DNA from: Theileria orientalis strain Shintoku
Taxonomy: Eukaryota > Apicomplexa > Aconoidasida > Piroplasmida > Theileriidae
Assembly: GCF_000740895.1 (NCBI RefSeq)
Contig: NC_025261.1
Span: 1,364,001 to 1,428,000 of the forward strand
DNA length: 64,000 bases
Reading direction: 5' to 3'
In this document: positions 1-64,000 of the stretch, one piece after another
How the letters are laid out: each line of letters begins with the position of its first letter
How positions within the stretch are numbered: the stretch's first letter is position 1
Program-made: the position numbers and the translations under genes
Notes under the pieces: generated by a model
Database searches by the model: none
What the model saw: the letters and a program-made list of their open reading frames with translations, nothing else
What the model was told of the DNA's origin: nothing

Positions 1-83
1 GAATGTACATGGGCAAGTGCGGCGCCGAAGAAATATTAAAAGAGAATTCTATCGCCAATATAATACAAAAGTTTGTAAAATAG
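1..83 (+). CDS. C-terminal end of an upstream ABC transporter (partial)
   Basis: The window opens inside a plus-strand reading frame that stops with TAG at 81-83. Only about 27 residues are visible. They end with ENSIANIIQKFVK, which closely matches the tail of the complete ABC transporter next door (ESIANIIEESLKCS). The preceding GKCGAEEIL also aligns with the region after the last NBD strand of that protein. This shows a second ABCC-type gene in the same orientation, ending about 540 bp upstream of the next start. The call rests on this short tail only; the start and the domains lie outside the window. Confidence 0.6.
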   Translation, partial: MYMGKCGAEEILKENSIANIIQKFVK

Positions 84-621
84 CCTAACCGTTAAATATT
101 CCAAATGTTTAACCATAATTAATGTCATATCCACATTTTTTTTTATCAATTATTTAGCCATTTATAGTTAAAGTACAATTATACCATATTTTGGGTGTTT
201 TATGAACCTAATGTTGAGATGAATTGTGTACCTTCATCATCTAAATGTGTAACACAAACTTTTAGAATATAGCGCTTGTTAGTTAAATAATGGGCCATTA
301 GTTTACACAGTTAAATATACTAACAAATCAATATTAAATGAAATCATAAATGCCAGTATATATATGATAAATATGATTAGAGTCCCCATAGGTAACATTC
401 TATACATAAAAATGTTAAGTACTTAGCACATAATAAACATATTCAACATAAAACAATCCTTTTGGTGAATATGAAGAATCGTAGACACCTACATTGTTAT
501 AATGAAGTGTAATTCCTTCACTTGTACAATATTTATGAATAAAACGAATAATATTTAAAAGAGTAACAAGAAAATCCAATAATTGATTTTTTAAAACATA
601 CGACATGGCACAATATTATAT
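84..621. other. Intergenic region between tandem ABC transporter genes
   Basis: About 540 bp of AT-rich DNA lies between the two ABC transporter genes. I see no gene, RNA or repeat that I can support. Confidence 0.6.
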
Positions 622-3600
622 ATGAATCAACCTTCAACCACTATTGGAGCCAATTCTGGCATAGAGCCAGAAGAATTCTTTTGGCAAAGTGAACTGTATT
701 TTAAATCATATTTCAGGAGCAAAAGAGGTAAAGCGTACCCTCATTACGATAACTCGAGCATCTTAAAGTTTTTGTTTTTTCACTGGGTCAACAAATGGGT
801 CAATTTAGTCTCGAAACAATATGTTGATCCTTACAGATTACACCCCCTGCCAGTGTCGGACCAAATACTGTACTGGCAGCCAATATTTTCTAAACACATT
901 AGCGACGCACTATTTAGACTAGAGTCGTTTGAAAATGCTAAATTTAAGTCGGGAAAAGTCAGATTGAAACTTTACTATTCAGTACTGCTGAGGGCCGCCA
1001 TCTACACATTCTGGAAGAGGCTCCTCTTTCTGATCACAGGCTTAATATTCGTGAACATTTTGAGCATGAGTATCGCAATCTTGGTTAAAAAGTTACTGGG
1101 AATCTTGAACGACAAGTCGTTCAATTTTATCAACACAGTTTTGCTACTGCTATCGATCATCGTGTTTCAAATAGCTGATGGACTGTTCATCGACAATTTG
1201 ACGTTTTACATGTACCGATTAATGTGTGTTGTACAGTGTCTCATTATCATAAATCCGTTTCAGCACGGCATGTGTCACCGGAGGAAGTTCGCGAACAACA
1301 TCAACGGCTCAAATCCCCTGAACGTGTGCAACCAGGTTCTCCACAGCTGCTCACCGGACTCTGAGTGTTCAAAAAACCCATTATTCTGCCAGGCTCTGCG
1401 TTACCAGAACAAGGATATCAACTCCAGAATATTCACGCTGGAGTTCATGGATTCGTATTACGTTTCGCTGATATTTGAGTCGATAAAGTACATGATAGAA
1501 TTCTTGTCAAATTTCATTTACGGGATCATTCTAATGTCGTTTCAACTTAAAATAAACATATGGGTGCTTTACATTTTAGGGTTTTTGTTCCTGGTTTTAA
1601 TCATTTTAATGGAAATAGCAAACACGTTCGTCTTTAAACACATTTCGCGCATCAGGGACATCAGAATAACGAAGTCCAATGACATTATACTTTCGCTGCC
1701 CATCATTAAGAAGACGCTCTACGATGATATCGCAATTACCATCATAACGCAGCTCAGAAACAATGAACTCATACTGTTCTTAGTAAGGGCGCTGATAACG
1801 TACTTCAATATCACCCTATACACGACGTGCGTTAACATCTCATTTTACATTATAAAAAGGTATTTTATAAAGTCAGTAAACGACGCCACTTTAATCACCG
1901 ACATAGACACGGCAGGCTTTATGGCGACGATATACATAATGCTGAAGATATACAATTCAATGTTCTTGGTGCCCAGTTCTATAAAAATGTTCGGAATGTC
2001 ATACATTTCATACAAACGAGTGGAAGATTATGTGAAAGATTGTTCTCCTAACTTTTATATCAGTGACAACAAGTACACTGGATCTGTTCAAACGTCCACC
2101 GACATCGCCAGCGCCACCAACCAGCTACCTAACGATGTTGTTGTGTATTATAAGGATGCCACGTTCACCTGGGTCAACTCCAGGGAGAACCTGTTGAGTC
2201 AGAAGTATGATCCTTATTTGAAGAACATCACCTTTGAACTCAAACGTGGCCAGATGGTCATTGTTACAGGTGCTCAGGGTTCTGGTAAATCTAACTTCAT
2301 CAAGTCAATGCTCGGTGAGATGACCCTGGTTGGTGGTTCCATGGCTGTTGTGCCTCTACACACTTCTATGCCTATATTCTACGCATCACAGGACATATGG
2401 CTACACCAGGGTACCATTAGGTCAAACATTACATTTGGATACAAGTTTGATGAACACTTGTACAACACTGTGCTTAAAGCTGTTGAACTTGAATATGACA
2501 TATCAACGTGGCTGCACGGTGACCTCAGAGTAGTATCTGACAACGCACATTCACTCAGTGGAGGCCAACGTGTAAGAATGGAGTTGGCTCGTGCAGTGTA
2601 CGCTTATATGGTATTCCACCAGGTTAACTCTGACTACAACAACAACAAATGTTCCTTTTTGATGTGCCTCGACTCACCATTCCAAGGTCTCGATCCCTAT
2701 GTATCCAAGTCAATATTCAATAACCTGTTTAACCTTAAAACTGGCTTATTGTTAAAGGATGATTTATCAATCGTTTTAACATCGTCGAAACGATACCTCG
2801 AAATATGTTCACGAATGTCAGATTTAACCCTGGTTCCCAATCCCCCGATTTTCAAAGTCAAGAACCAAACCCTTAAATTTTACTCCACCTTGCACGACTT
2901 CATTAAAAACAACAAGGTCGTCAAGAACGATTACAACCATTCATCGCCCACACACATCGGCACGTATCAGATGAATTATTTAACCAATGATATGCTTAGT
3001 CTATGTTCATCAGGTTCCACTACCAGGCTAGGCCGAAGGGAGGTAACCAGGTCAAAATACAGTAAATCACGAAAGTCGTTCCTCAGCGACGAGTTCTCGG
3101 GAGTTAAATTGAACCCTTACTACGTGTACATGAAGCCAGCACTGATCACATTTGTCTTGTACATACTGCTGAGTGTTTTGCTTAATATTATGGACAGCGC
3201 AAAGTATATCTTGTCAACTGAACTTTCGGACTACATAACCAAGTACATTAATAAATTCAAGGACGGAGAATCAGTAGACCTGATCAAAATTAAGTCACGA
3301 GCAAACCTTTCGATGAAAGTAACGACCATGTTCGTATCCGTAATAATAGTGCTGTCAGTGCTGTCAACAATACTTTACGCACTAGGCTACATAATAACAT
3401 CGCGGAAGATCCATGAGTATGTAGTAAACTCCATCTTTACGAACAGTTCATCAGCAATAAAGATAAAAAAGGATATAAGTCAGATAATAACGTACTTCTC
3501 GTGCGATATTAAGATCATAGACGAGGACGTGGGTTACTTTTTATCCCTGGTTTTTATTTACCTGATTCAGACGCTGGTCAACATATTCTCCCTGTTTTAC

Positions 3601-5172
3601 CTCATTCCGATCTCCATCCCCTTTGTGCTCGTGACGCTGGTTATCCTGTACAAGTGTATTTTGGTGCAACTGACGAGTTCCTCGAAGAACATACAGTTCG
3701 GGTACATAGAGGCAACCACGCACATTAACTCGGTATGCGAGAACGCCATCACGGGGTCGTCCACCTACAGAAGTTTCAAAAAGGAGTCGCAGCTGGTGAC
3801 TAGCCTTATCGAGCAGGCCGACTACAGAATGAGGTGCAAGTACCTGTTGTATTCGCTTACGTCGTGGACGTCGATACTGTCCAACTGGGTATTTTCACTA
3901 TCCATTCTGTTGGTACTGGTCATTCCCATAATCCTAGATAGAATTACCGACTACACTTTGAAGATGGGATATCTCGGATTGGCGCTGTCCCTGTGTATGA
4001 ATGTTCTCAAGTCTTTTGATAAATTTTCTTCGCTGTACTTTAAGAGCATGATGGCTATCTGTTCAGTTCTGAGGTTCAGATACTTCATTCCTCCTGGCCA
4101 TAAGCTTAAATTCGATAGATGTCTCAACACCCACGAGGAACATTTAGTAAATCCCACCAGAGGCGCCATAAAGTTTGATAGAAATCAATTGCTAACTAGA
4201 AGAGCAGCTGAGTTTAAGGATGATAACAAGAGATTCTACAAATTGAAAAGGCCGTTTTATTGCCCTAAAATAACCATACTAAATGTAGATAACCATTTAT
4301 CTCCTGAACATACCGGCGTTGAGTTAAAAGATGTGTGTGTACATACAGGATCCCACAGTGCAGAGAGTATGATTCTAAAACACTTCAATGTATCTGCTAA
4401 GCGTTCTGAGATAATTGGCGTTGTTGGCAGGACTGGTGCCGGTAAGACTACTCTGTTGTCAGTACTGCAGAACATTGTTGAGAACAGAACAGGTCTCGTA
4501 CTGTTGGACGGCATGGATCTCAATAAAATCTCCAAACACGTACTCAGACAGGTTATAGGTGTTCTACCACAACTGCCATTTGTGTTCAAGGGATGGACTA
4601 TTCGCAGGTTCCTTGATCCTAGGAAGCTGTTTAGTGACGATGACATCAACGATGCGCTGGACAAGTGTGGTCTACTCAACTTAGTCAATGAGCTTCCTGG
4701 TGGCAACAAGTTGGATAGTGTGATAATACCAGACAATCTGAGTCTGTACATGCCAACGAAGAAGAAAATCGCTAAACTGAACGTTGACAACTTGAAGGAT
4801 TATTATAAGGAGTGTGACATGTTACTGTCGAACAGTCAGCTGAGGACACTCTCACTGGCCAGACTAGTGCTGTACCGAAACCTATTCAGGGTCATTCTGG
4901 TTGATGAACCTCCAGAAAACTCAGAAGAATATGAGTACGGAGAACAGAGTCTAGAGTACAAGGATACTGGAGTCCCAATATATGAGTTACTAAAAGCCTA
5001 CTTCCAACACTGTACAACATTCGTCACGGCACACGATGTGAATGTATTAAAGAGTTGTACTTCGGTTTGGGTAATACACGACGGGTTTCTAGTAAGAACG
5101 TGCAAAACCAGTGATATCGCAGCAAGTGAATCAATCGCAAACATTATTGAAGAGAGTCTAAAATGCAGTTAG
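622..5172 (+). CDS. ABCC/MRP-type ABC transporter, full length (1516 aa)
   Basis: Full transporter in the order TMD1-NBD1-TMD2-NBD2 on one exon, acting as an ATP-driven membrane exporter or channel regulator; the substrate cannot be read. NBD1 has Walker A GAQGSGKS at residues 550-557, the signature LSGGQ at 645-649 and a Walker B ending LD684, but Ser685 replaces the catalytic acid. NBD2 has Walker A GRTGAGKT at 1269-1276 and Walker B VDE with D1428/E1429, but its signature is degenerate (LSNSQ, 1402-1406). One composite ATP site (NBD2 Walker with NBD1 signature) is therefore intact and the other degenerate, the asymmetry known for ABCC proteins. Hydrophobic segments cluster at about 130-440 and 840-1150. 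About 1500 residues is usual for ABCC. The start is the first Met of the open frame. A paralogue ends just upstream. Confidence 0.93.
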   Translation: MNQPSTTIGANSGIEPEEFFWQSELYFKSYFRSKRGKAYPHYDNSSILKFLFFHWVNKWVNLVSKQYVDPYRLHPLPVSDQILYWQPIFSKHISDALFRLESFENAKFKSGKVRLKLYYSVLLRAAIYTFWKRLLFLITGLIFVNILSMSIAILVKKLLGILNDKSFNFINTVLLLLSIIVFQIADGLFIDNLTFYMYRLMCVVQCLIIINPFQHGMCHRRKFANNINGSNPLNVCNQVLHSCSPDSECSKNPLFCQALRYQNKDINSRIFTLEFMDSYYVSLIFESIKYMIEFLSNFIYGIILMSFQLKINIWVLYILGFLFLVLIILMEIANTFVFKHISRIRDIRITKSNDIILSLPIIKKTLYDDIAITIITQLRNNELILFLVRALITYFNITLYTTCVNISFYIIKRYFIKSVNDATLITDIDTAGFMATIYIMLKIYNSMFLVPSSIKMFGMSYISYKRVEDYVKDCSPNFYISDNKYTGSVQTSTDIASATNQLPNDVVVYYKDATFTWVNSRENLLSQKYDPYLKNITFELKRGQMVIVTGAQGSGKSNFIKSMLGEMTLVGGSMAVVPLHTSMPIFYASQDIWLHQGTIRSNITFGYKFDEHLYNTVLKAVELEYDISTWLHGDLRVVSDNAHSLSGGQRVRMELARAVYAYMVFHQVNSDYNNNKCSFLMCLDSPFQGLDPYVSKSIFNNLFNLKTGLLLKDDLSIVLTSSKRYLEICSRMSDLTLVPNPPIFKVKNQTLKFYSTLHDFIKNNKVVKNDYNHSSPTHIGTYQMNYLTNDMLSLCSSGSTTRLGRREVTRSKYSKSRKSFLSDEFSGVKLNPYYVYMKPALITFVLYILLSVLLNIMDSAKYILSTELSDYITKYINKFKDGESVDLIKIKSRANLSMKVTTMFVSVIIVLSVLSTILYALGYIITSRKIHEYVVNSIFTNSSSAIKIKKDISQIITYFSCDIKIIDEDVGYFLSLVFIYLIQTLVNIFSLFYLIPISIPFVLVTLVILYKCILVQLTSSSKNIQFGYIEATTHINSVCENAITGSSTYRSFKKESQLVTSLIEQADYRMRCKYLLYSLTSWTSILSNWVFSLSILLVLVIPIILDRITDYTLKMGYLGLALSLCMNVLKSFDKFSSLYFKSMMAICSVLRFRYFIPPGHKLKFDRCLNTHEEHLVNPTRGAIKFDRNQLLTRRAAEFKDDNKRFYKLKRPFYCPKITILNVDNHLSPEHTGVELKDVCVHTGSHSAESMILKHFNVSAKRSEIIGVVGRTGAGKTTLLSVLQNIVENRTGLVLLDGMDLNKISKHVLRQVIGVLPQLPFVFKGWTIRRFLDPRKLFSDDDINDALDKCGLLNLVNELPGGNKLDSVIIPDNLSLYMPTKKKIAKLNVDNLKDYYKECDMLLSNSQLRTLSLARLVLYRNLFRVILVDEPPENSEEYEYGEQSLEYKDTGVPIYELLKAYFQHCTTFVTAHDVNVLKSCTSVWVIHDGFLVRTCKTSDIAASESIANIIEESLKCS

Positions 5173-5993
5173 TGTACCATATAAAGTAGCATATTACACT
5201 GAATGTAGTTTTACATACGGTACATTTTTAAATCAATTTGTCACAATTAGTTACAATATATCAATGTGAAGTCACGGTATTTCTTGAGTTAATTTAGTCG
5301 TTAAATTTATGTGAATAAGATGGGTACTTGTTTATCATATAAATGTGTGCACAAATTAAAAGAAAATAAGATATAACCAACCTTCCATAATGGGAACATA
5401 ATAATATTTAAATAAGATCTATAAATAGTGTTAAAACAGGTGGCACTAGTGAAAGTTAATAGTTGATTAACACCAATCTTAAGGGTTCGTGGACCTACTT
5501 ACTCAAAATTTTAAAAGAGGGATAAAACGGCCTTAAACTTATTATTATCAGATGAGTAATGTAAAACATACAATAAAGAATTGAAAAGATGTGTCAAATA
5601 ACCGATTCTTAAAATGACGGTTTTTTAGACCGACACCGCGTAGGGAGGAAGTCTCATTGAATCACTTGTTTGTGTTATGTTTTAATGGAATAAACCAATA
5701 AATTTAATGTATAATATATCTACTTGAATATTACTCACTAAATAGTAAAGTAGACTTTGTCGAGCTTGTTAAATCACGAAAACTAATCGACAACAATCTA
5801 TCGACTTGGGTAGCTATACCTTGTCCTTGTTATATTGCATAAACCAATATTTAAATATTTTATCGCAAAGAAAGATCAATTTGAAATAAAAAATTGGGAA
5901 AATTTGTTAGAAACCTGGTTAATTTGTATACAGTTTTCTGTCCCCAACCATGATAAAAACGTTAAAACATGCCAATTTTTGATCATTTTTTAA
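5173..5993. other. Intergenic region
   Basis: About 820 bp of AT-rich sequence. It presumably contains the ABC gene 3' UTR and the FAINT gene promoter. No further gene or RNA was recognised. Confidence 0.6.
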
Positions 5994-7979
5994 ATGCTCA
6001 CAAAGATATTAATAAAAGTACTAATATATGTACTGTTTTATTGGCAAAAATTTGCCTATTCGGCGCCAGTTACGGGCTCGTCATCCCAATCCGGTACTGC
6101 CATAGATTTAGATATCACAGTTGCCACCCATAACGACTATAATTATAATAAAGATGTTAATATGCTTACGTTCACTCCTAAAGCAGGGAAGACCTTTAAA
6201 TCAGTTAAAGATGGTGCAACGGATGTATGGAAGGCAGCCGACGCAAATAGTTACGCAAGTAAAGTTGAAGTAGATGTAGTCACCGCCGATAATAAGGCTG
6301 TTACAGTCCAAATGGCTGGAAACCAGACGAAAGTGTTTAGAAAGCACGGAAAAAATCAACCTTGGAAAGAGATTGACATAACTAAAACGAATCCACAATC
6401 TGTAAATATCAAGTATAAGTACAACAGTTATTATTACACAAATACCGTGTCAAACAATGTAAGAACTTTCCAAGCAAAAACGGGATTTGCGTTTAACAGT
6501 GTTAATGAGTATATTAACAATCAAAAGACTGAAATTTGGAAAACGGAACAAGAGAATGAATTTGCAAAGAAAGTAGATGTGGAAGAAAATAAAGTAACTA
6601 TTTACACAGGGGATGGTGCCATTCCTAAAACAAAAGTATTTAGCAAGGGGTCTGATCAAAAATGGAATGAGGATACTTCAGGTGGATCTCAGGCAGGTCA
6701 GGCAGGTCAGGCAAGTCTAGGTGCGGCACCCGGACCAAGACCCCGGTCTGACGCTTCTAGTGGGGGCCCAAGTCCAAGAACAGGAGCCCCTACATCAATT
6801 ACCGTTAAAATACCAGATGATGATGATAAATCATCGCAACAGTCTGGTACTGGCCCGGTAGCTGGGGCGCCTGCGATGCCTAAGGCCAGGTCAGCTCCCA
6901 CTCCTGGAGGTACTCCTGCTCGGACGGCAACCTCAGTTGCACTTCCAGAGGATGATGACGATAAATCGACTCAACAGCCAAGTGCTGGACAGGTAACAGG
7001 TACTGCTGTACAACCAGGTGCACCTAGCATGCCGAGGGCTAGGAGTGCTCCTACTTCAGGAGCCCCCCTGACACGTATGTCTACATCAATCGCATTACCA
7101 GAAGATGATGAAGGGAAATCACAAGCTGCTCCTGCTCAATCTCCTGGTACAACAGCACAACCAGCTAGTACATCTGGTCCAAGACCTAGGACAGCACCTG
7201 TCGCTGGTGGTACAGCTTCCAGGACAGCAACCTCTGTACCGCTTGGCGACGATGACGAAGATAAATCTAAAACACAAGCACGTCCACCACTAGGATCTGG
7301 TACAGCAACTGTAGCAACACAACCCGGCTCAGCACTAGAAGCAGCTATGTCTTTCTCAATACCTGCTTCTACAGCTACACCAGCAGCTCTAGCCCCTAAA
7401 CCAGCAGCTACACCGGTAGCTACCTCTGTACCCATTCCAGCAGGGACTGCACCTGGTACACCAGTTGCTATTGCGAAACCACGGCGAGCAGCTCCTACAC
7501 AACTTTCCATATCACTGACTTCCCCAGGTGCATCGACTGGGACTCCAGATGCTAGTCCACCTTCTGTGCCTGTGAGTACTGGTGCTCCTCTGACAGCACA
7601 AAAACAGGCGGTTCCTGCAGGGGCCCCTGTTACTAGATCAAGTAGATCACCCATGGTTATCAGTATTCCCGCAACACCTAGTCAGACACCGGCTACTCCA
7701 GTTGCATCTTCAGTGCCTGCCGCCAAGCCAGCAGAACAGGCAGGAGCTCCCACCGTAATCCCATTTGGTTTAAATCCCTTTGACATAAAGTTCAACAGCT
7801 TTCCCATGTGGAGTGATCAATTTGGTAAGGAAGAAGAAGCAGTCCCGACTGAAAGGAAACTAATGCTCTATATGGATCAAACTTGGAAAGCAGCGTTATG
7901 TGATGATATAACAAACTACAAAAAGTTTTTAGATGATTTAAAATCGCAGCAAAAGGTGATAACGGAGCCGTCCTCTTGA
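5994..7979 (+). CDS. Secreted FAINT (DUF529) protein with Pro/Ala/Thr-rich repeat region (661 aa)
   Basis: An N-terminal hydrophobic stretch (about residues 5-22) followed by small residues reads as a signal peptide. Two FAINT domains follow, about 38-130 and 131-225, with the usual pattern: alternating strands, FTPKAGKTFKSV, a Trp-containing DVWKA strand and a K-V-F...W end. Residues about 235-600 are low complexity, rich in Pro, Ala, Thr, Ser and Gly, with at least four copies of a roughly 55-residue unit containing RSAP, TSV and DDDDK. The last 60 residues are again globular-looking and charged. FAINT proteins are Theileria-lineage secreted proteins, many of them exported to the host cell; signal peptide plus PQ-rich tract resembles the SVSP type. 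The function is unknown. I see no GPI or transmembrane tail. Confidence 0.85.
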   Translation: MLTKILIKVLIYVLFYWQKFAYSAPVTGSSSQSGTAIDLDITVATHNDYNYNKDVNMLTFTPKAGKTFKSVKDGATDVWKAADANSYASKVEVDVVTADNKAVTVQMAGNQTKVFRKHGKNQPWKEIDITKTNPQSVNIKYKYNSYYYTNTVSNNVRTFQAKTGFAFNSVNEYINNQKTEIWKTEQENEFAKKVDVEENKVTIYTGDGAIPKTKVFSKGSDQKWNEDTSGGSQAGQAGQASLGAAPGPRPRSDASSGGPSPRTGAPTSITVKIPDDDDKSSQQSGTGPVAGAPAMPKARSAPTPGGTPARTATSVALPEDDDDKSTQQPSAGQVTGTAVQPGAPSMPRARSAPTSGAPLTRMSTSIALPEDDEGKSQAAPAQSPGTTAQPASTSGPRPRTAPVAGGTASRTATSVPLGDDDEDKSKTQARPPLGSGTATVATQPGSALEAAMSFSIPASTATPAALAPKPAATPVATSVPIPAGTAPGTPVAIAKPRRAAPTQLSISLTSPGASTGTPDASPPSVPVSTGAPLTAQKQAVPAGAPVTRSSRSPMVISIPATPSQTPATPVASSVPAAKPAEQAGAPTVIPFGLNPFDIKFNSFPMWSDQFGKEEEAVPTERKLMLYMDQTWKAALCDDITNYKKFLDDLKSQQKVITEPSS

Positions 7980-9011
7980 TTTATGTGTAGACCAGGAGCC
8001 CATCGCATGTAACATAATTCCAGGTCGAATATTGTTTTTGTAATGTTTTGTAGGCGTAAATTATAGGCTTCAACACAGCCTAAAATTTACAGCCCTCGAG
8101 CCATATCTATTATGGCGAAACATCCACGTGAAATGTTCTAAAACCACCGTGGCAAGGCTGCCCGTGGTTTGAAATGTGTACAATACTTGTAATATTAATA
8201 AAAATATACATATACGGATAAATTATATACACGGTTTAAAATGGAGAAAACAATAGATACATATAAATTTAAGTATATACTGCCGGCTGGAATGTGGGTG
8301 CAGAAACAGTTTACAGAAACAGTGTAAAATAGCAGTAATAGTAACCTTCCACAGCAAATAATCATATATATAATATAATACAGAGCTAAAAATGATATAA
8401 ATCAGCGGTAGACAGTATAACAAGAAAACGAAGGTGAATCAATGTTATAGAGGAATATTTAAAGCACATAAATACAATAATAGAATCTAAATATAGATAA
8501 TACAAATTTAGGAGAATCTAAATTAAAATTATGCAAATTATGTGTGGAAAGGCCGATTTTAACATAATACATGACCAGGCTGGATGGAATAAGTAGACAT
8601 TATATTCGGACACAAAAAAGAGAGTAGTAACGAGTCATATAGTTATTTTTTTTGAGTATAATATAATTTAAAGGTTAAATCTGCATTATAGTTCAAATTA
8701 AAAATTTACAAGTTAAACCAGCATTATTTGTAAATATTGGGAGCAGGACCAAGGTAGTTAATGTATTGTTACGTATAGTTGTTCATTTACCACAATATAT
8801 ATTAAATTTAATTTTTAATTTATAATACCATATACCGGCTCACAATACATCATAATTGGTTGAATTTGGAAAACGTATATTGTAACATCAGGGTGATGTA
8901 CCCTGGTATATAATGGATTCCATGTAAACTATAGCAAACACTTAATGAGAATTATAATCGCAACATAATATTATTGTCAAATACATTTGATTTAATCAGG
9001 CCTCTAATTAA
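7980..9011. other. Intergenic region between the two FAINT genes
   Basis: About 1 kb of AT-rich DNA. Apart from the hairpins at 8056-8170 I see no gene. An open stretch of about 66 codons on the minus strand (8223-8423) looks like a chance AT-rich frame. Confidence 0.55.
8056..8170. other. Two consecutive strong hairpins downstream of the FAINT gene
   Basis: Hairpin 1 pairs GTAAATT (8056-8062) with AATTTAC (8084-8090) and TAGGCT (8064-8069) with AGCCTA (8077-8082), with one A/A mismatch and a 7-nt loop. Hairpin 2 pairs AAACCAC (8141-8147) with GTGGTTT (8164-8170), and inside it GGCA (8151-8154) with TGCC (8159-8162) around a 4-nt loop. Both lie within 200 bp after the stop codon at 7979. They may be a structured 3' UTR, a 3'-end-forming element or a small RNA such as an H/ACA-type snoRNA; an ACA follows hairpin 2 at about 8178. 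The strand is not determined. Confidence 0.45.
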
Positions 9012-10931
9012 ATGAATGTATCCTCTACAAAATCGTTTTTAATACATTTCATATTGCTTTTCAGTAGCAATTACTATCGCCATTATAAAGGAGCTTTGAG
9101 TAACTTCGCGCTAGCCCAAGAGCAAGCAGAAGCAGAACAAGAGCCACAACTATACGTGGTGGACCTCGATGTTAATTACAAGTCAAGCACGCCATATACG
9201 GAGTACAGTTACGATGAGCTTAACCAGGTAACGAGGTTTACGGCAAAGCCAGGGTTCCTCATCAACGGTATCTTCAAGGGCGACAAATTTATTTCTGAGG
9301 CCCAAAACTATCAGTACTACTCTAAAGTCATGATATACTACGGTAGGGACGGTGGAAGGAAGCTGACTGCACTCCTGCCTTACGAACCAGAACCTGATGA
9401 CGTGCCCAGAGCTACGCATATTTCTGAGTTACCACCGCCACAATTGATCATGCTCAATACCAAGCTCAGAGAATCTACCCAACAGATTAAATACAGTTAC
9501 GATCAGTACTTCAACGTTGACAGATTTACCTGTAAGCCAGGCTTTCTTATTTACAAAGTTGTAAGGGGCGATCGAACCATAGCCCAGGTCACAGACGAAA
9601 AATACTATGACAGAGTTGTTATACACACAGGGTCAGACGGAAAAAGGAAGCTGACTGTCCTGTATCCCGGAGAAAAGGAACCGCCTGAGATTCCTCAGCC
9701 TGGGTCAGAGCCACAACCAGTTCAGCTGCAACCCGTACAACTGGACGTCTTACTCAAGCAGGAAACAGAATACTACAAGTATAAGTATGATATGTTTAAC
9801 GATCTGGAGAGATTTACTGCAAAACCCGGATTTGTATTCGCCATAGTTATGAAGGGAGAGAAGCTGGTAACACAGGTCACAGATCAAAGGTATTTCGACA
9901 GAGTCCTCATATACAAGGACGAGAACGGTAAGAAGAGGATGACAACCATGTTCCCGGGCGAGGAGGAGCTTGTATCAATCAACCTCAGGGAAAAGCAGTC
10001 CTCCGACGAGTTCACTTACAAGTATACAGAGGCAACGGATCGTCACAAGTTCACCTGCAATGAGGGTTTCCTCGTATACAGGGTTATGAAGGGTGACCAG
10101 TTTATTACACAGGTTGAAGACAACAACTACTACGACAGAGTCATCATTGAAAGGGACCCAGCAGGTGGCAAGATGCTCACGCTGCTGTACCCCAACGACC
10201 CAGACGTAAACGACCCTGATGAGCCATATCCGGCCTACAAGATAGCCAAGGGCCTGATTCGAGCGGAAACAGAGATCGGGGTGGACCTGGCAGATGCAGC
10301 GCTCCAGCGCCTGCCGGGCGTTACCGTTACTAAACAGCCCACCAGGGACCCGGTGCACATCGACCTCGACATCTTCAGGGAATGCGATTTATACCACGTC
10401 AAAAACAACAGCTTCCAGGGCATTTACACGATCACAGCTAGGCCCGGGTACGGCTTCAAGGAGGTGCGCCACGCAGCAGACACCATCTGGAACTTTGACG
10501 AGTGCACAAAGTCAGTCGACCACCCACACAAGATCCTGATGAAGGAGTCGTGGGGAGAAAAGCACGTCGCCATCATCTTCGATGACGACTACTTCGTCTA
10601 CAGAAGGCCGGGAAAAAACCAGCCCTGGCAGGACCTGTCTGCCCGCAGGTACGACCTGAAGCGCATCAGGTTCTACAAAGGTGACCCAAACAACCTCGAC
10701 TCCCTGGTGCCCCTCGAGAGGCACGAATACACAGTAGGCACTCGCTACATCACCATCGGCTACACCTTCAACCCCGGTGTCGAGTGCTCTGAGATCAGGT
10801 ACGACAAGAACGTCATGTGGCGCTACGTGAACAAGTTCCCGAAGGCGCTCCACCTCAACGTGAGGCTCAACACGTTTGTCATCATCTTCAGCAGGACGAA
10901 CTACGTCGTCCTCGATGTCCCGCCACCTTAA
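9012..10931 (+). CDS. Secreted protein with about six FAINT (DUF529) domains (639 aa)
   Basis: The N-terminus has a hydrophobic core (about residues 9-20) that reads as a signal peptide, followed by a short acidic stretch. Tandem FAINT domains fill the rest: about 46-128, 150-228, 245-315, 322-395, 445-530 and 540-639. The first four are close copies with a shared frame (RFTAKPGF, then a KGDKFI-like strand, then YYDRVVI and a LxLLYPxE end). The fifth is of the same subtype as in the neighbouring gene (RPGKNQPWQD). There is no transmembrane segment or low-complexity tract. Single exon. GC content rises sharply along the gene, with the last 700 bp using mostly G- or C-ending codons. The function is unknown; secretion or export is inferred from the family. 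Confidence 0.85.
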   Translation: MNVSSTKSFLIHFILLFSSNYYRHYKGALSNFALAQEQAEAEQEPQLYVVDLDVNYKSSTPYTEYSYDELNQVTRFTAKPGFLINGIFKGDKFISEAQNYQYYSKVMIYYGRDGGRKLTALLPYEPEPDDVPRATHISELPPPQLIMLNTKLRESTQQIKYSYDQYFNVDRFTCKPGFLIYKVVRGDRTIAQVTDEKYYDRVVIHTGSDGKRKLTVLYPGEKEPPEIPQPGSEPQPVQLQPVQLDVLLKQETEYYKYKYDMFNDLERFTAKPGFVFAIVMKGEKLVTQVTDQRYFDRVLIYKDENGKKRMTTMFPGEEELVSINLREKQSSDEFTYKYTEATDRHKFTCNEGFLVYRVMKGDQFITQVEDNNYYDRVIIERDPAGGKMLTLLYPNDPDVNDPDEPYPAYKIAKGLIRAETEIGVDLADAALQRLPGVTVTKQPTRDPVHIDLDIFRECDLYHVKNNSFQGIYTITARPGYGFKEVRHAADTIWNFDECTKSVDHPHKILMKESWGEKHVAIIFDDDYFVYRRPGKNQPWQDLSARRYDLKRIRFYKGDPNNLDSLVPLERHEYTVGTRYITIGYTFNPGVECSEIRYDKNVMWRYVNKFPKALHLNVRLNTFVIIFSRTNYVVLDVPPP

Positions 10932-11451
10932 ACACGCAGGTGCAGCGCTCTGTCAGCGGGGCCCCTCTGGAGCCCTCCGCAATCTCAGCATTTTAACAAA
11001 TAGGCACGAGCCTAGTCAGTCAACACGTAAGTATTCTCGACATAGACCTCTAATTTCATAAAATTCATTTTACACGCAGTCCACTTTTCTCTCTCAATAC
11101 AACTGTAGGCAATAGATATCACCCTTTAGATAATGTAGCAACGACTAGCCAACGAACCACTCTCATTTATGCCATTACATCCTTAACTCTTAATAATTTT
11201 CAATTTCGTGTCATTTCAACCCATACATAAAATGCGTTAAGTGAGCTAAGTTAAAATAAATCCATTAAGTTTCTAGGATGGATTCATCACATGGATCCAC
11301 AGACCATACAAAATACAACATACACATTTCCACTTGCTCTGACCACAAAATTATTTGGCAGAAATCGCGTCGCAATACTCTAACGTGAAGTCGATAAATT
11401 AACTTAGATTAGCGGTCAGATGACTAGTATATCAACTGGAGGAGCAGGCAG
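10932..11451. other. Convergent intergenic region
   Basis: About 520 bp between converging genes. It would hold both 3' UTRs; nothing else was recognised. Confidence 0.6.
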
Positions 11452-13482
11452 TCAGAAGAACTTGAACAGGTCCTGCTGGTCGGCAGTCAGGTCCCCCTTC
11501 TGCCCCCTCCACGTCTGCGGGTACTTGATGAAGTTGCTGACGTCGTCGCTGCCCCCGTACGACGGAAGGATCGGGCAGCTCTCGGCCTTGAGGAGAATCC
11601 TGTTGAAGTCGATTCCGCTGAAGAAGTCGTGCACGTAGACCTCGTTCACGTTGGCGCCCAGCCTCTTCTCCGGGTTAATTTCCAGGAGGTTTTTTATGAG
11701 GCCCCGGCTGCTGCTGCACAGGTGCTTGGGGAACTTGATCTGGTGGTTGAGCGCGAGCTTGTAGGTGACCTGCGGGTCCGGGGCGTAGAACGGCGGCACG
11801 CCCACCAGCAGCTCGTACAGGAGCACGCCCAGGGAGTAGAAGTCCGCCTGGAAGCCGTGCCCCCTCTTCAGGAACACCTCCGGCGCCAGGTACTCGTAGG
11901 TTCCGCAGACCGTCCACGTCCTCCCCTCGTCGCTTATCACCTTCGCGAAGCCGAAGTCGACCAGCCGTATGTATCCTTCGAAGTCGAGGATGATGTTTTC
12001 CGGCTTCAGGTCTCTGTAGACGACGCCGTTGCGGTGCAGGTACTCGAGGGCCATGAGCACCTGGGAGGCGTAGAACTGCACTGTCCTCTTCGAGAAGCGT
12101 CCGTACTTCCTCAGGTACGTGAACAGCTCTCCTCCGCCCAGGAACTCGAGTACGAAGTACAGGTTGTGGCAGTCCTGGAACCTGCCCAGGTATCCCACGA
12201 TGAAGGGGTGTCTTACGAATCCCAGTATTTGGCTTTCGCTTTTGACGTGCAGCATCTGCTTGTTCGTGACGATTTTGCTCTTGTTGATGATTTTCAGGGC
12301 GACTATTTTATCAACTGCTTCCCTCACTCCACTCGCATCGTTTACTAGATCCTCTGCGGGCGCGCCCTTCATATCACCTGTATTTTCCACATTCTTCAAA
12401 TAGCCTGTATTGTCCATACTCTTCAAATAGCCTCCATCTAATTGATTAAGCTTATCACACTCAACTCCATTGGAAGATTCATCCACAGCGTCTGCGTCTT
12501 CGACCACTTCTATAAAGGCCACTTCATCGATGGCATCTACTATTTCGTCTACTTCTATGACTTCTTCTTCTTTCTTACCACCGTATGGGTGACTTCTGCT
12601 ATCTGGCGTATCTACCACATATAGGTCGACATCATCTGCCTCGTGCCCACCATTGACACCTTCAGTTACTTCTGCACCTTCCAGTTCATCAGTGCTATTC
12701 ACCACCTCTATTACATCTGACGGGTCCGTTTTATCTATAGACCCTGGTGGCTTCTGTTCTTCTACTCCACCCTTTCCAACTTCTGCAACCATTTGTTCTT
12801 TGTGCCCTCCACTCTTAGTGGCTTCCAATTTTTTTCCCGAGTAAATCTTCTTATATTGCTCCTCAAATAGATTCGTGCCGTTGTGGTTTTCATACAACCC
12901 TGTGTTATCAGGCCAGGCGACACTACTTGCGGTGCTTTCGTTACTCTCACCTCTTTCTGCTAATGCGTCATCTCTCCTTTCTCTGCAGCCACTGGTATAC
13001 TTTGCTATACATACCGTCGCGTAGGATCCAGTGCCGATTGTTTCTCCAATTACGAAATCTTTTATGTTACAGCTCTTAAACATCTGTCTATCTTCGACGT
13101 TCGATGCGATAGATAATCTCATTTGCGCCAGTTTCCTATTTTTATTACACCTATCTTTGTTACTGATCGACTCGTCAGTACTCAGTGAATTGCTACGATT
13201 ATACAGTTTATTGTTCAGGAGCGGGCATATTTTAGCCTTTGGTGCCCTTTTACCTATTTTAAAACTACATTTGGTACTTATATCTCCCTTATCTTTGAAA
13301 GAGCTTAACTTTTTTACATTGTTTCCATTGTTAACTTCGTTCCTCTTGTGGCACATTCTTTTTCTGAATGGATACAAAACAATTAACTTAAGTATTCTTC
13401 CACTGCGTTTTATAAAGCGTAAAAACCTATCTTTACAAGAAACCTTTTCTGGTTCATTTATAGATGAATAATTACCTTCCAT
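11452..13482 (-). CDS. PKA-like AGC protein kinase with a large N-lobe insertion (676 aa)
   Basis: Ser/Thr kinase of the AGC group, nearest to the cAMP-dependent kinase catalytic subunit. Glycine loop GTGSYATV (about 150-157), catalytic Lys in VALK (K397), helix-C Glu (about E416), YRDLKPEN (D491, N496), DFG (509-511), activation loop RTWTVCGT (521-528; T524 matches PKA Thr197) and APE (533-535). The protein ends in FKFF, matching the FxxF hydrophobic motif that closes PKA-C and fixing the C-terminus. Residues about 162-387 are an acidic, low-complexity insertion between the glycine loop and the catalytic Lys. Removing it restores the normal spacing of 22 residues, and the segment starts with GT and ends with AG on the coding strand. 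The first 140 residues are basic. The kinase core is much richer in GC than the N-terminal part. Confidence 0.9.
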   Translation of the reverse strand: MEGNYSSINEPEKVSCKDRFLRFIKRSGRILKLIVLYPFRKRMCHKRNEVNNGNNVKKLSSFKDKGDISTKCSFKIGKRAPKAKICPLLNNKLYNRSNSLSTDESISNKDRCNKNRKLAQMRLSIASNVEDRQMFKSCNIKDFVIGETIGTGSYATVCIAKYTSGCRERRDDALAERGESNESTASSVAWPDNTGLYENHNGTNLFEEQYKKIYSGKKLEATKSGGHKEQMVAEVGKGGVEEQKPPGSIDKTDPSDVIEVVNSTDELEGAEVTEGVNGGHEADDVDLYVVDTPDSRSHPYGGKKEEEVIEVDEIVDAIDEVAFIEVVEDADAVDESSNGVECDKLNQLDGGYLKSMDNTGYLKNVENTGDMKGAPAEDLVNDASGVREAVDKIVALKIINKSKIVTNKQMLHVKSESQILGFVRHPFIVGYLGRFQDCHNLYFVLEFLGGGELFTYLRKYGRFSKRTVQFYASQVLMALEYLHRNGVVYRDLKPENIILDFEGYIRLVDFGFAKVISDEGRTWTVCGTYEYLAPEVFLKRGHGFQADFYSLGVLLYELLVGVPPFYAPDPQVTYKLALNHQIKFPKHLCSSSRGLIKNLLEINPEKRLGANVNEVYVHDFFSGIDFNRILLKAESCPILPSYGGSDDVSNFIKYPQTWRGQKGDLTADQQDLFKFF

Positions 13483-14412
13483 CTATCCTGACATTTTATA
13501 AAATTTTTACTGTACATTGTTTATTCTTGAGATGACTATTATATTTTAGACTCAACACTCCATTTGAACATTTTAATGACTAAATGTGTATAAATGATTC
13601 TAATTTGAAAAATAAATATTTTTAATCTGAATTGATTCTTCGTCGTGTGTTAGCTTAGATTTCAAGCGCTTTGTACTTGTATGTTACAATTACATTATAA
13701 AGCTTTATCAGTTTATATTACTGCGATTTTCCGCTGTAGAATCTATGTTACATGTGTTTTCCCAAATCGTGAAACTACTTCTATTTTACAACCATCAATT
13801 TAAAGATTCGATCTATAATACAAAATATTATATCTTACGAGACTAGCAAACAGTGATCTAAATGACAACAACGGTTGATATTTCCGTGTGTGGTGTGAAA
13901 ATTTTGAATCAATGGAAAACCGAAATATTTACAATGGTTTTTTGAGTAAAAATAAAATAGAACATAAGCTTTATAAGTATTGTACAAAAAATCGACAACC
14001 AAGCTGTAACGATTACAAATTAGCTCTACTAGCAATCTAAAAGATCCATATTCCAAATTTTACTCACTAAAACAGACAATTAAATTTTCTACATTCATAT
14101 TATACAAAATTACGAATCCTTTAATGAACAAAAAACATTTCAATGTCTTTACAATAACCCTAGATTCCACTTTCCAAACACCACTAACTTCTGATTTAGC
14201 ATTTTTTATTCTATTATTATGACCATTTATATTATGATCAATTATTATTTAAACAGTATAATTTGTAAACATATACACATTTGTAAAATCATTCACCATA
14301 TATTCAATAAAAATGACATACACCTTCGTAATTATATTTTTGACCTTAAACTCGTATATAAATTATAAACAAAAGAAACACTCAATTATATATTTTACTT
14401 TTTATCAAATAA
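13483..14412. other. Intergenic region, divergent promoters
   Basis: About 930 bp of AT-rich DNA. I see no supportable gene or RNA. Confidence 0.5.
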
Positions 14413-14936
14413 AATGACTACGGATAGACAAGCGCTTTTTGATCATAGAGGTACTTTTATGATTCCAACAATAATGTTTAGTTTTGGTACGTTAAGATTG
14501 GAATTATGTATCTAATGCTCGTGGCCTTCATAACTCATTAATTTGCTATTCAATTATTGAAATTTTAATTATTTTAGCTCACGCCCAGCTTTTACACATT
14601 CCTGGGTTTTGATTTAATGATTCTATTCGCCTTACTGGCAAACCGAGATAAAGATTGCGATGTTCCTCTTTGTAAGTATATACAACTCCTTTCAAATAAC
14701 GTAATTTAGACGCTTGGCTTCTAGTGAGTGTGCTTCTGGTAAACCAAACTAGTTCATTTGAGAATTCAGAGTCTACCCTCGTCTTATGGATCATATCTAG
14801 TGAAGAAAAAATATGGAACTAAATTAGGGGTATTTTATATCTTAACTATATTCATTAGTTATTGACGGAAGTGGTACTACTGGTGACCAGTTTCTTCTGG
14901 ATGGCCCTGGGGACAATTGAGGTAAGTAAGCCGTGA
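14413..14936 (+). CDS. Small spliced membrane protein resembling Asterix (WDR83OS, PAT complex)
   Basis: Exons at 14578-14671, 14710-14799 and 14872-14936 join in frame with GT-AG introns. They give three hydrophobic segments: TPSFYTFLGFDLMILFALL, then YAWLLVSVLLVN followed by a polar SSFENSEST, then MVLLVTSFFWMALG. The order and the AW...SSxE signature match Asterix, the small ER chaperone subunit that helps fold multipass membrane proteins. The first exon is unresolved. An ATG at 14413 (MTTDRQALFDHR) is followed by GT at 14453, but its phase does not fit the acceptor at 14577. The 3' end is also ambiguous: TGA at 14934 is preceded by a consensus donor (GAG|GTAAGT) at 14922. The family call is by pattern and is tentative. 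Confidence 0.45.
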
Positions 14937-15594
14937 ATGATAGTACATAGGTGTCAATGTCAACAACATGTCAAGAAACGAGTCCAGTGATATGGTGGAT
15001 CTGCTTTGTATCAATAAATATATTCTGGTAGCCTCGGAATATATTAACCTAATGTAGGTGCGCCGTAGTGGGATTTATTATCAGTTCGATACTAATAACA
15101 CTGGTATATTGATTAATTATTAAATAAAAGCGGAATAGGCAATAATGTTCTTTCAAAGCGGAAGGAATCCTGAATTTTGATAAACATATTATGCAAAATT
15201 ACTAAATTTGGTAATTTATGACTACATGTTTAACAAATTAATGTTATTACAACGTTAGAAATATTTTCCGAAAGGTAAACATAAAATTAATTTTAAGATG
15301 TGTTAATAGGGAAAGAGTAATTATTACATCACAAGAATCACCATCTTGGTATTACAAATAAGCACACATTATAATTCTATTAAGAATTTTTGTTGCTTTA
15401 TAATTTAGTACATAATACTAATAGCTTGAATAAAACTTGGCCATTTTAGGATATAGATGATCTTTATATTTGAAAATTACATTTTAATAAGGTAATATAA
15501 TTGGTATGTTTTTTAAGTTTTAATTGATCTCATTTGAGAAAACGACCCAGATTTAGTAATATTTGAACATTACATAATAAAATTTGAATTTAAA
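14937..15594. other. Intergenic region upstream of glycerol kinase
   Basis: About 660 bp of AT-rich DNA. It could hold a last exon of the preceding gene if the donor at 14922 is used; nothing else was recognised. Confidence 0.5.
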
Positions 15595-17524
15595 ATGGAG
15601 GCTTTGAAGGTTGTTGCATCCATCGACCAGGGAACTCAATCAACCAGGTGTACCATATATGATTCCTCAATGAAGGTACTGACAAGTAGTTCGAAACAAC
15701 ATAAACAATACTACCCACAGTCAGGGTGGTGTGAACATGACCCGAATGAAATCATCGATTCGGTCTATTATACCATGAATGAAGCAGTAAGAAAGCTTAA
15801 GGAAAAGGTGGGCAGCTTTGTAATCGTAGGTTTGGGCATAACCAATCAGAGAGAAACAGTAGTAGTGTGGGATAAAAAAACAGGAAAACCACTATACAAC
15901 GCAATAGTATGGCTGGATATAAGAGCAAGCGAAGAGGCAAACCATATGGTAGAAACATTCGGGTCGGATAGAACCTTTTATCAAAAGACAGGACTACTAA
16001 TAAACACGTATTTCTCAGCATTTAAACTTAAGTGGATGTCAAATAATTTAAGCTGGTTTAAAGAATGTGTTGCAAAAGAGTCGATAAGATTTGGAACAAT
16101 AGATACATGGCTGATATATAATTTGACAGGAGAGTACCTGACGGACATAACGAACGCCTCTAGAACGTTCCTGATGGATATAAACAAGGAAAAGTGGAGT
16201 TCAGAACTGTTAAAAATATTCGGATTCAGTTTCAACCTGTTGCCGGAAATAAGACCAAACTGTTCGGATTTTGGAACAATCACGAATACCAATGTACCTG
16301 ATTTCAACGGTGTGAAGATATTGGGAGTAGCAGGAGACCAACAAGCGTCATGCGTGGGACAGGGGTTATTTGAAAAGTTGGCGACAAAATGTACATTTGG
16401 AACAGGAGCATTCATATTAACAAACACAGGTTAGTCGATAGTAACTGACAGTTAATGCTCAAAGGTATTTGTGTACACTGATGTAGATTAACAACTAACT
16501 ACAATCAGTTACTATTGACTTATTAACTACTGGTAACCAACTATTGATAACTAATAAATCAACTAATTAACTACCGATAACTACACAACTAAATAATTTA
16601 CTGTTAGGATCCCAAAGGGTCATGTCGTCTGGAGGATTGTTGTGCACACCATGTTATAAACTAAGTGCAAACACACCAACAACATTCGCACTAGAAGTGA
16701 GTGTTACTGGTAGCTAGGATTGTTTGCTTAAGGAACAAGTGAACGGTTGAACAATGTGCTGTAGGGGTCAATAGCAATCGCGGGAGCAGGAGTGACGTGG
16801 TTGAAGGACATGGGAATGATCTCAGAGCCGTCTGAGATATCGGTAGGTGGTTCTACAAAAATATATACCACGATAAACGCTAACAACAGTGTAGGAGATA
16901 CTTTTGAAATATAAGTCGTCGGACGGAGTGGTATTTGCGCCGGCGTTCAGCGGCCTGTTTGCCCCGAGGTGGAGAAGTGACGCGCGCGGATGTATCATGG
17001 GAATGACGCAACACACGGAAAGGGGGCACATAGTGAGAGCGTACTGCGAAAGCATAGGACTGCAGCTCTATGAAATCATACACTCATTCCTGTCGGACAT
17101 GGGAGTGTCCTCAATACCGTACATCAACGTGGACGGAGGACTGAGTCAAAATTCAGAGCTGCTCCAGCTGATATCGGACATAACGAACACGAAACTAGGT
17201 GCGCATTGTGAATACAGTACCACATTGCTATTTCTTACCGTTTTCCCACATACAATATTTACCATTATACAAAGATAGCTACGTATATCAATGTGTAACG
17301 AATGATTAGAGAAACCCGAAATCACGGAGATAACGTCATACGGAGCGGCACTATTAGCAGGGCTGGGCGCTAAGCTGTGGGACAGCTTAGACGACGTTAA
17401 GAAGTTTACGTCCAAGAACGGCACGGGAAACGTATGGACGCCGAGTATACCACAAGACGTAAGGTACAAGATTGTTCAATACTGGAACATGGGAATTGAA
17501 AGGTCGCTGCTGTGGCAGATCTAA
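15595..17524 (+). CDS. Glycerol kinase, five exons (506 aa)
   Basis: Phosphorylates glycerol to sn-glycerol 3-phosphate with ATP (FGGY kinase family), feeding phospholipid synthesis and the cytosolic/mitochondrial glycerol-phosphate shuttle. Exons: 15595-16429, 16608-16696, 16765-16842, 16895-17198, 17310-17521 plus stop at 17522-17524. All junctions are GT-AG and keep frame. Visible motifs: the N-terminal phosphate-binding DQGTQSTR, the glycerol-site NQRE followed by VWD, AGDQQA, FGTGAF, then ALEGSIAIAGAGVTWLKD spanning exons 2-3, and the C-terminal SYGAALLAG. The total matches the usual length of about 500 residues. Start context AAAATGG. Intron 1 (16430-16607) is rich in degenerate TAACTA-type repeats. 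Confidence 0.95.
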
Positions 17525-17845
17525 AATATCTTAGTCGCACACCGGACATTGTACATAGAATCTTAATGTAATTAGTTTACGCTAGTCATACACTCAACCC
17601 GCAGACTTGGCATAGCCATACACAATACCGTACAATTAACACTAGATATACACACTCAAACTATGCAATTGACACTGACTACACACACTAACTAAACAAT
17701 TGACACTAGATATACACACACTAACTACGCAATTGACAGACTACATACACGCAGAGTACGCACAGCGTAATACCGTTATCATTGAAAGCAACTAACTAGT
17801 CGGGGAGGGTAACAAATACGCAGTATCTAGAGGAGAAAATTAAGT
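17525..17845. repeat. Convergent spacer with degenerate 32-33-bp tandem repeat
   Basis: Between glycerol kinase and the alveolin gene, about four imperfect copies of a 32-33-bp unit start with CAATT(A/G)ACA at about 17632, 17665, 17697 and 17729. Each continues with ACTAGATATACACAC-like sequence and ends with an ACTA(A/C)-like stretch. Copies differ by point changes and small indels. No coding potential was recognised. Confidence 0.6.
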
Positions 17846-20800
17846 CTACGCAGTGGGACTGTTGACTTCGGAGCTGGGATAAACCTGTGACTTGTCTGGG
17901 AACTTTTCAGCTCGGTGGCCGACACTTCCACTGCCGCTGCTCATGTAGTACTGGTCAGTAGGAGACTTGGCATAGGGGTTCTCAGTCTCCTGAAAAAACA
18001 TCTTGTTCGTGGGAGTGTTTCTCTCCAAGTCTAAGTTCATGTTGGGGACCTTCCAGTTTCGGAAGGACTCCTGAAGAAGGTTGTAACTAGGCCTGCTCCA
18101 GAAGTTGTTCTTGGAGCTGGGAGTGTTGAGCCCGTCAAAAGGATTCTTCGCGTTAGGGTAAGAGTCGGTTTTGTTTGCAGAAACATGACCGGAGTGTTGG
18201 TTGGAGTTCGCGGCGTTAAAGGCTAGATTGGAGTTGGCTGAGGCTGGCGACTTCGAGCCCGTGAAAAACTTGAAGAGTCGGTCAGTCCAGTTAGAGAGCG
18301 AGGTCGAATAGTTACCGTCATACTTATACTTGTTACCGAAATTATTGCTTAAGCTGCCCTGGAAACCGCCAGCAGAGTTGGGGTAAGGGTTGTTGTTGAG
18401 AGGGTTCTGGCTCCACCTGCTCCAGCTGCTTCCGAGGTTGCTGGAGGACCTGTTGAAGCTGTTTCCAAAATTAGCCGTTAAACCGCTCTGACTGTTCTGA
18501 TGGGCCGTGGCGTTGTTAGCACTCTGATAGTCGTTGACAGTGGCATTGTGGTTATTCTGATGGTTGGTGTTGCCTTTGTTATCGGTGTTGACGTTGCTAA
18601 AACCACTGAAGTTGCCAGCATTTAACCCATTGAACCCAGGAGCGCCGTTAAAGTTGGCGTTTGGAACGTTGGTCCAGTTGTTGAATTGGGCAGTAGCAGC
18701 ATTGGCGTTAGCAAAGTTGAAGTTCGTCTCAACAGTGTTAGGTTTCGAGTTAAAGTTGCCCTCAAGCGACTTCTTGTAGACTTCAAAGTCGGGATTCGCT
18801 AGCGCCTCGTTCAACTTATCCTGCGCCTTCTTCTTTTCCTCTGGGGCCATCTTGTCGAGGTCGACCTTGTTCATCCCAACGACCTTGTAACTCACCTCCT
18901 GATAGTCCTTGTACTCGGTTCCAGAGTTAAAGGCCTTGAAGTCGTTGTTGGGAACGAAGTGTTTGCTGTTGTTGGAGTTGGGAACGAAGTTGTTGCTGAA
19001 TCCTGGGTTCCAATTGGGCTGATTTGGAGCAAACGTAGTTGGGTTCACGTTGAAGCTGGTGTTGACAAACGTGGTGTTCAGGTTTGGGGCTTGAAAAGGG
19101 TTAGCATTGGTGTTCGTTGCAAAGGTGTTGACCGGCTTAAAGTTAAGGTGGTCATGAATTACGAAGTAAGGCTTGTGGACGGGCACGTCGACGTAGTTGG
19201 TCGGGCCCTTGTCCTCGTAAACAGGCTTCACAGTCTTCGCAACTGGAACCGCCACTGGAACATCGCGGTATTTGGGAACAACGTAAGGCTGATCGACGAA
19301 CTGGTGCTTGGGCACACTGTAGGGCACAGGCACGTCAACTACTTTGGGAACCTCACGCAGGTGCTCAACAGTCTCAACCTTGGGCACGTACCTTATCTTT
19401 TCAACCGGCACGTCACGATGCTGAAAGTATTAATAAATCAAACGTTGGTTAAAATTGACTTAACTCACACTAAATAGCAGAATAAATTCGTATACTAATG
19501 ACAAAGGTAAATAAAATAAAAAGTACCTCATAGACTGGCACTATTTTCTCCTTTTCCACTATTTTGCGTACGGGCTTTACCACAGTCTTGACCACCTCCT
19601 TGGGAACTTCCACAACCTCAACCTTCTCAACGTGCTTCACCACTTCCTCGACCTAAATGTAAGTTATTAGATGACCACAGAGCTATTTTATGGGACATTG
19701 AACATATCAATTGCCATAGCTATGTGCTGCCACAAACCTGTTCGTACTCCTCGTACTTGTCCACTATTTTAACAACTGGCACCTCGACGTACTTTGGTAC
19801 CACCTTGACCTCAACCTTTGGCACGTAGTTTGTCTTCTCCTGGACCTCCACCCTCGGAACGGTCTTAGTGATTTCATGGTACTCGGGCACCTCCACAATC
19901 TTGTCGGTGTAGTGAACTTGGGGAACCTCAACCACCTTATCCACGTACTTGGTGTACGGCTTCTTCACGTAACTCTCGACCTCCTGAATCTCCTTCTTAG
20001 GCACAAATGTGTCAATGTGGTGGACCACTGGCACCTCAACTGTCCTCTCGACCACTTCAACTGGTCTGTACTTGGGAACCGCAATCTAAATAAGAATGTG
20101 ATGATAGTCAAAATAAAATAACTACTAGAGTAGGCAAACATACAGTTTCGAACCCCTCCTGAACGTATGAAAGAGTGGAGCCCTTTCCTGTTACCGAAGA
20201 ACCGGCTTCTGAAACGGAGCCTTCAGCAATCGAGGGGAGCAGTGCAGCGTTGACGAAGGTCACATTAGGCGACATTCCAACTGGACTGGCCCCAGTCTTC
20301 ATGAAATCATTCATGTTCGAGGCCTCTGAGCGCACACTCGTTACAGTAAAAGGTATCACTGTTTCCTGCTTGTTGGACTGCCCCGAGTAACTGGCTTCAA
20401 ACGTGGGAGTTTGCGCGAACGTAAAATTGGGAGTGAATGACACGAAGTTGTTGTCCATCTTAATTTCAGAAGCAAACGGAGTTCCCACCCCTGTGTTATT
20501 AAAGTCTCTCTTCATTTGTAAATAGTTTAACTCTGGTTTATTTTCTTGTAAATAATTTATATTGTTGTCGGATAACTTAAGCGAATTCTCATCCAAAAAC
20601 TTCTCGGGTCCCTTCTTCAGAGTCGGCGTCCCTTCGAATAGCACAGCCTGATACCCCGCAAAGTAGCCTCCCTTCGCTTTAGTGAATTGAGAAGTTGATA
20701 CTGATCCTCCGTCGGAGCAGTTGGTACCCAGGTCACTAAAGTTAAAACTGTCAGAGTTGTTTGAAAATTGCAAAGATTCGGTCTTCCCTAGACCGTCGTA

Positions 20801-21004
20801 GTAGTTAAAATCTTGCTCGGAATCTAAGCTATTAGAATTGTATCTATTATCTTCTCCGAAACCTTGTATTGACGCAGCTGCTGTTGGACACTCATAAAAT
20901 GACAAGTTAGCCTCATCTTTAGAATCTAATTTACTTTTTTTTGATTCAAAATCAGATTTAAAATCATCGCTCTCTTTCAATTCTATTGATTTCAAACCTA
21001 CCAT
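17846..21004 (-). CDS. Alveolin / inner membrane complex protein, four exons (969 aa)
   Basis: Cytoskeletal protein of the subpellicular network beneath the inner membrane complex. Exons in coding order: 21004-20144, 20085-19738, 19652-19527, 19420-17846. All are GT-AG and phase 0. Residues 1-287 are Ser/Asp/Asn-rich without a known fold. Residues about 288-510 are the alveolin core, Val-Pro repeats such as KVVEVPQVHYTDKIVEVP and VPKYVEVPVVKIVDKY, spread over exons 2, 3 and the start of exon 4. The rest is Asn-, Ser- and Gly-rich low complexity. The start at 21004 (MVGLKSIE) was chosen over an upstream Met at 21037 because the leading extension is hydrophobic and not alveolin-like. Which of the several IMC1 paralogues it is cannot be read. 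Confidence 0.88.
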
Positions 21005-22388
21005 TATTGAACTAAAACTATAAAGGCAAAACAACAAATCGCATAATTTGCTATACTCAAATTTTAACTCTCAGCAACTCCGAGCTAATTTTAATTTACT
21101 TAAAATTCGGCTCCGAATTGACTAAATTTAAAGTTTAAATGAGTACTTGCGCAAACAAATGATAAATTTTAGGTACAAATTCTTAATTACTGCTTTTTAT
21201 AGACGTAATAACAATTAAATGGCCTCAATTATTTGCCATTTAAGTTAAAACCGACAAAATAACAACTTATTAATATTTACAAAGCATAAAAGTACAATTT
21301 TTTTACAAATCTTCTGATATTTTCATACTTGTTATTGCTTTTATACAGCGTTAAGAACGGATAGGCAAAGGGTGCACATAAATTATTTGATGCAGGAAAA
21401 CGTTAAAATTTGTCAAAATTAAATCTCAAATTAGGCCATATTTATGTTCCACTCTTAATTTGTAATCTTCTGAATGCCAAATGTACCGATGAGTCATGGT
21501 ATAGCACACATTTATCTGTCAAAAGTGCTACATTCATTTCCACCGAATTCGTAGTCAATCTAACACAGATATTACCAATTATGTAGTTAAAAATAAAATG
21601 TGTGTTCATATAGTAGTTTTAATCAATAAATATTACACAGTCAACCAAGACACCATAATAATCAAGAAGGTAGCTTTTAAAATGAAATAACATAAAAATA
21701 ACACTTAAATATCATTTGTAATATTAATTAAAAGATGTAAAACAAAACACATTCCATTTTTATAAATGAAAACTCAAGTAAAAATATTAACTTATATATC
21801 AATAAAACGCTTAGGGATCAGCGAAATATAGTTAGCCAATGTTAATGATAAAAATGTATAAATCGTATATACATATATAATTTGAGGAATCTACCACATT
21901 TTCACACATTTATTGTATACTAAGTAGTTCGATTATTTGTTAGAGTAATAAATAAGGTCTATTTTCGATTATACATGATTCTAATTTATAAATTTACCGG
22001 TGGGTCTTAGCTATAAGCATAGGATTCTGTGGATATTTTTGCTTGTTAGGTTGTGTGTGACAATAATCAGTTCCCCACAGCTATTTATGTTATTACCATT
22101 AACCACTTATACACTTCTCTAAACGTCATTTGACTACTTATTTAATTTCGATTACTTTACGATTAGAGTGAAAGGAATCATAGAATCTTGTGTCTGTAAG
22201 TAATTCAGGAACCCCCTAAGTTAGTAACTAATATTTAACCGAGTTTATAACTGTATTCCTGATTCCTTCTTAACTTTAAACGCACATTTGTATCTAAAAC
22301 TATATGTTTGACGGTCTTCTTTAATCAATTTTAAGACGCTGAGACTTGCTTGATCACCATTCAATAATTTTTAAGCCTTGATTTAAAA
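21005..22388. other. Intergenic region, divergent promoters
   Basis: About 1.4 kb of AT-rich DNA between divergent genes. I see no gene or RNA that I can support. Confidence 0.55.
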
Positions 22389-23044
22389 ATGATTCGCTAC
22401 GGTTTTTTGATAGGTGCACTGGTTGGTCTTTTATCGACACAGTTTGTATTTGGAGACGCACACCTAAGTTCTACCAGTAATCTCGTCACACCGAACCACA
22501 GAACTGCACACGAGAACGCACTTCCTCATCACAAATCCCTCACTGAAATATATAAAAGGAAACACAACGTCAATTCTGGCCTAAATTTACATCCAACGGT
22601 AACCAAGTCAGTTAAATCAACAAACGCTGAGTCGACCAAGGCTGAGGATGTGAACGACTTTCTGGTCTACTATCCTGAAAAGTATAAGGAGCACCAGGAG
22701 AAAAAGCAACAGCAAAGGCAGGATCAGAGAGTAAATCACGAGGAAGAAAAGAAGGAAAAGTCGGATCTGGAACAAAGGCAACTACCACTGATACTGGGCA
22801 GTATTGGAGCAGGTGTGTACCCAGAGTCGAAAGATTCGTTGATGTCGCTTAAAGAAGCACTCGGAAGCGCCCTGAGCGGCATTTCGAGGTATTTCAGAGA
22901 GGTTAGTGGACAAATTAGTCATAATCCCTTTAGGCCTGCGGAAGAGCGACCAGGAACCTGAACAACTTCTTCGACGCAGTGGATAACTACGCCAAAAACA
23001 ACAACGGCGGAGCCATTTTTGATATCAATGAATACCCATTCTAA
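22389..23044 (+). CDS. Small secreted protein, two exons (207 aa), unknown function
   Basis: Exon 1 is 22389-22901; a 32-nt intron (GTTAGT...TTTAG) follows; exon 2 is 22934-23044. Without splicing the frame runs into a stop at 22961 after unrelated sequence. With splicing it ends with a compact Asn-rich tail (NNFFDAVDNYAKNNNGG, then FDINEYPF). Residues 1-23 form a clear signal peptide. The middle is charged and helical with an EKKQQQRQDQR-type coiled stretch (about 100-130), followed by an amphipathic helix (KEALGSALSGISRYFREA). No family recognised. Start context AAAAATGA. It could be an apical-organelle or surface protein, but nothing in the sequence proves this. Confidence 0.75.
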
Positions 23045-23179
23045 GCCACCTTAATAAATCGACTTTTATCATAATTTTGTATATTACGCCAGCATATACG
23101 CCAGTTATACGCCCTTGCACATCCCTCCTTTGTTGGGCTGCCTCGACACTCACTGTATACATTTTATTAAATTTCCACA

Positions 23180-23884
23180 ATGTTGAATCTGTTACCACTG
23201 AGGAATCCAGCACATTCGTTGCTGTACGGTAAGACGGGACTCCAAAGAATAAGAGTAGGTGAGTAAAATTGGTGTTATTCACATTTATATGCCGACGTTA
23301 TACAGTACCCGTAGACAGTATACACAGCAAGTATACACTTAGATAAGAGAAGATACGAATATTGCACCTGTATACACACGCATCCTCAATGTATTAACAC
23401 AAGTTTACAGGTAAACATCGCAAAGTAATAGAGGTGGACACCAAGTCAATAGAGGAAATATACAAACACACACGCGAGGACGTCACCCTGCACAATAACT
23501 TCGTGCCACTCAAACACAGGAATTTCATGGAATACAAGTCAGTATTTACATACCTGCACACTATGAAGTACACATTAAGAGTTACACACCATGCGTTCTA
23601 CATTATGATGTACACGTAAGCATACGCGTATCCACTGAGTAGCTGTAATGTATACCCATGTTACTATGCAAAATATATTATTGGTGTGTAGACTCGTCGC
23701 TTATCAACTAATAGAGGCCTTTGAAAACCCAGATAAGAGCTTTAAGACCACCCTTTCAGGAATCGCCTTCTTCGATAGACTGAGTCAGCTGTATTCGAAC
23801 AAAATGAGACAGACTGAAGTTGACGCAGTCCTGAATACCAAGGACACGTCTCTGTCGTTTCCAATCCAGGGGAAGAACCTATGA
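23180..23884 (+). CDS. Small conserved-looking protein, three exons (132 aa), possibly mitochondrial
   Basis: Exons 23180-23258, 23411-23537 and 23692-23884 join in frame (phases 1 and 2) with GT-AG introns. The first exon encodes a short Leu/Arg/Ser-rich amphipathic start (MLNLLPLRNPAHSLLYGKTG) that resembles a mitochondrial presequence. The body is charged and helical: EVDTKSIEEIYKHTREDV, then LVAYQLIEAFENPDK and FFDRLSQLYSNKM. No known domain was recognised. It follows the secreted-protein gene by 135 bp on the same strand. The splice model is well supported by frame continuity; the location is inference. Confidence 0.65.
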
Positions 23885-24033
23885 TTTTTTAACGACCAAA
23901 TAAATATGTTATCTTTATACACTACTACACACCCGTACTCTAGGCAATTGTATGCTACCATACGTCAATCACGTACAGCGTCATGACCAGTAATGCGTAT
24001 CCCAGAGAGCATATATACACATGTATTCTATGT

Positions 24034-26223
24034 TCATGACATTTGCGATAGGTAGTTTGAAATTTGATAGTGGTCCATTTCACACAGCCTAGTGTGGTAT
24101 CTTGTGAAGAACCACTCTAGATTCCTCGTCAAGTTTGCGATATTGACGTTACAGCAGTCCAGAAAGGGGTTTTCCACACGCTGTAGTCTACTAAATGCTT
24201 CTAAATTTACTAGAAAGTAACACATCTCTCTCAATGGCATCCCGCTTAGACTTACACCATGATTGCCACTTTCACCTGACGCACTCAGACGTTCCTCGAG
24301 TACTCCACAGTAATGTGAACTACATTTGGACACCATGAGGCATATTGAACTATATAATTTACATACGTCTTCAGTGTTTTTAACTGGGTACAAATCGGAG
24401 GTTACATATAGCATCGCGTCACCATAATTACAACTGCCGTTAATGTGAGCAATAGTATTGCTATTGTCGCTATTGTTAGCGGTATAATTATTGCTAGTAC
24501 CGGTATTACCACGGCCATTGGTGTCTCCACTGGTACTGTTGCTGTAGTTGCAGTTGTTATTGCTGTTCACATGGCTATCAGTGTCGCTGTTGCCGTTCCT
24601 AGTACTGGTATTACTGCTGGCACTATTGCCGCTGCTATCACTGATACTGTTCCCATTGGCACCACTAAGAGTGGCAGCAATTTTAGCATACTTTCGATAG
24701 TTTTTAATTAAAACGTCAATTATTACGTCGTAGTCGTACAAATTCCTCCTATCGAATGTTATTAGGTCCTCCAATATTGCGTCAGACACTATACTAATGA
24801 CCTCAGGCTCTTGTATGTTACTCAGCAGCATTGCAATAGCAGCAATTGCCCTCGTGTTTTTAAGTTCATTTGGATTCTTTGACACATATCGTATCAACGA
24901 CTGCTTCGTAACATTCGTCAGATGCTCATAGTCAGCAATAAAGACTCTCTTACCGATTCTGCTGATCACCTGATTTATGGTTGACAGTGATCTCAGGTAG
25001 TCTGGAGAATCAACTTTGGTTAAATTTACAATTCTGGAGACAATACTTTTAAAATCTAACTTACCATATCGATTAGAAACCAAAAAATCATCTTCTTCAC
25101 GATGGTAAACTGAATCATAGCCCGGGTCGCCAACAAGCTCCTTGTTATCAGCGTCTCCACTGCTATACTTCGTATCGTTCCCTTTTTTCCTCACAACTAT
25201 CTCACTCAGTACACTAAATGAATCCAATAGTGTTACCAGATTCCTAAAATCCAACTGTTGCAAATTATTATTCAATATCTCCGCTATCACATTCAATATA
25301 GACTCGTCTCTATACTTAAGGCGCTTAAACAATCCTATTAATCTGCACACTGAATCAAGTTCACATTTGCTTGTGACTTTAGGTCGTTCTACTGCCTCTC
25401 TTTTACTGTAATTATGATACTTAAGCAACTTAAAAGACAGCCTTACAATCAACTCACTCAGCAAATTGCCACTTCTACCGTACGGTTCCTCGTTACCATT
25501 GCTACTCTGAGACGGTGCTATTGATTCCAATGTTACACATATGTCCATCAAGCTCAGTGGCAAGTAGTAACTGGAGTGTTTGTCTACGTTCTCACACCCC
25601 AATGACCCAAACTTTATAAAATTAACCAGGTAATCATCCTTCTGGAGCTTAATTCCTGCGTATTCTTCAAACACAACTGAATACTGATCCACTATAGCAT
25701 CTATGTCATCCTCGGCATTGCTTTTACTTGCGTTTTTACATCTACAATACATAAAATAGCACATTCTTAGCTTTATTTCAGCCATTATTTTACACATTTC
25801 TTCATTTTTGCATTCTGAATGGATCACTAATACTTGCGATAGCCCCTTGGGGCTCAAATACACCAAATTATTCCTAATTACGTCCGCGAAATTTACGTAA
25901 ACTTCATCACAAACTCCATTACATGTTTTACATGAATTATACCTGGTTTTACTACGTTTTTCAGAGATTCTGCTTACACATTCCTGTTGGCGTGGAGGCT
26001 CAATTCTCGATGTTATAGATGACAGTTGATACAGTATCACTGGTATGTGATACGGGTGCTCTTTCATTAGGTACAGCATTGAGCTCGCCAACTCTCCGAT
26101 TTTCTGTAGAATCTTACTCGTTTCTTCTCTTCTGGGCACTGAATCCTTTCTTCTCGCCATCTCCTTGATTATCTTTACGAGCTGGTTAAATGACGTGCCT
26201 TTTACTTCACTCAAGCCTCCCAT
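24034..26223 (-). CDS. Helical-repeat protein, possibly HPR/RAP-like organellar RNA-binding family (729 aa)
   Basis: Long, mostly helical protein without signal peptide or transmembrane segment. Several stretches resemble heptatricopeptide (HPR) units of apicomplexan RAP proteins, for example LSPKGLSQVLVIHSECKN and repeated L-x-x-L-S patterns, but no C-terminal RAP domain is evident. A CKTCNGVC motif lies near residue 98. Residues about 505-590 are Ser/Asn/Thr/Gly low complexity encoded by imperfect microsatellite-like DNA. The Met at 26223 is directly preceded by TTTCAG, so an upstream exon in the short gap to RPL17 cannot be excluded. The assignment is tentative; it could be another alpha-solenoid. 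Confidence 0.5.
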   Translation of the reverse strand: MGGLSEVKGTSFNQLVKIIKEMARRKDSVPRREETSKILQKIGELASSMLYLMKEHPYHIPVILYQLSSITSRIEPPRQQECVSRISEKRSKTRYNSCKTCNGVCDEVYVNFADVIRNNLVYLSPKGLSQVLVIHSECKNEEMCKIMAEIKLRMCYFMYCRCKNASKSNAEDDIDAIVDQYSVVFEEYAGIKLQKDDYLVNFIKFGSLGCENVDKHSSYYLPLSLMDICVTLESIAPSQSSNGNEEPYGRSGNLLSELIVRLSFKLLKYHNYSKREAVERPKVTSKCELDSVCRLIGLFKRLKYRDESILNVIAEILNNNLQQLDFRNLVTLLDSFSVLSEIVVRKKGNDTKYSSGDADNKELVGDPGYDSVYHREEDDFLVSNRYGKLDFKSIVSRIVNLTKVDSPDYLRSLSTINQVISRIGKRVFIADYEHLTNVTKQSLIRYVSKNPNELKNTRAIAAIAMLLSNIQEPEVISIVSDAILEDLITFDRRNLYDYDVIIDVLIKNYRKYAKIAATLSGANGNSISDSSGNSASSNTSTRNGNSDTDSHVNSNNNCNYSNSTSGDTNGRGNTGTSNNYTANNSDNSNTIAHINGSCNYGDAMLYVTSDLYPVKNTEDVCKLYSSICLMVSKCSSHYCGVLEERLSASGESGNHGVSLSGMPLREMCYFLVNLEAFSRLQRVENPFLDCCNVNIANLTRNLEWFFTRYHTRLCEMDHYQISNYLSQMS

Positions 26224-26381
26224 CTGAAATTCATACTTAAATATTTGACATTTTTACACAAACATTCCCCATTCAACAACTGCTACTTCGTGGCACCAAT
26301 TACTCACCAACACACGAATTATCGTTAAATTTCCTTTACAATCACTACTTTTAGCTAATACATACGTGTTGATTGAAAAAA

Positions 26382-27239
26382 TTAAAGGGACTTTCCGCTT
26401 CTGAGTCTCAGTCTTGCCAATTCTCGCTTGTTCAGCTTCCTTACCTTCTTTTCGGTCGAGGTGTGTCTTGGGACGTGCTGTTCCTGCTCCACTGCTATCA
26501 GTTCGACGTGGCATGGGTGCGACAGAAATGGAATGATCCTTCCGTGTGCTCTGTACGAGCGCCTTCTTCCAACTGGAGCTCTGTTTACCTGGACATGCTC
26601 CAACTTAAGGTTATCCATATCCAGTCCCTTAACCTACATAATTTATCAACCCCGCTGTTATATGTTAAGTTTAAATCCATATTCTATCGTTCACTAATTG
26701 TATCAGACAAATGCCTCTTTGTTAATCAAATAAACACTGCATTAATGAAAAGGGTACACATGGCGTAGAACACACCAGAGGCGCACCGCTTTCCAGAAAC
26801 CAGTGCTTATAAAATGTCAAATGACAAGTATAATTCATTCTCGTCATCTTGTCATCATATACTTTTAAAGACATTTTGATAAATTTGTTAAAATTCCAAA
26901 TACTCATAAATAATCTATTTCTATACGTACCTCGGCGTTTGCTTCCAGATTCGTCAACAGGTCCAAGAGGAAGCGGCACGATTTTTCTGGCCATCTTCCC
27001 TGGGTTACTTTGAATTGCTTTGCCTGGGCACATCTTCCAACACCACCGCGGAACTTTCTGAATGGCACGCATCTCTTGCGTTCGATAACGTCGTTCAAGT
27101 AGCGCTTTGCGTCCTTTACCAACATCCCCTTGATAGCGGATGCCGTTTCGTAGGTATTCTTGAAGTGGACACGTAAATAAGATCCGTACGACTTGGCGCT
27201 CTTGGTCAAATTGCTAGGCTCTCTAGAGTACTTAACCAT
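26382..27239 (-). CDS. RPL17: 60S ribosomal protein L17 (uL22), two exons (186 aa)
   Basis: Large-subunit ribosomal protein lining the peptide exit tunnel. Exon 1 is 27239-26931 and exon 2 is 26633-26382, joined phase 0 with a GTACGT donor and a TGTAG acceptor. Hallmarks are [37 protein letters not shown] and QGRWPEKS in exon 1, and [10 protein letters not shown] followed by [11 protein letters not shown] and SHPCHVEL in exon 2. The C-terminal tail is Lys/Arg-rich. Length matches the eukaryotic family (about 184). An intron-like acceptor (TTTAATTTAG) lies 13 nt before the ATG, suggesting a possible 5' UTR intron, as in many ribosomal protein genes. Confidence 0.96.
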
Positions 27240-28429
27240 GTTTATAAACTCCTAAATTAAATAATTATAAAAAATCAGAATAGATTCGAAGGAATATATG
27301 TAGTTTACAAATAATGGTATGTATCGAATAGTGGGAAATCCGACTAACCTATATAAAATTGGCAAAGAAGGTGTAAAATAATTTATAAAATATAAATTTT
27401 CAAAGGAATCTATATTCCTAAATGTTTACCGGTTGCTAATATTAAATAAATTATTATCTACAAACTGCAAACGCCCCATTCCTAAAAAAAACACATATAA
27501 TATATTAAAACAGAGCAATATGATTACACAATTAGATTATACACCAAAACATTCATTATACAAATAATTTCCCACTATTTTTTGTATAATTTTTTATAAA
27601 CATTTGTAATTTATTGGTATATCTCTATTCCTTCTATTAATTAAAATGGTCTTGCCAAAATATTTTATTTTTCATTTAACGCATTATGAAATATATATTT
27701 GTATATTCTGGTTTGTATGACTAATTTTACTTAATTCTCTTTCTAGATCCACTTTTACACATTCTCTCAATTCGTTTTTAAGTATCAACAATTATTTTAC
27801 ATTTTTAATCAATATTTATTTATAACTTCTGGTTTTATTTATTCTTTATATCATACCAATATTTACTCTATATATTGTACACCATAAATGGTCGATACAT
27901 GAATCAAAGAGACATTTTTTTAGACAGGAAAATCGCATATATACTTCAAAATATATATACTTTATCATATTTTAATTTGTTTATATAACGGGTCTTCAAA
28001 TTCAATCATATTATTGATAGGTGTGGAATCATTTAGTTGAAAAGCCGAATTTGTGGCAAAATTTTAAAAGTTATTTTAAACGTCTTCTCTATTTATAATA
28101 TTATTTGTGAAACCATCGAAGTTTTAACTTTTTAGTTTACTATGTGTGTTGTACTTTCTATGCTGAATGTTGTACACAAAGCAGGGACATCGGTGTAAAT
28201 TTTCCCTAAATCATATGTTTTCTGTTTAAAGCATAAGTTAAAAATAAGTATTAAACTGTAAATTTGTATTAATTACGGATTTGTGCCGTTATTTGTAATT
28301 TAAAAGTTGTCCTAAAATTTGGTTAAAACAAGTGAAATTTTGTACACTAAATAGGAATTTTTAGTTACACCTTAATGATTACATCATTAAACTAACAATA
28401 TCGCATCAGTCAGTAATAGTGATTTAAAA
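27240..28429. other. Intergenic region, divergent promoters
   Basis: About 1.2 kb of very AT-rich DNA between RPL17 and the STIMATE-like gene. No gene or RNA recognised. Confidence 0.55.
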
Positions 28430-29746
28430 ATGGGCATTGTGGAGACATTTGGACCCTCGTTCATCGAAGGATCACATCACACGTCCCATGTGGGCAGGAC
28501 GCTGTCAGCAGCGGCGAAGGAAATGCCGAAGCCGCCACCAGAAGTGTGCACGCTGATCCCAGGGATGTTCGGAGTGGGAATACAGTTCGCACTCTGCGCA
28601 ATTTCAGTGATGATGCTGCTGGTCAAGTACTACTTCGAGTCGCCCAAGAGGACGAAGAAGGTGTTCCTCATGGACTTCTTCCAGCTTATGTGCGGCTCGA
28701 GCACAGTGCACCTGCTGAACATCATATCCTCGATCCTGATAAACAAGATTAAGGTGAACAGCAACGACGCATTCGTGCAGGACGAGTGCAACATGTACTT
28801 CATGACGACGGTCTTCGACGCCACGATAGGAGTGTACATCGAGTACAAAATTGTCAAGTATCTGGCGATAAGGAAGGCGGCGCACAACTACCTGCAGAAG
28901 AACAGGAAGTCGATGTTCACTCCCACGGTGCAGGAGCTGGCGGACGCAAAGCTGTTCGCAACGAAGTCGATCAACTCGATGGGCTACAACCTTCTAGGCC
29001 CGACGTCGAGCATCTCGACGACGGCGTCGCTGTACAGCGGAAGTCACGCGGGCGCCGAGGAGAAGGCGCCGAGTAAGGCAGGCTTTCTCGGCTACTTCAG
29101 CAATTTCAAGCCCAAGTTGAGTGAGGCAGTAGAAAACGCAATGCTGGACAGCGAGTTTAAGACCATGAGGAGCTCCTCGTTCGTCGAAGTCGTGGACCTG
29201 GAGGCGCTACACAGCCACAGACATAACAGTGACCGAAGGGACCCACTGAGTGAAAAGAGGGACTACAGGCCTTTGGAGAGTGAGTTGCACCACGGCCAGC
29301 TGAGGGCAGACCCTGAGTCAAAGTCGGGGGTGAGGGACCAGTTTACTCACGAGCTCGACGACACGACGACGGTCGACGAGGAGGAAGAGCTGCTGACCGA
29401 CGACGAGCTTCCGAACCCGAGTCACTACTCGAGCTCGTTCCTGTACAACGTGAACTCGCTGTACGCCAAGTTCAACAAGTGGTCGAAGAAGAGGTCGAAC
29501 AAGGAGTACCTGCTGAACCTGTACACGTGGCTGCTCATAGTCTCCGGGCTCAAGTGCGTCTCAATAATCCTGTTCACCATATTCTCGTATCAAATTAACC
29601 TGGTAACCTCGTACATACTGTACCCGTTCAGCGGGTCCCACAAGATTAAGCTGATCATTGTGATGATAGTCTTCCCGCTCTTCCTGAACGTATTCCAGTA
29701 CTACGTGACGGACTCGATAATAAAGATTAAAATACCCCTGAATTAA
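28430..29746 (+). CDS. STIMATE/TMEM110-family multipass membrane protein (438 aa)
   Basis: Polytopic membrane protein of the family of human STIMATE (an ER protein that promotes STIM1 activation at ER-plasma membrane junctions) and yeast Ypl162c. Segments at about 42-66, 78-104, 121-143, 362-388 and 402-428 are hydrophobic. Family signatures: E70-SPK after the first segment, FLMDFFQ after the basic loop, a Cys then MYFMTTVFDATIGVYIEYK (compare C...LY...LDATVG in the family), and the C-terminal IKLIIVMIVFPLFLNVFQYYV. The family's third-to-fourth segment loop is expanded here to about 200 residues, acidic, Ser/His-rich and probably cytosolic. Single exon, GC-rich codons, start context AAAAATGG. 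The calcium role is known only for the animal protein. Confidence 0.8.
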   Translation: MGIVETFGPSFIEGSHHTSHVGRTLSAAAKEMPKPPPEVCTLIPGMFGVGIQFALCAISVMMLLVKYYFESPKRTKKVFLMDFFQLMCGSSTVHLLNIISSILINKIKVNSNDAFVQDECNMYFMTTVFDATIGVYIEYKIVKYLAIRKAAHNYLQKNRKSMFTPTVQELADAKLFATKSINSMGYNLLGPTSSISTTASLYSGSHAGAEEKAPSKAGFLGYFSNFKPKLSEAVENAMLDSEFKTMRSSSFVEVVDLEALHSHRHNSDRRDPLSEKRDYRPLESELHHGQLRADPESKSGVRDQFTHELDDTTTVDEEEELLTDDELPNPSHYSSSFLYNVNSLYAKFNKWSKKRSNKEYLLNLYTWLLIVSGLKCVSIILFTIFSYQINLVTSYILYPFSGSHKIKLIIVMIVFPLFLNVFQYYVTDSIIKIKIPLN

Positions 29747-29960
29747 CGTTCTGAGCACCATGATACGTGTACACTACTGTTACAACTACATGTTTATGTT
29801 TATGTACATGTGTATACATATATACACGTGACAGTATACATGTGTATACGTAAGCACGTAGATATGTACCTACACACTTGTACATACACACTCATACTCT
29901 GAAGGAGATACCTCTATAGATACACCCACAACAGTAATACGTATTGTAAATATTATTAAA

Positions 29961-30899
29961 TTAGGTGCTGGCCCTCATGCTCTTCAGAAGCTTTACCTGA
30001 AGAAGGCGCTGATCGAAGTATTTGTGGTCCTTATTCATCAACATGCCCGTGTTGAGGTACTTGGAAAGTATATAAGTGTTGTGATGGAGGAACGAGTAGT
30101 TGGGGTCAGGGTTGAACTTCCTGTCGAACGCGAGGTCGTCCTCGTCGGAGTAGTACTCGTCGAAGTACTTGGGAATGGGCTTAGAGGTGGAAGCGTCAGA
30201 TAAATTGCCCCTCGTGTCCTTGGCGTTGCGCAGGGGCGAGTTTAAGCAGGAGCTATCGCTCTTCACGTCCAGGAGTGAGGCGTCGCTGCCCAAAAACTGA
30301 ACCATCATCTTCGAGTAGATCTTCCTCTGCCTGGCGTCGGTAGGCATCTTGGCGTTGACCGTGAACACGACTCGACCCTTCTCGCAGGGCGTCAGGAGAT
30401 CAGCTGCGGTCCTGACGGTCGGATTGAAGGTGAGCGAGGCCGAGTATACAAAGAACTCGTCACGATTTAGAACCTTAATTTTGTTAACGGTGCTGGCCTT
30501 CCTAGATAAGGAGTTGAAATTTATTGCGTCAAACGGCAGGATAGAGCCTGCGGTGAGAGAAAAGTCCGATTCCAGGCTAGCCTGAGGCGACAGGCCCTGC
30601 ACCATGCGACAGTGCGGCTGGACGTAGCGTTTATCTTTGAGCGATCCGCACCTGCTGAGGCCCATGATGTCGCTGAAACGCTGGGAGATGCTGCGGTTGC
30701 CCTCGAGAGCGTTCGCACGCTCAGCAATGGTCCAAACGCGGCTAATATGGTTGTTGAAATTAAGGATCCTGGTCATCAGGCGCTCCTTGGCGATTACTAG
30801 GTCAATGTTTGCAACATCCTCGCCCAGAAGGTGCTCGGATGCCTTCATCAAGCCGATAGTGACAATGTACTGATCACAGTCCGATTTGTTTTGAAACAT
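29961..30899 (-). CDS. Protein of unknown function (312 aa)
   Basis: Single-exon protein without signal peptide or transmembrane segment. The N-terminal 90 residues are helical; the middle is Ser-rich with several basic patches (SLSRKAST, DARQRKIYSK). A CEKGRVVFTVNAKMPTD strand-like region precedes an acidic YFDEYYSDEDDLAFD segment at about 248-262. The C-terminus ends in a basic amphipathic helix (RLLQVKLLKSMRAST). No family recognised. It converges with the STIMATE-like gene across a 214-bp spacer that contains TATACACATG-type inverted repeats. Confidence 0.65.
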   Translation of the reverse strand: MFQNKSDCDQYIVTIGLMKASEHLLGEDVANIDLVIAKERLMTRILNFNNHISRVWTIAERANALEGNRSISQRFSDIMGLSRCGSLKDKRYVQPHCRMVQGLSPQASLESDFSLTAGSILPFDAINFNSLSRKASTVNKIKVLNRDEFFVYSASLTFNPTVRTAADLLTPCEKGRVVFTVNAKMPTDARQRKIYSKMMVQFLGSDASLLDVKSDSSCLNSPLRNAKDTRGNLSDASTSKPIPKYFDEYYSDEDDLAFDRKFNPDPNYSFLHHNTYILSKYLNTGMLMNKDHKYFDQRLLQVKLLKSMRAST

Positions 30900-31127
30900 G
30901 GTTATTGATTGAATAATTGCTGAAACAAGTATGTATATTTGTGGAATCTGAGAATCCGGCGACTTTAGTTGGTATTTTAGAACGAAAAAGCTTTATGAAA
31001 CAAAATATAGAGTGCTTATGAGTAATAAAAGATTAAAACAAATATAATATGATACACCTTGAACTGAAAATTTATAACTATTACAAAAATCAGATAATTA
31101 AATATAAATAGGGCCACCTCAAAATAG

Positions 31128-31202
31128 ATCGTTGCCGGGTGATGGTGTAAGGCATATGGGGAAGAGGGCTCTGCGAAAGCGCTTCAAACTGCGCTCCCCG
31201 AT
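31128..31202. ncRNA. Candidate structured non-coding RNA (about 75 nt)
   Basis: A GC-rich island in AT-rich spacer between calmodulin and the 312-aa gene. Complementary pieces are nested: ATC/GAT at the ends, TGCC (31133-31136) with GGCA (31151-31154), GGGG (31158-31161) with CCCC (31196-31199), and AGCGC (31178-31182) with GCGCT (31191-31195); a GC-GAAA-GC tetraloop is an alternative. It has tRNA-like size, but no anticodon arm or canonical T-loop can be built on either strand. Identity and strand are unknown. Confidence 0.4.
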
Positions 31203-31254
31203 AATTATAGTGTACACCTGATCTAGAATATTAATTGTAAGGTTAATTGTGGGT

Positions 31255-33110
<1,856 letters not shown>

Positions 33111-36100
33111 ATGAAGATTGTGGAGTTTAGAATTCCCATACCACTCAAATTATCGGTACGTTTAATTCCTCATAAATCCGTGTAGGATTATCAAAGATGC
33201 TCAATTCACCTTCTGATAGAGGCAAGCTTGAGGGAAATGGAAGGAGGGAGCGGCCTGGAAATATTCAGGAATGAAAAGTTTAAATCGAACGATAAAATCG
33301 GTTATTATACCGAAAAAAGATACCATTTAGCCAAGTAAAAAGGATTATATAAGCTAAAACATAAATTAATGGATATAAATAAATTAAAATTATAAAAAAT
33401 AGGAAATTGACTAATAATTACTTTTTAGGAACTTGCCGAATTGGCTCCAGTCTATTTTAGGAACTAAGCTTACAATATTAACAGAGAAATCGTAAGTTGA
33501 TAGTAGTGAATAATATGAAATTGCATAGCAGATAGTGCGTAATCACACCCTAACTACAATACAGGTGGAATTTATACCCTAAACTGTTCACGAAGTATAA
33601 TAATGAAGTTTTCCCGACGGCAGAGTTCTCACTTCAGACGGACCACATAGAGTCGTTGGCAGTGTCAGATAACCTGCTGAACCTGAACCAACATGATTTA
33701 AACAAGAGGCAAATCATGTTCGTGGACCTGACGAAGTTTAGTAAACTTAAGGTAAATGAGCGCCTAGTAACAGATGTTTAGAACTATGACCCGAAGTATG
33801 ATATAACAAAGGTGAAGATGGGAGACTTCCTGCCGATAAAACAAGAGTGGTTCAAAGAAGCGACTTCAGAAGGAATTATATCGTATAAGCTGCTGCGGCT
33901 AAACATTCCGTACTTTGGAATGCTGTCCTCTAAAATCGAAAACTACATAGTGAACTTCCTCTACGAAAGCATAATCTATTACACGTGCATGGGCCTCTGC
34001 AGCTACGAAAGTTGGAAGGACCTGACGATAGAGCACCTGAGAGCGACGGAAGTGGAGTGCTACGATAAGCTGAATGAAGCATTTAACAACAACTACTCGA
34101 AAACGGTAGATAAGAGCCTGAAGCTTAAGCCAGTGAGTATAATCAAGGGGACGGAGATAATGATTCCCAAGGAGCTATCGTCGATACAAACAGTGGACTC
34201 AATGGTAATGCCGGAAAAAGACTCATTCGAACAGAAGGTAGACGAAAGTGATAAGTTGAAGCAGGAAGCGGCTGCTGCACACGACCAAGGATCGGATGTA
34301 GCCAAGGGCTCAGTCGTCAGAGAGCCTGTTGTTTCAAGTCAGGTTGTCACGAGTCACCCTGTGTATCCCCAGCACCTTGACAGCCAGACCGCTACTGCTG
34401 CCCACCAAGTTGTCTACAGCCAAGCTGATAAACAACCTGGCGGCCAGCAGTATGCACAGTTGGCAGTCAACGAGTTGATATACAGACAGTCAGTGGCGAA
34501 TGAAAGTGAGTCGGCGCTGACGGACAGAGGAAACGAATCGGCGCGAAGTTACATGACGAACGAGACGTTCAGAATAATGCCCTCGGAGAGTATACTGCCG
34601 GATCTGGCGTACATGGACGACGTAGTGGTGAACGTGCCGAGGAAGGACGCAAGCATCAACGAGTTGGAGCTGTCAGGGCCAGTGCCAGTGTTAAGTGAGT
34701 TTGACGACTCCGAGTTCAAGGACGCGGTGGAAAACCTGGAGGACCTGCCGGACTCAGACGAGGAGAACACGCTAATGAACCAGGTGCCCCAAGCGCTCAA
34801 GTTTGTGGCGACACCAACGGCGATGCCAGAGCACCCGCTGCGACCGCCAGAAAGTGAACTACTGAGGAAACAAAGCGTAGATCAAGGAGCACAATTGTAT
34901 TCATCACACCTGCTAGGTCAAGCTCAGTTACCAGTATCACAGATGTCAAAGGCAGTGTTGCCAGTGGGATATAACGATACGCAGGCCGGTACAGCCCCAA
35001 GTCAAGCTGGTTTAGCCCATATGATAGCCAGCCCCCTTAGTCCAAATCAATTGAGTCAGATGAGCCAACTTAGCCAGATGAATCAACTAAGTCAATTGAA
35101 TCAGATGAACCAGATGAATCAATTGAATATCACCAATTTAAATTTGCGTGAAAAAGTTCCTGTGCAGCTTAGTACTACAGCTGCTGTTAATGCAACTGCA
35201 ACTGCTAATACTACTGCTAATGCTACTCCAGTTAATGTGAGTGCAACAGCCAATGCACTTGATGCGAACACTAACACTAATGCAGCAACCTTTATTACTA
35301 CACCTACACCTACTGGTACTGCTACAGCTACACCACCTGCAACAGCACCTGCAACAGCACCTGCAACAGCACCTGCAACAGCTTATGCTACAGCCACTTC
35401 TATAACAGCTACTAAAGCCACAATGGCATCAACAACACCTACTGTGCCCGCACCCATTGGTACTGCTACAGCAGCAACTGCCACTACTAGTGCCCCTGGA
35501 GATACCAGTGCCACTGCTAGTGACAAGCCCACTGCTCCTGCAGATTCACCAATCGGTGCCAGCATTCAAGCAGGACATGAACCCACGTATGTGTCGTCAT
35601 CGTCGTCATCGTCATCGTCTTTGTCGTCTGCATCACCATCCTCTAAAGAGCCGCAGAAAAAGAAAAAGGATAAGAAGGGTCGAAAGGGTACTGCCGTTGA
35701 AGAGGGCGATAAGAAGTCAAAGGGAGTGAGTGAAAAAGGGGAAAAGAAGGACAATTTGTCCTACGACATCCCTATCACGTTCACAGGGTACCTGTATAAA
35801 CTGGGCAAGGGCTTCCTGAGCTGGAGCTGGAACCTGAGATACATAATAGTCTGCGGGTTCAACCTCTACTACTTCGACAAGAAGAACGACGTGAAGCCGA
35901 AGGACACAATCAACCTCAAAAACTCAAGAATCAGCTGGGCGGGACCGCACATGAGCAGGCCCTTCGTGTTCAGCATCACCACGGAGACCAAGGAGGTCTA
36001 CTTCTGGTCGGCCGACGAGGAGGAGAGCGTGAAGAGGTGGATACTGCTGCTGCAGGTGCTGTGCGAGGAGTCGCCGCCGAACATCGTGAAGCAGCTGGCC

Positions 36101-36160
36101 TACGAGCTGACGTACCACCAGAACAACTCGGACACGAGGACGATCATCAGTAAATTTTAA
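33111..36160 (+). CDS. Phosphatidylinositol transfer protein fused to a C-terminal PH domain, five exons (940 aa)
   Basis: Exons 33111-33155, 33186-33334, 33429-33491, 33565-33751 and 33782-36160, all in frame. Residues 1 to about 270 form a class I-type PITP domain: MKIVEFRIPIPLKL, DYQRCSIHLLIEAS followed by EMEGGSGLEIFRNE, YYTEKRYHL, then NLYPK, and the closing YESWKDLTIEHLRATEVE. These proteins move PI (and PC or PA) between membranes. The linker (about 270-800) is low complexity, with LSQMNQ-type repeats, a long Thr/Ala/Pro tract including four TAPA units, a Ser run and a KKKKDKKGRK stretch. Residues about 810-910 are a PH domain (FTGYLYKLGKGFLSWSWNLR, ending in VKRWILLLQ) with the invariant Trp. 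PITP-PH fusions are known in apicomplexans. Confidence 0.88.
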
Positions 36161-36475
36161 GTGTACAATATCCTACCAAATAAACTACACAAGTAGCTAG
36201 AATTGACAGCAGTAGGTATACAGTTAGAGCCAGTAGCACTATGGTAAGTGCTATGGAGGCATAAGGCGCTACAGTAGCAGAGTTTGTGTGTATGTGCAGT
36301 TGGTACACACTGGAGTCATAGCCCAAAAATGGGACTTTAGCACTTCAAAATACACAAATACATGATGCTTATGAGTATATATTGTTCTTTATAACCGTAT
36401 TGATAAGCGTATAGACTATATTATAAAATATACCGAGGTAATAATGTACACATTGAGATTCTGATGAAAAATTGC
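36161..36475. other. Convergent intergenic region
   Basis: About 315 bp between converging genes. Nothing recognised beyond presumed 3' UTRs. Confidence 0.6.
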
Positions 36476-36988
36476 TCACGGAATGACCCTGAGCTCGTAG
36501 TCCAGGTTCAAAACAGATACACAGTTGCCAGATTTCTGAACGGAAGGTGAAAGGAAGGGATAAAATACCTCGTCGAATCCGACCCAAGATCCGTCCTCGA
36601 ACAAGACATCGTCTATGACGTTGCCGCTCTCGCAGAGAACGGAGTATCCGCCGTTGGGATTCCAGGACAGAATGTCGACGCCGCGGCAGTCGAAGGCGAC
36701 GACGCACGAAAAGTCGCCCTCGTGAGGGAAGAAGTCGCGCGTCACGTCCTTGACGCTCCTGATGGTTATGGTCCCCTTCCTCCTGGATTCCTTGAAGTTC
36801 AGGCACAGGTTCACGGAGTTCCTGTTGTTCCCAGTGTCCGCGAACTCCGCGGCGCTGAGCGAGACGTTTTTTCGCTCCTCTAAGCCGTCGGACTCCCGGA
36901 GGTTAAGGCTCCACACATGGTCGGGCAGAACCTTCACTCCTGCCACGTTCTCGAGATCAGCCTTGACGAACAAGCCTATGACGACCAT
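36476..36988 (-). CDS. CZIB/DUF866 (UPF0587) family protein lacking the CXXC zinc motifs (170 aa)
   Basis: Small beta-rich protein of the family of human CZIB (C1orf123), where two CXXC pairs bind zinc. The fold signature is present: GLFVKADLENVAGVKV near the start, KGTITIRSV in the middle, then FDCRGVDILSWNPNGG and DVLFEDGSWVGFDE, aligning with the family's FECRGLEP...F and DW..YD elements. At both places where the family has CXXC this protein has none: the first reads LNLRESDGLEER and the second CLNFKESRR. Length is normal (about 160). Zinc binding is probably lost. The start at 36988 gives the expected N-terminal strand. Confidence 0.75.
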   Translation of the reverse strand: MVVIGLFVKADLENVAGVKVLPDHVWSLNLRESDGLEERKNVSLSAAEFADTGNNRNSVNLCLNFKESRRKGTITIRSVKDVTRDFFPHEGDFSCVVAFDCRGVDILSWNPNGGYSVLCESGNVIDDVLFEDGSWVGFDEVFYPFLSPSVQKSGNCVSVLNLDYELRVIP

Positions 36989-37063
36989 CGCAAGTATCTA
37001 TTTGCGCATAAATATCGTAAAGTGACGTGAATGTAAATTAGCTCGGGCGTATGGTGCAGTGTG

Positions 37064-38948
37064 TTAAAAGTCGCACGGGTCCAGGCCCAAGTGTGCGATT
37101 TCCTTGAATGAGTCCACGAAAACTGCTGCATCCCAGACCTCTGTGGGCAGGAACGTGGAAATCAGGAACAGGTAGCTGCGCAGCGCCCAGCTACACCTGT
37201 GGAAGTAGATGGCCGCGATGTTCTTGGTCCGCTTCTCCCCGAAAACTTCGCACAGGTCCCTCAGCAGCTTCAGCAGCGTGGTGGAATTGATCATTGAGTG
37301 ATCTAAAGGGCCATATTAGTAAAACCTCGGGTATATCTTCCTATAACGGGTACTACAGGTAGGCAGTATGACACCTAACTGCCGTACCATACCACTAATC
37401 ACCTAGCTAAATATCTAATTGCTATCCACTCACCCAAATTCACCACTGCAATTACGAATTTGTGCTGTATAAACGGCTTTATCACTCCCAGAATGTAACA
37501 CAGCGAGTACGTGTACTCTGCCGTGTTAAAGCTTTTGGCGTTTATTGCGATGACTGGTCTCTTTTCCCTGTCGTTTCCGCACCTGACTACGAACTTGCTT
37601 CTTTCAAATTCCTTGTAAATCGGCAGCCTCGAGATCGAGTACGACAGCTTCAGGTAGTACGCGTAGTCCGAGTCCTCCTGGGTGCTTTTGGAGTCATTCG
37701 ACACTCTCAGACTTTCTCCCAGGTTAAGCAGCGGCTTCGAGCTGTGGCTTTCAAACCCTCCTGATATCCTTATCTTCCTCTCCTCCGACGATATTTCTCC
37801 GTTCACATCTCCAGACGTGGTCAAATCGGCGCTCAGCAACTAAATAGGCCGTTAATCAACCTGGCTACTACTATCAACACAAATACTGATACTGCTAATA
37901 CAACTAATGTAAACGCTAATCTTTACCTCGTCGTAGCTGTTCTTGGGGAAGTACCTCCTCAGCAGGTTGAACAGGTTCTTGCTGTTGTCCTTGCTTCCCA
38001 CCACCTGCATACAGTTAAGGCTTCTCGACGAGCTGACTGTGCTATCGTCGTACGAACTCGCGACGTGTGTTATAAGGTAGATCCTCCTTATCTTCGAGTT
38101 TATCTCCGGGAGCTCAAGCCAGCGTCTCAGCGTCCTCAGAAGTGTGTCTAGGAACTGCAGCATCGGATAGTAGACGTCATCGTCAATCGATACTGGGAAC
38201 GCTATCACTTCAATTCCCTTCTCTATTGCCGACTTTAGGCAATCCCTTATCGTCATGTTAAGTATGTTACTTGAGGCCTCGTGGTACTTGGACGAGAAGT
38301 GTGAGACCATGGCGAAGATGACGTTGTCGGTTCCGACATTGTACACGCGCGCCAAAAGTGACTCTCCTGACCTCAACCTCAGTATTCGGTCATAGTCGAT
38401 CTGCCCACCACTCTCTAAAAATTAATCAGTTAACCAGTGCCATTGTTAACACGCTTCTGTGTTTATATTTGCGTATTATCTAAATACACGTATGTGCACA
38501 CAAATTTATCTATTCAATACGTATTACGACTCTTTTTGCCAGTTTTGACTTATATTTGTTCGACTCTTCCAAAAACACAGCTATTGAATCCACTTCCAGA
38601 GAAAGAATGTCGCATGAACCGACGTATATTTTTTTATTAATCTCTTCATTCACTGTAAATTTGGGAACACTTGTCGCTATACCATTAAATCAACATCTTA
38701 TACATAATTTAACAAATTTTTAACTAAACGGATACGCATATTCTACTCGTTAACTTACACATTACTATCTCGTCATTCTTCAGCTCAATTGAGCTCCAAC
38801 ACGGTATAAACTCACTCGACGTCTTAGTTATTGTTACAATTGGGTATTCATTTTCGTAATCTGAGAAAGGATCTTCGATCAGTTGACTAAATTCGCCAGC
38901 CAACCAGCTGACGGCATCTATCAGATCAGAATCCATATAGTAGTCCAT
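37064..38948 (-). CDS. GDAP2-like protein: degenerate macro domain plus CRAL-TRIO/Sec14 domain, five exons (484 aa)
   Basis: Exons in coding order: 38948-38759, 38652-38521, 38414-37927, 37839-37434, 37302-37064. All are GT-AG and in frame. The N-terminal half reads as a macro domain: INKKIYVGSCDILSLEVDSI as first strands, then FAMVSHFSSKYH, a helix MTIRDCLKSAIEKGIEVIAF, and RRIYLITH. After a linker containing ERKIRISGGFES (the family has a similar RIS motif), the C-terminal half reads as Sec14: RPVIAINAKSFN, YILGVIKPFIQHKFVIAVVNLG, then NIAAIYFHRCSWALRSYLF. This is the domain order of GDAP2. The NxN-type and Gly-rich ADP-ribose-binding motifs are missing, so the macro domain is probably not a nucleotide binder. 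The lipid ligand of the Sec14 part is unknown. Confidence 0.72.
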
Positions 38949-39495
38949 AATTTTAAAAATTGTACATGAGCTTCATAGCAATCTATACAAAGGAGCGAAT
39001 CACATTAGAATATAAGATTAATATGATCGGATATGGCTCATGATCATACAATAATGTATATGCTACACACAAGAAACATGTTTTGAGGTGCAAACGCCAT
39101 AAAACACCCTGTCAACTTTACAAATAGTTTGTCGTTACTGTACACTTAAATTTAACTAAAAACGAGACCATAAAAATTGTCAATTATAATACACGATTAA
39201 AATTATTTTTCGAAAGGGAAACACCGATCCTTGTCTATATTGCAACCATTACAAATATTCGAATGTTTAAATGTTCAAATTACTGTACACAAAAAACCGG
39301 AACTCAAGTTCCTAGGAAGATCAATCCACACTCGAATATTTCAGAAATTCAAACGCCTACTATTACATAAACCCTAAGATACCAAAATACACAATTTAAT
39401 AATACATTAGTATACAATAAATTAAACTAGTTACCAGTTCCTCATAACAAACACTATTTTTTGCTGTGACTCAGAGTGTACAGATAAATTTATCT
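38949..39495. other. Intergenic region, divergent promoters
   Basis: About 550 bp of AT-rich DNA. Nothing recognised. Confidence 0.55.
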
Positions 39496-40546
39496 ATGTT
39501 CCCTTCTTTCCGCTTTATTAACTCTTCCACTAGTCTTTTATGTCACTTTTATCTAATACTTGCTCTATTCTGTAACTTTATATTTATTCCTTCAATAAAC
39601 ACACCCAGTGTTTTCTGCTACAGGTTCTTCCACTTAATTTCACACTTTACACCCTAGATTCCACAATGTCCCGCTCAATATCGCAAAACACAATGGTTTT
39701 ACACTGTTTGGCTCAAAGAAGAAAGGCTCCAGCTCCTTAGTTGACGATGAAGATACCGCTGTTTCCCACGACGTGCTAGACCGTTTACAGTCAGACTGCA
39801 AAACGAAGTTAAAATCGATAGAAGATGGCCTTAAGTTTGAGTTGTCGAAGATTAGTGTTCACAGAGCCGCGTAAGCTTAGTCGTTATCACAGCCTTTAGG
39901 CCAAGTTTAATAGACCATGAGAACATAGAGCGCGAGTCTGGCGACTCCCAACTCAGACACATTGCGTCAATTGTTACCAGGGGCAACTTTGAACTGATTG
40001 TGAACCCTTACAAAAAGGCCGACCTAACCGATATATTCACATCGCTTTCAACGTCCCTAGCAGGATATAAAGTCAAATTACTGGAAAGGTTTGTGCGAAC
40101 ACCTATGCTTCTTTCACGTCATTTTCTTTAGTTACGTTTCCGTAACCATCCCAGAACTTGGATCAGACATGAGGTAGCCTTATCCTATTTTAACATGGCT
40201 TTAGGAAGAAGTCACAAGAGAACGTAAAAAGGCTACTTAACAGTGGATTAGATCAAATAAGGTACGCTATGTGTACACACACTACTACTCCCACACGCTC
40301 AATGCAATTATCCGTTAAGACTTCTATATATAAACGACGATTAATACCACATTTTAGATTGACTAGACAAAACAGTATGAAAACCCTTAAGAACTTAGAG
40401 TCTGGGCTAAGTCAGGATATGCTATTTAGTCAAAAGGTACCTCATTAAGCACCTCAACTCAAGTTTAGAAACAAATCGAGGGTCAAATTAAATCGTCAAC
40501 CAGTAACGTGGAAAAGATGTGCAATGATAAACTGTCATCTTTGTAA
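39496..40546 (+). CDS. Ribosome recycling factor with apicoplast-type bipartite leader, seven exons (261 aa)
   Basis: Exons 39496-39623, 39658-39870, 39900-40088, 40132-40173, 40205-40261, 40358-40436 and 40469-40546; six GT-AG introns of 29-96 nt, all keeping frame. The mature part is bacterial-type RRF, which with EF-G splits post-termination ribosomes: KISVHRAAPSLID (the family's RTGRASPSLLD), QLRHIASI, NFELIVNPYKKADLTDI, VSVTIPELGSDMR and the long helix to SSL. The N-terminus starts with a Phe/Ser stretch and a hydrophobic core (LLCHFYLILALFCNFIFI), then a basic, Asn/Lys/Ser-rich segment (about 43-65). This is the signal-plus-transit layout of apicoplast import. A start at 39666 would put the frame out. 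The conserved Arg of the RTGRA motif appears as His-Arg-Ala. Confidence 0.85.
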
Positions 40547-40747
40547 TACAATATAGCATGAATCAACTACACGTTATTAACATTATTGACTATGAAATGT
40601 ATTTATTTACTTTTTTACCACAATGTTATTAATATTTTATTATTCTATTAGTATAAAGCTAATAAGTTGTCACTGAAACAATTGTAACAATATGTTAATA
40701 ACAATGTTATTAATATAATGCTAATCGTAAATCGAATACACTTTTAT

Positions 40748-41659
40748 TCATTCCGTTAAGAAATTACTTTCAAGAACCGCCGATAAGTTCAACGACTTGT
40801 TCTTAGTTAAGATGTTGACACTTATGAGCTTCATGGTCACCAGAGAGTTCTCAGTAACAGTCTTCTCCTCAAAATAGAGTTTATAGGATGAGCCGTCATG
40901 TTTAATCTTGGGGAGATCCTCATGCTTAACGGCAACGTTGAAGATCCCGTAGACCAGGACTGAAATGCTCTGAGGCCGAATTCTACTAATTTTACCTGGA
41001 GGATGAAATAAATATGGAGGACGAAAAAAGAGAAACCTACCTATAATAACGTCCAGTTTGGGAACGAATGCCAATACCCTAAGTGAAACGGGCAGGGAAA
41101 CTATGGACTGAAAGTCTCCGGAGGTCAGAAATCCAAGGGAGTCTAGGGGTTTAACGCTGCCACAGCTGATCCAGACGCCGCCGAAATCCTCATTGTAACT
41201 GCAATTTATAAGCATAGAAGCAACGTACTGCATCAGAAAGTTCGAAAGATACGAGTAAACCCCGTGCTTAACATTACCCAAAAAGGAAGGATGGAGTTGA
41301 ACGACGCCTCTAAAACACAGGTGAACATGGGTAAACATTGGACTTACGTGGCCTTAATGAAGAACAGCGAGGGCAATTCTTCAAAGTAGTCGTTAAAAGA
41401 GGACTTTTCTGAGATTTCCCTGAGAGAACTCACAAATGTGTCCAGTTGCGATAAAATTCTTGTTTTGTGCGATGACGAATAGAGCGTTTGTGATATCTCT
41501 AAAAGAAAATTTGGAGTGAAAATGAGTAAAGTGAGCATTTTACACTAGATGCGGCTAAAAATAAGTAATCTCACCGTGGTTACACTTCTCAACGGCCTTC
41601 AGGGCCTTGTGTAAGGACGCAGACTTAGATTCCACGATTGTCCAGGAAAATTGCGCCAT
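40748..41659 (-). CDS. RNA polymerase I subunit RPA43-like, four exons (250 aa)
   Basis: Exons in coding order: 41659-41575, 41498-41348, 41309-41041, 40995-40748; all joins in frame. The central part reads as the Rpb7-like N-terminal domain of A43 (VVQLHPSFLGNVKHGVYSYL, then GGVWISCGSVKPLDSLG). It is followed by an S1/OB domain with LDVIIGKISRIRPQSISVLVY then GIFNVAV, matching the LLG.V..V...H.G.LV.G.FN.SI motif of RPA43. In yeast this subunit with its partner forms the Pol I stalk that contacts Rrn3. The N-terminal 75 residues are helical and not recognised. The third intron (45 nt) is a multiple of three and stop-free, so an unspliced read-through form is possible, but the homologue pattern favours splicing. 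Confidence 0.75.
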
Positions 41660-41850
41660 ACATCTCAATCATTCTGTTAAAAAGGAAGAATGGAAAAACA
41701 ATATTAAAAATACATGGAGGTTTAAACAAAAAATCACACTGAACTGAATGATGTATGAGGCAGAAAAATTTAAGGAATTTAATCAGGAATTATTTTATTT
41801 GTATATTAGATTTAATTTATTTTAAATTGTGTATATTATTTAATGTAAAT

Positions 41851-43953
41851 ATGAAGTCGGTTAAGAAAAATAGGCACATGAAAAGGTCCAAGGCGCAGCC
41901 TTTTCCAGCCTTTAAATCTTCTACTGCAATCACGAATCCGTACAGAGCTCCCCCGAAAGGACTGAAGGAAGGTGAGAAAAAATGATTTTTAAGCAATTTT
42001 TAGGGCAATACAGGAGCAAGGAGACGATACGAAGATTAAACATGTACAAGGAGAAGCCGAACTTCGCGAAAATGAAGATTCAGCCCACAGAGCCGGCCAG
42101 AATTAACCCAGACAGAAGGTGGTTTGGAAACACAAGGGTGTTAACTCAGGAACAAATGGAAAATTTTAGAAACGAGCTGGGAAACGTGAAAAATGATCCA
42201 CGAACGTTAGTTTTAACTTCAATTCACTCGATTTTAGTCACATCATAAAGAGAAGCAAGCTGCCAATGTCTCTACTCACAGATTCGAACATAAAGGTGGA
42301 CAACTCGAAGATTCTGACCCTGGAGTCGATGGAGGAGACGTTTGGAAAGAAGAGCAGGAGGAAGAGGCCAAAGCTAAGTGTGTCAACGATAGAGGAGTTG
42401 GTTAACGACGTAAACTCGAGAGTTTACGACAGCAACAAAGATAAGTCACTGACGGTGATAGGAGACCACGTAAGCGAGGAAACGCCGAACGTGATATTTA
42501 AGAAGGGGACGTCAAAGAGAATATGGGCAGTAAGTTATGCACACAGCGTACATATAACAGGCAATATATTTATCCATACATGATGATAGATTAATGCAAT
42601 TGGTGATATAAGATGAAATGGAATTACACTTGATCTAACACACACATTAGGAACTCTATAAAGTTATTGACTGTTCGGATGTAGTGGTACAAGTAATAGA
42701 TGCGAGAGATCCGATGGGAACAAGGTGAGGAAGTAAACAACTTAACAAATAAACAACCTAACAACTTAACAAATAAACAAATAGGTGTCTGAGACTGGAG
42801 AATTATATAAGAAAACATAAAAGCAGTAAGGTGCTGGTGCTGTTGATGAACAAGTGTGACCTGGTGCCATCATGGGTAACGGCAGCATGGATCAAGCACC
42901 TAAACAGAGATATAACAACAGTGGCATTCCACGCATCAGTGACGAACCCGTTCGGGAAAAACACATTCATTCAACTGCTCAAGTAAGAGAAAATAAGCCG
43001 ACAATTAAAATATAGGCAATACTCACAGTTGTTTAAAGACAGGAAGCACTTCAGCGTAGGATTCATAGGGTACCCGAACGTAGGAAAGAGCTCAGTAATA
43101 AACACACTAAAGGGGAACAAGAGCTGCAAAACAGCACCAATACCAGGTATGAAGGATCGCACGAGTTGACAACGACCATTTTCTGATAGGTGAAACGAGA
43201 ATATGGCAGTACGTGTGCCTAACAAAAAGGATACACCTGATAGACTGCCCAGGAGTGACGCCAGTAGAGGGAGACGAATCTGACAAGGTTGGTGGTTACT
43301 GCAAGTAACACGAGAATTTTAGATCCTTAAAGGAGCAATAAGAGTGGAAAGAATACCGGACCCGGAAAATTATATATACAAGGTGTTGAAAGTATTACAA
43401 AAGTAAGTGGGAACTTAACTATGGCACACACAAACGCACACTAATAGGGAAGCACTGGTACACAGATACGGAGTGAAGGACTTCAACGAAGAAAATTTCC
43501 TGGAACTGGTGGCAGCGAAATTTGGGAAGTACAAAAAGGGGAAGATACCAGACGTGTCAATAGCAGCGAGAATAGGTGAGCGTGGATGTGAATGTGTAAA
43601 TAAACACGTTTTAGTCCTCTATGACTTTCAAAGAGGAAGGCTGCCCTTTTATACTGAGCCACCAAAGGAAGAAAGTAAAGTAGATCCAAGCGAGGAGATA
43701 AGAAAGGTAAGACGAGCAGTAGAAATCGATATTTGTGTAGCACCTGGAGGAGATAGACAGTTACGAGTTCCCAAAGACAGCAGAAATCGAAGAAGAAGAC
43801 GTTGAAAACATATGTAACCTCAAGGAAACGGAAGAAGAAGGAGAAAACAAGGAGGAAAAGGAGGAAGAAAGTAGTGAATCGCAGTTAGAATCTTACCCAC
43901 ATAACACACTCTCCCAAATCCCCAATCTGGATTATAACGCATTCCTTACATAA
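41851..43953 (+). CDS. NOG2: Nucleolar GTPase NOG2/GNL2, eleven exons (542 aa)
   Basis: Circularly permuted GTPase needed for maturation and nuclear export of pre-60S particles. Exons: 41851-41971, 42004-42205, 42238-42529, 42651-42724, 42785-42982, 43016-43146, 43190-43287, 43323-43402, 43448-43575, 43615-43706, 43741-43953; all GT-AG and in frame. NOG2 N-terminal signature: [28 protein letters not shown] and [10 protein letters not shown] motifs come in permuted order: G4 [10 protein letters not shown], then G1 [10 protein letters not shown]2 region around PIPGET, and G3 DCPG. The family's WQRGRIPFF appears as [10 protein letters not shown] near the C-terminus, followed by an acidic Glu/Lys tail. 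The start at 41851 (MKSVKKN) is preferred to an upstream Met at 41755 whose extension is hydrophobic. Confidence 0.93.
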
Positions 43954-43977
43954 AATTCAGTAAAATGAAAAAGTATA

Positions 43978-44577
43978 ATGAAAAGTAATCTCGTAAAATA
44001 CGTAATATACAGTATACTGCCCATAGTATCAATAACAGGTACCCACGTAGAGTAGCCAATAGCCCGTAGGAGGAGAAACGTTCATAGTAACAGCAAAATC
44101 GATCACACTAACACCAATATATCGCACAAAACTAAGTAAGATTAAGCTACAAGAGACCTCGGAAACAATAAACACAGTTTCAGAGCTAGTGGCACGCAGG
44201 TTTGAAAAGAACAAGGAAGATATAGATCCAGAGCTCAATTTCTTCAAAGTAAGCTCAATAAGATAAATAAAAACATACTAAGCGTAAAATTTGAATATAT
44301 GAGTTATCATAGCAGGTTTTATGAGCCAATTAACGCTGTAGTAACTGCATCAGTATAAGAACGACCTTAGAACGATTACACATATCAGCAAATAGTAATT
44401 ATTTAGGAGTTTGGAGCAGATAGACTCGATGAAGTTGAGCTGTTAATACTACTGGAGGACGAGTTTGATTTATCAATACCAGACAACCAATTTAAAACGC
44501 TGAGAACAGTAAAGGAAATATCGAAGTACATAGACAGTAAAATACAAGGAAAAAAGATAAGCCCAGTACTTGGCTGA
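43978..44577 (+). CDS. Mitochondrial-type acyl carrier protein lacking the phosphopantetheine serine, three exons (136 aa)
   Basis: Exons 43978-44038, 44070-44248 and 44407-44577 join in frame. The C-terminal 80 residues are an ACP four-helix domain: TINTVSELVARRFEKN, then FFKEFGADRLDEVELLILLE, DEFDLSIPD and TVKEISKYI. In a working ACP the motif is (G)ADSLD, with Ser carrying 4'-phosphopantetheine; here it is ADRLD. The N-terminal 50 residues are hydrophobic then basic, compatible with mitochondrial import. Known biology: Plasmodium mitochondrial ACP also lacks this Ser and instead supports the Isd11-Nfs1 iron-sulfur cluster complex. The same role is inferred. The ATG is only 24 bp after the NOG2 stop, and ARP4 follows 166 bp downstream. 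Confidence 0.8.
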
Positions 44578-44743
44578 CGTAGAAGCAGACAAATAAAGCA
44601 ATATATATACATTTATAAACAGCCTAGTAGCAATTGATACACAGCACATCATAGCTAAAAGTACAAACGGCAAAGTAGCAGTTTATTCACAGTATAGCAT
44701 ACCTAAAAGTATAAACGCCAAAGTAGCAATATAAATAGCAGAG

Positions 44744-46216
44744 ATGCCAGTAGTGCCAATACAGAGCGGAGGAGACGATGTGTCAGCAATAGTGGTGGAC
44801 CCGGGCTTCGAGTCTATACGAATAGGAAACTGCCAGGAGGACTTCCCGAGAGAGTACATTCCGAGCGCAGTGTACAGAGAGTTCGAAAACCCGAGCAGCA
44901 GCAAAGAAAGCTGGCAAATACTCTCGAGAGCGAAGCTGCGAGAGTTCGCAGAGGTGAGGAGGCTGCTGCACATCAACAGAGAAAGTAACCTGGAGCTGGA
45001 CCCCTTCGTCTTCGAAAGACTGCTGTGCCTCGGAATCGAGGGCCACGACCTGCTGGTGGAGATGGAGGACGCAAAGTCGGTGACCAAGGTGGGAGGACTG
45101 GGCCTGGACCCAGCGCAGCACCCGATCCTGGTGGTGGAGCCGACGGCGGAGAGTAAGCAGTTTAGAGACTCGGCGCTCGAGGTGGTTTTCGAACAGCTGG
45201 GGACCTGCGCAGCGTACCTGGCGAAGCGCGCGGCGCTGACGGCCTTCTCAGTGGGAAGGTCCTCGGCGCTGGTGGTCGACGTCGGCGCGGGCGGCTGCAC
45301 GGTCTCGCCGGTGCACGAGGGCATATCGCTGCAGTCGACGATCCAGGACGCACTCGTGGGCGGGAACGCGCTGGACTTGCAGCTGGCGGACTTCCTGTTC
45401 AAGGAGGGCTACTCGCTGTTCGCGCCCAGCGACGACCCGCGCGTCGACTACTTCAGGGCGCAGACCGCGAAGGAGCTGAGGGAGAAGTTCTGCACGGTGA
45501 AGGTGCACCCGGACGAAAAGGGCACTTCGACGAAAGCGAAGGACTCGGGAGCCAAGGCCTCCGGCCACGGCCACGCCAGCGTCCACCCTTACGACAAGGG
45601 AGCGAGTCAGGGCCTCACCAACGGAAAGGAGCCGGGCCACGGCCACGCCGCTGCGCAGGACAGCAAGGCCACCGCTAGCCCTGGCGACAAAGCCTCAGGC
45701 CAGCCCTCGGACAAAAACGGCGCGAGCAGCGGCACCGCGGACGGGCGCGCCGAGCCCGAGGTCCTCCTGGACCCGCACAAGTACTACCTGCCTGACGGCG
45801 TGGTGGTCGACATGCGGAAGTACGAGCACTCGCTTCCCGAGCTCCTCTTCAGCCCCGCGGGCTCCACGCTCTCCGAGTTCAACAACTTCAAGGGCATCGT
45901 GAACATGATCAACGACTGCGTGTTCGACTCCGACGTGGACATTCGGAAGGAGCTGCTCTCGTCGGTGGTGGTCGCGGGCGGCTTCACGCTCACCCGCGGT
46001 CTCATTCCGCGGCTCAGCCAGGAGATCCACCGCAGTCCCATCGGCCTCGTCGCCAAGTTCAAGCTCGTGCACTCGACGTCGTACCTGGAGAAGCGGTTTT
46101 CGACCTGGCTCGGCGGCTCGATCCTCGCGAGCCTCGGGCGCTTCCAGCAGCTGTGGATTTCGAAGGCCGAGTACATGGAGCACGGCACAATAATAGCGTA
46201 CCGGCGGTGCCACTGA
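44744..46216 (+). CDS. Nuclear actin-related protein ARP4-like (490 aa)
   Basis: Actin-fold subunit shared by chromatin complexes of the INO80/SWR1/NuA4 type. The ARP4 signature GGDDVSAIVVDPGFESIRIG opens the protein. Phosphate-loop-like and later actin motifs are visible (ALVVDVGAGGCTVSPVHEG, VVVAGGFTLTRGLIPRL, STWLGGSILASLGRFQQLWI, then SKAEYMEHG). An insertion at about 250-345 is low complexity (Gly, Ser, Lys, Asp, His; repeated GHGHA) and interrupts subdomain 4. The catalytic actin residues are not all conserved, as is normal for nuclear ARPs. Single exon with strongly GC-rich codons. Assignment to ARP4 rather than another nuclear ARP rests on the N-terminal motif and the WISKxEY end. Confidence 0.85.
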   Translation: MPVVPIQSGGDDVSAIVVDPGFESIRIGNCQEDFPREYIPSAVYREFENPSSSKESWQILSRAKLREFAEVRRLLHINRESNLELDPFVFERLLCLGIEGHDLLVEMEDAKSVTKVGGLGLDPAQHPILVVEPTAESKQFRDSALEVVFEQLGTCAAYLAKRAALTAFSVGRSSALVVDVGAGGCTVSPVHEGISLQSTIQDALVGGNALDLQLADFLFKEGYSLFAPSDDPRVDYFRAQTAKELREKFCTVKVHPDEKGTSTKAKDSGAKASGHGHASVHPYDKGASQGLTNGKEPGHGHAAAQDSKATASPGDKASGQPSDKNGASSGTADGRAEPEVLLDPHKYYLPDGVVVDMRKYEHSLPELLFSPAGSTLSEFNNFKGIVNMINDCVFDSDVDIRKELLSSVVVAGGFTLTRGLIPRLSQEIHRSPIGLVAKFKLVHSTSYLEKRFSTWLGGSILASLGRFQQLWISKAEYMEHGTIIAYRRCH

Positions 46217-46565
46217 CTCTGCGCTCTCTCTGCACTACTCGGTGCTTCAGCGCACACTACTCTTACAACTGTATAAAAATAATTAGCGTATAATATATAT
46301 ATATATACTAAATGGATGCTAGAGCTATGGACACACAAATTGAATTTTTTGAACTCAAGAAGGGTCATGAGTTCTTAGTGATTTTTATAGGCAAGCCTAC
46401 ATAAATTCCAGAAACTGTTCTTCTGGATACAAGTGAGTATTTCGACCAGGTTGAGTGTGGCCGTAAACGATTTTTATTTGTTTATTTTAGTATTTAAGGC
46501 TTCAAAATAGTTTAGGTTGTCAATCCGGAGAGGATTGTAATAATTTACTCGATAATAAAAGTTGT
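46217..46565. other. Convergent intergenic region
   Basis: About 350 bp with a short TA microsatellite near 46296. A 30-codon frame at 46312 is not supported as a gene. Confidence 0.55.
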
Positions 46566-49500
46566 TTAGATCCAGCTATGACCTGATTGATATCCAAAGT
46601 CATATTTAGCGGTATCTTGTGGAGCGGGAGTTTGTTGACGGGTACCAGATTGTTGCGTATTACGTTGTTCAGATGTTTGAGCGTCACCAGTTGTACGAGT
46701 GTCGCTACCCGTATCAGATCGTTGACTATCTGTGCGAGTTTCAGTACCTGCAGCAGACGGCAAGCCATCTGCGAGATTCAATACATCGGGGCGGGCGTCA
46801 ACCGCACCTCGCGCTTGGGGAGAAGCTCCAGATCTTGGAACAGCCGCTGGATCAACTCCATTCACTGCCTTGGAAAAAACTGTCGGATCAGATGCCGGGA
46901 ACGCGGGCATCACAGTATTGGCTGGCGGATCCGCCTTCAAAGCGTCCGCCTCTTTGAGAGGCTCCGGCGCACCCAACAGAAGCTCCTTGAACTTGGCGGT
47001 CACGACCGCCTTGTTTGCGTGATTGTCCGGATCCACGTCCGCGGCACCCGCGAACTTGAACTTGACGAGCTCGTGGCCATTCACGAAGTACCAGTGGTGC
47101 GTCGGCTGGTCAGTCACGTTGTCCTTCTGCGCCAGGACAACCACCATCGGCACGACGTGGCCCTCCTTGAAGTACAAAAAGTATTGGGCGAAGGGGTACT
47201 TGAACCCCGTCTCCCTGACCTCACCCTGCAGCTTAACGAACGGCAGCGTGAAGGTGGAGTTCTCCGTGGCCATCGCGTGCCTGTAGAGCAGGAAGCCCTC
47301 GGGCACAGGGCTGTTGGTTGACGCCGGGTCGTGGAAGAACTCAACCGCGTCCACGAAGCGCCCCATGCTCACGTGCGAGAACTTGGTGTCAAGGTCCAGC
47401 ATCAGCGCGCCCTTGTGGAACTCAGAGACCCTGTGGTACTCGTACAGACGAGCGTTAAGCATGTCGAAGACGTCGTGGTCGTCGAGCTTGTCGAAGGTGT
47501 GGAAGTGCAGACGCCACTCGTTGGCGCCCGCGTACACGTAGTACCAGTGCTTGAAGACTGGCTTGTTGTAGCCCTTCAGCTTCTGCACCATCTCCATGAC
47601 AGCCGGGAAGCGCGCGTACCTGTCGGGGCTGTTCCTGAAGTAGGTGTACACTGCGTGCACTCCCACCAGCGGCAGCTTCAGGCCCACGTACCTGTTACCG
47701 TGCAGCGCCACGCTGTCCAGGCTGAAGTCGACCCAGCCCACTGGCGGGCTGAGCATCCTCGGCTTGAACTCCTGCTTCAGCATGTCGAGTCCGTCGACCA
47801 GGTCTGCGTCCTTGTCGACCACCACTGAGCCGAACTTGACCGTGTCATCTTGCTTCAGGTCCAGGCTGAACACGTTTGGCAGCATCGCCTTGGCTGCTGC
47901 CGCCAGTTCCGCCAACTTCTCGGTGAACTTGGCCAACAGATCCTCCATCGGCCCCAGGTTGTTCTTCATCTCCAGTCCGCGCATCAGGTTATAGAACGCG
48001 TCCAGCTCCTCCGTCTTCACCCACTTAAGGTCTCTGTGCACCCACACGTCGTAGTGCACCTTCTCCGCATCCGCTTCGTTCTTCAGAGTGAAGAGTGCGA
48101 ATGCGAAGGGCGTCTTCACGTTCTTCTCGTAGAACACTGTCATTCCTGCGTACCCTCCCACCGCGGGCTCAAATGGTGCTGCGAAGTCCAGGTCCACTCC
48201 TCCGTACATTAACTTCTTCACGTTGAACTTCTTTGCCTTCGCCACCTTCTTCACTTCAGTCTTCCCCTGCTCCGTGAAGCTGTGCACGAAGAACGGCGCG
48301 TGGTGGTGGTAGAGTTCAAATCCTGCGTTTTCCTCCGTCGGCGGCACTGGCCCAGAGTGTGCGACAAACGCCACGTCAACGAATGCTACTCCAGCTGGCA
48401 ACGTTGTGACTTCCGGCAACACGTTCAATTGCGATCCCTCTGCCACTACTGGTTTCGCAGGCTGTTGCGGTTCAGCTGGTCCCAGCCCGGCTGCAGCACC
48501 TGCTTGTGGTCCTCCAGGTTGTCCTGCGGCTGCAACTCCTCCTGCCCCAGGAACTCCGGTTGATGCCACGTTAGATGCAGCTGCAACTCCAGTTTGTGCA
48601 GTTCCAGCAGCACCTACACCTGCTTTAGCAGCAGCTCCTGCTCCTCCAACCTGTGCTGCGGCTCCCGCTCCTTGTGTTGCAACAGCTGGTGCTGGCACAC
48701 CCGTGGCTGTAGTCGGACCCGGAGTCACTGCTGCTTTAGCAGCTGGTAGCGTCTGCCCACCTGACTGCACAGTAGTCGTAACTTCACCGGTAGGACTAGT
48801 GGCAGTAACAGTGTTAACCGGTTGAGTAGGCTGACCAGTGACAACTTGTTGAGTAGATTGGGAACCTGCTTGATTAAGATTACCAGCTGTACCAGGAACG
48901 CCAACACCTGGAACTCCAACACCAGGTACTCCAACACCTGGGACGCCAGCACCAGCAGCACCAGAAGAACCAGAAGAACCACTGTTAACTGTCGTGACTG
49001 TGCTAGTGGTGCTAGTCGTGCCCTGACCAACAGTTGTACTCTGCCCATTGTTCTGATTTTGAGTTCCACCGTTGCCATTACCTGAAACCTCAGCTCCTCC
49101 ACGTATCGACGCCGGGTTAGTTGTGTCTGGAACACCCCCTTGGTGGACGGGCTGTGGCCCTAATCCCGCAACCCTACCTTCTCCAGGGTGTGGACCGGGA
49201 CCTGCCACTGGTGGCGTTGGGGCTCCTGGTTGAGATAGTGGTGTAACTCCTCTGGTCACCAGCGTGAAGCCCGCTTGACCCGCAACGCTTTGTCCGGACT
49301 GTGCTGCTGCACCAGCACGCGCTGGTTGGGGGGCTGCTGGTGCGGCGGGTCCAACCGTGTCGCCCGTTCCCAATGTAACCCTAGTTTGCACCACCGGATC
49401 TTCCAATACCACTTTTGCTCCGGGTGCCCCGGGCGCTGCTGTTCCTGCCAAAGGCGTCCTTGCTCCCGGAGTTCCTGGTCTCGGCAATGGTGCCGGTCCT

Positions 49501-52500
49501 CCTGGAGCGACTGCTGGCCTCAACGCTGGCTCAGGCGCATCTAGCACTCCTCCCTGCGATCCCGCGGGCCCTGGCACGTCTCTCGCTCCAACTCGTCCAC
49601 CCAGGAGTGCCGACGCTTCCACGTCGAGATCCGAAGGAGCTGGCCCTCTCGCTGGTGCTTCCGCTGGCGCTCTCACCGCTGGCACGAACACTCTCTCCAC
49701 GACGAAGTCGTTGCCGTTCGCCTTGTAGTTCAACAGTCCTGCCGTGCCCGTCACTTTTGCCAAGTCCAGCGTAAGCGGCACTGCGAACAGCGCCTCCAGC
49801 TCCCTAAGCTTATTAACCACTGCATCTGCTCCCTCCGGGACAAACCTGCTCCATGTTCCGTCCAGGTTCCACTGGAAGTAGTGTCCCAGGAACTTGCCCG
49901 GGTTCGCCTTTTCAAACTTCTTCCTGTCTCTCTCGTCCTGGTCGTCGTAGAAGACCAAGAGCAGCGGCTTCTTCGACGCTTTTGACGTGAAAACGTGCAT
50001 GAAGTAGAACACGGTATCGTCTGGCAGGCCATCTGATGGGTAATCCACTCCGTTCAGCCTCAGCTTTCCCAACTTGAAGGGCACCTTTTCGTGGTGCTCC
50101 AGCTGATTTTCGCCCAACTTGGCTTGCACTTGTCTGAAAGTTTCAAACTCTGCTGACTTGAACAACTCCGGCAGCACCTCTGGTCCGTCCGACACGTAGT
50201 ACGACCTGTTGTTGTAGTAATTGTGTCTTCCGTTCGGCTTCGCCAGGTCGAACACGTACACGTCATTCAGGTTATTCAGGTGCTCAAGCTCCTCGTCCAG
50301 GTTCACCACCGTCGCCTTCGCCCACGTATCGTTCGTCTTATTGTACGAGAAGAAGACTGGCGCCTTTGCGTGCAGCCCCAGCTTCAACATCAGTGGGTTC
50401 GTCGACCACGAGTAGAACGCCAGCGAGCTCGCCAGCCTACTCTTCGTCGAGGCTCCGGCTTCCACTGGGAGTGCGTACTCCTTTCCTCCCAGCAGGAACT
50501 TGTTTGCGTAGTACCTTCCTCCGTTGACGAACGAGTGCTTTCCGAAGTTATATCCGTTCGGCACCGTGTCGAACCTCGCCACCTTCACGAACTTTCCCAG
50601 CGTCAAATATCCGTGGAACAGGTCTTCGTAGTTGAACAGCGCCGGCTTAAATTCCCTCTTTGCATTAACTGGTGCTTCCACGTTTGCTACGGGCACTTGT
50701 GGCGCCGCCGGTCGAACTGGCGATCCTGGGCCACCAGCTCTAGAAACTAGCTGAACATCTGTTGCAGGTTTTGCCGGTGCAGGTGATGTTACGGTTGCAC
50801 TGGGTTGTTGTGCTTGCGTTGTAAGTGCATTGCTTGCTTGTGCTTGGGTTGTGGCTGCACCTGGTTCAGCTCCAGCTCCGCCAGCTCCGGCTCCAGCACC
50901 CACTCCGCCTAAGCCAGAAGCAACTTGCCCGGCTCCCTGAAGGTTAGAGGTTTGTTGCACGTTTGCAGCCGACGATACTACTGGAGCTTGAACTGGAGTA
51001 ACTTGCGGTTCGACAGCACCAGCACCAGAGCCAGCAGCCTTAGCTGCTGCTGCAGCCGCTGCGGCTGCGTCAGGTGCGCCTGGAGCTGCCGGCTCTGGTG
51101 CAGGACTAGCGACCGGCGTGCCTGGTGCCGTTGACGCATCTCCTGGCGCCGGGACTACCGCTGCCGCTGCCTTCGCCGACTCTGGAACAGGTACTGCCAC
51201 CACTTTCACTTGCGGCACGAGCTCCATCTGCCTCAAGAACTTCGTGTTAAGGTGTGGCACCCACTCTTCCGAGTGACTCGCCACCAGCGTCATCTCATGC
51301 ACCAGGTTGTCCAGGAATGCCGACACTGCAGTCCTCGATACGTTTTCCGGCATCCAATGTCCATTCGCATCTGGCGCGAAGAACCTGACGAAGCCTGCGT
51401 TGTTCACTTCGAGGAGCAGTGGCACCGCGTCCTCGTAGAAGTAGGCTGCCACGTAATCTGCCTTCAGCGCCGGGAGATCTTCCATCTGCAGTCCACCAAA
51501 CACCCACCTCGTCATCAGGAAGTTCTCTCCCACAGCCAGCTTATGCTCATATCTTGCGTACGTGTGTGCTGTGCTGAAGAACGTCTTCTCCACCAACATC
51601 TTCGGGAGACCGTAGGTGCCCTCTCTCTTTCCCAGATCAACCAGCGCCGGTTGTGCCACCTTTGCCAACCTAAGTGCGAGTGTCTCATTGTCCAATTTTG
51701 CTCCCTTGGTGTAAAGGGTCGTCCAGAAGCCGCTGCTAGTCACATGGAAGTAGTTGTAGACGTCCTTATACTCTGCCGCCTTTTGGGGACTTGTTGTTGC
51801 CGGCGTAACCAATACATTCGTCTTCACCTCTGCAAACACTGGTGCGTAGAACCCCTCTGGACTGAACACGTGCACTTCCTTCACATCTCCGGGCGGCAAC
51901 TCCAGCTCCAGTGCGTCAAAGTCCCAGCCGAAGTTCAGCATCTTCACCACTTGGTGTCCCGCGTCAGGCCACTCAAACGTGTATCCCACCAGCCCGTCTG
52001 GCAACTTCAATCCTTCCGGCTTATAGTCCACCAGCTTCAGGTCAGTCACAACCCCGAACTGTGTACTCAACGTCTTGTTTCCGAAGTCCAGGTACTTCGT
52101 TGCAAAGTGCGGACTCAGCTTTTGGTACAACATTTGCTTATTGGCGAGCGCAAATTCAACTCCCAAATCGAACACTGTTGTCCAGTGCTCTCCTCCGAAG
52201 AAGAAGTAGTTCAGGTAATCTTTCGTGGCAGTTCCGAACTTGAGTGCAGCGTGCACCGGCACTCCACTAAACCAGTGCACGGTCACTGACGTGAACCCTC
52301 CGTCCTTCGTCACAAATCCCACCTTCTTATCTCCGACCATGAGCACTAGTGTCTTCTTAGCATGCGAAGCTGCTGCAGTTGCTCCTGCGTTAACCGTTAC
52401 CGGGAACGTGTGGTCATATACTTCAAAATTCCCATTCTGTGCTGCTGGCGTAGTACGTGCCACCGTGAATGTCACCTGCTCCTTGGGGTTGTAGGATGCT

Positions 52501-55500
52501 TTTGCGTCCAACTTCACCACGAACGTCGTGCTCCTTACAGCATCCAGCGTCTTCAGCAGCTCCAGCAACTCCTTTTCGGGCAACTTCACGTCTGTCGTCT
52601 TCACGAACAGCAGTGGCGCTCCTGATCCAGCTGCTCCTCCTGTCTTATCAGGGGCCAACGCCTGGTTGAACTTGTAGTAGTGGTACCTCGGCGCCGCCCT
52701 CGGGTGCTTAAGTGTCGTCGCCGCCACTTCTACTAGCAGCGGGAACCTATCCAGATTCGCGAATACCTTTACCTCGCGGACGAACCCCAGTGCGTGCAGC
52801 GACCTCAGCCCTGCTGCTCCGAACAGGTTCAGGTCGTCCAGCAGGAATGCTGGTGCGAACACTGAGGTCGACGCGTGCACGAACACTCTGTAGTTCGTTC
52901 CCAGCAGTCCTGCGTCCACCACTCTCATCGTCAGCTGCCCGCTTCTGTACTTGAACGCCGTTCCCAGCCCTGTGTCCATTCCCACGTCCACTGACGCTTC
53001 GTACGTGAACGCGTTCCTTGCCAGCGTTGCCATTTCAAACATCAGCTGTTCACTCGGCTCATCCGCCACTGACTTTGCCAGAACCCACTCGAACTCGCGT
53101 GCCAGCCTGTAGAACTTGTGTGCTGACGGCGTCTTCAGGAGCGCCATCACTGGGTACGTGTCGTCCAGCCAGAAGACTGTGAACTTTTCCACTTTGTTCA
53201 TCTCAAAGCCCACGAGCTTGTGTTCCCCGAGCGTGAAGGCTGCGACGTATGGCGCCAGTAAGCTGGTCGCCGGGTTCCCTGTTCCCACCACCGTCTTCAG
53301 CTGCGGCACGTGCGTGTACGCCTTCATCCTACTGACTTCCTTCGGACTCGCCTCAACCAGGAAGTTGAGCGTTTTTCTTGTTCTTGTATTTGCATCACCT
53401 TGACCTGCAGCTGAATCGGCCACTTCTTGACCATTAGCATTTTCAACTCTATTCCACACCTCGTGGGTGACCTTGTTCGCCAGGTTAACTGTCACCTTCC
53501 TATCGAACGTCTTTTCCGCCTCCAGAAGCTTTTTCTTCAGTTCTTCTACTGCCAGTTCAGTTGCATTTGTCATCGGTTCCCACTTTCCTGCCTTGTGGAA
53601 GAAGTAGTGGTGCATTGCTGTTGCAACTGCCGGTGCTGGTTGTGAAGCTACTGGGCCAGATGGCTGTTGTGCAGGTGCAGCTGCTGGCGGCGGCGTCAAC
53701 ACAAAGTGGAACCCAGCTGGCACATCGTCCGATCCTAGGAACGTGTTCACTGATGTCACTGTCCCTTCTGGCAGTACCAGCTCCAGCAGCGTGTTGTTGT
53801 ACTTGACCTTTCTGAACGTGAACGCAGTTGGCTTTGTCCCTGAAGCCCCTCCAGTGTTTGGTGTTTCCAGCAACTTATGTTCATACTTCTTGAAGGTATC
53901 CAATCCTGCATCTGTTTTTTCGTTTACCAGGACGTCCTTTTCGTAGTTCTTGTATCCTGCCTTCGCTGTCAGCTCCACTGTCACCAGACCTGCTGCCTTC
54001 GCCTTCAGAGCCAGCAACCTCGCCTTCAGCGCTTCCTCGTTAAACTCTCCCAAGTCCACTGCGTTGAACACTGCTGCGAAGTTCGTTTCAAAGAAGACTG
54101 ACTTCTTGTCAAAGGTCAGCCCGTGCAGGAGCACTGGCTCATCCATGTACGTGTACGCCGTCAGCGCGTTCAGGTGGTGCGTTGCCAGATCCGTTGCCGT
54201 CAGCACGTCAGAGTTGAACTGCAGTGCTCCCAGCAGGAACGGGTACATCAGGTCTGCCACTGTGTACGTGTTGCGTGCGAACCCTGTCAGGGCGGCGTCT
54301 GCCAGCTTGACGTGGTCGAACAGGAACACTTCCGGCGTCGACTCCAACGCCAGGTCCAGCGCGAACTCGTTCTCGAGGCCGTCATCTACGTCCTCCAGCA
54401 CTGCCAGGACCTCGTCGTCCTCCAGCAGCGTCTCCGTGCTAAAGTCGAACAGCCACCTGTACTTGTCGAAGACGTGCCACTCGTACGCTGCCGGACTCAC
54501 TGTCTTCAGACCCAGCAGCTTCGGCTCATTCCCCTTGAAGCCCAGGTACACTGCGCTCAGCAGCTTGTTGTGCGGCAGTCCCACCACGTCTTTCGAGCCC
54601 TTCATAAACTTCGACACTGTGAACGTCTCATTATCTCCCAGCGTGTGCGTGTACAAGCTCCACGTTCCTCCCAGGTCCAGATGTGCCACCTTCATCTGCA
54701 GTCCTGACGCCACATTGTAGTTATTTCTCATTTCCATGTTAAATTCAAGCACCGATCCCATTTTGTTCGCCACTGTGGCCACGAGTTCCGTCACCTGCTG
54801 TGCGTTTAGGTCTGTTGCGTCTGGCGGAAGCACGTGTCTCGAGAGGCCTCCTTGTGGGTTCAGAGTGAAATACTTGGGAACTGAGTTTGCCTTGACTACC
54901 GCGGGAGAATCTCCTTTGAAATACACTGCCACTTTATTCACGTTGCCGCAGTCCAAGCCCGTCAGAACTTCATCTCCGCAGGTGAGCGACCCCAGTTTCT
55001 GTGCCGACGGCAGTGTGTGCAGCACTCCTTTCATTCCATCCGACACTCCTTCCAGCTTTGACAGTGCCACATTCACCGTTCCTGCTCCAACTGCTGGTTT
55101 AAGTGTGTACGTTGCTGCTGTATCTGCTTCATGCTTCTTACAGACATCCAATGACGATACTGCTGTCAACTTTTTCCTCAGTTCTTCCAACTTCTCTCCG
55201 ACCTTCGAGTCATTATCGAATGCGAACCTTCTCCACTTCGATTCTGCCAGCGTGTTTGCGAAGAACAGCGTGTTTCCCTCTTCCATCTTCAACGCTGCTA
55301 CCAGTGGAACGTACTTGTAAACGTACACTTCCATTCCTACAGCGTTAAAGTCCATTGGGTATGCCACTTCAGGTCTATCAGTAGCAGGAGGCTCAGGTGC
55401 AACAGATTCATTTTCTTTCAAAGGAACGTGGGTCAGATTAAGGTCAAAATCAAAGTGCTTCAGCTTTCCCAGTGGGAACGGCGCCGACATGGTGTGCAAC

Positions 55501-57806
55501 ATCATGTCAAACACTCCTCCTCCGTACTTAGATTGTGAGGTTGCGTTGGTCACTGTGACTGTCACTGGCCCTGTCCTGTATGCTCCTGCTCCGTGACCCA
55601 CTTGCAGTGTCACCGATCCCAATGTTGCCTTTGCAGTATCCAATACGTTTTTCAGCCTATTAGTTTGTCCATCTCCTACTACAGTGTATTCAACCTTAAC
55701 CCATTTCTTAGATTCTCCATTGAAGGAGTAGTAGTGGTTAACTGCCTTGGTCGTCGTTGTGGCTGCAACTGGAGACGATGCTTGGAGGGTTGTTGCAGCG
55801 GTAGCCTGCACACCAGCACCTCCAACACCAACTCCTGGAGCGGCAGGAACTCCGCCTGCAGCTACACCAGGAACGGCACCTGGCGCTCCGGGAACACTGG
55901 GTTGACCGGCTCCGCCACCGGCGACACCGCCACCAACACCTGCTACGCCAGGTACGACACCACCAGCTCCGGCACCTTGTGCTTGTGATGTAGGCAATTG
56001 AGATGGATTCGGAACAGGAGCAGCAGGCGTTGTGTTAGATGTAAGCACCCTCGTGGTTCCTGTCAGGTGCACCAACAGTGGCGTATCCAGGAACCAGTAG
56101 ACCTTCGCGTTCGTTACGCCTGTTAGCTCCTCCAATCCCTCTGTTGTAACATCCTTTCCCACTGCCACAAGTTTCTGAAACTTGAAGGCTTCGTTATTCT
56201 TCCTGTTATGCTGATACATGGTGTATGCCTTCAATTCAGTTCCAGGATCCTGCTTCGCAACCTTCAGAAGCTTACCCACTGACAGGTAGTCGCTCTTCAT
56301 CACCACGTCTACGACGTACTTGTCGTTGGTGCTAACCAGCTTCTTGTTTTCTGCGTCCAACTTTTTAAGCACTGCTTCTGTGTCCTTCAGAGTCTCCGTG
56401 AGCATAACTCTCGACCAGAAGCCGAACCCATTGTTCGAGTAGAACACTCTTTTTGTCGAGAGACTGCCCGAGCCTGACATGTTCATCTGGACCAGAAGCG
56501 GCACTTCATCCGAGAAGAACACCGAGACTTCATTCACTCGTGCGAACGGAAGTCCGTTTTGCGGCGTCCCCGAGTTGAGGAAGTTTCCCACGAAATGCGA
56601 TTTTCCGGTGGCGAACCTGTGGGTGTACTTGGGGAACCCACGGGGCGAGTCGGGTGCCTGGCCACTCACTCTCACCAACACTTCGTTGGTGGTGTATGTG
56701 ACGTCAGCTGCCGCGCCCTTCTTTCCCAGGTCCAAGGTTAGCGGCACTCCCAGGTTATTTTTGAGCAGCGTGAGCGTCGACCTCACCTTTTCCACGGGCT
56801 CGTTGAGCCAGTTGTTCGCGTCCAGGTTGTACACGAAGTGGTCCTTCGTTCCACCCACGAGGTCCAGCTCCGCCAGCAGCGGTGTGTTGTGCCACCAGTA
56901 TACTGCCACTGATGTCAGCGGCTTTTTGGGCAGCACCAGATCTGTTAGCGCTGCACCGGAAACCAGCAACTTTTTCAGCTTAAACGGCTTTGCGACTTCA
57001 CTCCCTGCCTCCAGCAGCTTGTGCGTCACCTTCATGAAGCCTGCCTGCGTGAACGGCCTCTTGTTGAGCGTGAAGGTGGTGGGGAGGCCGCCGAATTCCG
57101 AGGTGTATGTGCCCGTCGACTCATCGAGGAACTCGTCCAGGTGCAACGTCACTACGTTTCCGAACAGTGTGTTCACCTCGTCGAGCTTTCCTGCTAATAC
57201 TGCCTGGTCCAAGTCGTTGGTGTGGTCCACCATCACTCTGGACCACCTCAGACCCACTTCTGTGCGATTAGCTGAGAAATGGTAAAACTTTGTGACCGCG
57301 GGTTGTCCCGTTTGATTCACCGTTTTAAATGTCAAAAATAAAAGTGTGTTCTGCCACCAGTATGCTGCGAGAGTCGCCACTGGGTGCTCAAACGTCGGCA
57401 GCCTCGACACTGCGTCGAAGACCACCTCTGTGCCCTTGAAGGGCGAGGGGAGTGTGTGTGTCAGCTTTGTATATCCGGGTGCGTCCTCCAGGTCCGAGGT
57501 CACCACGGTGACCGTCTGGCCCACGGACTGATAGTTTGTTTTAGCTCTAGCATCAAGAAGGTAAGATCCAGTCAGGTTTCTCATATCTTCGACGCTGGAA
57601 TCTCTCATGAAGGTTACGACATTAAGAACGCCAGCTGCGGCGCCTTGTGCGGGAAGTTCTGGAGCTGCCGTCGAGTCTGCCTCGGCGGGCTTACTCTCCT
57701 CGGGTTTGGCTCCGCCCTTCTTATGTAAGAAGACGGCCAAAACCACGATAAGAACCACGGCAGCGGCGGCGCCTAATAGAAAAGAAACCAATTTACCCGT
57801 GTTCAT
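46566..57806 (-). CDS. Giant signal-anchored repeat protein, FAINT-like, single exon (3746 aa)
   Basis: An 11.2-kb uninterrupted frame. Residues 7-28 are one hydrophobic helix flanked by Lys on both sides, a signal anchor without cleavage site; no other transmembrane segment is seen. About 20 degenerate modules of 140-170 residues follow. Each has the pattern Y-x-H-x-L (YTHTL-like), F-x-L-x-K-L, a short G-x-x-L, then VxVYFWxDxPLLVxL, a YYFF strand and GxWxxx, ending in a helix and VxLDLxxK. The pattern resembles FAINT/DUF529-type Theileria repeats, but membership is inference. Modules are separated by Pro/Ala/Gly/Gln-rich linkers at about 590-690, 1369-1396, 2199-2385 and 2709-3129, the last with elastin-like VPGVG units. 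The Ser/Thr/Gln-rich C-terminus (3626-3746) ends in HSWI. A collinear paralogue lies at 60589. The function is unknown; surface or parasitophorous exposure is plausible. Confidence 0.85.
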   Translation of the reverse strand: MNTGKLVSFLLGAAAAVVLIVVLAVFLHKKGGAKPEESKPAEADSTAAPELPAQGAAAGVLNVVTFMRDSSVEDMRNLTGSYLLDARAKTNYQSVGQTVTVVTSDLEDAPGYTKLTHTLPSPFKGTEVVFDAVSRLPTFEHPVATLAAYWWQNTLLFLTFKTVNQTGQPAVTKFYHFSANRTEVGLRWSRVMVDHTNDLDQAVLAGKLDEVNTLFGNVVTLHLDEFLDESTGTYTSEFGGLPTTFTLNKRPFTQAGFMKVTHKLLEAGSEVAKPFKLKKLLVSGAALTDLVLPKKPLTSVAVYWWHNTPLLAELDLVGGTKDHFVYNLDANNWLNEPVEKVRSTLTLLKNNLGVPLTLDLGKKGAAADVTYTTNEVLVRVSGQAPDSPRGFPKYTHRFATGKSHFVGNFLNSGTPQNGLPFARVNEVSVFFSDEVPLLVQMNMSGSGSLSTKRVFYSNNGFGFWSRVMLTETLKDTEAVLKKLDAENKKLVSTNDKYVVDVVMKSDYLSVGKLLKVAKQDPGTELKAYTMYQHNRKNNEAFKFQKLVAVGKDVTTEGLEELTGVTNAKVYWFLDTPLLVHLTGTTRVLTSNTTPAAPVPNPSQLPTSQAQGAGAGGVVPGVAGVGGGVAGGGAGQPSVPGAPGAVPGVAAGGVPAAPGVGVGGAGVQATAATTLQASSPVAATTTTKAVNHYYSFNGESKKWVKVEYTVVGDGQTNRLKNVLDTAKATLGSVTLQVGHGAGAYRTGPVTVTVTNATSQSKYGGGVFDMMLHTMSAPFPLGKLKHFDFDLNLTHVPLKENESVAPEPPATDRPEVAYPMDFNAVGMEVYVYKYVPLVAALKMEEGNTLFFANTLAESKWRRFAFDNDSKVGEKLEELRKKLTAVSSLDVCKKHEADTAATYTLKPAVGAGTVNVALSKLEGVSDGMKGVLHTLPSAQKLGSLTCGDEVLTGLDCGNVNKVAVYFKGDSPAVVKANSVPKYFTLNPQGGLSRHVLPPDATDLNAQQVTELVATVANKMGSVLEFNMEMRNNYNVASGLQMKVAHLDLGGTWSLYTHTLGDNETFTVSKFMKGSKDVVGLPHNKLLSAVYLGFKGNEPKLLGLKTVSPAAYEWHVFDKYRWLFDFSTETLLEDDEVLAVLEDVDDGLENEFALDLALESTPEVFLFDHVKLADAALTGFARNTYTVADLMYPFLLGALQFNSDVLTATDLATHHLNALTAYTYMDEPVLLHGLTFDKKSVFFETNFAAVFNAVDLGEFNEEALKARLLALKAKAAGLVTVELTAKAGYKNYEKDVLVNEKTDAGLDTFKKYEHKLLETPNTGGASGTKPTAFTFRKVKYNNTLLELVLPEGTVTSVNTFLGSDDVPAGFHFVLTPPPAAAPAQQPSGPVASQPAPAVATAMHHYFFHKAGKWEPMTNATELAVEELKKKLLEAEKTFDRKVTVNLANKVTHEVWNRVENANGQEVADSAAGQGDANTRTRKTLNFLVEASPKEVSRMKAYTHVPQLKTVVGTGNPATSLLAPYVAAFTLGEHKLVGFEMNKVEKFTVFWLDDTYPVMALLKTPSAHKFYRLAREFEWVLAKSVADEPSEQLMFEMATLARNAFTYEASVDVGMDTGLGTAFKYRSGQLTMRVVDAGLLGTNYRVFVHASTSVFAPAFLLDDLNLFGAAGLRSLHALGFVREVKVFANLDRFPLLVEVAATTLKHPRAAPRYHYYKFNQALAPDKTGGAAGSGAPLLFVKTTDVKLPEKELLELLKTLDAVRSTTFVVKLDAKASYNPKEQVTFTVARTTPAAQNGNFEVYDHTFPVTVNAGATAAASHAKKTLVLMVGDKKVGFVTKDGGFTSVTVHWFSGVPVHAALKFGTATKDYLNYFFFGGEHWTTVFDLGVEFALANKQMLYQKLSPHFATKYLDFGNKTLSTQFGVVTDLKLVDYKPEGLKLPDGLVGYTFEWPDAGHQVVKMLNFGWDFDALELELPPGDVKEVHVFSPEGFYAPVFAEVKTNVLVTPATTSPQKAAEYKDVYNYFHVTSSGFWTTLYTKGAKLDNETLALRLAKVAQPALVDLGKREGTYGLPKMLVEKTFFSTAHTYARYEHKLAVGENFLMTRWVFGGLQMEDLPALKADYVAAYFYEDAVPLLLEVNNAGFVRFFAPDANGHWMPENVSRTAVSAFLDNLVHEMTLVASHSEEWVPHLNTKFLRQMELVPQVKVVAVPVPESAKAAAAVVPAPGDASTAPGTPVASPAPEPAAPGAPDAAAAAAAAAKAAGSGAGAVEPQVTPVQAPVVSSAANVQQTSNLQGAGQVASGLGGVGAGAGAGGAGAEPGAATTQAQASNALTTQAQQPSATVTSPAPAKPATDVQLVSRAGGPGSPVRPAAPQVPVANVEAPVNAKREFKPALFNYEDLFHGYLTLGKFVKVARFDTVPNGYNFGKHSFVNGGRYYANKFLLGGKEYALPVEAGASTKSRLASSLAFYSWSTNPLMLKLGLHAKAPVFFSYNKTNDTWAKATVVNLDEELEHLNNLNDVYVFDLAKPNGRHNYYNNRSYYVSDGPEVLPELFKSAEFETFRQVQAKLGENQLEHHEKVPFKLGKLRLNGVDYPSDGLPDDTVFYFMHVFTSKASKKPLLLVFYDDQDERDRKKFEKANPGKFLGHYFQWNLDGTWSRFVPEGADAVVNKLRELEALFAVPLTLDLAKVTGTAGLLNYKANGNDFVVERVFVPAVRAPAEAPARGPAPSDLDVEASALLGGRVGARDVPGPAGSQGGVLDAPEPALRPAVAPGGPAPLPRPGTPGARTPLAGTAAPGAPGAKVVLEDPVVQTRVTLGTGDTVGPAAPAAPQPARAGAAAQSGQSVAGQAGFTLVTRGVTPLSQPGAPTPPVAGPGPHPGEGRVAGLGPQPVHQGGVPDTTNPASIRGGAEVSGNGNGGTQNQNNGQSTTVGQGTTSTTSTVTTVNSGSSGSSGAAGAGVPGVGVPGVGVPGVGVPGTAGNLNQAGSQSTQQVVTGQPTQPVNTVTATSPTGEVTTTVQSGGQTLPAAKAAVTPGPTTATGVPAPAVATQGAGAAAQVGGAGAAAKAGVGAAGTAQTGVAAASNVASTGVPGAGGVAAAGQPGGPQAGAAAGLGPAEPQQPAKPVVAEGSQLNVLPEVTTLPAGVAFVDVAFVAHSGPVPPTEENAGFELYHHHAPFFVHSFTEQGKTEVKKVAKAKKFNVKKLMYGGVDLDFAAPFEPAVGGYAGMTVFYEKNVKTPFAFALFTLKNEADAEKVHYDVWVHRDLKWVKTEELDAFYNLMRGLEMKNNLGPMEDLLAKFTEKLAELAAAAKAMLPNVFSLDLKQDDTVKFGSVVVDKDADLVDGLDMLKQEFKPRMLSPPVGWVDFSLDSVALHGNRYVGLKLPLVGVHAVYTYFRNSPDRYARFPAVMEMVQKLKGYNKPVFKHWYYVYAGANEWRLHFHTFDKLDDHDVFDMLNARLYEYHRVSEFHKGALMLDLDTKFSHVSMGRFVDAVEFFHDPASTNSPVPEGFLLYRHAMATENSTFTLPFVKLQGEVRETGFKYPFAQYFLYFKEGHVVPMVVVLAQKDNVTDQPTHHWYFVNGHELVKFKFAGAADVDPDNHANKAVVTAKFKELLLGAPEPLKEADALKADPPANTVMPAFPASDPTVFSKAVNGVDPAAVPRSGASPQARGAVDARPDVLNLADGLPSAAGTETRTDSQRSDTGSDTRTTGDAQTSEQRNTQQSGTRQQTPAPQDTAKYDFGYQSGHSWI

Positions 57807-58455
57807 TATGATATTTAATAAGATGTAAACATTAGAAATTGATGTTGCGAGATTATCGGGGTCAAAATACTAAATTCAGATTAATCCAAAAAATGTGTAA
57901 AGCAAAATGTCAACACATTTTTGAAATTCTCGTGTAACATTAAAAGTTCTATAGCGTGAATGTATTAGAACCCGAAAAAGGAGGAAAACCTTAAAATTAT
58001 ACAAAAATAAACAAATGAATGGAATGAATAAAATGTCTATGGGGATAATCTAAAACGCCGTCATAGATGTGTAGCCTGTAAAGGCTCCAGTTGAAGAGCA
58101 CCAATTTTAGTCTTTATGCAAATGATTGCCTCAGCGTCCACTCAATTGCTCCTTTTTTGTTATATGACATTAGGACACCTCATTCCCGGTCAAAATTATA
58201 TCGGGTCGTATACACATCTATTATCTAGTCAGCATCATACTAATCCTGAAATTGGTAGCAAACTTAATAAATTGTATATTTTATTATTTCAACTTTCGTT
58301 TAAACATTATTTATGGGATTTAAAGAAGAATTTCTATTATTCAATCACTAAAATGGAAGATTATATTCTATCAATAAGTGTGTATATTAGCATAATATTA
58401 TTTTTGGATTAAAAACGAAAGTTTATAACGGATCAACTCCAATCTAATCGTCTTC
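57807..58455. other. Intergenic region
   Basis: About 650 bp between two minus-strand genes. A 98-codon plus-strand frame at 58116-58412 has a hydrophobic start but no other sign of being a gene. Nothing else was recognised. Confidence 0.5.
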
Positions 58456-59532
58456 TCATAGATCATCCTTCAGAGTCAATTTCCACCCTTCTTTGTGCCT
58501 TTTATAGTTGTTTATGCTCCTGCCGTTGTTAGAGTTCACAATTCTCAGGTTCGTTGTCACGTATTTGCCATTTTTAGAGTACAACCAGATCTTGTCAACA
58601 TAGTCTCCCACCTTACTCTCCCATATAGGCATATTCCCCTCCCCAATGTTATGTACCCAGGTTCCCAACACGGGAGTGTAAACATACGTGTCGATACCGG
58701 AAATCTCATATTTCTCCATTTTAAACCTACTCGAATCTAAACTTTTAATATCAAACAATGGAAGGGTGAAATCGTGCGAGTCCAACTTGAGTTTATATGA
58801 CTTATTTGATATTGGAGTCCACTTGTCACCCTTGCGCTCAAAATGCAAAGTCTCAGGGTCCTGAGAGTTATCTAAAACTAATTCTGCAAAGATCGGAGTA
58901 TTTCCGGAGTAGCAAACTGTAATTTGGAAAAGATTTGACTCACTACTCTTTCCCCAAACTACCTGGTTCCCGCAGACCACTCTGTCCACTTTTACTCCCA
59001 GTTTTGGCGAATAAGTGCCATAAACTATGCCGTTACGCTTTGATTTGTGAACGGTGTATAAATCCGTGTTTGTTTTTGAACTTAAATCGAAGACGCTGCT
59101 TTTATGTATCGAATACGATTCTTGATCGAAGTGGTACTGGTATGGGAGCTTACTTGACTCAACAGCATGCCATACGTCATCTTCTTTCTTAAAATATAAA
59201 TCACTAACCAAATCTCGGTCATTTAGCTTGATGTGTAAGTATAGTGACGAATTATCGAAGAGGTGTGCTATCACTTCTGAACATTTAGTATCGCCGCTAG
59301 TTCCGTCCCAAATTAAACTCCTATCGTCAATAACTCTAACAATTTGAGATTTATTGGTAGGGGTGTATTTGTGTGTTAATATGTTAGATAAATCTTTCTT
59401 TTTTAAAACTATATAAGTTGAATCTAGAGGTTTTGATAAATCTAGAGTTATCGATTCTAGGGATGCCACGCACACATTAAGGCTTAAAGCTGCAAAAAAC
59501 CATAAAATCACTTTAAAACTCAAACTAGGCAT
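58456..59532 (-). CDS. Secreted FAINT-like protein with three modules (358 aa)
   Basis: Residues 1-23 are a clear signal peptide (FKVILWFFAALSLNVCVAS). The rest is three consecutive modules of about 105-110 residues starting near 27, 140 and 245. Each has an ITLDL- or VFDL-like strand, a Y-x-x-HKYTP or TYVYTP-type strand, VDRVVCGNQVVWG or VIDDRSLIWDG (a VxxVxxGxxxxW motif), then a strand before KxDDVWHAV or KGDKWTPIS. This VxxVxxGxxxxIW pattern with a final W is typical of FAINT/DUF529. Single exon with AT-rich codons, unlike the two GC-rich giants beside it. The function is unknown. Probably secreted into the host cell or parasite surface space. Confidence 0.75.
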   Translation of the reverse strand: MPSLSFKVILWFFAALSLNVCVASLESITLDLSKPLDSTYIVLKKKDLSNILTHKYTPTNKSQIVRVIDDRSLIWDGTSGDTKCSEVIAHLFDNSSLYLHIKLNDRDLVSDLYFKKEDDVWHAVESSKLPYQYHFDQESYSIHKSSVFDLSSKTNTDLYTVHKSKRNGIVYGTYSPKLGVKVDRVVCGNQVVWGKSSESNLFQITVCYSGNTPIFAELVLDNSQDPETLHFERKGDKWTPISNKSYKLKLDSHDFTLPLFDIKSLDSSRFKMEKYEISGIDTYVYTPVLGTWVHNIGEGNMPIWESKVGDYVDKIWLYSKNGKYVTTNLRIVNSNNGRSINNYKRHKEGWKLTLKDDL

Positions 59533-60588
59533 ATATTAGGCTCACATGGGTTAGGAATCCACCGCCTCTGATCAACAAGTTTAGATTCCTAAATGTGTAT
59601 GGGGATTAGAAATTAAAGTAACGTTACACATGTATACTAAAATGAAATGAGATAGTTAAAAAAAACACACGATTCATGTACAAACATCTATAGTCACAGA
59701 ACAACATATAGAAAAGTATAAATTTATGAGTAAGGAGGGTGAATATCTATAAGTGAGCATAAAAACTATGTATCTATAAGATATATTAAAATTTATTATT
59801 CAGTTCTATCAATTATTTAATAGGTTTATATACGTACAATGGTGATAGTATTTGGTTGAGTGATGTTAATTTATGGGTATAAATATGTGGAGTGCATGAT
59901 TGGATGTTGTAAACAAAGACACATTTTATCAATTCCTGACAAATTCTATTTGAAAGACATTATAGAATAAAAATAGAAAATTAAAAAAACAAAACACCAT
60001 ACCAAATTAAATAATTTAAGATCGCCATCAAAATATAAATTGTCCATTTTGTATATAAAAATTGAAAAACATCAGACACATATCATTGAAATAAAAAAAA
60101 ATTAGTAAATATGTCCGAAAAATTCATAACCTGATTAAAACCACCAATAATTCAAAAATTTGCAAAAAATGTGTAGGATGACCCAATAAATTTGACAATT
60201 GAAAATAAATGTCCCCTAGACGTTTTAATAAAAGAAACTTAAAACATAGAGTTGGGACGCAAATGTATAGTTAATAAATCGGTTGGACTAAGGAATTTAA
60301 TAACATTTATAGGCTACACATCAAGCCTGAGAATACACTTTCCCCATAACAACGTTGTTATTTTATACTGTTGCATTAGTCTAGTATAAATATTGTTGTC
60401 CCAAATGCCGACTAAATTGTACAACCACAATTAGTCATGTATGTATATATATAAAAAAGTAACATTTACAAAATGTGTTTATAGACACTTTTTTTGGTAG
60501 GAACAATTAAGATAACTTTAGGAGTTTGACAATATCTTCTAAAGTTAATTTATATTTCTTTTTAATGTTTATGTTTTAAAAAAACGAT
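59533..60588. other. Intergenic region, divergent promoters
   Basis: About 1.05 kb of AT-rich DNA between the 358-aa gene and the truncated giant paralogue. No gene or RNA recognised. Confidence 0.55.
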
Positions 60589-63500
60589 ATGAAACCACTT
60601 AAATTGTTTTCATTTTTGTTGGTTTTCCTAGCATTGGTTGTTCTCGCAGTTTTCCTATTCTTCATATTTAGGAAACCCGATACGAAAAAGGAAACTGAAG
60701 AGACAAAGACAGAGGAAACAACAAAAACACAACCAGTGCTAGCCGGCAACGTTTTGAACGTGGTTACACATCTGTCCAACGACAGAGTTAACCTGCTGGC
60801 GTCAGGCCTAGGAAATTCATACCTGCTCGACGCAAGGTCGAAAGCAAACTCATACACATTTAATGGAGTCACAGTTTCAGTAGTTTCAGGAGAAGTGAGT
60901 AACCAGCCAGGGTACTCGAAATACACACACACTCTGCCCAAGGCATACAAGGGCACCAAGTTGGTGTTCGACGCGGACGCGACACACGATTCATTCGAGG
61001 ACCCAGTCACAAAACTCACAACATACTTTTGGTTCAACACAATGCTATTCATGACATTCACAACACAGTCAGAGGGCGAGGCGCCCGCACTAAAATACTA
61101 CCACTTCTCGTCGCACGTGTCGAACAACACACTGAAGTGGGACCGCTTCGACAGAGAACCTACGACGGAGCTGGACCCATCAGTGCTCGTCGCTAAGCTC
61201 GACGAGGTTAACCTGGCAGCAGGAAACGTAGTGGCACTGCACCTGGACGAGTACCTGGAGGAGGCGACCGGCTCGTACAGCACGACGCTTAACTCAGTGA
61301 CCTCGAAGGTGAGTCTCCTGAGGAGGTCGTCGTCATCGACGGGATTCGTCAAGGTGACGCACAAGCTGATGCAAGAGGTGGAAAACGGAAACAGCAGACC
61401 GTTCAAGCTGAGGAAGCTGAGGGTCTCAGGCACGGAGCTGGCAGACCTGGCGCTGACGACGAAGCCAGTCGTCTCAATGTCGGTCTTCTGGTGGTACAAC
61501 ATGCCGCTGCTGGCGGAGCTGGACCTGCACGGAGGAGACCGAGAACACCTGGCCTACAACGTGGACACGAACAACTGGGAGAAGGAAAACGTGGAAAAGC
61601 TGAGAGCGAAGCTCTTCCTGCTGAAGAATAAGCTGGGTGAGCCGGTGACAGTGGACCTGTCGAAGTCAGGAGACCACGACCAGACGTACACGAGCAACGC
61701 AGTGCTGGTGCGCGTGAGTCCGGGCGCCACAGCGTTGAGAGAAGTGAAGAAGTACACACACAGGTTCACCACAGGAAACGCGCACTTCGTAGGCTCGTTC
61801 GTTAACTCAGGCACGGCGCAGCTGGGGTTGCCGGTGATGAGAGTAGTGGAGGTGGCAGTGTACTACGTGAAGGGAGTGCCGCTGCTGCTGAAAGTTAACC
61901 TGGCGACAGCAGGAAGCCTGGCCTCGAAGTTCCGCTACTACACGAGCAACGGCTACCGAGTGTGGACGGTGGCGGAGCTGACGAAGGAGGTGGCGACGAC
62001 GGAGGCGCTGCTGAAGAAGCTCAACGAGGAAAACCAGAGACTGCTCCAGGAAAACGACAAGTACGTGCTCGACGCAATGATGCTGGCAAACTACATGTCG
62101 ACAGGAAGAGTAGTGGAGGTGACGAAGGAAACATTGACCGACATGCCGGGCTACTACGTGTACAAGCACCAGGCGTTCAACGGAGTGCCATTCAAACTCG
62201 AGAAGTTCACAGTGGGAGGAAAGGACGTGGGCCCCTCGGTGGCCACAGTGGAGGGCGTGGCGTACGCGAAGATGTACCTCTTCCTGAACATGCCGCTGCT
62301 GCTGCACGCGCACGTCCCGCCAGCAGCACAAGGCCCGGCAGGAGCAGACACATACTTCTCGTTCAACGCGACCACCACGGAGTGGACGAAGACGGAAGCG
62401 GATCTGTCGTCAGCCGCAGCGCTGAAAGAGCACCTGTCGAAACTCAGAGGAACTATGAGCTCAGTGACGCTGAACCTGGGCCACACGGAAGGAGAGTACA
62501 AGTCGGGCATGGTGACGGTGCAGGTGGTGGAAGCGACGCCGTACGAAAATGACCCGCCGACGTCGTACACGAAGAGAGTGCACGTCCTCACGCCGGCGTT
62601 CCCAGTGGACGTGGTGAAGCACTTCGACTTCAACCTGGTGCTGGCGAAGAAGGAGACGGCGAGCAGCCCCTACGAGACGCCGTCGAAGGACCCGCTGCTG
62701 CCGAAGAACTTCGTGGTCTCGAAGGCGGAAGTGTACTACTTCGGAGACGTGCCGCTGTACTTCACAGTGCACGGAACGCACGGGACGCCGCTGCGCTTCT
62801 CGAACGTGTTCAGAGGGACGCTGTGGAGAGAGGATGACATGCACACGAGAATGTCGCTCTCAGACATGCTCGTAGCGCTGAGCGCCGAGCTGCGGGCAGC
62901 GGCAAGGTTCGACGTCTGCAAGGACGCACCATCCGACACAGTGGTGACGTACAAGCTGAGGCACCTGGGCTCGAAGGAGACCACGAACGTGACGGTGACG
63001 AAGACGGAGGGGGCGGACGGAGTGACGCTGCTGGCGCACAAGATGCCAGAGTCAGTGACGCTTAAGTTCACGACGCTGACGTGCGGAGAGCACGTGCTGA
63101 CGGGCCTGTCGATGGACGACGTGTCGAAGGTGTTCCTGTACAGAAGGTACAAGGCGCCGCTGTTCCTGAAGCTTAACTCGGACCCGAGGTTCTTCGCACT
63201 GAGCGGAGACGGGGGGCTGACGCGGTACGTGCCCCCGGCAGGAGCGACGGACATGACGGAAGAGCAGGTGAAGGCGAAGGTGTCGGAGCTCTCGACGATG
63301 GTGGGAAAGGTCTTCGACCTCGACCTGATGAGCAAGGCGGACTACACGCTCCTCAACTCGCACTTCACAGTGACGGAAACCACAGTGGGAGGCTTCAAGA
63401 GGCGCCTGCACGCGCTGAAGACCGCGGGAAGGACGCCGCTGCCGTTCACACTGAGGTCCCTCGTGCACGGCACCAAGGACGCAGTGATGTACCCGACGGG

Positions 63501-64000
63501 TTTGAAGGTGGCCTGGGTCGCAGTGTTTTTCAAGAACGAAGAGCCGTTCTACCTGCAGGTTAAGGAGACCTCACGGCCCGTGGTAACCGAGGCGCCAGCT
63601 TCAACACTACCAGCTGCCTTACCCGCACAAACACAACCAGCATCACAAACACAACCAGCATCACAAACACAACCAGCATCACAAGCACAACCAGCAGTAC
63701 AATCACAAGCAGCAGTACAATCACAAGTACAAGCACCCGCACAACCTGGAGCCAATCCGGCAGCAGCAGGTGTTAATCCAGCAGTGCAGCCACTTGCTCC
63801 AGGAGTTGCAGCTGTACCTGCGCCCGTACCCGGAAGACCAGGATCGACAGTCGTACAGCTACCAGGACCTGCTACTCCTGCCCCAGGAGCTCCAGGAGCA
63901 CCTGCTGGGCCGCCTGCATCTTCAGCAGCTCCCCAAGCGGCGCAGGCTGGACCACCTGCCGCAGCAGCACCCTCATCCGCTCCCGCAGCAGTTCCAGGCC
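60589..64000 (+). CDS. Second giant signal-anchored repeat protein, 5' part only (at least 1137 aa)
   Basis: The frame opens with ATG at 60589 and is open to the window edge, so the 3' end is missing. Residues 5-27 are a single hydrophobic signal anchor followed by RKPDTKKE. From about residue 50 it is collinear with the minus-strand giant: NVLNVVT, SYLLDARSKAN, PGYSKYTHTLP, YFWFNTMLFMTF, VVALHLDEYLEE, then matching modules up to about 1000. From about 1005 it enters a Pro/Ala/Gln tract with four near-perfect 18-bp units encoding QTQPAS (about 63630-63700), then a Pro/Ala/Gly linker. Coding DNA is strongly GC-rich apart from the first 150 bp. It is divergent from the 358-aa gene. The function is unknown; it is clearly a paralogue of the 46566-57806 gene. 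Confidence 0.85.
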   Translation, partial: MKPLKLFSFLLVFLALVVLAVFLFFIFRKPDTKKETEETKTEETTKTQPVLAGNVLNVVTHLSNDRVNLLASGLGNSYLLDARSKANSYTFNGVTVSVVSGEVSNQPGYSKYTHTLPKAYKGTKLVFDADATHDSFEDPVTKLTTYFWFNTMLFMTFTTQSEGEAPALKYYHFSSHVSNNTLKWDRFDREPTTELDPSVLVAKLDEVNLAAGNVVALHLDEYLEEATGSYSTTLNSVTSKVSLLRRSSSSTGFVKVTHKLMQEVENGNSRPFKLRKLRVSGTELADLALTTKPVVSMSVFWWYNMPLLAELDLHGGDREHLAYNVDTNNWEKENVEKLRAKLFLLKNKLGEPVTVDLSKSGDHDQTYTSNAVLVRVSPGATALREVKKYTHRFTTGNAHFVGSFVNSGTAQLGLPVMRVVEVAVYYVKGVPLLLKVNLATAGSLASKFRYYTSNGYRVWTVAELTKEVATTEALLKKLNEENQRLLQENDKYVLDAMMLANYMSTGRVVEVTKETLTDMPGYYVYKHQAFNGVPFKLEKFTVGGKDVGPSVATVEGVAYAKMYLFLNMPLLLHAHVPPAAQGPAGADTYFSFNATTTEWTKTEADLSSAAALKEHLSKLRGTMSSVTLNLGHTEGEYKSGMVTVQVVEATPYENDPPTSYTKRVHVLTPAFPVDVVKHFDFNLVLAKKETASSPYETPSKDPLLPKNFVVSKAEVYYFGDVPLYFTVHGTHGTPLRFSNVFRGTLWREDDMHTRMSLSDMLVALSAELRAAARFDVCKDAPSDTVVTYKLRHLGSKETTNVTVTKTEGADGVTLLAHKMPESVTLKFTTLTCGEHVLTGLSMDDVSKVFLYRRYKAPLFLKLNSDPRFFALSGDGGLTRYVPPAGATDMTEEQVKAKVSELSTMVGKVFDLDLMSKADYTLLNSHFTVTETTVGGFKRRLHALKTAGRTPLPFTLRSLVHGTKDAVMYPTGLKVAWVAVFFKNEEPFYLQVKETSRPVVTEAPASTLPAALPAQTQPASQTQPASQTQPASQAQPAVQSQAAVQSQVQAPAQPGANPAAAGVNPAVQPLAPGVAAVPAPVPGRPGSTVVQLPGPATPAPGAPGAPAGPPASSAAPQAAQAGPPAAAAPSSAPAAVPG

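What the first reader, a model, noticed from the sequence alone, without database searches (positions are those of the whole stretch)
46566..64000. Pair of giant, collinear, signal-anchored repeat proteins in a lineage-specific block
A 3,746-residue single-exon protein (minus strand) and a partial plus-strand protein share order and motifs from the N-terminal anchor onward. Both have one N-terminal hydrophobic helix with no cleavage site, about 150-residue modules with a VxVYFWxDxPLLV core, and Pro/Ala/Gln linkers. A 358-residue secreted protein with related-looking modules sits between them. The architecture suggests a very long extracellular or vacuolar filament anchored at its N-terminus (type II). 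I know of no described function. This is the best candidate here for an undescribed system, possibly an adhesion or host-interaction scaffold.
Basis: partly seen in the sequence, partly recalled or inferred. Interest (0 to 1): 0.8.

Follow-up and report, generated by a model that had tools for sequence, protein, structure and literature searches.

The report
Paired giant FAINT-like Theileria membrane proteins
Two neighbouring genes of a cattle parasite encode enormous membrane-anchored proteins built from 19 or so related domains, a design shared by three Theileria species and apparently made inside infected cattle cells, so they are probably a core structural part of the parasite and not a local oddity.

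Summary
The window lies in the Theileria orientalis Shintoku genome (length match). Giant 1 is an intact 3,746-codon frame; giant 2 runs past the window to 4,546 codons. They diverge head to head around a 358-residue FAINT protein, are collinear almost to their ends, and each has a strong N-terminal hydrophobic helix and about 19 modules. The 'lineage-specific' label fails: both have orthologues in T. parva (TpMuguga_02g00706, 02g00703) and T. annulata, and the tree puts their duplication before that species split. Giant 1 and six database orthologues or paralogues each score 19 modules.

No module tested reaches Pfam FAINT (0 of 35), yet profile-profile comparison with FAINT scores 36.2 against at most 9.5 for 200 shuffles, and the predicted modules repeat the FAINT strand order with one extra strand and a connecting helix. 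They are best filed as a divergent sister of FAINT, not as PF04385 members. Published T. parva immunopeptidome data hold four class I peptides from the pair, all from one sample, so the proteins seem to be made in infected cells. My reading: an N-terminally anchored modular scaffold, probably at the parasite surface. Topology, location and function are untested.

The parts
46566..57806 (-). Giant 1, single open frame, 3,746 aa; orthologue of TpMuguga_02g00706 and of T. annulata A0A3B0N959
   Evidence: length equals the longest annotated Shintoku exon, 11,241 bp
57723..57791 (-). Giant 1 N-terminal hydrophobic helix (uncharged run, residues 6-28)
   Evidence: hydropathy; helix 4-27 in the model (low pLDDT there)
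51324..57626 (-). Giant 1 modules 1-14 (residues 61-2161), spaced 5-35 residues apart except one 133-residue gap
50640..51323 (-). Giant 1 low-complexity linker (A/P/V/G-rich), residues 2162-2389
49833..50639 (-). Giant 1 modules 15-16 (residues 2390-2658)
48384..49832 (-). Giant 1 long low-complexity linker (G/A/P/V/T-rich), residues 2659-3141
47043..48383 (-). Giant 1 modules 17-19 (residues 3142-3588)
46569..47042 (-). Giant 1 C-terminal tail ending ...HSWI
58456..59532 (-). 358-aa protein between the giants with three FAINT domains (about 59149-59463, 58798-59115, 58465-58767) and a signal-like N-terminus
   Evidence: Pfam PF04385 E 1.8e-20, 3 stretches; positions; nine-strand model of the middle domain, pLDDT 91.5; signal-like N-terminus read by eye only
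60589..64000 (+). Giant 2, first 1,137 codons; frame continues to C2:1438229 (4,546 aa); orthologue of TpMuguga_02g00703 and of T. annulata A0A3B0MNA6
60604..60669 (+). Giant 2 N-terminal hydrophobic helix (uncharged run, residues 6-27)
60796..63603 (+). Giant 2 modules 1-7 (residues 70-1005)
63604..63999 (+). Giant 2 low-complexity linker, cut by the window end
   Evidence: read from the translation

Best explanation
The two genes encode an ancient pair of paralogous, N-terminally membrane-anchored giant scaffold proteins. Shown by sequence: each carries about 19 position-specific modules of a FAINT-related fold, grouped as 14 + 2 + 3 in giant 1, joined by low-complexity linkers and, in the giant-2 type, by an A/K/L/E-rich, coiled-coil-like insert of some 702-890 residues (coiled coil is my reading; no predictor was run). 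Shown by tree: the duplication predates the split of T. orientalis from T. parva and T. annulata. Inferred: the hydrophobic helix sends the protein into the secretory pathway and holds it at the membrane as a signal anchor, so that the module array projects from the parasite. In the leukocyte stage, which lies free in host cytoplasm, that would face host cytoplasm. There it would act as a fixed-length multivalent docking or coat scaffold, perhaps with the two giants side by side and with the small FAINT protein encoded between them. Rough certainty: architecture and ancestry 0.9; FAINT relationship 0.85; made in the T. parva stage that infects leukocytes 0.8; surface-facing scaffold 0.45.
For: Intact frames and orthologues. 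Two clades with 100/100 support, each holding T. orientalis and T. parva/T. annulata (midpoint root). Module count 19 in each of P0001-P0007 at iE<0.01, 20 hits in giant 2: (the profile was trained on these proteins). Models built from one paralogue group detect 8-12 modules in each protein of the other at E<1e-3 and none in reversed sequences. In-order mapping of 15 of 19 giant-1 modules onto giant 2, in an alignment that held only its first 3,137 residues, with order kept further on. FAINT relation. Modules more conserved than the rest (Shintoku giant 1 to Buffeli: 80% against 66%; to T. annulata: 45% against 39%). Expression: 4 of 74 curated BoLA-I peptides in PMC9699068 belong to the pair, exact matches. 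[quoted passage not shown] p104, with four FAINT domains, is a schizont surface protein that docks host EB1 (PMC3649978 passages).
Against: Topology is unresolved: N-flank charge 0 to +2 plus the amino terminus, C-flank -1 to +2 over 15 residues. Nothing here places the protein at the surface. All four peptides come from one sample (5350TP_rpt); giant 1's orthologue rests on a single peptide of middling predicted binding rank (1.11); the paper's abstract warns of many co-precipitated peptides, which it tried to remove; and class I also presented plainly internal proteins in the same table (helicases, ATP synthase). One FAINT protein, TA11945, was seen only inside the schizont (PMC11237503 passage). 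No expression evidence was found for T. orientalis; the main-text passages of the piroplasm proteome paper that I saw do not name the pair (supplements not readable here). No SxIP motif in any of 9 proteins. The four other AlphaFold models of the giant piece had mean pLDDT of only 56.9-68.7.
Confidence: 0.5

Rival explanations
1. Internal scaffold: the helix inserts N-out/C-in or sits in an organelle membrane (rhoptry, microsphere or ER type), and the giant array works inside the parasite. Host class I presents its peptides only because schizont proteins in general are sampled.
For: Positive residues directly after the helix; only 3 cysteines in 3,746 residues; sequon numbers like those of shuffled sequence (20 against a mean of 20.2 for giant 1); internal proteins in the same peptide table; TA11945 stayed inside the schizont.
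Against: [quoted passage not shown] The 358-aa neighbour looks secreted (by eye).
Confidence: 0.3
2. Antigenic display or immune decoy: a repeat-rich surface giant that mainly absorbs the immune response.
For: Four curated class I peptides from the pair; long low-complexity linkers.
Against: 33 of the 34 other modules aligned are only 11-28% identical to giant 1's second module; the exception, its giant-2 counterpart, is 51%. The count is constant and positions are conserved between species, modules more than linkers. Decoy repeats are usually near-identical and variable in number (general knowledge).
Confidence: 0.08
3. Bridge-like lipid carrier: the beta-rich modules with connecting helices line a hydrophobic groove, as in the N-terminally anchored BLTP1/Csf1 type (comparison recalled).
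For: N-terminal anchor, giant length, constant module number and repeated beta sheet plus helix. The FAINT model's recurrent weak fold matches are LolA lipoprotein-carrier half-barrels.
Against: Linkers of 133, 228 and 483 residues in giant 1, and an insert of 702-890 residues in the giant-2 type, break any continuous groove. No such carrier among the rows shown for the giant model, which does not exclude it.
Confidence: 0.07

Closest known systems
FAINT domain, Pfam PF04385 (DUF529)
   Same: Related profile. FAINT strand order beta1-beta9 recurs in the predicted modules. A FAINT gene lies between the giants.
   Different: 0 of 35 modules tested reach Pfam. The Trp that is invariant in my 28 FAINT domains is not conserved in the modules. 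One extra strand, an inter-module helix and a longer unit.
Theileria p104 (TA08425), schizont surface protein that binds EB1
   Same: Folded FAINT-type part plus low-complexity P-rich part; expressed in the leukocyte stage (PMC3649978 passages).
   Different: p104 has a predicted signal peptide, a predicted GPI anchor and an SxIP motif. The giants have an N-terminal hydrophobic helix, no hydrophobic C-terminus by hydropathy, and no SxIP in 9 of 9.
SVSP (subtelomere-encoded variable secreted proteins)
   Same: FAINT-type domains and low-complexity stretches (SVSP features recalled).
   Different: Giants lie near 1.42 Mb of a 2.217 Mb contig, have orthologues in each other species on the tree and keep an N-terminal hydrophobic helix.
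TpMuguga_02g00703 and 02g00706; MACJ_001536, MACJ_001538, MACK_001218 (named hypothetical or putative integral membrane proteins)
   Same: These are the orthologues themselves.
   Different: The search listings show no precomputed Pfam domain for any of them. The T. parva 02g00706 model begins inside module 2.

Membership tests
FAINT (PF04385) | Score above the Pfam cut-off of 20.7 bits | tested here: not met
   0 of 35 modules (of 39 found in the two giants) match FAINT at E<=10. No FAINT hit for giant 1, the two fetched parts of giant 2, P0005, P0006, P0007. P0002-P0004 and P0008 were not scanned.
FAINT (PF04385) | Profile similarity to FAINT domains beyond chance | tested here: met
   hhalign score 36.2, P 4.1e-7, probability 92.8%, against a maximum of 9.5 in 200 column shuffles and 8.0/8.6 for reversed profiles; score 31.9, P 2.3e-5, probability 76% on separate MAFFT alignments; scores 26.8 and 27.8 with giant-1-only and giant-2-only models. 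P values are for one comparison each
FAINT (PF04385) | Conserved Trp of the IW motif | tested here: not met
   Invariant in 28 FAINT domains; no conserved Trp column at that place in 35 modules
FAINT (PF04385) | Nine-strand FAINT topology | tested here: inconclusive
FAINT (PF04385) | Entry to the secretory pathway | tested here: inconclusive
   N-terminal hydrophobic segment; no localisation data
p104-type schizont surface protein | EB1-docking SxIP motif | tested here: not met
   0 of 9 proteins
p104-type schizont surface protein | GPI anchor signal at the C-terminus | tested here: inconclusive
   No C-terminal hydrophobic segment in any of 9 proteins by 19-residue hydropathy; no GPI predictor was run
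SVSP family | Subtelomeric position | tested here: not met
   C2:1410566-1438229 of 2,216,979
Bridge-like lipid transfer proteins | Continuous repeating beta-groove | tested here: inconclusive
   No match among the rows shown for a 600-residue model; mean pLDDT 73.3, coordinates not inspected

The most novel reading that the evidence does not exclude
Theileria parasites carry an undescribed, genus-conserved pair of fixed-length, N-terminally anchored protein arrays of about 19 FAINT-related domains each, which together form a structural coat or tether between the intracellular parasite and host-cell structures. The constant module number would act as a molecular ruler.
Probability: 0.2. Interest if true: 0.8.

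Novelty: new variant of a known kind. Interest (0 to 1): 0.55.

Why it matters
FAINT domains are a hallmark of Theileria secreted proteins and have no assigned function. This pair is unlike the expanded, scattered FAINT genes: collinear, ancient, and constant in module number in transforming and non-transforming species alike. That points to a core job shared by these species and gives two concrete genes, with peptides already reported from infected cattle cells, for asking what FAINT-type domains do. It also shows that Pfam-based FAINT counts miss a divergent, very large branch.

Tried and rejected

Dropped rows: module hits above iE 0.01 were not counted (in giant 1, 674-711 at iE 1.1; in giant 2, two hits at 0.11 and 0.087). 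P0008 lacks its N-terminus and was not in the module count. Alignment A2 used 35 of 39 modules: I left out giant-1 module 17 and three giant-2 hits. A4 used 28 of 32 FAINT domains at hand (I left out those of L012, L024, L027 and L034). The larger FAINT profile had 117 domain rows from the frames of 30 loci plus the 358-aa protein, some of them overlapping (L005 is that protein's own locus; L007 and L014 come from one gene); those 30 loci are the best 30 of 150 scored hits in this genome.

Full report
What is there. The window is C2:1364001-1428000 of a 9,010,364-base, six-contig genome. A published table gives that exact length for Theileria orientalis Shintoku, with a longest exon of 11,241 bp (PMC9323827, passages and table rows seen); 46566-57806 is 11,241 bp long. 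Giant 1 is one open frame of 3,746 codons on the minus strand. Giant 2 starts at 60589 on the plus strand and reads without a stop to C2:1438229, 4,546 codons. Since that is longer than the longest annotated exon, giant 2 must be annotated otherwise, split or with introns (inference). Their N-termini face each other with a 358-aa gene between them that has three FAINT stretches (E 1.8e-20).

Architecture. An iterated module profile found 19 modules in giant 1 and 20 hits in giant 2 at iE<0.01; two of the latter fall on one giant-1 module. Giant 1 and its six full-length database orthologues or paralogues (P0001-P0007) each give 19. Because that profile was trained on all of them, I made two independent models: one from giant-1-type proteins only, one from giant-2-type only. 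Each finds 17-18 modules per protein in its own group and 8-12 in the other at E<1e-3 (Z set to 9,000), and nothing in reversed sequences. BLASTP gives 13 segments between the giants: 7 in one order from N- to C-terminus, 6 weaker off-diagonal ones between different modules. Of giant 1's 19 modules, 15 map in order onto giant-2 modules in an alignment that contained only the first 3,137 residues of giant 2; the last four could not be mapped there. Giant 1 has long linkers of 133, 228 and 483 residues and otherwise gaps of 5-47; the giant-2 type (P0004-P0006) has one gap of 702-890 residues, and the matching stretch of Shintoku giant 2 is rich in A, K, L and E. Cysteine is rare (3 in 3,746). 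Each of the eight proteins with an N-terminus has a strong hydrophobic segment there; two also show one weak internal segment.

Ancestry. No Buffeli giant 2 appeared among the hits. The tree of nine N-terminal regions has two clades, each containing T. orientalis and T. parva/T. annulata, with 100/100 support (midpoint root; one of six inner branches, within T. orientalis giant 1, is unresolved). The duplication is therefore most simply older than the split of these species. Gene numbers (02g00703/02g00706; MACJ_001536/001538) suggest the pair has stayed adjacent, an inference from tag numbers only. Identity of Shintoku giant 1 to Buffeli is 80% inside modules and 66% in the alignable part outside. 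A single-sequence search also found a related 860-codon frame on contig 3 with its own N-terminal hydrophobic segment.

Relation to FAINT. None of 35 modules tested singly matches FAINT in Pfam at E<=10. A FAINT profile of 117 domain rows from this genome, compared with the module profile, gives hhalign score 36.2, P 4.1e-7, probability 92.8%; 200 column shuffles reach at most 9.5, and reversed profiles 8.0 and 8.6. Separate MAFFT alignments give P 2.3e-5, probability 76%. In direct searches the FAINT model has 8 hits at iE<0.01 in the giants and none in reversed giants, and the module model 5 in FAINT frames and none reversed; the best of these is the 358-aa protein, which is present twice in that set. 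AlphaFold2 gives a FAINT domain of nine strands at mean pLDDT 91.5. The first 600 residues of giant 1 come out at pLDDT 73.3 in the best of five models (others 56.9-68.7) as three complete units and most of a fourth, with the same order of strands, one extra strand, and a 14-18-residue helix before units 2-4 (my reading of the strings, no superposition possible). The Trp invariant in 28 FAINT domains is not conserved in the modules. I therefore call the modules a divergent sister of FAINT, not PF04385 members.

Expression. PMC9699068 (abstract, table rows and passages seen) reports 74 curated BoLA-I peptides from 68 T. parva proteins eluted from infected cell lines. Three are assigned to TpMuguga_02g00703 and one to 02g00706, all in sample 5350TP_rpt. 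All four match my orthologue sequences exactly. This makes it very probable that the pair is translated in infected cells; it does not show where the proteins sit, and giant 1's orthologue rests on one peptide. It is the only paper found for the tags searched; other identifiers gave none.

How it most likely works. The nearest precedent with a known role is p104: four FAINT domains and a disordered part, on the schizont surface, recruiting EB1 through SxIP (PMC3649978 passages). The giants share the folded-plus-disordered design and the stage, but lack SxIP in 9 of 9 and show no hydrophobic tail. My reading is a membrane-anchored, multivalent scaffold of fixed length. The constant module number and position-specific conservation argue for a structural job and against a variable antigen. 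Topology is open, because the charges beside the helix do not decide it, so an internal scaffold is the main rival.

Verdict. Interest 0.55.

Noticed in passing
G000 C2:1704822 to beyond 1729000 (L035-L037): An uninterrupted frame listed as 8,816 codons holds 31 FAINT-model hits at iE<0.01 in the part fetched, one of them possibly split by a fetch border. It may be the 26,436-bp longest gene of the published table (inference).
   Followed up: partly
[not shown]
   Followed up: partly
P0007 residue 2223 and P0008 residue 1921: A PxRKPR stretch just before module 15 is shared by the T. annulata and T. parva giant-1 orthologues and absent there from three T. orientalis giant-1 proteins. PxxxPR is a CD2AP-type SH3 ligand pattern (recalled), so this could mark a difference between transforming and non-transforming species.
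   Followed up: partly
P0008 (TpMuguga_02g00706): The T. parva model begins with MPLLVEFDL..., inside module 2, so its annotated start is probably too late.
   Followed up: no
P0004 (MACJ_001538): Two short stretches of the Chitose giant-2 model look like out-of-frame translation, probably annotation or sequencing error (read by eye).
   Followed up: no
46566-47042: Giant-1-type proteins end in WF or WI in 4 of 5 (Shintoku, Chitose, T. annulata, T. parva; Buffeli ends CI), a possible tail motif.
   Followed up: no
window 44744-46216: Actin-family gene (PF00022, E 3.7e-75) with a low-complexity insert next to giant 1.
   Followed up: no
window 6108-6266 and 10728-10904: Two further FAINT hits in other frames of the window.
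   Followed up: no
window 46001-64000: G+C in 2-kb steps is 51-58% over giant 1 (46-58 kb), 34% over the 358-aa gene, 45% then 60% over the start of giant 2, against 41.5% for the genome.
   Followed up: no
[not shown]
   Followed up: partly
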